Positions 1-28,503 of a stretch of DNA of 28,503 nucleotides are shown piece after piece. A program made the translations under genes and the position numbers. Origin of the DNA: Anaerolineales bacterium (GTDB lineage: Bacteria > Chloroflexota > Anaerolineae > Anaerolineales > Villigracilaceae). Every line of letters begins with the position of its first letter. Position 1 is the stretch's first letter. Location: the NCBI GenBank assembly GCA_016928525.1, contig JAFGKO010000068.1:1-28503 (forward strand), in the 5' to 3' direction. The notes under the pieces are model-generated. The model was given only the letters and a program-made list of their open reading frames with translations, ran no database searches and was not told the DNA's origin.

Positions 1-1137
1 ATCTGTGGTCGTCAACCCAAACGGACAACCCCGCCCGCGCTCGCAATTCGAGCAGCGCGTACAACTCAAAGCGACCAGCTCCGCTGTGCCCAGAATGACG
101 CCATCGGCGCCCAGGGCTATCGCTTTGGCGATGTCGTAGGCGCTGCGGATTCCGCCGCTGGCCATGACGACCACTTCGTCGCGGATATTTTCTCTCGAAA
201 GGTATTTATGGACCTTGGGGATGGCAAACTCGATGGGCATGGCAATATTTTTCTTGGCGATCTCTGGCGCTGCGCCTGTGCCGCCATAGGAACCATCCAA
301 ATGGACAATATGGGCGCCGGCGTAATAACTCCCTACGGCGACCATGTCGACATCCACGGGTGTGGAAACCTTTACAGAGACCAACGCACGCGGATTGATG
401 GTCTTAGCCCAATCGACATGTTTTTTGTGGTCTTCTACCGAGTAAACAGAGTGGAACGGGAAGGGCGAAAACAGGCTTACCCAGGGCACGCTCTCGCGCA
501 TTTTAGCGACGGTTACCGTAGTTTTGTCGCCTAACAAGTGGCCACCCAACCCCGGTTTAGCGCCCTGGGCATACTTGAACTCGATGATGGGCGCATGTTG
601 GACGGTCTCTTCGCGTACCCCGAACATTCCGGTGGCGATTTGCGTGATAATATGATCCTTATAAGGTACCAGGGACTCGGGATAGCCGCCTTCTCCAGTC
701 GATGTGAAGGTAGACCAGGCTTTGGCAGCCATCGTCCTGCCAAGCATAACTTGTTCGCTTACGGAGCCGAACGACATGCCCCCGCCATACCAGGGGACCG
801 GGATTTCGATCTCTTTTCCAAATCTACGCCGATTCAATGGGACAGAAAGGTCGATTGAGTTGGCCTGGGGCACCCATTGGTCTTCATCCAGGAACCTGAA
901 ATCCAGGCGGTCGAATCCGCCACCCGAAGCGCCTACTCGATACTCCAAACCGTTTTCTGGGGGACGCCCGGTCGCAGCCTGATGCCAGGTTGCTAAAATC
1001 AAGTCAGCGGGCCAACGCGCATCGCCCATGGCTGGAGGGAGGCCATTGTCTAGGGTGGGCCAATAATGAAAGCCTTTTTCAAGGTGTTCTCTGTGTTTTT
1101 TGACGGCAGGCAAGTGCACTGTTGTTTCGGTTGTCAT
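1..1137 (-). CDS. FMN-binding glutamate synthase-like protein, C-terminus outside window
   Basis: My translation of the minus strand from the ATG at 1137 stays open for 379 codons to the window edge, so the 3' end is missing. The protein resembles the FMN/FeS synthase domain of glutamate synthase (GltB/GltS, archaeal type), which makes glutamate from 2-oxoglutarate using electrons passed through FMN and an iron-sulfur cluster. Visible signatures are a GEGG turn, a KPGLGGHLLG phosphate/FMN loop, a LDGSYGGTGAAP strand, an ASGGIRSAYDIAKAIALGAD barrel segment, and a cysteine cluster C359-X2-C-X2-C365-X5-C371 followed by PFG. The start is supported by an AAGGTG site overlapping the stop codon of the upstream gene, 9 nt away, so translation is probably coupled. 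No amidotransferase domain is seen, so ammonia or a separate subunit would supply nitrogen. It could instead be another FMN-dependent enzyme of this superfamily. Confidence 0.85.
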   Translation of the reverse strand, partial: MTTETTVHLPAVKKHREHLEKGFHYWPTLDNGLPPAMGDARWPADLILATWHQAATGRPPENGLEYRVGASGGGFDRLDFRFLDEDQWVPQANSIDLSVPLNRRRFGKEIEIPVPWYGGGMSFGSVSEQVMLGRTMAAKAWSTFTSTGEGGYPESLVPYKDHIITQIATGMFGVREETVQHAPIIEFKYAQGAKPGLGGHLLGDKTTVTVAKMRESVPWVSLFSPFPFHSVYSVEDHKKHVDWAKTINPRALVSVKVSTPVDVDMVAVGSYYAGAHIVHLDGSYGGTGAAPEIAKKNIAMPIEFAIPKVHKYLSRENIRDEVVVMASGGIRSAYDIAKAIALGADGVILGTAELVALSCTRCSNCERGRGCPFGLTTTD

Positions 1138-1146
1138 GGTTTCACC

Positions 1147-2577
1147 TTATGCGTATCCTTCGATTTCCGCAAAAGCTTCATGCTCAAGCTCAGTTTGGAA
1201 CATGGCTCGGCCGATTTCGCCGCGCAAACGCCGGACTTCGCGCAAACCCATTGCACCCAGGATTTCGAGCAACTGGTCGCGCCAGGCAGCAGTCATATTT
1301 TTGATGCGTTGGATGCCCCACTCACGGTTCAAATTTTTTGGCAGGCTAAATCGGCTTTCATCACGATCCCGGCACTCGCCGTCAAAGACGGCCTGCATGG
1401 CGACCAGGAGAGGCGTATCCAAAGCGACCAGGTCCAAACCAGCGATGATGGCCTTGGGAACGTGCTCCGCGGCTACAATCCCACCACTGCCAATCAGGGT
1501 CACCTGGTCGCGCATACCTGCTTCGACAAATGCCAGGTGTGCCTCGCGGATCAAATCGAACACAAAGCGTCCATCCTCGCCATGCCCGTGGTAATCGGCG
1601 ATGAAGTGGAAGACGCGTACCCCGTATTCCATATAGCGCAGGAGGCTTTCGCGGTCCGTGTAGGGCAGGCGCAGCGCCAGGATCGTATCGGGGAATGAGG
1701 ATTGGAGGCTAGAGAGTAGAGATTGGAGAGTAGAGTTTTGTGCTTCACCTGGCTCTATCTCGATCATCTTTGGGGTGAATGGCAAACTCGAAAGCTGATC
1801 TGCCTCGTCACTCTTGATGAGTGGCACCAAACTTTCAACATTCAACTTGGAACCTGTAACTTGGCTTATTGGTAGGATCGCCAGCGTTTCCACCTGGGCC
1901 GCCGCGTGACTCAAAATATTGGCCACCAGCCCGGAGGTCGCGGAGGGAGGCAGGGCGTCATAGATAAAGGGGATGGGTATGGCCAGAGTGCGCGGCATCG
2001 CGCCCACGGGGTGTCCGTCGTCATCGAAAATCAAATAAGACGGTTTCTCGCCGATTTCCACAACTGTGGAAATAAACTCGCGGCCGTGAATGCCGTCTCG
2101 CGTTGGCCGGACGATCTCGGACATGTCGGTCCACATACCGTCCCAGCCAGCGCCGCCGAATTTGCCGCGATACCCGGCCCCTTTAACGGGAATGCTGCCT
2201 GTTTCGGCTTCATAAGCGACAGCACCGATGTGCCCAAAATGGAAATAAGAATCGCCCAAAGCCCGAAAAGCAGGATTGTGGCTGATGGTTAAGATTTCCG
2301 GGTGCTGAACGGTGCAGCGCAGGCATCCCACACAATGTTGGGGGCGGGCTGCAAATCCGCCAATCGGGCCAGAGAACGTACCGTACATGCAGGGACGGCT
2401 GGTGATAGCTTTTATATCGCCACGCTGGTGGAAGACCTCCCCAATCATATATTTGGCGAGCTGGAACCGATTTACATCGACCAAGAATCGATTCGGCCAG
2501 GGGACGATGTTAGGGGTTGCTTCGGTTTTTATATGATACCGTCTGTAACTACTGATATTTTGAGAGATACTCTCCAT
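1147..2577 (-). CDS. Glutamate synthase-like FMN-domain paralogue with N-terminal cysteine cluster
   Basis: This 476-residue protein looks like a diverged paralogue of the FMN domain encoded just downstream. Its C-terminal part has the barrel signature LIGSGGIVAAEHVPKAIIAG, and the middle has RPTRDGIHGRE, a segment I associate with glutamate-synthase-like proteins. The N-terminal part has C63 and C82-X2-C-X2-C88, a likely FeS ligand set. It lacks the KPGLGGHLLG loop of its neighbour, so it may be a structural or electron-transfer partner rather than a second active synthase. The ATG at 2577 was chosen over the upstream alternative, 13 codons earlier, because AGGAG lies 8 nt before it. That site overlaps the stop codon of the MGMT gene, suggesting translational coupling. 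Two low-complexity segments (about residues 236-247 and 281-294) look like intergenic repeat DNA read in frame. The exact function is unknown. Confidence 0.75.
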   Translation of the reverse strand: MESISQNISSYRRYHIKTEATPNIVPWPNRFLVDVNRFQLAKYMIGEVFHQRGDIKAITSRPCMYGTFSGPIGGFAARPQHCVGCLRCTVQHPEILTISHNPAFRALGDSYFHFGHIGAVAYEAETGSIPVKGAGYRGKFGGAGWDGMWTDMSEIVRPTRDGIHGREFISTVVEIGEKPSYLIFDDDGHPVGAMPRTLAIPIPFIYDALPPSATSGLVANILSHAAAQVETLAILPISQVTGSKLNVESLVPLIKSDEADQLSSLPFTPKMIEIEPGEAQNSTLQSLLSSLQSSFPDTILALRLPYTDRESLLRYMEYGVRVFHFIADYHGHGEDGRFVFDLIREAHLAFVEAGMRDQVTLIGSGGIVAAEHVPKAIIAGLDLVALDTPLLVAMQAVFDGECRDRDESRFSLPKNLNREWGIQRIKNMTAAWRDQLLEILGAMGLREVRRLRGEIGRAMFQTELEHEAFAEIEGYA

Positions 2578-2588
2578 TCGCTTTTCTC

Positions 2589-3449
2589 CTACTTTGAGAA
2601 TTGTGCTGCCTCCCAACCCAACAAAGCCTTCTTGCGTATCGTGCCGTACCGATAATTTCCGAACTCACCCAACTTGCGGATGACGCGGTGGCAGGGGATC
2701 AACACCGCAATAGGATTGCGCCCCAGCGCAGTACCTGCCGCCCGGCTCGCACCCGGACGTCCGGCCTGCTCGGCGAGACCCTCATAGCTGGTCACAGCCC
2801 CGGGTGGGATACGCAACAATGCCTCCCACACTTTGAGCTGGAAATTCGTCCCACGCAGGTGTAGGCGCAAGGGCGTGTTGCCGCGCCGGTCCAGGTCAAA
2901 GATCGGCTCGATCAGCGGAGCAGTCGCTTTGTGGTCTTCGATCATCCTGGCTTGCTGCCAATCCGCGACCAAAGCATCAATCGCGTCGCCTTCGGTGCTG
3001 CCTACAAAGCCGAGATGACAGATGCCGCGTTCGGTGACGCCGATCAACGCCTTGCCAAATGGCGTGTCATGCAGCCCGTAGCGGATGGTCAAGCCTGCGC
3101 CGCCGGATTTGTACTCGCCTGGTGTGACCGCTTCTGTCGTCACAAACAAGTCATGCAGCCGTCCCAGGCTCGATAGTCCGACGCCATAGGTAGTGTCCAG
3201 CAAATTCTCGGATTGCGCCAGCATTTCCTTCGCGCCTTCCTTGGTGATGAACTGTAAAAAGCGCTTGGGACTGATGCCCGCCCAGCGGCTGAAAATCCGC
3301 TGGAAGTGGTACTCGCTCAGGCCGACAGCGCTGGCGATCTCGTTCAGCTCAGGCCGACGATTGGCGTGCTTTTCAAGGTACTGGATTGCCCGTTCGATGC
3401 GCCAGTAATCTTCAGATAATTGGTGGAAATCAGTGACAGGGGTATTCAT
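2589..3449 (-). CDS. Bifunctional AraC-type regulator / methylated-DNA-protein-cysteine methyltransferase
   Basis: This 286-residue protein has an N-terminal AraC/XylS helix-turn-helix (about residues 15-115, with LNEIASAVGLSEYHFQRIF) and a C-terminal O6-alkylguanine-DNA alkyltransferase domain. The alkyl-acceptor Cys253 lies in IPCHRVI, preceded by a GTNFQLKVWEALLRIP helix and a GRPGASRAAGTALGRNP segment. It is predicted to transfer alkyl groups from O6-alkylguanine to itself, irreversibly, and possibly to regulate transcription. It lacks the N-terminal zinc/phosphotriester domain of classical Ada, so it corresponds to the Ada HTH plus C-terminal part. The start is preceded by AAGGAG. The gene is first in a three-gene run with the two glutamate-synthase-like genes (gaps of 11 and 9 nt). 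The biological link between DNA repair and these genes is not obvious. Confidence 0.93.
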   Translation of the reverse strand: MNTPVTDFHQLSEDYWRIERAIQYLEKHANRRPELNEIASAVGLSEYHFQRIFSRWAGISPKRFLQFITKEGAKEMLAQSENLLDTTYGVGLSSLGRLHDLFVTTEAVTPGEYKSGGAGLTIRYGLHDTPFGKALIGVTERGICHLGFVGSTEGDAIDALVADWQQARMIEDHKATAPLIEPIFDLDRRGNTPLRLHLRGTNFQLKVWEALLRIPPGAVTSYEGLAEQAGRPGASRAAGTALGRNPIAVLIPCHRVIRKLGEFGNYRYGTIRKKALLGWEAAQFSK

Positions 3450-3528
3450 GGTTTTTCTCCTTTTTCTAACTGCAAATCTGCACCCATTCTACAAATCTCT
3501 GTCAAAGAATTACACCCGATTCTTGCTC

Positions 3529-3592
3529 ACTTCTCGCTGAGCGGAGTGAGCCGATAGGCGAACGCAGTCGAAGTGTCCTTCGACTTCCGCCT
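3529..3592. repeat. Dispersed palindromic intergenic repeat
   Basis: The gap between the ABM gene and the MGMT operon holds a GAGCGGAGTGAGCC-type motif followed by a perfect 8-bp hairpin at 3566-3585 (AGTCGAAG, 4-nt loop, CTTCGACT). Motifs of this 'gcgaagtcgaag' style are common dispersed repeats in environmental bacterial genomes. A related GAGCGGAGCGAAGGGTC-type element occurs at 9132-9222. No gene is seen here. Confidence 0.5.
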
Positions 3593-3621
3593 CGTTGCAC
3601 TTACTGTACGCTCAAGTCTAA

Positions 3622-3930
3622 TCATATCGACTGTCCTACCACCTCATAATGAATCACCTTTGGCTCGAACTCTAGCAGGAAGTTCTTGTCTTCCGGGTAA
3701 TATTTTGCCACCTCCACATCCTCACCTGCAAAGCCTTTGATGGCCTCGAGACTTTCCCAAAAAGTCAACGTAATGAAATGTGTGATATCGCCTTCGCGGC
3801 GCTCAAGCACGTGGACACTGAGGTTTCCCTTTACCGATTGGTAATCCGGGATGGCGCGCCCGTTGGTAAACTCGCGGTACGCATCTGCCTTTGAAGTAGG
3901 TACTCTACCGTGCCACATTCTGACGATCAT
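3622..3930 (-). CDS. Small ABM-domain (antibiotic biosynthesis monooxygenase-like) protein
   Basis: This 102-residue protein has the dimeric alpha/beta-barrel ABM fold pattern: an N-terminal MIVRMWHGRVP strand, a central NLSVHVLERREGDITHFITL strand pair, then TFWESLEAIKGFAGED, which matches the 'FWxSxEAixaFhxx' helix of the family, and the Tyr-containing AKYYPED segment. Members are cofactor-poor oxygenases or heme/quinone-related enzymes, and many have no known substrate. An AGGAG site lies 5 nt before the ATG. It lies on the same strand as the MGMT operon but is separated from it by a 172-nt repeat-bearing gap, so co-transcription is uncertain. Confidence 0.8.
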   Translation of the reverse strand: MIVRMWHGRVPTSKADAYREFTNGRAIPDYQSVKGNLSVHVLERREGDITHFITLTFWESLEAIKGFAGEDVEVAKYYPEDKNFLLEFEPKVIHYEVVGQSI

Positions 3931-4471
3931 TCTTGCTCCTAACTTTCATCTCCCCTCTGGAAGAGGGTGGGGGTGATGGAGGATATCGGATTAAGCAAAA
4001 CAGACATGCCTGGGCATGCCTGTTAAATGCAATCCTGCATTAAAAAAGCAGCCCTTCCACATGCAAACAGGTATGACTTGCCACCTGTATCACTGCGCTG
4101 ACCTTGTGCTGTCCGTTACCGGGCAGATTTCGGTCAGTGCTTGCTTTGGAAGGGAGAAGGGAGCCTATGACCGGGCTCCAGAGGCATCCGCTGATCTATC
4201 CGATTTTTTCGCCTCGTCCCCTCTCCCCCTGGGAGCACGCCTACGGGTGTGCTTCGCGAAGGGGTAGGGTGAGGGCGATTAGCGCCCCGTTCGCACGGGG
4301 GAACCTCCACCTCGTAATCCCATGCAAATGAGCTTTGCATTGGGATCCAGCCGCTGATTCTCCGTTTTTCGATTGTTAATCTATGCAACTTTCCTGCATT
4401 GTTGCAGATTGTACACGGGTAGTTCACCAACGTCAAGGCAAAATCCTGAAAGCGGACGGCAAGAGTCATCC
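3931..4471. other. Intergenic stretch without a convincing gene
   Basis: Open frames here are short, lack ribosome sites and have no recognisable protein signal. The stretch contains a CCCTCT/AAGAGGG foldback near 3954-3970, a GGCATGCC palindrome near 4008, and the GC-rich repeat listed separately at 4217-4276. The remainder (4280-4470) shows no feature I can name. Confidence 0.5.
4217..4276. repeat. Dispersed foldback repeat (CCCTCTCCCC / GGGTAGGGTGAGGG type)
   Basis: A pyrimidine-rich arm (TCCCCTCTCCCCCT) is followed by an AGCAC...GTGCT hairpin and a purine-rich arm (AGGGGTAGGGTGAGGG). The two arms can pair imperfectly. A related polypyrimidine/polypurine foldback lies in the rnc leader (10489-10519). 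This is likely a non-autonomous dispersed repeat, and no coding function is seen. Confidence 0.5.
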
Positions 4472-4473
4472 AC

Positions 4474-4515
4474 AAAAATTAAAATAAGACCTGACAGGTA
4501 CAACCTGTCAGGTCT
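4474..4515 (-). terminator. Intrinsic terminator of the candidate RNA
   Basis: A perfect 12-bp stem (AGACCTGACAGG / CCTGTCAGGTCT, 4487-4498 and 4504-4515) with a 5-nt loop is followed on the minus strand by a U-rich tract (TTATTTTAATTTTTG). A second hairpin, TTCCCT/AGGGAA at 4517-4533, lies just upstream. The orientation of the T tract indicates termination of minus-strand transcription coming from the 4.5-4.7 kb RNA. The same palindrome style also occurs as a dispersed repeat in many genomes. Confidence 0.65.
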
Positions 4516-4533
4516 ATTCCCTGATAAAGGGAA

Positions 4534-4703
4534 CCCCGCCGGTGCCGTGTGCTGCGAAGTTTTGAACCTGCTTTCGCAGGTGGGCTCCGACCCAGAAACG
4601 CCGCCTTGGCTCAGGCCTATCGCGTTATTTCTGTGAGACAGAAGCCCGTTTTGGGGGTGTTGGCTCAAAACCGTGGTTGCAACATCACGAACACAGCAGG
4701 GCC
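4534..4703 (-). ncRNA. Candidate structured non-coding RNA, 6S-like in shape
   Basis: Read on the minus strand, this 170-nt stretch folds into an irregular rod. The closing stem pairs CCUGCUGUGUU (4690-4700) with AGCACACGG (4545-4553), with two single-base bulges. A 10-bp stem pairs GUUUUGAGCC (4662-4671) with GGUUCAAAAC (4559-4568). The 3' side can instead form CCUGC-GAAA-GCAGG, whose GNRA tetraloop appears only on the minus strand. A 5-bp GGGCU/AGCCC stem and an AACGC/GCGUU stem (4622-4626 with 4597-4601) lie toward the tip. A hairpin UUCUGU-CUC-ACAGAA (4629-4643) competes with part of the apical stem. An extended -10 element lies upstream and an intrinsic terminator downstream. Size, closed rod shape and a large internal loop with an alternative hairpin on its 3' side recall 6S RNA, the RNA polymerase-binding regulator, but the primary sequence was not matched. 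It could be another structured RNA. Confidence 0.5.
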
Positions 4704-4709
4704 GACTTT

Positions 4710-4718
4710 CTTATACCA
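4710..4718 (-). promoter_or_regulatory. Extended -10 promoter for the candidate RNA
   Basis: The minus strand reads TGGTATAAG, an extended -10 (TGn plus TATAAG). Initiation about 7 nt downstream would fall near 4703, exactly where the closing stem of the candidate RNA begins. No convincing -35 box is seen. Confidence 0.45.
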
Positions 4719-4798
4719 TAAACCAAAAGTCGTGGGTAGGGAAAAATTAAATACAGCATTGTAAGTTGCCCTAAACGAACGAAATTTTAAGAGAACCG

Positions 4799-4827
4799 TT
4801 GAATTTACAATTGACTTGTGCTACCCT
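4799..4827 (+). promoter_or_regulatory. Possible promoter of the lysozyme gene
   Basis: TTGAAT (4799-4804) and TACCCT (4822-4827) are 17 bp apart, and TGC precedes the -10. The -10 is a weak match, so this is tentative. It would give a leader of about 30 nt that includes the strong GGAGGAG ribosome site. Confidence 0.35.
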
Positions 4828-4866
4828 GTAATTGTCTTATTCTTTCTGCTAATCTGGAGGAGAAAT

Positions 4867-5859
4867 ATGGAATACGTACCCGGGATTGATATTTCATACT
4901 GGGAAGGCGGTATCGACTGGAAAAAAGTGCGCGGCGCTGGCGTTCGCTTTATGTTTACCAAGGCCACCGAAGGCGAAGGGTACGAAGATCCCACGCTTGA
5001 TGATAACTGGGTTGGCGCCAAATCGGTGGGAATCTTGCGTGGCGCGTATCATTTTTTTCACCCCAATATGAATCCGACCAAGCAGGCGGACCATTTCATT
5101 CGAGCGATTAAGAAGTTGAATGACAAAGGCGAGTTACCACCTGTACTGGATTTGGAAGTAACCGACAATCAGCCCAATCAAACTATTATCGACCGGGCAA
5201 AAACCTGGCTCGACCGTGTGCAAGGAGCCCTTGGCAAACGCCCCATCATCTATTCTAGCCCTGGCTTTTTAAAATATAACTTTGTCGTTCCCGGCGGCGG
5301 CCCACCTTTGTGGACGAAAGACTATGTTTTGTGGATAGCCAATTATGGCGTGAGCCAGCCGCTTTTACCCAAGGGTTGGCTCAAGTGGAACTTCTGGCAA
5401 TATTCGGAATCCGGGACGGTCAACGGGATCAACGCCGCCGTGGATCTGGACTGGTTCAACGGCACAATTGAAGAACTTTATAAATTTGCCAATACCCAAC
5501 CGCCGGGCGCGACCACTTACAAGGTCAAGCAGGGAGATACGTTGCAGAGCGTCGCAAACCAATTTGGCCTGTCTCTGTCCGAGTTGGTGGCAGCCAACCC
5601 CCAATTGATCCAACCGAACATGGTGCTGAAGATCCCTGAGTCGGTCATAGACACGATGATACCAGCCGATACCGGGGCAATCGATACTGGCACAACAGGC
5701 GGCGGGACCGCGGTAGAAAAGACCTATACCGTAAAATCCGGCGACACACTCTCAGGCATCGCGCTCAAATTTGGCACTACTTATGGATTGATCGCTCAGT
5801 TGAACGGCATCGTGCCGCCGTATATTATCCACCCTGGGCAGGTGCTCACGATCCCATAA
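4867..5859 (+). CDS. GH25 lysozyme with two C-terminal LysM repeats
   Basis: This 330-residue protein starts at the ATG preceded by GGAGGAG. The TTG start further upstream lies inside the likely promoter. Residues 4-208 are a glycoside hydrolase family 25 (Chalaropsis-type) muramidase: GIDISYWEGGIDW with Asp8, VLDLEV with the Asp95/Glu97 catalytic pair, RPIIYSS, WIANYG, WNFWQYS and the C-terminal AVDLDWF. Residues about 217-257 and 286-330 are LysM domains (YKVKQGDTLQSVA and YTVKSGDTLSGIA), which bind N-acetylglucosamine in peptidoglycan. It should cleave the MurNAc-GlcNAc bond. From this start there is no signal peptide, so export by a non-classical route, or a role on incoming peptidoglycan, remains open. 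It is a single gene, convergent with asnS, with a shared terminator. Confidence 0.95.
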   Translation: MEYVPGIDISYWEGGIDWKKVRGAGVRFMFTKATEGEGYEDPTLDDNWVGAKSVGILRGAYHFFHPNMNPTKQADHFIRAIKKLNDKGELPPVLDLEVTDNQPNQTIIDRAKTWLDRVQGALGKRPIIYSSPGFLKYNFVVPGGGPPLWTKDYVLWIANYGVSQPLLPKGWLKWNFWQYSESGTVNGINAAVDLDWFNGTIEELYKFANTQPPGATTYKVKQGDTLQSVANQFGLSLSELVAANPQLIQPNMVLKIPESVIDTMIPADTGAIDTGTTGGGTAVEKTYTVKSGDTLSGIALKFGTTYGLIAQLNGIVPPYIIHPGQVLTIP

Positions 5860-5869
5860 ATTTTTAAAC

Positions 5870-5904
5870 AAAGTAGGGGCAAGTTTCAAACCCGCCCCTA
5901 CTTT
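5870..5904. terminator. Bidirectional terminator between lysozyme gene and asnS
   Basis: An 11-bp stem pairs AAAGTAGGGGC (5870-5880) with GCCCCTACTTT (5894-5904) around a 13-nt loop, flanked by A- and T-rich sequence. It sits between two convergent genes and its right arm overlaps the asnS stop codon. Confidence 0.7.
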
Positions 5905-7246
5905 ACGGATATACCCTCTTGATCGTCCTAGGAAATGGAATCGCCTCGCGGATGTGCTCGATGCCGCACAGCCAGGCGACCACACGCTCGGTGCCCATCC
6001 CAAAGCCTGAGTGAGGCACGGAACCGTATCTGCGCAATTCCAGATACCACTTGAAGGCCTCTTCGGGCAGGTGTTCGTCATGGATGCGTTTCAGCAGCAG
6101 GTTGGGGTCCGAAATGCGTTCGGAGCCGCCGCAGATCTCGCCGTAGCCTTCGGGCGCCAGCAGATCCACGCTCTTGCAGACTTCGGGGCGGCCGGGCCAG
6201 GGCTCCATGTAGAATGCCTTGACCCTGGTAGGATAACCGTAGACGAAGACCGGCCGGTCGAATTGCTGTGTGATGGCCGTCTCGTGCGGCGCGCCGAAGT
6301 CGATGCCCCACTCGAATTTGAGCAATTCTTTCTTTTCGGGATCGGTCTCTTTTTCGTATAAATCTTGGATCATCTTGGCCGCGTCATCATAGGAAATGCG
6401 CGCGAAGGGCGGCTTGATGTTTTCCAGCTTTGAAAGATCGCGCCCCAGCGACTTCAACTCGGCCGAGCGTTCGCGCAGCACGCGCTGGGCAATGTGGCTG
6501 ACAAACTGTTCCTCGATCTCCATCAACCCGTCCAGATCGGTGAAAGCGGCTTCCGGTTCGACCATCCAGAACTCGGTCAGGTGGCGGCGCGTCTTGGATT
6601 TCTCCGCACGGAAGGTAGGCCCATAGCAGTAGACCTTGCCAAATGCGAAGATGTTGGCCTCGTTATAAAGCTGGCCGGTTTGCGCCAGGTAAGCCTTGCC
6701 CTCATCGAAGTACTCAGTTTCAAATAACGTAGTTGTTCCTTCGGCGGCAGCAGGTGTTAAGATAGGCGTATCCAGCGCGGTGAAGCCGTTGTTATCGAGC
6801 CACTCGCGCACAGCCGCCATGACCGTAGCGCGCACGCGCAAAATCGCCCACTGGCTGGGCATGCGGATCCAGAAGTGACGGTTGTCGAGCGCGAAGTCCA
6901 CGCCGTGCTCTTTGAGCGCCATAGGATAGTCCTCGCCCGCTTCCTGCATGATCTCGACCTGCTTCACACCGACCTCGTAGCCGCCGGGCACACCAGGGGC
7001 GCGTCCATCCGCGCGGACCGGGCCGGTGATGATGACCGACGACTCCTGTGGGATGCGTACCAGGCGGTCGAAGGTTTCTTCATCCAGGTCGCCTTTGAAG
7101 GCCACGCATTGGACGAACCCGCTGCCATCCCGTACCAGCAGGAAGACCAGCTTGCCTTTATCGGTGCGGTTATAGACCCAACCCTGCACGGTCACTTCCT
7201 GGCCGTCGTACTTGGCGATATCGCTTACTCGAATAAGTTCTGGCAT
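5903..7246 (-). CDS. asnS: Asparaginyl-tRNA synthetase
   Basis: This 447-residue class IIb synthetase charges tRNA-Asn with asparagine using ATP. It has an N-terminal OB-fold anticodon-binding domain (about 1-105, [24 protein letters not shown]). The catalytic core shows motif 2 as [25 protein letters not shown] sequence (from residue 212, with the Glu-Pro-Glu that replaces the Asp of AspRS) and motif 3 as [15 protein letters not shown] (from residue 414). Length and the lack of a GAD insertion match AsnRS. A GGAGG site precedes the ATG. It lies 99 nt downstream of aspS on the same strand and is probably co-transcribed with it. Its presence means direct Asn-tRNA synthesis is available in this organism. 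Confidence 0.96.
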
Positions 7247-7257
7247 GCTTCCTCCTC

Positions 7258-7340
7258 TTGGAGAGAGTAGAGAGAAGAGGGTGGAGAGTAGTCATATTGT
7301 ACATTCTTTCACTACTCTCTATTTATCTATTCTCTAATTA
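7258..7340. repeat. Purine-rich AGAG(T)AG repeat between aspS and asnS
   Basis: Between the two synthetase genes lies a run built from GAGAGTAG-like units, including an inverted pair GAGAGTAGT ... ACTACTCTC that could form a hairpin. The same unit style appears inside the glutamate-synthase-like gene at about 1695-1735. A minus-strand -10-like TACAAT occurs within it but has no good -35, so I do not call a promoter. Confidence 0.5.
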
Positions 7341-7345
7341 TCTTC

Positions 7346-9115
7346 TCATTCCCTGATCTTGATATGCAAATCCTGCAACTGCCCCTCGTCCACGAACGAC
7401 GGCGCTTCGGCCATTACGTCTTTGGCGGCCTGGTTCTTGGGGAAGGCGATCACCTCGCGGATGTTCGGCTCGTCTGCCAGTAACATCACGATGCGGTCGA
7501 TGCCGGGCGCAATGCCGCCGTGCGGAGGCGTGCCGTATTCGAAGGCCTCCAGCATATGACCGAAACGCTCCTGCGCCACATCTGGGTCGAGACCGATCAA
7601 TTTGAAAACCTTCTCCTGCAGCTCACGGTTGTGGATTCGGATAGAGCCACCGCCGACCTCGTAATTATTCAACACTAAGTCATATTGCGTCCCGCGCGCC
7701 TTCCAGGGTTCGTTTTCGATCAGCGGGATGTCTTCCGGCAGCGGCGAGGTAAACAGGTGATGGCTGGGGTCCCAGCGCTCTTCCTCCTCGTTATACATCA
7801 CGAACGGGAAATCAATCACCCAACAGAAGCCCAACACATCTTTATCGCGCAGGCCAAGACGGTCGCTCAGCAGGTAGCGTAGCCGCCCCAGCGATTCGAA
7901 GACCACGGACGGTTTATCGGCTATGAACAGCAGCAGATCGCCCTTCTCCGCCTCCATTCTGGACATCACGGCTTGCAGCCGTTCATTGGACAGGAACTTG
8001 GCGAACGATGACCTCGTTTCCCCTTCACCCGTCAGGGCGATGTATGCCAACCCCTTTGCGCCCAAATCCTGGACAAAAGCTGTCAGTTCGTCGATCTGCT
8101 TACGTGTGTAATCGCCCAGCCCTTTGGCGTTGATGCCCCGCACGTGCCCGCCCGCGGCGACAACATTCTCGAAAACGCCGAAGCCGGAACCAGCCGCTAA
8201 ATCGGTAGCATCTACCAGTTCCAGCCCGAAGCGGATGTCGGGATTATCCTTCCCGTAGCGTTCCATCGCTTCCTTGTAGGTCAGGCGCGGCCATGGTGTT
8301 TGCAATAGTCGCTTGTGCGGGACAACTTCGGCCACCATTTTGGTAAACATTTCTTCCACCAGCGCCATCACGTCTTCGCGTTCCACGAAGGACAGCTCCA
8401 TGTCAAGCTGGGTGAACTCGGGCTGGCGGTCACCTCGTTGGTCTTCGTCACGGAAGCAGCGCGCGATCTGGAAGTAGCGCTCGATCCCGGCGACCATCAA
8501 CATCTGCTTCAGCTGCTGAGGCGACTGGGGCAAGGCGTAGAATTGGCCAGGATGCACGCGCGAAGGGACGAGATAATCGCGCGCGCCCTCGGGCGTGGTC
8601 TTGAACAGGATGGGAGTCTCGATTTCGAGGAAGCCCTTGCCATCGAGATAGTCACGGATGAATTTGATGACTTTGTGACGGAGTTCAAGGTTGTTGCGCA
8701 TCTTCTCGCGGCGTAGGTCGAGGTAGCGGTATTTCAACCGCATGTGCTCTTCCGGTAGCTTGTTTTCATCGGTCAGTACAAAGGGAAGGGGCTTGGCCGA
8801 ATTGAGCGCCCTGACGTCCGTGGCAATCACCTCGATTTCACCGGTTTCCATTTTCGGGTTGACCATGCCTTCCGGCCGCTTTTGAACGATGCCGGTGATT
8901 TGCAGTACCCACTCAGAGCGCACATTGGCGACCAGGTCGAGGGTTTCTTTGGGAAGATCGGGATTAATAACAACTTGAACAAGTCCAAAACGGTCGCGCA
9001 AGTCAAAGAAAACCACCCCGCCGTGATCGCGGCGACGATGCACCCAGCCTGCCAGCATCACAGTCTGGCCGGCGTGGGAGGCCCTCAGTTCACCGCAGGT
9101 ATGCGATTTATACAT
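7346..9115 (-). CDS. aspS: Aspartyl-tRNA synthetase (bacterial type, with GAD domain)
   Basis: This 589-residue class IIb synthetase attaches aspartate to tRNA-Asp. It has an OB-fold anticodon domain (1-105, [20 protein letters not shown]), a catalytic core with [20 protein letters not shown] (from residue 221), the bacterial GAD insertion (about 290-410), and motif 3 [13 protein letters not shown] (from residue 534). A GGAGG site lies before the ATG. His31 and Gly83 correspond to the positions that, in Pseudomonas aeruginosa AspRS, are linked to acceptance of tRNA-Asn. The enzyme may therefore be non-discriminating, although asnS follows it. A promoter and a long structured leader precede the gene (9116-9405). 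Confidence 0.97.
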
Positions 9116-9131
9116 GCCGCACCTCCATTAG

Positions 9132-9222
9132 TGTCACTCTGAGGGAGCGTAGCGACCGAAGAGTCTCAAATAACTCGGATGTTTTTTGTTACTTAAGACC
9201 CTTCGCTCCGCTCAGGGTGACA
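9132..9222. repeat. Foldback element (GTCACnCTGAG...CTCAGGGTGAC type) in the aspS leader
   Basis: A left arm beginning TGTCACTCTGAGGGAGCG and a right arm ending GCTCCGCTCAGGGTGACA are imperfect inverted copies with about 28 nt between them. The TGACnCTGAGCGGAGCGAAGGGTCT consensus is a widespread dispersed palindrome in environmental bacteria. It lies in the 5' untranslated part of aspS, so it would be transcribed as a long hairpin. Confidence 0.65.
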
Positions 9223-9240
9223 TACGTGCTATACAAAATA

Positions 9241-9360
9241 AATCGCCCTCCGCATCTGCGTTGGGCGATTGGTTTTTGAACCTTCTTTTATTAACCAGCA
9301 AAGCTTCGCCCAACGCGCGGATGGCGATCATTATCGTTATTATTATTGTTGGCGAAGCTA
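9241..9360 (-). promoter_or_regulatory. Candidate transcription attenuator in the aspS leader
   Basis: On the minus strand three segments compete. Segment A (AGCUUCGCCAAC, 9360-9349) can pair over about 12 bp, with one bulge, with the 3' half of segment B (GUUGGGCGAAGCU, 9314-9302). All of segment B can instead pair with segment C (9268-9241), whose end runs into UUUAUUUUG. Segment C can also fold alone through AUCGCCC/GGGCGAU just before the U-rich tract. A:B would act as antiterminator and C or B:C as terminator. No T-box consensus (AGGGTGGnACCGCG) is present. It could instead be a tandem dispersed palindrome or the terminator of the upstream aldo/keto reductase gene. Confidence 0.45.
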
Positions 9361-9384
9361 TAATTATGTTTCATAAGTTGGCGT

Positions 9385-9413
9385 ATTATAGCACAAACTT
9401 GAGGCCTATTTAA
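9385..9413 (-). promoter_or_regulatory. Promoter of aspS-asnS
   Basis: The minus strand has a perfect TATAAT (+ strand 9385-9390) with the extended TGC just before it and TTAAAT 17 bp upstream (9408-9413). Initiation near 9378 would give a leader of about 260 nt to the aspS start. The element overlaps the stop codon of the aldo/keto reductase gene. Confidence 0.65.
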
Positions 9414-10341
9414 GCACAGAATCGCTGGCTTCATCGAGTTTTGCAACTTCTTCCTCGGTCAACTTCCAGCCCAGTGTGCCGGCATTTTCTTCTGCCTGTT
9501 TGGCATTTTTCGCGCCGGGGATGGGCATGGTGCCTTTGCAGATGCACCAGTTCAGCGCCACTTGCGTCTTGGATTTGCCACCATGTTCTTGGCCGATTTC
9601 GGTCATCAGTTTGAGCAATGGCCCGATCTTCGGTAACAATCCTCCATAGCGTTGCCCGCGTATGCCGGGCGGGGGGGTTTCGGCGGAGTATTTTCCTGTC
9701 AGCAAGCCTTTTTCGATGGGACTGTAAGCGATCAGGCGCACTCCCAACTCCTTGCAACGCGCCAGTAAACCGTCATATTCGACATTGCGGTTGAGCAGGC
9801 TGTAAGTCACCTGGTTGGCCGCCAGCGGGACATCTTTTCGCGCCAGTGCGGAATAGGCTCGTACCATCTGCGTCTGGCTGTAATTCGAAACGCCGACGGT
9901 GCGCGTCAAGCCTTCTTTTACGGATTCCGCCATCGCTTCCATAAGGTTTTCAATAGGGAGGATCGAGTAAGGCTGGTGAATCTGGTACAGGTCAACGCTC
10001 CCAACCCCAAGCCGTTCCAGGCTGCTTTGCAAAGCCCGGATCAAAGATTTCTTCTGCAACCGCCAGGGGAAGGGGAAGTATTTCGTGGCTATCAGCACTG
10101 GCTGGTCAGTCTCTTTCAGGAATTGCCCAAGCAAACGCTCCGAGCGCCCGCTGCCGTACACCTCTGCGGTATCTACAAAGCGGATGCCGGCCTCCAGGGA
10201 GACTTTGAACGCCGCGCGGCAATCTTCATCTCCATGCGTTTGTCCGTATTGCCAGATCAGCCGGTCCCCCCATTGCCATGCCCCCAGTCCAAGTTCAACT
10301 GCGTGTAGGAAACGCGTTTCGTTGCTTATCGTATCGTTCAT
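9406..10341 (-). CDS. Aldo/keto reductase
   Basis: This 311-residue protein is a TIM-barrel NADPH-dependent reductase of aldehydes or ketones. The catalytic tetrad is visible: Asp57 and Tyr62 in FVDTAEVYGSG, Lys87 in LIATKYFPFP, and His122 in LYQIHQP. Other family marks are VGVSNYSQTQM, IAYSPIEKGLLTGKY and IPGAKNAKQAEEN near the C-terminus, which binds the cofactor 2'-phosphate. The start has GGAGG 9-10 nt upstream. The substrate cannot be read from the sequence. It stands alone: divergent from rnc, with the aspS promoter overlapping its 3' end. Confidence 0.93.
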   Translation of the reverse strand: MNDTISNETRFLHAVELGLGAWQWGDRLIWQYGQTHGDEDCRAAFKVSLEAGIRFVDTAEVYGSGRSERLLGQFLKETDQPVLIATKYFPFPWRLQKKSLIRALQSSLERLGVGSVDLYQIHQPYSILPIENLMEAMAESVKEGLTRTVGVSNYSQTQMVRAYSALARKDVPLAANQVTYSLLNRNVEYDGLLARCKELGVRLIAYSPIEKGLLTGKYSAETPPPGIRGQRYGGLLPKIGPLLKLMTEIGQEHGGKSKTQVALNWCICKGTMPIPGAKNAKQAEENAGTLGWKLTEEEVAKLDEASDSVLK

Positions 10342-10405
10342 GGGGTGATCCCTCCAGGCCTAAATCGTGCAGATTCTAACAGATAAATAAGCAGAATGTG
10401 GAAGT

Positions 10406-10434
10406 TTGCCATTTTGTCTAATAGGCATTACAAT
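10406..10434 (+). promoter_or_regulatory. Promoter of rnc (and probably smc)
   Basis: TTGCCA (10406-10411) and TACAAT (10429-10434) are spaced by 17 bp, a good sigma-70-type match. Initiation near 10441 leaves a leader of about 125 nt before the rnc start. Confidence 0.65.
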
Positions 10435-10488
10435 CAAGCCGCAAATTTAAAATCCGGAACTGATGGAACGCGAGTGCCCCACCTCGTT

Positions 10489-10565
10489 CCTCTCTCCATT
10501 TCTTCGAAACGGAGAGAGGTGCAGGGGAGAGGTCCTAGCGCTCCCTGAGTTCCAGGGAGGATCCC
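10489..10565 (+). promoter_or_regulatory. Hairpin-rich rnc leader with sequestered Shine-Dalgarno
   Basis: The first hairpin pairs CCTCTCTCC (10489-10497) with GGAGAGAGG (10511-10519) and continues inward with TTTC/GAAA around a 3-nt loop. The second pairs CTCCCTG (10541-10547) with CAGGGAG (10553-10559). Its 3' arm contains the GGGAGG ribosome site for the TTG start at 10566, so folding would block initiation. By analogy with E. coli, where RNase III cleaves a leader stem of its own mRNA, this could be autoregulatory. The first hairpin also resembles a dispersed repeat. Confidence 0.5.
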
Positions 10566-11285
10566 TTGTCGACACAATTGGATTCATATGCGGAAACCGA
10601 ATCCGCTGCCGACCTGGCTGAACGGCTGGGTCTGCGCTTTACCAACTTACACCTGCTGGTGCGCGCGTTGACGCATCGTTCCTACGTGAACGAAAATTCG
10701 AACGCAATCGAAGATAATGAACGGCTCGAGTTCTTAGGTGATGCTGTGCTGGATTTTGTCGTTGGCGCGTGGGTTTACAATCACTTCCCTGAGATGCAGG
10801 AAGGCGACCTGACGCGCATGCGTTCCGCTCTTGTTCGCACCGACACTCTGGCCGAATTTGCTCGTCGATTGGACCTTGGGCCTGCACTCCGTTTGGGACG
10901 CGGTGAACTGGCCTCGGGCGGTCGCCTGCGTGATAACCTGCTGTGTGCTACCTTCGAAGCTGTGATTGGTGCTATGTACCTGGACACGGGTATCCCGGCT
11001 GTAGAAACGTTCGTCGAGCCTTTGCTTGCCGATGTCAGCAGTAAGGTCATCAGCCAGGAAGAAATATACGATCCCAAGAGCACTTTGCAGGAATGGACGC
11101 AATCGAATAAACTGGGTACGCCACGCTATGTAACGGTCGCCTCGAGCGGACCCGATCACGCCAGGATCTTCGTTGTAGAAGTTCAGGTCAACGGCAAAGT
11201 GTATGGCCGCGGGGAAGGCACCAGTAAGCAGGCCGCGGCGCAGATGGCCGCACAGACTGCTCTGGAGTCGCTGGATATTGCTTGA
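10566..11285 (+). CDS. rnc: Ribonuclease III (TTG start)
   Basis: This 239-residue protein has an N-terminal RNase III endonuclease domain and a C-terminal double-stranded RNA-binding domain (about 167-237, DPKSTLQEWTQ and GRGEGTSKQAAAQMAAQTAL). It processes rRNA precursors and structured mRNAs. The signature NERLEFLGDAVLDF carries Glu52, Glu55 and Asp59. The later motif reads LLCATFEAVIGAMYLD: Glu131 is kept, but Ala128 stands where most enzymes have the metal-binding Asp (Asp114 in E. coli). The start is TTG, because GGGAGG lies 5 nt upstream and no ATG precedes the domain. smc follows after 55 nt, a common neighbour of rnc. Confidence 0.95.
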   Translation: MSTQLDSYAETESAADLAERLGLRFTNLHLLVRALTHRSYVNENSNAIEDNERLEFLGDAVLDFVVGAWVYNHFPEMQEGDLTRMRSALVRTDTLAEFARRLDLGPALRLGRGELASGGRLRDNLLCATFEAVIGAMYLDTGIPAVETFVEPLLADVSSKVISQEEIYDPKSTLQEWTQSNKLGTPRYVTVASSGPDHARIFVVEVQVNGKVYGRGEGTSKQAAAQMAAQTALESLDIA

Positions 11286-11304
11286 GCATCTGCCATGAAT
11301 CAAC

Positions 11305-11335
11305 AATCGCAAATAGTAAATCGCAAATCGTAAAT
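11305..11335. repeat. Two tandem 14-bp units just upstream of smc
   Basis: Units AATCGCAAATAGTA (11305-11318) and AATCGCAAATCGTA (11319-11332) differ at one base. They fill the place where a ribosome site would be expected for smc and leave no Shine-Dalgarno sequence before its ATG. AT-rich 'aatcgcaaatcgtaaat' strings occur as dispersed repeats in some genomes. Confidence 0.6.
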
Positions 11336-11340
11336 TCTCC

Positions 11341-14300
11341 ATGCCTCTTCGTCTTAAATCTCTCGAATTACACGGATATAAAACCTTCGCCTCGCGTACC
11401 CTCTTCGAGTTTGCTGATGGGATTACCGCCATTGTTGGTCCGAACGGCTCCGGCAAATCGAACATCGCCGATGCGCTGCGTTGGGTTTTAGGGGAGCAAT
11501 CCTACGGTTTGTTGCGCGCCAAACGGACCGAAGATATGATCTTTGCTGGTTCCGAGGGCCGCACGCGCGCTGGCATGGCTTCGGCCTCCATCCTGTTCGA
11601 CAACAACGATAACTGGCTGCCTGTAGACTTCAGCGAAGTGTCCATGGGACGCCGCGCTTACCGCGATGGCCGCAACGACTATGTGCTGAACAACCAGCAC
11701 GTCCGCTTGCGCGACATCAACGAACTGCTGGCGCAGTCCGGCTTGAGCGAACGGACTTATACCATCCTCGGCCAGGGGTTGGTGGATGCCTCACTCGCCT
11801 TGAAGGCCGACGAGCGCCGCAAGCTGTTCGAAGAAGCCGCCGGAGTGGGGTTGTACCGCTCCCGTCGCGAGGAGACCTTGCGCCGTCTGGAGACCACCCA
11901 GCGCAACCTGGAGCGCGTGCTCGACATCATGGCCGAGTTGGAACCGCGCCTGCGCACATTGGATCGACAATCCCGCCGGGCCAGGGAATACAGCCGCATG
12001 CAGGAAGATTTGCACGTGTTGCTGCGCGATTGGTATGGCTATCACTGGCACAAAACGCAGAAAGAACTGGCTGAAAGCCGCGAGATCCTGCGCCAGCAGG
12101 AGGTCCGCCAGCGCGAGGCGCGCGAGGGTTACCAGAGCATCCAGGCGGATTATTCGACTTTCCGTGAACGCTTGCAGGGACTGCGCGCGCAATTGAATAC
12201 CTGGCATCGCGAATCGTCCGAGTTGCACAGCCAGCGCGAGGCTGTCAGCCGGGAACTGGCCGTGCTTGATGAACGCCAGCGCTCGTTGACTGCCTCGCGC
12301 CAGACGTTGAGCGCCGACCACGACCGCGCGGTGGATGAAGGTACCCTGGCCCGTGAGCGCCTGAGCGAAACCGAAAGCGAAGTCGCGCGCGTGGAGGCAG
12401 AGTTCGAAGAGGCCAATGGGCGATTGAAGTCTGCGCAGGAGGCGCTGGGGATGCGCCAAGCAGAGCGTACTGGGGTCGAGGAGAAATTGCGAGCAGCGCA
12501 GGCGCTGATCACATCTCTGCATTCGCGTCGGGCCGAGACGCAAGCACGCCTGGATGAACTGGGTCTACGTCGCGCGGCGCAAGCTGAGCGTATGGAAGCC
12601 GCTAAAAGCGCCATCCAGGAGGCGGATAATGAAGTCGTGCGCGCGGAGGGTGAGCACCATTCGGCAGAGTTGGCGCTTAAAAAGGCGGAAAAAGCCTTGC
12701 ATGAGGCCGAAGCGGACCTGGAGAAACGGGTGGGCGAAGTCGCCCGTTTAGAAGAAGAAAAACGCCGCAAGAACGAAGAACTGGCGGCGCTCAAGGCGGA
12801 CCAATCGCGCCTAGTTGCCCAGTTCGAAGTGCTGGAGCAGGCCGAGCAATCGTTGCAGGGCTATGCCGAAGGGGCGCGTTTCTTGATGGAGGCTGCCCGC
12901 CAATCCGGGCTAGGTGGCGCGCGCGGCGCTTTGAGCGCTGCGTTGGATGTGCCGGCCGAACTCGAAACCGCCATTGCTGCCGCGCTGGGCGAACACCTGG
13001 ACGCAGTGCTGCTCGAGGGCGAAAAACTCGAAGATGCCCTGACCCTGCTCGAGTCCGACCAGGCCGGCCGCGCCGCCCTGCTGCCGTTGGACGGGCTGGC
13101 AAAGGTCGCGCCGCTCAAAGCGTCCGCGGACGGTGACTGCCTGGGTGTGGCCGCCGGGCTGATCGATGCGCCTGCCGAATTTAGAGTTGCCATCGATTTG
13201 CTGCTGGGCCAGGTGCTGGTCGTGCGCGACCGCGCCGCCGCCCGTCGCCTGATTGCCGGGCAGCCGGGACACGTGCGGGCGGTGACGTTGCGCGGCGAAG
13301 TCTTCCGCGCGGACGGGCTGGTACTGGCTGGCAAATCGTCAAGTTTGTCGACCTTGAGCAGACCGCGCCAGCGCCGCGAGTTGGGGGAATCATTGACCTC
13401 GCTGGGCGGGCGGCTGGAGTCACTTGAAGCCGCGCTTCAAAACCTGAACTCGAACCTGCTGGCCGCTGGTGAAGCCTCGTCCGCCGCCGAAGCGACTCTG
13501 CGCGAGGTGCGCGCGAACTTTGCAAGCGCGCAATCCAAAGAGCGGGAAGCAGCCGTCGAACTGGATTCGGCAAAGCGCCAGCTCGAGTGGCAGAAGAAAC
13601 AGCTCGAAGCGTTGCAGGTTGAAGCCTCGCGTGCCGAGGCGGAGTGGACTGAGTTGAACGAATCGCAAGGGCAGATCGAGTCCGAATCCGCTGGGGCGCA
13701 GGAAGAGGTCCGCATCCTGAACGGGCAAATATCAGGTATGTCGTTGGATGAAGCCCAGGAACAGGTGTCGTACTGGACGACGCGTGCCGCGGTGGCCGGG
13801 CAGTCCCTAGAGGATGTCAGAGCGCGCCGGGACGAGCGGGAGGCCGCGTTGACGCGCCTGGAAGGACAGCAGAAAGATTACGCCGATCGCTTGGAAGAGA
13901 TCGAGGCGGGCCTGGCGCAGTTGGAGCGCGACCGGGAGAGCCTGCACGAACGCGAGGGCGCGTTGAACGAGCAGATCGCCGCCATGCGCGCCAAGATCGA
14001 CCCGGCTGAAGGGGATCTGGCGACCACCGAGCGACTGGAACGCGAGTTGCAGGAAAAGGAGGACAATGCCCAGCGCGGGATGACTTCAGCAGACCGTCTG
14101 TACAACCAGGTACAGGTGGACGTCATCCGCAGGCAGGAAGCGCTCGATTCTCTCAGAAACCGCATCCAGGACGATTTCGGGCTGGTGATGTTCGAGTATG
14201 AGAATGATGTCTCTGGCCCGATGCCGCTGCCGCTGGATGGCATGGTGGAACAGTTGCCGGTGGTGAATGAAATTTCCCCCGAACTGGAAGAGCAGATGAA

Positions 14301-14949
14301 GCGCCAGCGCGCGCAACTGCGCCGCATGGGACCCATCAATCCCGAAGCGCAAAAGGAATTCGAATCGGAGAGCGAGCGCTACGAGTTCATGAAGACGCAG
14401 GTGGAAGACCTGCGCAAGGCCGAAGCCGACCTGCGCCAGGTGATCGCTGAGTTGGACGAACTGACCAAGCAGGAATTCTCCAAGACGTTCGAAGCGGTGG
14501 ACAAGGAATTCCGCCAGATCTTTGTGCGACTGTTCGGCGGTGGTTCGGCACGTCTTGGGTTGACCGACCCCGAAAACCTGGTGGATACCGGCATCGAGAT
14601 CGAAGCACGCCTGCCCGGTCGCCGCGAACAGGGATTGGCCTTGCTATCAGGCGGGGAAAGAAGCCTGACGGCCATCGCGCTGGTCTTTGCGTTGTTGCGC
14701 GTCTCGCCCACGCCAGTGTGCGTGATGGACGAGGTGGACGCGATGCTGGATGAAGCCAACGTGGCCCGTTTCCGTGACCTGTTGGAGGAACTCAGCCAGG
14801 ATACGCAGTTCATCATCATCACCCACAACCGCAACACGGTCCAGGCGGCGGATGTGATCTACGGCGTGACGATGGGCCGCGACTCGGCCAGCCAGGTTAT
14901 CAGCCTGAAGCTGGATGAGGTCACGGATGAGTTTATTGGGCGGACGTAG
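11341..14949 (+). CDS. smc: Chromosome segregation protein SMC
   Basis: This 1202-residue condensin ATPase has the complete SMC layout. The N-terminal ATPase lobe has Walker A GPNGSGKS (33-40). It is followed by an arm coiled coil, a globular hinge (about 519-665, rich in Gly/Ala/Leu), a second coiled coil, and a C-terminal lobe with the ABC signature LLSGGERSL (1101-1109) and Walker B CVMDEVDAML (Asp1130, Glu1131). It compacts and separates chromosomes as a homodimer, normally with ScpA and ScpB, which are not in this window. It follows rnc by 55 nt without an obvious ribosome site. The last 23 codons before GRT are duplicated, in diverged form, 760 bp downstream behind the toxin gene. Confidence 0.98.
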   Translation: MPLRLKSLELHGYKTFASRTLFEFADGITAIVGPNGSGKSNIADALRWVLGEQSYGLLRAKRTEDMIFAGSEGRTRAGMASASILFDNNDNWLPVDFSEVSMGRRAYRDGRNDYVLNNQHVRLRDINELLAQSGLSERTYTILGQGLVDASLALKADERRKLFEEAAGVGLYRSRREETLRRLETTQRNLERVLDIMAELEPRLRTLDRQSRRAREYSRMQEDLHVLLRDWYGYHWHKTQKELAESREILRQQEVRQREAREGYQSIQADYSTFRERLQGLRAQLNTWHRESSELHSQREAVSRELAVLDERQRSLTASRQTLSADHDRAVDEGTLARERLSETESEVARVEAEFEEANGRLKSAQEALGMRQAERTGVEEKLRAAQALITSLHSRRAETQARLDELGLRRAAQAERMEAAKSAIQEADNEVVRAEGEHHSAELALKKAEKALHEAEADLEKRVGEVARLEEEKRRKNEELAALKADQSRLVAQFEVLEQAEQSLQGYAEGARFLMEAARQSGLGGARGALSAALDVPAELETAIAAALGEHLDAVLLEGEKLEDALTLLESDQAGRAALLPLDGLAKVAPLKASADGDCLGVAAGLIDAPAEFRVAIDLLLGQVLVVRDRAAARRLIAGQPGHVRAVTLRGEVFRADGLVLAGKSSSLSTLSRPRQRRELGESLTSLGGRLESLEAALQNLNSNLLAAGEASSAAEATLREVRANFASAQSKEREAAVELDSAKRQLEWQKKQLEALQVEASRAEAEWTELNESQGQIESESAGAQEEVRILNGQISGMSLDEAQEQVSYWTTRAAVAGQSLEDVRARRDEREAALTRLEGQQKDYADRLEEIEAGLAQLERDRESLHEREGALNEQIAAMRAKIDPAEGDLATTERLERELQEKEDNAQRGMTSADRLYNQVQVDVIRRQEALDSLRNRIQDDFGLVMFEYENDVSGPMPLPLDGMVEQLPVVNEISPELEEQMKRQRAQLRRMGPINPEAQKEFESESERYEFMKTQVEDLRKAEADLRQVIAELDELTKQEFSKTFEAVDKEFRQIFVRLFGGGSARLGLTDPENLVDTGIEIEARLPGRREQGLALLSGGERSLTAIALVFALLRVSPTPVCVMDEVDAMLDEANVARFRDLLEELSQDTQFIIITHNRNTVQAADVIYGVTMGRDSASQVISLKLDEVTDEFIGRT

Positions 14950-14958
14950 GTAACAGAG

Positions 14959-14967
14959 TGGTATAAT
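14959..14967 (+). promoter_or_regulatory. Extended -10 promoter of the toxin-antitoxin operon
   Basis: TGGTATAAT is an extended -10 with a perfect TATAAT (14962-14967), lying 12 bp after the smc stop codon. No clear -35 is present. Initiation would be near 14974, immediately before the ATG at 14976, so the transcript may be leaderless or use the ATG at 15003. Confidence 0.55.
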
Positions 14968-14975
14968 AGCAATAA

Positions 14976-15248
14976 ATGGCTTATTTTAAGAAAGTAGCAA
15001 AAATGGAATTTAAGACACAAATTACAAAAGGTGGCAGGCTTGTTGTGCCAGCCAAGTTACGCAAGGCTCTACAAATCGAAGCCGGTGATGAGGTTGTGTT
15101 ACGGCTTGAGAATGGTTCTCTTCGGCTGATTCCGTTGCATCAAGCGGTCAGACTGGCTCAGGAGACGATCCACAAGTATGCCCCCAAAGGTGTTTCCCTT
15201 GTGGACGAGTTGATCCAGGCCAGGCGTGCAGAGGCAAGGGATGAGTAA
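14976..15248 (+). CDS. AbrB/MazE-type antitoxin
   Basis: This protein of 90 residues (81 if the ATG at 15003 is used) has a SpoVT-AbrB swapped-hairpin DNA-binding domain: FKTQITKGGRLVVPAKLRKA followed by LQIEAGDEVVLRLENGSLRLIP. The C-terminal helix-rich tail (KGVSLVDELIQARRAEARDE) is typical of the toxin-binding part. It should neutralise the PIN toxin next door and autorepress the operon. Its stop overlaps the toxin start by 8 nt. No strong ribosome site precedes either candidate start, and the -10 element directly upstream favours leaderless initiation at 14976. Confidence 0.88.
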   Translation: MAYFKKVAKMEFKTQITKGGRLVVPAKLRKALQIEAGDEVVLRLENGSLRLIPLHQAVRLAQETIHKYAPKGVSLVDELIQARRAEARDE

Positions 15249-15624
15249 TGTCGTCCTGGATGCTTCGGCTCTGCTGACGCTTTTGAATGATGAGACAGGC
15301 GCAGATAAAGTCAGAGAGCTATTGCCGGATGCGTCGATTTCAGCGGTTAATCTGGCGGAAGTGGTCACGCGTCTGTCTCTGATTGGGATGCCCGGGGAAC
15401 AGATCCGCGAAGTTTTAACCCTGCTTGGGTTGGACATAATGCCCTTTGATGAAGAACAAGCTTTCCTGACAGGTTTATTTGCAGCGCAAACACATTCTCT
15501 TGGTTTATCTCTGGGCGACCGCGCCTGCCTGGCCCTGGCGAGCGTAACTGGCGCTACTGCGGTCACTGCCGACCGTGCTTGGAAGGAATTAGACCTTGGC
15601 GTGAAAATCCAATTGGTGCGGTAA
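15241..15624 (+). CDS. PIN-domain toxin, VapC-like
   Basis: This 127-residue PIN ribonuclease has the expected acidic residues: Asp7 in VVLDASALL, Glu40 in AVNLAEVV, Asp93 in SLGDRACLALA and Asp111 in AVTADRAW. VapC toxins cleave tRNA or rRNA using Mg2+. The ATG at 15241 was chosen over the GTG at 15226 because it directly follows GGCAAGGG and gives the canonical N-terminus. It overlaps the antitoxin gene by 8 nt, a typical coupled pair. Directly downstream (6 nt) begins a relic of the smc 3' end, which points to acquisition of the cassette at this site. Confidence 0.92.
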   Translation: MSNVVLDASALLTLLNDETGADKVRELLPDASISAVNLAEVVTRLSLIGMPGEQIREVLTLLGLDIMPFDEEQAFLTGLFAAQTHSLGLSLGDRACLALASVTGATAVTADRAWKELDLGVKIQLVR

Positions 15625-15630
15625 GGGGAA

Positions 15631-15702
15631 ATGAGCCGCGAATCAGCCAGTCAAGTCATCAGCCTGAAGCTGGATGAGGTGACGGACGAATTTATTTGGT
15701 AA
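15631..15702 (+). pseudogene. Relic of the smc 3' end (24 codons including stop)
   Basis: This stretch aligns without gaps to smc 14872-14940 over 69 nt with 10 mismatches (59/69 by my count). Seven of the ten changes are synonymous and the three amino-acid changes are G to S, D to E and G to W. The reading frame is intact from ATG to TAA and is preceded by AAGGGG, so a 23-residue peptide could even be made. It differs from the functional copy in its last codons (TGG TAA against GGG CGG ACG TAG). It most likely represents a former or foreign smc terminus displaced when the toxin-antitoxin cassette arrived. Confidence 0.85.
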
Positions 15703-15716
15703 TTGTTGAAAACGTC

Positions 15717-15763
15717 CCGAAGGTTTCCGCCAGGCACTCAAATTTCTTGCATAAAACCTTCGG
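15717..15763. repeat. Inverted repeat, possible terminator of the vapBC unit
   Basis: CCGAAGGTTT (15717-15726) and AAACCTTCGG (15754-15763) are perfect 10-bp inverted copies with 27 nt between them. The loop is long for an intrinsic terminator and no clean T tract follows. The palindrome is in the style of other dispersed repeats in this window. The rest of the gap to 15865 shows no gene. Confidence 0.5.
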
Positions 15764-15865
15764 AACGGTGCTTGGATATAACGGGATTTTAAACCCGGAA
15801 AACCAAAATGAGAAATTCGCATAAAATTAGGCAATACCAATAATGAAGCTGCATTGAGGTGAACG

Positions 15866-16435
15866 ATGACTGAGCCAAACTTAAGAGAGAACTTATCCGA
15901 ACTAAGCTGGGTCGCAAAACTGCCCTTAGTACGTGACCCGGTATTCGTTCGCCAGATGTCACTGGTGTTCCTGATTCCGCTGATTGTTTTAGGGTTGATT
16001 TTGATGGTGATCGAATGGCCGCCGGATATGCAGCGCCTGGGGATGATCGCGAAGATCGTGCTGCTGACGGGTGCAGTAATGCTGGTATTGTACCTGTTCG
16101 TCATCTTCGGGGTGCTGCGCGGTCGTCAGGAAATCCGCTTCACGTTGGATGAGAAGGGCGTCCGCGAACAGACCGCCGGTCCGCTGAAATACATGAACAT
16201 CGTCAAGTTGTTGCTGGTGCTTTCCGGGAAACCAACCTATGCCGCGATCGGACTAATGGCGCAAGGGCCGAAGTCCGAGCGTATCACCTGGAAGCGGGTC
16301 CAAAAGGTCGTGCCTGATCCGCAGGCGATGACAATCATCCTGCGTAAAGACCGCACCGATTTGATGGTGCTGTATTGCACGGAAGAAAATTATGCACAGG
16401 TATTGGCCTGGGCCCAGTCCCACGCGGGAGGCTGA
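15866..16435 (+). CDS. Two-helix membrane protein of unknown function
   Basis: This 189-residue protein starts behind GAGGTGA. Two strongly hydrophobic segments lie at about residues 31-51 and 61-84 (FLIPLIVLGLILMVIEW and IVLLTGAVMLVLYLFVIFGV). A soluble part follows with a strand-rich pattern (QEIRFTLDEKGVREQTAG, SERITWKRVQKVVPDPQAMT, IILRKDRTDLMVLYC). This arrangement resembles the YcxB-like/PH-like cytoplasmic domain found behind two TM helices in many small bacterial membrane proteins. No catalytic motif is seen. It stands alone between the toxin-antitoxin region and a bidirectional terminator. Confidence 0.75.
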   Translation: MTEPNLRENLSELSWVAKLPLVRDPVFVRQMSLVFLIPLIVLGLILMVIEWPPDMQRLGMIAKIVLLTGAVMLVLYLFVIFGVLRGRQEIRFTLDEKGVREQTAGPLKYMNIVKLLLVLSGKPTYAAIGLMAQGPKSERITWKRVQKVVPDPQAMTIILRKDRTDLMVLYCTEENYAQVLAWAQSHAGG

Positions 16436-16483
16436 CTTTCGTAGGGGAGTTGATAAACCCAACAAGCACAGAATTTATAAAAG

Positions 16484-16515
16484 ACCCTGACAGACTGCTG
16501 AGGCCCCGTCAGGGT
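16484..16515. terminator. Terminator between convergent membrane-protein genes
   Basis: ACCCTGAC (16484-16491) and GTCAGGGT (16508-16515) form an 8-bp stem with a 16-nt loop. On the minus strand it is followed by CTTTTATAAATT and on the plus strand by a short T run. The position, after both the plus-strand gene and the minus-strand cluster, fits a shared terminator. Confidence 0.6.
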
Positions 16516-16559
16516 TTGTGTATATGCTTCGCCTTTCCAACCGCGGACGAACAAAGTCG

Positions 16560-16781
16560 CTACATATTCAGGTACTTCAACAACTCATAGACCAGCATCG
16601 CCGGCCAGACAATGGCCTTGAAGAAGCCCAGTACGCCGAGCCAAAATGTGGCGGCATATCCCAGGTAATAGACCAATGCGCCGATGAAGCCCAGTCCATA
16701 GACAGGCGCCGACGAAGCTCCTTTGTAGATCACTTTGGTTTTTTGCAGCTCTGGTTTAGTTGAATTCGTTTCGGTTGTCAT
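16560..16781 (-). CDS. Small conserved membrane protein (73 aa), unknown function
   Basis: The product is short: a polar N-terminus (MTTETNSTKPELQKT) and two hydrophobic helices, VYGLGFIGALVYYLGYAATF and GVLGFFKAIVWPAMLVYELL. The pattern 'YGLGFIGALVYY...FWxGVLGxxKAIVWPAxLVY' is familiar to me from small conserved bacterial membrane proteins with no assigned role. The ATG at 16781 was preferred because AAGGA precedes it. A GTG at 16847 that overlaps the upstream stop would add 22 poorly conserved-looking residues. It is the last gene of a four-gene minus-strand run of membrane proteins. Confidence 0.75.
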   Translation of the reverse strand: MTTETNSTKPELQKTKVIYKGASSAPVYGLGFIGALVYYLGYAATFWLGVLGFFKAIVWPAMLVYELLKYLNM

Positions 16782-16843
16782 TTCGATTTCCTTTCGATTG
16801 TTCTTTCCATCATTACTATATACGTTGCTCGAAATGATCCGTT

Positions 16844-17419
16844 TCACAAATCAGCCTTGATGTGATCAAGGGAGAAAAAGCGTGGTACTTCACGCCTATA
16901 CTCTTCAAATTCTTTTCCATACTGCGCTTGTAACCAGGGTTCCTCGGCAAGGGGGACCAGCGCCAGCGGAGGGAGCGCGGCCAGGGCTGTAATGAGCGTC
17001 AATGCTGAATTCGTCAACACAGCCCAACCGGCCAGCCCAAGCATGAAGCCCAGGTATTGCGGATTGCGGGAAAAGCGATAGGGTCCGCGCCGGATGAGCG
17101 CATCTGCTTCGCCGGACGTGCGGGCCAGACCTAGTGTGATGACTGCCCAGGCCGCCAAGATATTCCCGGCCAGCCAGACGGGCAGCCCGATAGCGAAACG
17201 TATCCAGAGGGAGATGAGGTAGCTGTTCCAATCCAGGATGCCAAGCAGGATCACGCCGAAAGCCGTAAGATTGAACAAGATCAGCATCAAAGTTTTGCCC
17301 CAGGCCTTCTGCTCATTTGGCGGCCAAATTCGCTGCTGAGGAACAAGGATGCTGAGGACCACGACCAGCGTGGTCAGAGTCTCTGTGGCGAGGGTTACAA
17401 GGAATATGAAAACACTCAT
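16844..17419 (-). CDS. Membrane methyltransferase of the isoprenylcysteine carboxyl methyltransferase (ICMT)-like family
   Basis: This 191-residue protein has about five hydrophobic segments. Near the C-terminus is the family signature RRGPYRFSRNPQYLGFML, which together with EEPWLQAQYGKEFEEYRREVPRFF forms the SAM-binding region of ICMT/PEMT-type membrane methyltransferases. Bacterial members methylate small or lipid-like molecules that are mostly unknown. The start used here overlaps the stop codon of the upstream gene as ATGA, so the two are translationally coupled. An ATG five codons earlier is possible. The substrate cannot be inferred. Confidence 0.85.
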   Translation of the reverse strand: MSVFIFLVTLATETLTTLVVVLSILVPQQRIWPPNEQKAWGKTLMLILFNLTAFGVILLGILDWNSYLISLWIRFAIGLPVWLAGNILAAWAVITLGLARTSGEADALIRRGPYRFSRNPQYLGFMLGLAGWAVLTNSALTLITALAALPPLALVPLAEEPWLQAQYGKEFEEYRREVPRFFSLDHIKADL

Positions 17420-18063
17420 GAAACGCGCTTCCAAGATCTCAGTAGTAAGATCAAACTGTAGATGCCGCTCGTGAACAGGATCGCATCCTCATAGACACCA
17501 TATCTGAGAATTTGGACGAATGGTGTGAATGGTATCGCACAAATGAGAAGCAATATGTAGATTACCCTATCCACCTGCGGCAATGCGGCTGTCAGCAAAA
17601 GCAAGCCGAATGCTGCCGTCGGACAGGGAAAGGTACCGGGGAAAATGAGCCTGGCAAGTGGGTGTCCAAATGCAATGCCGAACAAAGGGTAGCACAACAC
17701 CAATAGCATCAGGGTCAATGTTGCATATCTTTGCCATCCAACTGGAGGAGGAGAGAATTGCATCTTTTGCCTGATCAGATCGACAGCAAATGCCGCTGCT
17801 ACAAGGATGAAAATAGAACCGAAGACGTAGTTGCCATAGCTATCACCAGCCATATCTTTGGCAAGGATCAAAAACCATGCAATACCATTCCATGCGAATG
17901 CAGCTGAGAGATAAAGCTTCAAGAACGCGTCCAAAGGACGACAAGGTTTGATACATAGCCACCCTGTGAGCAGAATGGCTGCAAGATAGAAAACGATTTG
18001 AGTGGGCCAGATATGAGCACTATAGGCTTCTAAAATGCTCAACCATTCCTCTCTGGGTATCAT
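17416..18063 (-). CDS. DUF6064-like integral membrane protein
   Basis: This 215-residue protein has about seven hydrophobic helices and no recognisable catalytic motif. The N-terminal WPTQIVFYLAAILLTGW, the YPLFGIAFGHPLARLIFPGTFPCPTAAFGLLLL segment (read in parts) and the spacing of helices match my memory of the DUF6064 family, whose function is unknown. GGAGAC lies upstream of the ATG. It overlaps the downstream methyltransferase by 4 nt and follows the CPBP gene by 37 nt, so it belongs to the same operon. Confidence 0.72.
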   Translation of the reverse strand: MIPREEWLSILEAYSAHIWPTQIVFYLAAILLTGWLCIKPCRPLDAFLKLYLSAAFAWNGIAWFLILAKDMAGDSYGNYVFGSIFILVAAAFAVDLIRQKMQFSPPPVGWQRYATLTLMLLVLCYPLFGIAFGHPLARLIFPGTFPCPTAAFGLLLLTAALPQVDRVIYILLLICAIPFTPFVQILRYGVYEDAILFTSGIYSLILLLRSWKRVS

Positions 18064-18100
18064 TTTTTGTCTCCAGATTCAACCGGATCGTTAGGCCTTC

Positions 18101-18745
18101 TCACTCTGGCATCGGAAACTGCCCAGCAACGACCCAGATCAGGCTGTGCTGTAACATAGCCCACAGCACGGTTTTGTCGTGCTGCACCTGCCAGCCCCAG
18201 CCGATTCCGCACACGAACGGGACGAACATGACTACGATCACCGCCCAGATCGGCGCGCCCAGGAAGAGCGGCCCGATATGCCAGAGACCGAAGAGTAAGC
18301 AATGCAAGATCAGGGCGAGGCGTGGTTGGCGCTTGAATGCCATTAGAAACGCGGGAAGGAGCACCGCGCGGAAGAAAAGTTCCTGGGAGATGCCGCTGGC
18401 GGGAGCATACACCAGGGCGGCCAGCCAATTCCAACCCTGCCACCTGCCAAATGGCAGGACGACAGCAAGGGCAAGCAGGAATATGACTGCTAAGATAACA
18501 AGCCCTCTTCGAGATAAAGATGCTATTCGTAGAAATAGTTGTTCCCGTGTAAAGCCAGCGGCAATGAGAACAAAGACCCCTATAGCTCCAGGAACGAAGC
18601 CTGCTAGGGCAGAGCATGGTTCAGAAATATAACCTGTGACAAAGAGTGTCTGGAGGGCTGTATAACAAACCCACAATAGCACCACTGCGCCCATCGTAGT
18701 GGGATGGCTGATAAGCTTTTTTGAAGAAATCGGAGAACTGGACAT
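18101..18745 (-). CDS. CPBP (CAAX-protease/Abi) family membrane protein
   Basis: This protein of about 214 residues has several TM helices. The CPBP motif 1 appears as SQELFFRAVLLP (the usual form is EExxxR; here the first Glu is Gln), motif 2 as FGLWHIGPLF (FxxxH), and a later His as MLQHSLIW. Family members are intramembrane glutamic-type metal-independent proteases or protease-like proteins, some involved in self-immunity to bacteriocins. The ATG at 18745 was chosen because AAGAGGA lies 5 nt upstream. Longer starts (up to 18820) lie in what looks like the promoter region. It is first in the four-gene membrane cluster. Confidence 0.8.
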   Translation of the reverse strand: MSSSPISSKKLISHPTTMGAVVLLWVCYTALQTLFVTGYISEPCSALAGFVPGAIGVFVLIAAGFTREQLFLRIASLSRRGLVILAVIFLLALAVVLPFGRWQGWNWLAALVYAPASGISQELFFRAVLLPAFLMAFKRQPRLALILHCLLFGLWHIGPLFLGAPIWAVIVVMFVPFVCGIGWGWQVQHDKTVLWAMLQHSLIWVVAGQFPMPE

Positions 18746-18784
18746 ATACATCCTCTTGGGAAGCGAGGCGGAACGTACATAAAA

Positions 18785-18813
18785 ACTATACAATTTTCTC
18801 CCCTGGATGTCAT
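18785..18813 (-). promoter_or_regulatory. Promoter of the membrane-protein cluster
   Basis: On the minus strand ATGACA (18808-18813) and TATAGT (18785-18790) are 17 bp apart. Initiation near 18778 gives a short leader containing the ribosome site of the CPBP gene. Confidence 0.45.
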
Positions 18814-18836
18814 GTGTCAAAAATCACATCTAAAGC

Positions 18837-18866
18837 GAAACCGGGACGCAAACGCATCCCGGTTTC
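18837..18866 (-). terminator. Terminator downstream of the GltD-like gene
   Basis: GAAACCGGGA (18837-18846) and TCCCGGTTTC (18857-18866) form a perfect 10-bp stem with a 10-nt loop, about 33 nt after the stop codon of the minus-strand gene. The following T content is modest. Confidence 0.6.
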
Positions 18867-18898
18867 CAGACACCGCTGCCCTCAACGGTGGGGAATTG

Positions 18899-20341
18899 TT
18901 ATTTGCTTCTCAAATACGCGTCAATCGCTATGGCAGCCTTGCGCCCTCCGCGCATGGCGGTCACGACCAGGTCAGGGCCGGTCACGCAGTCGCCCGCGGA
19001 GAAGACGCCTGCGCGGCTGGTTGCGCCGGTTTCGGGGTCAATGGTCTTGATCAGGCCCCAGTTGTGGGTCTCCAGGTCGGGTGTGGTCTTGCCGAGGATC
19101 GGGTCAGGCCAGTATCCCAACGCCAGGATGGCCGTGTCACAGGCCACGCTGAAGTTGGAGTTTTCAACGGGCACCGGGCGGCGGCGGCCTTTCGCGTCTG
19201 GTTCGCCCAGTTTCATCTCGATGCATTCTACGGCGGCCAGGTGACCGTCTTCGCCTGCGATGAACTTCACCGGCTGGGTCAGGAAGCGATACTTGGCGCC
19301 TTCGTCTTTTGCCATCTGGCGGTCTTTCTTGCCGCCGGGCATTTCGTTTTCGGTGCGGCGGTACAGGCAGGTCACCTCTGCGGATCCCATGCGCAGCGCC
19401 GTGCGTAAGCAGTCAGAAGCGGTATCGCCGCCGCCGATGACCACCACCCGGCTTCCGACTTCGAGCGGTTCCCGCATATCAGGCGGGAGCAGGCTGGGAT
19501 CCACATTGCCGCGGATCAGGAAATCCGTGGCTTCGTACACGCCCGGTAGATCGGTCCCCGGCGTATCTTCCATCTTGGCGTCGATTTCCGAGCCCACACC
19601 GATGAAGATGGCATCGAACTTGTCCTTTTTGAACAGGTCGTCTATGGTCTTGTCTTTGCCGATGTAGGTATTGGGGACGAACTTGACCCCGGCGCGCTCG
19701 AACTCCTCCCATTTTTCTGCCCAAACATCTTTGGGAAGTTTGAAGTTGGGGATGCCATAGACCAGCAAGCCGCCGGGCGCAGGCTTGGACTCGAAAATAG
19801 TCACCTCGTGTCCCTTCTGGACCAAGATGTCTGCGCAGCCCAAACCGGCCGGACCCGCACCGATGACGGCCACTTTCTTACCGGTGGGTGTGCCAAGCGG
19901 GATGATACGCCCCTCCGTGCGGCGCTTGTAATCGACAGCAAAGGTTTCCAGCTCGCCGCATAAGACCGGTTCGTGGTGTTTGTTGAGCACACAGGAGCCC
20001 TGGCATAATACTTCGTGCGGGCAAACGCGACCGCAGATTTCGGGGAGAGAGCTGGTCTGGTGGTACAAATCGGCCGCATCGACGAATCGCCCTTGCTCGA
20101 TCAGCCACATGGCGGAGGGGATGTCATTGTGCACCGGGCAGGCCAGCATGCAGGGAGCCGGGTCCGGGCAATGGATGCAACGCACAGCCTGGACCATCGC
20201 TCGTTCGGGGGTGAATTCGATCACTACGCCATCGAAATCGCAGGTGCGTTCCTCGGGAGCGCGCAAATCGAGGTCGAAGAAAGGTTTGTTCACGCGTTCT
20301 TTGCGGTCGATGGCCAGGAACTCACTGGGTACAGCCTGCAT
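18899..20341 (-). CDS. gltD: GltD-type NAD(P)H-dependent oxidoreductase (glutamate synthase small subunit-like)
   Basis: This 480-residue flavoprotein passes electrons from NAD(P)H through FAD and FeS clusters. The N-terminal part binds two clusters: C55-X2-C58-X5-C64-X3-C68 (CIHCPDPAPCMLACP) and C103-X3-C107-X5-C113-X3-C117. The FAD-binding Rossmann motif is VIGAGPAGLG (161-166), with a second dinucleotide fold at VVVIGGGDTASDCLRTA (from about 299) and the C-terminal FAD contact GVFSAGDCVTGPDLVVTAMR. The length matches GltD. GGAGG lies 5 nt before the ATG at 20341. The TTG four codons earlier overlaps that site. It could supply electrons to the FMN-domain glutamate-synthase-like proteins at 1-2577, although it is not adjacent to them. 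Related enzymes work with other partners. Confidence 0.92.
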   Translation of the reverse strand: MQAVPSEFLAIDRKERVNKPFFDLDLRAPEERTCDFDGVVIEFTPERAMVQAVRCIHCPDPAPCMLACPVHNDIPSAMWLIEQGRFVDAADLYHQTSSLPEICGRVCPHEVLCQGSCVLNKHHEPVLCGELETFAVDYKRRTEGRIIPLGTPTGKKVAVIGAGPAGLGCADILVQKGHEVTIFESKPAPGGLLVYGIPNFKLPKDVWAEKWEEFERAGVKFVPNTYIGKDKTIDDLFKKDKFDAIFIGVGSEIDAKMEDTPGTDLPGVYEATDFLIRGNVDPSLLPPDMREPLEVGSRVVVIGGGDTASDCLRTALRMGSAEVTCLYRRTENEMPGGKKDRQMAKDEGAKYRFLTQPVKFIAGEDGHLAAVECIEMKLGEPDAKGRRRPVPVENSNFSVACDTAILALGYWPDPILGKTTPDLETHNWGLIKTIDPETGATSRAGVFSAGDCVTGPDLVVTAMRGGRKAAIAIDAYLRSK

Positions 20342-20423
20342 GCGGTCCTCCAATAAAGTATTGCTAAAGAAGAAAATCTTATTTCAGAGAAGTCCGAAAT
20401 TTGGGTATTTTTTCGAAAATGAT

Positions 20424-20449
20424 ATTATCAAGATAGTTATTGTGATAAT
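20424..20449. promoter_or_regulatory. Inverted repeat, possible operator upstream of the GltD-like gene
   Basis: ATTATCA (20424-20430) and TGATAAT (20443-20449) are perfect 7-bp inverted copies with a 12-nt spacer, in an AT-rich stretch about 80 bp before the GltD-like start. The symmetric form fits a dimeric regulator site. The spacer does not match the usual FNR or CRP sites, so no regulator is named. Confidence 0.35.
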
Positions 20450-20550
20450 ACCGAATCTTAATTGAGACAGGCAGGCTCGGATGTCACCAAAGTGGACGAC
20501 AAGTGTCACAATTTGAATAGTATAAAACTTGCTCGGTTCGCGAAAAGATA

Positions 20551-20596
20551 CCGAAAATAAGGGGGGCGTGCGTTCGCACGCCCCCCTTATTTTCGG
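20551..20596. repeat. Perfect 21-22 bp palindromic hairpin between divergent genes
   Basis: Arms at 20551-20572 and 20575-20596 are perfectly complementary (CCGAAAATAAGGGGGGCG... / ...CGCCCCCCTTATTTTCGG), with the A and T tracts lying inside the stem. It has the form of a very strong bidirectional terminator, yet it lies upstream of both neighbouring genes, which diverge. A hairpin with the same CCGAAAA...TTTTCGG ends is found at 28309-28357. It may insulate the two transcription units or be a dispersed element. Confidence 0.75.
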
Positions 20597-20654
20597 GCTT
20601 CTTCCATCAATTGGTGACTCCTGAATGTAAGATTCCTGTATAAAAATCGTACTG

Positions 20655-20663
20655 TGATATAAA
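20655..20663 (+). promoter_or_regulatory. Possible extended -10 of the export operon
   Basis: TGATATAAA (TGn plus TATAAA, 20658-20663) lies 62 bp before the ATG of the membrane-fusion protein. The -35 (TTCCTG, 19-bp spacing) is poor. Tentative. Confidence 0.35.
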
Positions 20664-20725
20664 TTTCCAAGCAGAGTAAGGTAAAATCACAAGTTGGCAG
20701 AGTGTTTTCTCTGGAGGTTAATTTC

Positions 20726-22018
20726 ATGATCGAGTTCATCAAGAAACGAAGAAAGATCATCATCCCGGTGGGGATTATCCTGGTAATTGTTGTGTTGTTT
20801 TTGGTCTTCCGCCCAGGCGCAGGGGAGCAGGTCGGGTTGTTCCAGATGGCAACCGTTGAGCGTGGCAATTTGACGGCGACGGTCGGGGCTACAGGAACCG
20901 TCCGTGCGCGGCAGACGGCCACATTGGTTTGGCAAACGACCGGAACGGTGGACGATGTCAATGTGCAGATTGGTGACCAGGCGCGGGCTGGAGATGTGCT
21001 CGCGTCCCTGTCTAAGACATCCTTGCCGCAGAACATCATCCTGGCCGAAGCGGAGTTGGTGTCCGCGCAACAGGCATTGGAAGAGTTGCTTGATTCGGAT
21101 ACCGCCCGCGCGCAAGCCTGGATCGCCCTGCGAGCTGCGGAAGATGCCTATGAAAAGGCTTATGATTATCGCAATTACCTGAACTACCCGATCAGAAAGA
21201 CGCGGGTGGATCTGGTGAAGCAGGTCACTCCTTATGGCGTGGTGGATGTGCCAAAGACCAAAACCTATAAAGTTGCAGCCACAGAAGAAGAAATCGCCAA
21301 GGCAGATGCTGATCTGGCCTTGAAGGAAGCCCAATACGAGGATGCTAAACGCACCTATGAACGCCTGGCAGACGGACCCAACAAGGATGACCTGGCGGGC
21401 GCGCAGGCGCGCGTAGATGCAGCCCAGGCCACGCTCAACCTGGCGCATCTGACCGCCCCCTTTGCTGGCACTGTTACCGAGGTCAATCCAATCCCCGGCG
21501 ACCGGGTTTCTGTCGGGACAATCGCTTTTCGCATAGACGACTTGAGCAGCCTGCTGGTGGATGTGGAGCTTTCGGAAGTCGATATCAACAGTGTGGCGGT
21601 TGGGCAGGCCGTGACTTTGTCATTTGATGCTATCTTGGGCAAGGAGTACCAGGGACAGGTGATCAAAGTTGCACAAGCAGGCACGGTGGTCGGCGGCGTG
21701 GTGAACTTTACAGTCACCGTGGAATTGACCGACGCGGATGAAATGGTCAAACCTGGCATGACGGCCGCGGTCAATATTGTGATCAAGGAAATCCTGGATG
21801 CGATGCTCGTACCCAACCGCGCTGTCCGCCTGGTGGATGGTGACCGCGTTGTTTTCGTGATGGGTGAAGAGGGAAAACCGGAAAAAGTAGAAATTCGCCT
21901 GGGATCTTCTTCCGATACCATGAGCGTGGTGGTCGGCGGTGATTTGCAGGAGGGCGACCAGATTATCTTGAATCCAACAGCCGACCTGACGGGTAGTGGA
22001 CCGCCCTTTGCGCAGTAA
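20726..22018 (+). CDS. HlyD/MacA-type membrane-fusion (periplasmic adaptor) protein
   Basis: This 430-residue protein starts at the ATG with GGAGG 8 nt upstream. A basic N-terminus (FIKKRRK) is followed by one TM helix at about 11-28. Then come a lipoyl-like half (VERGNLTATVGATGTVRARQ, VNVQIGDQARAGDVLASL), a helical hairpin (about 100-225, Ala/Glu/Lys-rich with QALEELLDS and ERLADGPNKDDL), the second lipoyl half (LTAPFAGTVTEVNPIPGDRV), a beta-barrel and a membrane-proximal domain. It should couple the ABC ATPase and permease encoded next in an export system of the MacAB type. If the organism has a single membrane, it would act outside the membrane without a TolC partner. Confidence 0.92.
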   Translation: MIEFIKKRRKIIIPVGIILVIVVLFLVFRPGAGEQVGLFQMATVERGNLTATVGATGTVRARQTATLVWQTTGTVDDVNVQIGDQARAGDVLASLSKTSLPQNIILAEAELVSAQQALEELLDSDTARAQAWIALRAAEDAYEKAYDYRNYLNYPIRKTRVDLVKQVTPYGVVDVPKTKTYKVAATEEEIAKADADLALKEAQYEDAKRTYERLADGPNKDDLAGAQARVDAAQATLNLAHLTAPFAGTVTEVNPIPGDRVSVGTIAFRIDDLSSLLVDVELSEVDINSVAVGQAVTLSFDAILGKEYQGQVIKVAQAGTVVGGVVNFTVTVELTDADEMVKPGMTAAVNIVIKEILDAMLVPNRAVRLVDGDRVVFVMGEEGKPEKVEIRLGSSSDTMSVVVGGDLQEGDQIILNPTADLTGSGPPFAQ

Positions 22019-22067
22019 TTCTCTTGTGAGAGTCGAAGTGAATTCTTTATGAAGTCTAGCAAACATT

Positions 22068-22832
22068 ATGGATAATGTAATCGAAGTACGCGATATCACG
22101 AAAGTATATAAAATGGGCGAGGTTGAGGTCCATGCCTTACGTGGTGTTTCTTTTAACATCGAACGGGGTGAGGTAGTTGCCATCATGGGGCCGTCGGGAT
22201 CGGGCAAATCGACCTTGATGAATATGATCGGCTGCCTGGACCGGCCCAGCGGAGGGGACTACTACCTGGATGGTGAACTGGTTTCCAGTCTGACGGATGA
22301 CCAGTTGGCTGTGATCCGCAATAAGAAAGTGGGCTTTGTTTTCCAGAGCTTCAACTTGCTTTCGCGCGTCTCGTCGCTGGCGAATGTGGAGCTACCTCTG
22401 CGTTATGCTGGTATAACCAACGGGAGGCGCGACCTCGCCAGGGCGGCTTTGGAGTCGGTTGGCCTGGGCGACCGGGTCACCCATCGCCCAACAGAACTTT
22501 CTGGCGGCCAGCAGCAGCGTGTAGCGGTCGCACGTGCGATTGTCAACAATCCCTCCATCATCATGGCGGACGAGCCGACCGGCAACCTGGATTCCAAGGT
22601 CGGCCAGGAAATCATGGACTTGCTGCTTTCGCTCAACAAAGAGCGCGGTACCACGCTTATCATCGTGACACACGATGCCAACGTTGCGGCGCAAACCGGA
22701 CGCGTAATCCGGCTAATCGATGGTTACCTGGATGAAGGATCAAATGGGAGCAAGCCCAAACCAAAACCTGCGCCAGCCAAGCGGAAGCGGGCCAAGGCGC
22801 TGAAAGAGACGGGGGAGGGGAGTGAGTCATGA
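22068..22832 (+). CDS. ABC transporter ATP-binding protein (MacB/LolD type)
   Basis: This 254-residue ATPase has Walker [10 protein letters not shown] (41-49), a Q-loop in [14 protein letters not shown], the signature LSGGQQQ (144-150), Walker [13 protein letters not shown] (164-175) and the H-loop [11 protein letters not shown]. The DEPTGNLD form and size are typical of the LolD/FtsE/MacB branch that powers FtsX-type permeases. The C-terminal tail is unusually basic ([15 protein letters not shown]). There is no clear Shine-Dalgarno before the ATG, so translation may depend on the upstream gene. It overlaps the permease gene by 4 nt (ATGA). Confidence 0.96.
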
Positions 22833-24058
22833 ACCTGGCCCAGACCATATTCGAAGCATTGGAAAGCCTGAACGGCAACAAGATGCGCTCCGGGCTGACC
22901 GTTCTGGGGATCGTCATCGGGGTGGCGGCGGTGATCGCCATGCTGTCCGTTGGACGCGGCGCAGAAGCCTCCATCACCGGCTCGATCAGCGGTATCGGCA
23001 CCAACCTGTTGTTCATTTTCCGTGGTGATTTCAGCGACTCTGTCCGTAACCCCAAGCCGCTGACAACCGGCGATGCCCAGGCGATTGGCGACCCTTTCCA
23101 AGCGCCCTCGGTGGCGGCGGTTGCGCCTGCCCTACAAGGTAGCGGTGAAGTGTCATTTGGTGGGGAGCTCGCCACAACCCAAATTGTCGGAGCTACACCT
23201 GAATATTTTACCGTCACGAACTACCTTCTGACGGAGGGTGACTATATTACGGAAGAACATATCCTGGGACGCGCTTCAGTGGTGCTGGTCGGGCCGGATG
23301 TGGCCGATAAGCTCTTTGGACACCGTGACGGGATTACCGGGGAAACTGTGCGCATCGAAGGACAGCCTTTTCGAGTGATAGGTGTGCTCGAGTCGAAAGG
23401 CGGCGGGGCTTTTGGAAGCCAGGATAATTTGGTGTTCGTGCCATTTAGCACAGCGCAAACTCGTTTGATCCGCCGTAGCACGTCCGACCGCGTGGACATC
23501 ATTCTGGTACAGACGGTGGACGCCGAATCTGTGAATACCGCCATCGAGGAGATTTCGCAGATCCTGCGCACGCGCCACCGTACGCCCGTTGGCGAGGACG
23601 ATTTCACCATATTCTCCCAGCGCGATTTACTGACCACCTTCGAGTCGATCACGGGCATATTGACCATCTTCCTGGGCGGCATTGCGGCGATTTCCCTGCT
23701 GGTGGGCGGGATTGGTATTATGAATATCATGTTGGTCTCGGTCACCGAACGTACACGGGAAATTGGTCTGCGCAAGGCGCTGGGCGCGCGCAAACGCGAC
23801 ATCCTGATCCAGTTCTTGACCGAGTCTTCCCTGCTCAGCCTGATCGGCGGGATCATCGGTATTCTATTCGGTTGGTTCATCGCTTATATTGTCGGTCAAA
23901 TTGCTGCTGCCACCAACACCGATTTCACGCCCATTGTCGGTGGGGATGCAATCTTGCTGGCCACGCTCTTCTCGGCAGCGGTTGGTCTGTTCTTCGGCAT
24001 CTATCCCGCCAGTCGTGCGGCTAATCTGGAGCCAGTGGAAGCGCTGAGATATGAATAG
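22829..24058 (+). CDS. MacB/FtsX-type ABC permease
   Basis: This 409-residue permease has the MacB layout. One N-terminal TM helix (about 21-41, [20 protein letters not shown]) precedes a large extracytoplasmic domain (about 45-280, including [14 protein letters not shown] and [14 protein letters not shown]). The three C-terminal TM helices include [20 protein letters not shown], the FtsX coupling segment [20 protein letters not shown], and [24 protein letters not shown] at the end. With the ATPase it drives mechanotransmission or export of peptides, antibiotics or lipoproteins; the substrate is unknown. GGAGGGG lies upstream and the gene overlaps the ATPase by 4 nt. Confidence 0.96.
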
Positions 24059-24091
24059 GTGGACTGCTCAGGCTGAAGCCTTCGGTGAGTT

Positions 24092-24535
24092 ATGAAAATT
24101 GCTGTCGGCGCAGACGAACGCTTGCATGTAGTAGATGTGACTCTGGACTATCTCAAGGAGCAGGGACACGAGATCACCTGGTATGGACCGGAAACGGGGG
24201 CGACCCGCCCATGGCCGGATGTGGTTAAGCGCATCGCGCTGGACGTTCAATCTGCTGAGGCCGACGAGGGGATCCTGTTCTGCTGGACAGGCACCGGCGT
24301 CAGCATGGCCGCCAACAAATTCAGGGGTATCCGTGCTGCCCTGTGCGACGATGCTGAAACCGCGCGCGGCGCGCGTCTGTGGAATAACGCCAACGTGCTT
24401 TGCCTTTCGATGCGGCGGACATCCGAAGTCATCCTCAAAGAGATCCTGGACATGTGGTTCAGCACTTCGTATGAATCCAATGAAACTGATGATGCCTGCT
24501 TACGGCTGGTCGATGAGCTGGAGAATCCCTCCTGA
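24092..24535 (+). CDS. RpiB/LacAB-family sugar-phosphate isomerase
   Basis: This 147-residue protein matches the ribose-5-phosphate isomerase B family. The block FCWTGTGVSMAANKFRGIRAAL contains the catalytic Cys64 (Cys66 in E. coli RpiB) and the anion loop GTGVSMAANK. It continues with CDDAETARGARLWNNANVLCLSMR. The N-terminus is odd: GADERLHVVDVTL stands where RpiB has SDHAGxxLK, so a substrate-binding Asp/His is replaced and the sugar phosphate may differ. GGTGAG lies before the ATG. It follows the permease by 33 nt and precedes the SerA-like gene. A weak CCCTC/GAGGG hairpin with a T-rich tail (24527-24560) overlaps its stop codon. Confidence 0.85.
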   Translation: MKIAVGADERLHVVDVTLDYLKEQGHEITWYGPETGATRPWPDVVKRIALDVQSAEADEGILFCWTGTGVSMAANKFRGIRAALCDDAETARGARLWNNANVLCLSMRRTSEVILKEILDMWFSTSYESNETDDACLRLVDELENPS

Positions 24536-24564
24536 AGAGGGTGTTTTACAGATTTTTTATCGGT

Positions 24565-24570
24565 TAGAAT
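24565..24570 (+). promoter_or_regulatory. -10 element of the SerA-like gene, leaderless candidate
   Basis: TAGAAT ends 6 bp before the ATG at 24577, so transcription would begin at or next to the start codon. No Shine-Dalgarno sequence is present. The -35 region (TGTTTT at 17 bp, TTTACA at 14 bp) is weak. Confidence 0.45.
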
Positions 24571-24576
24571 CAAAAC

Positions 24577-25518
24577 ATGTCAGCATACAACGTTCTAATT
24601 GCCGATGGCCTGGAGGAGACCGGACAGGCCATTTTGCGTTCCTCGGCGCACGTTGATGATTGCAGGGACATTTCTCCTGACGAATTGATAAAGATAATCG
24701 CAGGTTACGAGGCTTTGATCGTGCGCAGCCGCACGAAGGTCACAGCGCAGGTGTTCGATGTCGCCGGGCGACTTAAGGTCGTTGGGCGGGCAGGCGTTGG
24801 CGTGGATAACATCGACCTGGAGGCTGCCAGGTCCCACAGCGTGACAGTGGTGAATGCGCCCGCGTCTACTTCGCTGGCGGTTGCGGAACTGACCCTTGGC
24901 CTGCTGCTATCGCTGGCGCGTGAAATCCCACGTGCAGATTCGGGCATGAAGCAGGGGAAGTGGCTCAAGAAGGAGCTGGGGGGCAATGAACTTTCTGGTA
25001 AGACGCTCGGCATCCTCGGTGTGGGACGCATTGGCGTGGAAGTGGGAAAACGTGCGGTGGCCTTTGGTATGACAGTGCTAGGCTATGATGTGCGTAATTT
25101 TGCCAAAGAGATTACACGTCGCGGGGTGCTGCCTGTGGAGCTAGAGGATTTATATGCCCGCGCAGATTACATCTCACTGCACGTACCACTTACAGACGAG
25201 ACTCGTTTGATGGTGGATGAGCAGGCTTTTGGGCGGATGAAGCGTGGAGTCCGCATTGTGTGTACGGCGCGCGGCGGTATCATCGATGAGTCTGCATTGC
25301 TGGCGGCGCTGGGATCCGGTCAGGTGTCTGGCGCGGCGTTGGACGTTTTTGCCAGCGAACCGCCCGGCGCGACGGGCCTGGTCGGGCATCCGAAAGTCAT
25401 CGCCACTCCGCATATCGGCGCGCAGACGGCGGAAGCGCAATCACGCGCGGCGGAAGATATTGCAAATGAAGTGCTGGCGGCTTTGAACGGCGAGCCGCTG
25501 CGCTGGAAGGTTGTTTAA
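24577..25518 (+). CDS. D-3-phosphoglycerate dehydrogenase-like D-2-hydroxyacid dehydrogenase
   Basis: This 313-residue protein has the SerA catalytic and NAD domains: VVGRAGVGVDNIDLEAA, the nucleotide fold LGILGVGRIG (Gly148, Gly150, Gly153) with Asp171 in GYDVR favouring NAD, and the catalytic Arg232 (ARGGIIDE), Glu261 (ASEPPG) and His279 (TPHIGA). It lacks the C-terminal ASB and ACT domains, so it is the short form and would not be serine-regulated through ACT. It probably oxidises 3-phosphoglycerate in serine synthesis, but related short enzymes act on other 2-hydroxyacids. Translation appears leaderless. A strong hairpin follows the stop codon. Confidence 0.92.
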   Translation: MSAYNVLIADGLEETGQAILRSSAHVDDCRDISPDELIKIIAGYEALIVRSRTKVTAQVFDVAGRLKVVGRAGVGVDNIDLEAARSHSVTVVNAPASTSLAVAELTLGLLLSLAREIPRADSGMKQGKWLKKELGGNELSGKTLGILGVGRIGVEVGKRAVAFGMTVLGYDVRNFAKEITRRGVLPVELEDLYARADYISLHVPLTDETRLMVDEQAFGRMKRGVRIVCTARGGIIDESALLAALGSGQVSGAALDVFASEPPGATGLVGHPKVIATPHIGAQTAEAQSRAAEDIANEVLAALNGEPLRWKVV

Positions 25519-25525
25519 TATTTAC

Positions 25526-25560
25526 TCGTTTGGTCAGCAGTTCAACTGCTGACCAAACGA
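25526..25560. terminator. Palindromic hairpin after the SerA-like gene
   Basis: A 15-bp perfect stem (25526-25540 with 25546-25560; TCGTTTGGTCAGCAG / CTGCTGACCAAACGA) with a TTCAA loop lies 7 nt after the stop codon. It can serve as a terminator, although the tail is A-rich on the plus strand. It ends 15 nt before the M32 start codon, so it may also affect that gene. Confidence 0.6.
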
Positions 25561-25575
25561 TAATAAAGGAGAAAT

Positions 25576-27078
25576 ATGTCTGAAAAACTGCAACAACTCA
25601 AAACCCTCCTGGCCGAAGTAGCGGACCTGAACAACGCGCAGGCTCTTTTAGGCTGGGACCAGCAGACCTACATGCCGCAGGGCGGCAGCGAAGCGCGTGG
25701 TAACCAGCTTGCCACGCTTGGCAAGATCTCGCACCAGAAATTCACCTCGGATGAGATCGGTGCGCTGCTGGGTGACCTGGAAAAGGAATACGAAGACGCT
25801 GACCTCGACTCAGATGATTTGCGCTTGCTCAAGGTGACGCGCCACAACTATGACAAGGCCACGCGTGTGCCGTCGGAGTTTGTAGCCGAGTTTGCCGTGG
25901 TGACCAGCAAGGCTTTCGAAGCCTGGGTGGAAGCGCGCAAAAAGTCGGACTTCTCCATCTTCCGGCCGCATCTGGAAAAAGTGGTGGAATTGAACCAGCG
26001 TTATGTCTCGTTCTTCCCGCCTGCCGACCATCCCTATGACGTGCTGCTCGACCAGTTCGAGCGCGGCATGAAGACCGCCGACGTCAAGGAAATTTTCGAT
26101 ACCTTGCGTCCGCAGCAGGTGGAACTGCTCAAGGCAATTGCCGAAAAGCCGCAGGTAGATGATTCCTTCCTGCATGTGGAATATGACGAAAAAAAGATGA
26201 TGGATTTCAGCGAAGTGATTGCAACCAAGTTCGGCTACGATTGGGAACGCGGACGCCAGGATAAATCGGCGCACCCCTTTACCACCAATTTCAGCATCAA
26301 CGATGTGCGCATCACCACCCGCTTCGAATCCGATAATCCGACCATCTTGCTCTTCAGCACTATGCACGAGACCGGACATGCGCTTTACGAACTGGGCAGC
26401 AAGCAGGATTATGAACGCACCCCGCTGGCAGGCGGCGCTTCTTTGGCTGTGCACGAATCCCAATCTCGCATGTGGGAGAACCTGGTCGGGCGTTCGTTGC
26501 CATTCTGGGAGCATTTCTATCCCGAGTTCCAGAAACTCTTCCCGGCGCAGGTTGGAAATGTCGATTTGGGCACCTTCTACAAAGGTATCAACAAGGTCGA
26601 GTCCTCGCTCATCCGGGTCAACGCCGATGAGGCGACCTACAACATGCACATCATGCTGCGGCTCGAACTCGAGATTGGCATGATCGAAGGGAATGTCGAG
26701 GTCAAAGACCTGCCCGAAATCTGGAATGCCAAAATGGACGAGTATCTTGGTATCCTCCCGCCTGACGATGCCAAAGGCGTCTTGCAGGATATTCACTGGT
26801 CCGGTGGCACGCTGGGTTATTTCTCCACCTATGCGCTTGGGAATTTGATCTCCGCCCAGCTATGGGAGAAAATTACTGCTGATATCCCCGATCTGGCCGA
26901 CCAGTTCCGCCAGGGTAAATTCGAGGCCCTGCTGACCTGGTTGCGCGAGAAGATTCATGTACACGGCAACAAATATGAGCCGCAGGAACTCGTCCAGCGT
27001 GTGACCGGTTCGAAGATCGCCTCGGCTCCGTATATCCGCTATCTGAAACACAAGTTCAGCGACATTTACGGATTGTAA
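25576..27078 (+). CDS. Metallocarboxypeptidase, M32 (Taq) family
   Basis: This 500-residue zinc carboxypeptidase removes residues from peptide C-termini. The active-site motif is HETGHALYELG (His264, Glu265, His268), and the third zinc ligand Glu294 lies in VHESQSRMWENLVGRS, the M32 signature. Other family marks are LLGWDQQTYMPQGGSEARG near the N-terminus, HPFTTNFSINDVRITTRF, and the C-terminal DIHWSGGTLGYFSTYALGNL. Length is normal for the family and no signal peptide is present, so the protein is cytoplasmic. AAGGAGA precedes the ATG. It is probably a single gene in peptide turnover. Confidence 0.96.
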   Translation: MSEKLQQLKTLLAEVADLNNAQALLGWDQQTYMPQGGSEARGNQLATLGKISHQKFTSDEIGALLGDLEKEYEDADLDSDDLRLLKVTRHNYDKATRVPSEFVAEFAVVTSKAFEAWVEARKKSDFSIFRPHLEKVVELNQRYVSFFPPADHPYDVLLDQFERGMKTADVKEIFDTLRPQQVELLKAIAEKPQVDDSFLHVEYDEKKMMDFSEVIATKFGYDWERGRQDKSAHPFTTNFSINDVRITTRFESDNPTILLFSTMHETGHALYELGSKQDYERTPLAGGASLAVHESQSRMWENLVGRSLPFWEHFYPEFQKLFPAQVGNVDLGTFYKGINKVESSLIRVNADEATYNMHIMLRLELEIGMIEGNVEVKDLPEIWNAKMDEYLGILPPDDAKGVLQDIHWSGGTLGYFSTYALGNLISAQLWEKITADIPDLADQFRQGKFEALLTWLREKIHVHGNKYEPQELVQRVTGSKIASAPYIRYLKHKFSDIYGL

Positions 27079-27116
27079 AAAAAACAGAGTTCGGGATAGG
27101 CGGTGACCATGTTTTT

Positions 27117-27196
27117 GGGACACGGATCTCACGGAGCGAACGGAAAAATTCCGTGAGAATATGGAATATTCGTGAGGTCCGCGTAATCTGTGTCCC
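27117..27196. repeat. Foldback element (GGGACACGGAT ... ATCTGTGTCCC)
   Basis: An 80-bp element ends in near-perfect inverted arms (GGGACACGGA / TCTGTGTCCC). It contains an inner perfect 9-bp pair TCTCACGGA (27127-27135) / TCCGTGAGA (27150-27158), plus further CGTGAGGTCCGCGTAAT sequence. This ATCCGCGTAATCTGTGTCCC style is a common dispersed palindrome. The remainder of 27079-27344 holds only the promoter of the lipoprotein gene. Confidence 0.6.
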
Positions 27197-27321
27197 GAAT
27201 TGACTTATCTCGAATTGAGGTTAATTACTGAGTTCCAGGGTCTCGGACCTGATGGAACAGGCAACGGGTTTCAAATTTGTAAGGCAAAATTGGAGACGTC
27301 CCGTTTATACGTCCAGTATCG

Positions 27322-27327
27322 TATAAT
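27322..27327 (+). promoter_or_regulatory. -10 element of the lipoprotein gene
   Basis: A perfect TATAAT lies 17 bp before the ATG at 27345, predicting a leader of only about 11 nt with no Shine-Dalgarno sequence. The -35 is weak. An inverted pair GAGACG (27293-27298) / CGTCTC (27332-27337) surrounds it and could be an operator. Confidence 0.5.
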
Positions 27328-27344
27328 GGGGCGTCTCTCATTCT

Positions 27345-28274
27345 ATGAACAGAATCAAACTCCCTCACCTTGTCCTGCTCGCATCTCTGCTTGGACTTTT
27401 GTCTGGCTGCGTGCTTCCCGGCGTGGATCTAGTCCCTACGCCTTTTCCTCCCGAATACTTCCCGACGGTGGTGGTGCAGACTGCGCAAGCTGCCATGGCG
27501 ACCAATTTGGCCGGCACGCCCAGCGCAACCCCCACGCAGACTCTCCCGCCGACGGAGACGCCCACGCCGACAGATACGCCTACCCCCATCCCAACGGATA
27601 CCCTGACACCCTCGCCTTCGGCTCCCAGCGCGCAGATACGCATCCTTTCCCCGGGACCGATGTCGAAAGTCACTTCGCCGATGACCCTGCGGATACAGAT
27701 CGTATCTGGCGGGAGTGAGTTGGTGCAGGTCGACTTGCAGGGCGAGGACGGCCGCTTACTATCCCGCAACCTGGAGCGCGTTCCAAGCTGGCCGGGTGGA
27801 TATTATTTCCCGTTGAAAGTTCCATTCGAGGTCCGCGCCGCAGCGGAAGTGGGACGCATTACCATCAGCACCAAGGATGGTTTTGGGCGCATCCAGTCTC
27901 AGTTGGGGATGCGTGTGCTGCTGCTGTCGGTTGGCAGCGCTGAAATCAATCCCGAGGGCGATCCGTCTGAGCGCGCCGTGTTCTACGAGCCGCCCAGGGA
28001 GGATGCCATCGCTCAGGATGGTGTCCTGACCGTAGAAGGGCGCTTCCTACCGTTCAACGATCAGCCGGTTGTTTTGGAATTGCTCGCCCCTGGGGGCAAA
28101 CCGGTTGGTTTGCGCGTGCTCGATTTCATCGGGACGGACGAGCAGCTTTTCTCGACCACCATCCCATACAAAGTGACAGAACCAATCCAGGCGTTGTTGA
28201 TGCTGCGCCAGGATGATGATCGCCTGGATGGTCAGATTTACGTATACAGTCAGGAAATCCTGCTCAATCCCTGA
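27345..28274 (+). CDS. Surface lipoprotein with Pro/Thr-rich linker
   Basis: This 309-residue protein has a lipoprotein signal peptide (LVLLASLLGLLSGC, lipid-bearing Cys22). A disordered Pro/Thr-rich linker follows (about 55-95, PTETPTPTDTPTPIPTDT). The rest is a beta-rich extracytoplasmic part with repeated Ig-like strands (IRILSPGPMSKVTSPMTL, LTVEGRFLPFNDQPVVLELL), similar in feel to Gmad2-type Ig-like domains. It has no catalytic motif and may be a surface or cell-envelope binding protein. The linker DNA is a run of degenerate CCNACG/ACNCC units. The transcript appears nearly leaderless. Confidence 0.85.
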   Translation: MNRIKLPHLVLLASLLGLLSGCVLPGVDLVPTPFPPEYFPTVVVQTAQAAMATNLAGTPSATPTQTLPPTETPTPTDTPTPIPTDTLTPSPSAPSAQIRILSPGPMSKVTSPMTLRIQIVSGGSELVQVDLQGEDGRLLSRNLERVPSWPGGYYFPLKVPFEVRAAAEVGRITISTKDGFGRIQSQLGMRVLLLSVGSAEINPEGDPSERAVFYEPPREDAIAQDGVLTVEGRFLPFNDQPVVLELLAPGGKPVGLRVLDFIGTDEQLFSTTIPYKVTEPIQALLMLRQDDDRLDGQIYVYSQEILLNP

Positions 28275-28308
28275 GATTAGAAGCGTGCATACGATGTTAG
28301 AAGACTTT

Positions 28309-28357
28309 CCGAAAAAAGGGGTGCGAGCGGCTTCGCCGCTCGCACCCCTTTTTTCGG
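28309..28357. terminator. Perfect 22-23 bp hairpin terminator after the lipoprotein gene
   Basis: Arms at 28309-28331 and 28335-28357 (CCGAAAAAAGGGGTGCGAGC... / ...GCTCGCACCCCTTTTTTCGG) pair perfectly, with the T tract on the 3' arm. It lies 35 nt after the stop codon, as expected for a terminator. Its outer ends match the hairpin at 20551-20596. Confidence 0.8.
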
Positions 28358-28397
28358 TCTACTTTTCTAACAGAATTTGGGCACAGCAAATACAGGC

Positions 28398-28426
28398 TTG
28401 TCAAAAGCATTTGCGACAGGTATAAT
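28398..28426 (+). promoter_or_regulatory. Promoter of the tRNA-Pro gene
   Basis: TTGTCA (28398-28403) and TATAAT (28421-28426) are exactly 17 bp apart, a near-consensus sigma-70-type promoter. It is the strongest in the window. The tRNA begins 16 bp after the -10. Confidence 0.8.
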
Positions 28427-28442
28427 GCCTTTTGCTTTCCCG

Positions 28443-28503
28443 CGGGGTGTGGCTCAGCCCGGCTAGAGCGCACGGTTCGGGTCCGTGAGGTCCCCGGTTC
28501 AAA
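28443..28503 (+). tRNA. tRNA-Pro (anticodon CGG), 3' end outside window
   Basis: The sequence shows a 7-bp acceptor 5' strand (CGGGGTG), a D arm (GCTC...GAGC), and an anticodon arm CACGG-TTCGGGT-CCGTG with anticodon CGG reading codon CCG. The variable loop and the start of the T arm (CCCGGTTCAAA) follow before the window ends. G37 after the anticodon is usual for this tRNA. About 16 nt are missing. Confidence 0.93.

Follow-up and report, generated by a model that had tools for sequence, protein, structure and literature searches.

How does a pair of small genes come to lie between two diverged copies of the end of a chromosome segregation gene, with that gene itself intact? The question is raised by smc in the window, which is the whole 28,503-nt stretch of DNA analyzed here and whose nearest relatives are Anaerolineales (Chloroflexota). 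When the window SMC protein was scanned against one genome per species, 80 loci were kept, mostly from Anaerolineales, and the closest among them (L001, 83% amino acid identity) comes from an Anaerolineales bin, genome G001. The repeated stretch comprises the 69 coding bases of smc that precede its last two codons, present once within the gene (E1) and once more downstream (E2). The features of the locus are as follows.

11341..14949, + strand: smc, chromosome segregation protein, 1202 aa (open reading frame; TIGR02168, 894.8 bits, cut-off 567)
14872..14940, + strand: E1, the smc-end copy within the intact gene (direct repeat D1; 5 differences from L001)
14962..14967, + strand: TATAAT, possible -10 box of a cassette promoter (by eye)
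14976..15248, + strand: putative AbrB/MazE-type antitoxin gene (PF04014, 35.2 bits; TIGR01439)
15241..15624, + strand: putative PIN-domain toxin gene, VapC-like, 127 aa (PF01850, 52.6 bits)
15631..15699, + strand: E2, the stranded, diverged smc-end copy, open until TAA at 15700-15702 (D1, 86%)
15713..15767, no strand: terminator-like inverted repeat behind E2, arms of 14 nt (I3, 93% complementary; putative function)
15866..16435, + strand: 189-aa gene between E2 and the first gene in common with L001 (open reading frame)
16560..16847, - strand: small gene found immediately after smc in L001 (67% amino acid identity to L001 4690-4992)

The smc locus and its relatives

The repeat search returned E1 and E2 as one 69-nt direct repeat with 86% identity and a spacing of 759, and a match of this kind between the smc end and the 9 kb downstream is not expected by chance (E = 1.7e-18). 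Counted by bases, 59 of 69 positions are identical, exactly as the original prediction had it. Its count of synonymous changes was likewise reproduced: of the 10 differences, 7 are synonymous and the other 3 change the amino acid (G>S, D>E, G>W), where about 25% synonymous would be expected at random (P = 0.004). The G>S and D>E changes in E2 fall at otherwise invariant positions, and the longest identical run between the two copies is 23 nt (14899-14921).

Only the AbrB and PIN genes lie between E1 and E2. By their coordinates they overlap by 8 nt, and in the sequence E2 begins 6 nt past the PIN stop codon. A comparison with L235 indicates that an antitoxin start at 15003 (MEFKTQ...) agrees better with the G001 homologue. 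The domains place the pair among the VapBC-type modules, an AbrB/MazE-type gene standing next to a PIN gene with PF04014 and PF01850 both above cut-off. Like those modules it consists of overlapping AbrB-fold and PIN-domain genes, and the pair itself appears ordinary; by analogy it would act as toxin and antitoxin. The PIN protein had no sequence relative in the PDB, and the 189-aa gene matched neither Pfam or NCBIfam families nor anything in the other loci compared. The absence of an integrase, noted in the original prediction, holds for the 23 window proteins scanned, which included no integrase or transposase family. By eye, a similar GGTATAAT stretch precedes AbrB at other AbrB-PIN loci.

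In L001, a small opposite-strand gene directly follows smc, and therefore there is no cassette behind smc in this relative; the window reaches the same small gene only past AbrB-PIN, the second smc end and the 189-aa gene. A relative with no cassette behind smc, one of the things that the original prediction called for, exists. However, the cassette-free strains that had been expected to end smc with the E2 version (15631-15702) were not found in this thin sampling, in which the next entry beyond L001 is already 12 (E1) and 16 (E2) differences off. Identity to G001 is 79% for the stretch with rnc and 87% for the smc end, which makes smc with E1 consistent with common descent with G001.

Genome G001 does carry AbrB-PIN, on another contig and behind a LysM-like gene (named by eye). 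The match to the window covers 644 columns at 79% and stops two bases past the PIN stop codon, and the unit thus occupies different loci in the two lineages. Homologues of AbrB-PIN were found at 7 places in 6 of the 152 family genomes. With the window added, a gene-end copy is present at 2 of 8 places, among which L261 has little left flank and L258 and L260 gave weak matches of 21-26 nt only.

Repeated gene ends behind smc and at other genes

The order-wide search covered 400 genomes, of which 350 matched, and 100 stretches were taken. Together with the loci from the other scans this made 153 distinct smc-end entries, 148 of them with at least 400 bases downstream; both counts include L093, which is the stranded copy of genome G002 and not a true smc end. 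In 10 of the 148, the smc end or its terminator recurs downstream (E up to 1e-3), and in three of the ten, the window, L025 (G002) and L195 (G381), it is a clear coding repeat of at least 35 nt. The last 91 nt of smc in L025 and 64 nt beyond recur at 92% after a beta-propeller gene, which shows that cargo besides toxin-antitoxin pairs is held too. In L195, 35 nt recur at 94% after an MntA/HepT-like pair with NTP_transf_2 and HepT-like domains; neither protein reaches the cut-off of the NCBIfam model for MntA or HepT. Other cassettes at the same site, a possibility raised by the original prediction, are thus found behind smc together with repeated smc ends.

The remaining matches are more varied. 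In L071 the repeat is weaker (73% over 83 columns) and lies next to an integron integrase (443 bits against a cut-off of 265). In L079 the repeat begins about the stop codon, preceded by a small gene with no family match, a PemK-like toxin gene and a DUF2283 gene, and in L014 only sequence beyond smc recurs, after DUF433 and DUF5615 genes. L010 repeats the terminator only, L125 is simple sequence by eye, and L149 and L151 were counted from the search alone.

The same layout of gene end, small cassette and diverged end copy is seen at smc in the window, L025 and G381, at an ABC permease in G050, at pyrG in G424, at a purA-like gene in G099, at the 5' end of a neuB-like gene in G083, and in G115 and G344. 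A scan of 811 open reading frames of at least 180 aa in the available loci, for a second, incomplete copy of the 3' end no more than 4 kb away, was positive for 9, including smc in the window and in G381 and the G217 gene described below; it missed L025, probably through use of a shorter locus of the same gene. Four of the nine matches proved to be something else, namely dispersed repeats (L138), a retroelement (L140) and immediate copies (L024 and L167, judged from coordinates only). The copies in G050, whose gene was named by eye as an ABC-2-like permease, enclose AbrB-PIN (69 nt, 88%), and those of pyrG (by eye; L020 of G424) enclose a DUF5674 gene and a 112-aa gene (40 nt, 92%).

This DUF5674 pair matched at further loci, and at 3 of the 6 examined it is accompanied by an end copy: at pyrG (L020), at a purA-like gene (L294, 99 nt, 94%; by eye) and at the 5' end of a neuB-like gene (L306, 116 nt, 83%; by eye). 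It is found without a copy in L296, at the same purA-like place, and in L301, at the same neuB-like place, and the DUF5674 locus L293 has no gene-end copy. Both the AbrB-PIN and the DUF5674 units therefore sit at different loci in different genomes. Furthermore, 5' ends are used in G083 (neuB-like) and G344 (a 1338-aa open reading frame), so the layout is not confined to 3' ends.

The cassette cases agree in that the gene end is directly repeated, the gene is intact and the stranded copy lies beyond the cassette, 0 to ~60 nt past the last cassette gene (6 nt in the window, 16 in G381, 54 in G050, 15 at pyrG, 56 in L025, and 60 and 12 in G115). No shared site is apparent across these cases, and the region behind the stranded neuB-like end gave short matches only when compared with relatives. 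By eye, a terminator-like repeat lies behind the stranded copy in several cases.

An end copy stands behind the cassette, as a displaced older end would, in the window, L025 and G381, and G115 and G217 hold three copies each. In G115, a 1160-aa open reading frame is followed by a 143-aa gene, a 438-aa caspase-domain gene, an end copy at 94%, a 134-aa gene and a shorter third copy. A formate-dehydrogenase-like gene (by eye) in G217 has two further copies of its end downstream. The second and third copies are separated by a gene that resembles REP-associated tyrosine transposases but scores short of the model cut-off (42.6 of 80 bits). This gene is read towards the repeated gene, and the orientation rule therefore fails in G217. 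Both series look like accretion next to a gene, although the gene order of G217 is unlike that of the cassette cases.

A search of 400 kb each of G115 and G344 turned up 22 local low-copy direct repeats. Gene ends are involved in 6 pairs, located at 4 places, and at 2 of these places, the G115 gene and G344, a cassette lies between the copies. The G344 copies are of the 5' end of the 1338-aa open reading frame, which is SecA-like, with a nucleotidyltransferase-family gene on the other strand between them. In E. coli K-12, 2 repeats were seen in five 50-kb stretches, 0 of them at gene ends, a sample whose 250 kb proves no difference.

Divergence of the two ends and its direction

We next consider what the differences between the copies say of their origin. 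Across seven copy pairs (the window, L025, G381, G050, G424, G099, and copies 1-2 of G217), the 56 coding differences comprise 41 synonymous and 15 nonsynonymous ones, compared with 26% synonymous expected (P ~1e-13, in a pooled test that takes the differences as independent and to which the G217 pair supplies 19 of the 56). For the three smc pairs alone, the numbers are 15 and 3. The predicted divergence under coding constraint is therefore seen beyond the window as well, with two of the seven pairs showing no such bias: pyrG (1 synonymous, 2 not) and the purA-like gene (2 and 4). Given this excess, the two ends appear to stem mostly from two functional alleles and not from a decaying local duplicate.

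Between the two stranded copies of G217 there are 10 synonymous differences and 2 others, and both copies were therefore probably in working genes when they diverged. The ratios of synonymous to other changes in G115 are 3 to 1 for E1-E2, 4 to 4 for E1-E3 and 1 to 4 for E2-E3, a pattern that fits a decayed third copy. Changes polarized by relatives onto the stranded copies number, synonymous to other, 5/1 in the window, 3/0 in L025, 1/1 in G050, 4/2 and 2/0 in the second and third copies of G217, and 4/9 at the neuB-like gene; overall, a duplicate merely decaying in place would not give this pattern.

Which of the two copies is foreign is less uniform. E1 of the window differs from L001 at 5 positions and E2 at 13, and E1 and E2 differ from each other at 10. 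Of the outcomes that the original prediction had named as telling against it, none occurred: relatives do not all carry both copies, and E1 is nearer to L001 than to E2. Among the 153 smc-end entries, window and L093 included, 131 are nearer E1, 6 are nearer E2 and 16 tie. The same entries are nearer E1 than E2 by 110 to 24 for the L025 copies and by 95 to 20 for those of G381, each count again taking in the case in question. All 24 relatives compared for pyrG and all 29 other loci compared for the neuB-like gene are nearer E1, where each search took at most 30 loci and thus part of the matching genomes. For the permease of G050, 15 of 27 true tails are nearer E2, 7 are nearer E1 and 5 tie (16 and 8 if L279 and L289, which have no true tail, are included). 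In G217, the third copy is nearest the relatives and the gene's own end is the most distant.

The more divergent copy is therefore E2 in the window, at pyrG and at the neuB-like gene, and the gene's own end in G217; the direction seems to differ between cases or to be blurred by later decay. This bears on the proposal that a foreign smc terminus arrived with the cassette, restored the reading frame and left the old terminus stranded. Recombination involving a foreign end fits the data, but the proposed direction is not supported for the window, as it is E1 and not E2 that lies nearer L001. The neuB-like gene adds a complication, since it is 93% identical between G083 and G385 when the smc ends of these genomes are only 76% identical, and the gene may itself have been transferred. 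We also looked to the flanks of G381 as a marker of native and foreign sequence, but from genome to genome the identities of smc and of the flanks vary too widely for this.

Possible routes of insertion

The recurrence of the layout suggests that cassettes spread by way of shared gene ends and need no dedicated integrase. In the route that we favor, a short DNA fragment originating in a related genome and carrying a gene end and the adjoining cassette would enter the cell and circularize. A single crossover within the shared end would then leave the gene end, the cassette, a second gene end and the old terminator in this order, with the gene whole and both ends of coding origin. The position of the crossover would decide which copy is foreign, and either outcome is possible, in line with a more divergent E2 in the window, pyrG and neuB-like cases and a more divergent own end in G217. 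We infer the fragment, the circle and the crossover from the layout, and consider the chances that this integrase-free route is the correct one to be about even. The cassette would persist through being a toxin-antitoxin pair.

Several points count against this crossover route. The longest run shared by E1 and E2 is short for ordinary RecA recombination, coding bias is lacking at pyrG and at the purA-like gene, and G217 departs from the orientation rule. Neither a circle nor a donor or an intermediate was observed, and E1 and E2 gave no demonstrated reciprocal mosaic. The explanation does not extend to how a cassette originally arrives next to a particular gene. In E. coli, circularization of linear DNA and a single crossover are reported in one study (PMC3240628); there, as here, direct repeats of the homology would arise around the insert, whereas that study concerns laboratory conjugation with plasmids and ours natural cassettes.

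We put forward, as a tentative proposal held with somewhat less than even confidence, that in the Anaerolineales toxin-antitoxin and other small cassettes travel from species to species by a general route that needs no integrase: any short fragment containing a cassette and the end of the adjoining core gene could become established at that gene in a new host. If so, the ends of essential genes would serve as landing sites, and the scars would record donors and recipients in order. The movement of small toxin-antitoxin pairs that have no adjacent recombinase is, in our view, poorly understood. A recurrent scar would offer a sequence signature by which transfers could be found, ordered and perhaps polarized in unculturable genomes, and it makes the mechanism testable by transformation. 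Minimal mobile elements are small gene sets swapped between fixed core genes by homologous recombination, an idea that, to our knowledge, includes no stranded gene-end copies. Judged by titles and the openings of abstracts among the matches listed, which represent few subscription journals, no paper was found on gene-end copies around toxin-antitoxin cassettes at core genes.

The alternative that survives best is one-ended, or homology-facilitated illegitimate, recombination, in which the donor gene end anchors the incoming DNA and the far end is joined illegitimately into the recipient's gene end. It is proposed for the type VI secretion (T6SS) arrays of Vibrio cholerae, where modules are added adjacent to a conserved gene part and displaced effector ends and genes stay behind in a row (PMC5361080). 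Such sequential displacement is the closest known system to ours and also proceeds without an integrase (PMC5361080). It involves effector genes with variable ends, whereas here the ends belong to housekeeping genes such as smc and pyrG, unrelated in function to the cassette, can be 3' or 5', and adjoin independent two-gene cassettes. One-ended recombination fits the layout, and it makes the stranded copy always the native one, as the original prediction proposed. The third copy of G217, nearest the relatives, and the 15 of 27 permease tails nearer E2 agree with this; the stranded copies of the window, pyrG and the neuB-like gene show the opposite tendency, being further from relatives, although later decay could add to their distance. 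Moreover, the joints observed fall within ~60 nt of the last stop codon of the cassette, a position that random joints would not favor. We regard this alternative as rather unlikely, and the single crossover of a circularized fragment as the better account.

Site-specific integration is less probable still. Here the gene end would serve for attachment, a matching end being carried by the cassette or by a larger ancestor since shorn of its integrase. The icd prophages (e14 and phage 21) have just this layout: a foreign end restores the gene, the old end is stranded and the differences are mostly silent. Our cases differ from them in that no integrase was found, the cassettes measure from <1 kb to ~2 kb and many different genes are involved. 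Chromosomal integron cassettes often encode toxin-antitoxin pairs, and their arrays resemble our series in having small cassettes with the newest beside a fixed point; an integron integrase does lie right behind the weak smc-end repeat of L071. However, the 23 window proteins scanned include no integrase family, what is repeated is the end of the neighboring gene itself, and both 3' and 5' ends are used. Because the repeated end varies by gene for the same type of cassette, there is no fixed attachment site, and we consider this route improbable.

A duplication made on insertion (of the target site or in tandem), with later decay of the copy that serves no purpose, is very improbable as the general explanation. 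The E2 changes at otherwise invariant positions in the window would suit it, and its rejection as the main cause, which rests on the synonymous bias overall and in the smc pairs, does not cover the pyrG and purA-like pairs. The synonymous differences between the G217 stranded copies and the closer affinity of E1 to L001 than to E2 speak against it as well.

A diversity-generating retroelement, with the gene end as variable region and the downstream copy as template, can be set aside for smc: the one such case lies elsewhere, in L140 of the control scan (a reverse transcriptase with a 130-nt gene-end repeat), whereas the 23 window proteins include no reverse transcriptase family, A stands in the downstream copy at only 5 of the 10 differences and most differences are synonymous. 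An assembly artefact is unlikely, as the layout occurs in several assemblies and also within a 4.1-Mb contig (G115). Separately, the integron integrase beside smc in L071 offers a lead of its own.

Genes adjoining smc and its copied end

Between the stranded smc end of the window and the first gene held in common with L001, the closest relative (genome G001), lies a gene for a 189-aa protein (15866-16435), which is without a family match and has no counterpart in the other loci compared. At L071, the smc locus of genome G005, a complete integron integrase gene (8759-9784, minus strand; TIGR02249, 443 bits) lies immediately downstream of smc and a weak smc-end copy, and the contig stops roughly 290 bases past this integrase gene.

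Repeated ends of other genes

The end of a formate-dehydrogenase-like gene (named by eye, as are pyrG and the neuB-like gene below) is present as three diverged copies at L180 in genome G217 (5875-7060). A gene resembling REP-associated tyrosine transposases, although below the cut-off of that model, sits between the second and third copies. At L322 in genome G115 (9952-12465), the stretch downstream of a 1160-aa ORF holds, in this order, a caspase-domain gene pair, the second copy of the ORF end, a further small gene and a third copy, an arrangement that looks like serial accretion. L140 in genome G337 (634-4560) looks like a diversity-generating retroelement; here the 3′ end of a 753-aa gene is repeated (130 nt, 83%) after two intervening genes, one for a reverse transcriptase and one of 117 aa.

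Stray fragments and a variable upstream region

Three stray fragments match gene ends, each on a different contig from that of the full gene match:

G267:C194:3377-3490, end of pyrG
G424:C184:1-119, end of the formate-dehydrogenase-like gene
G294:C17:59099-59245, end of the formate-dehydrogenase-like gene

Finally, the sequence upstream of the neuB-like gene (L363-L371) varies in almost all genomes compared, as if many different insertions had landed there.
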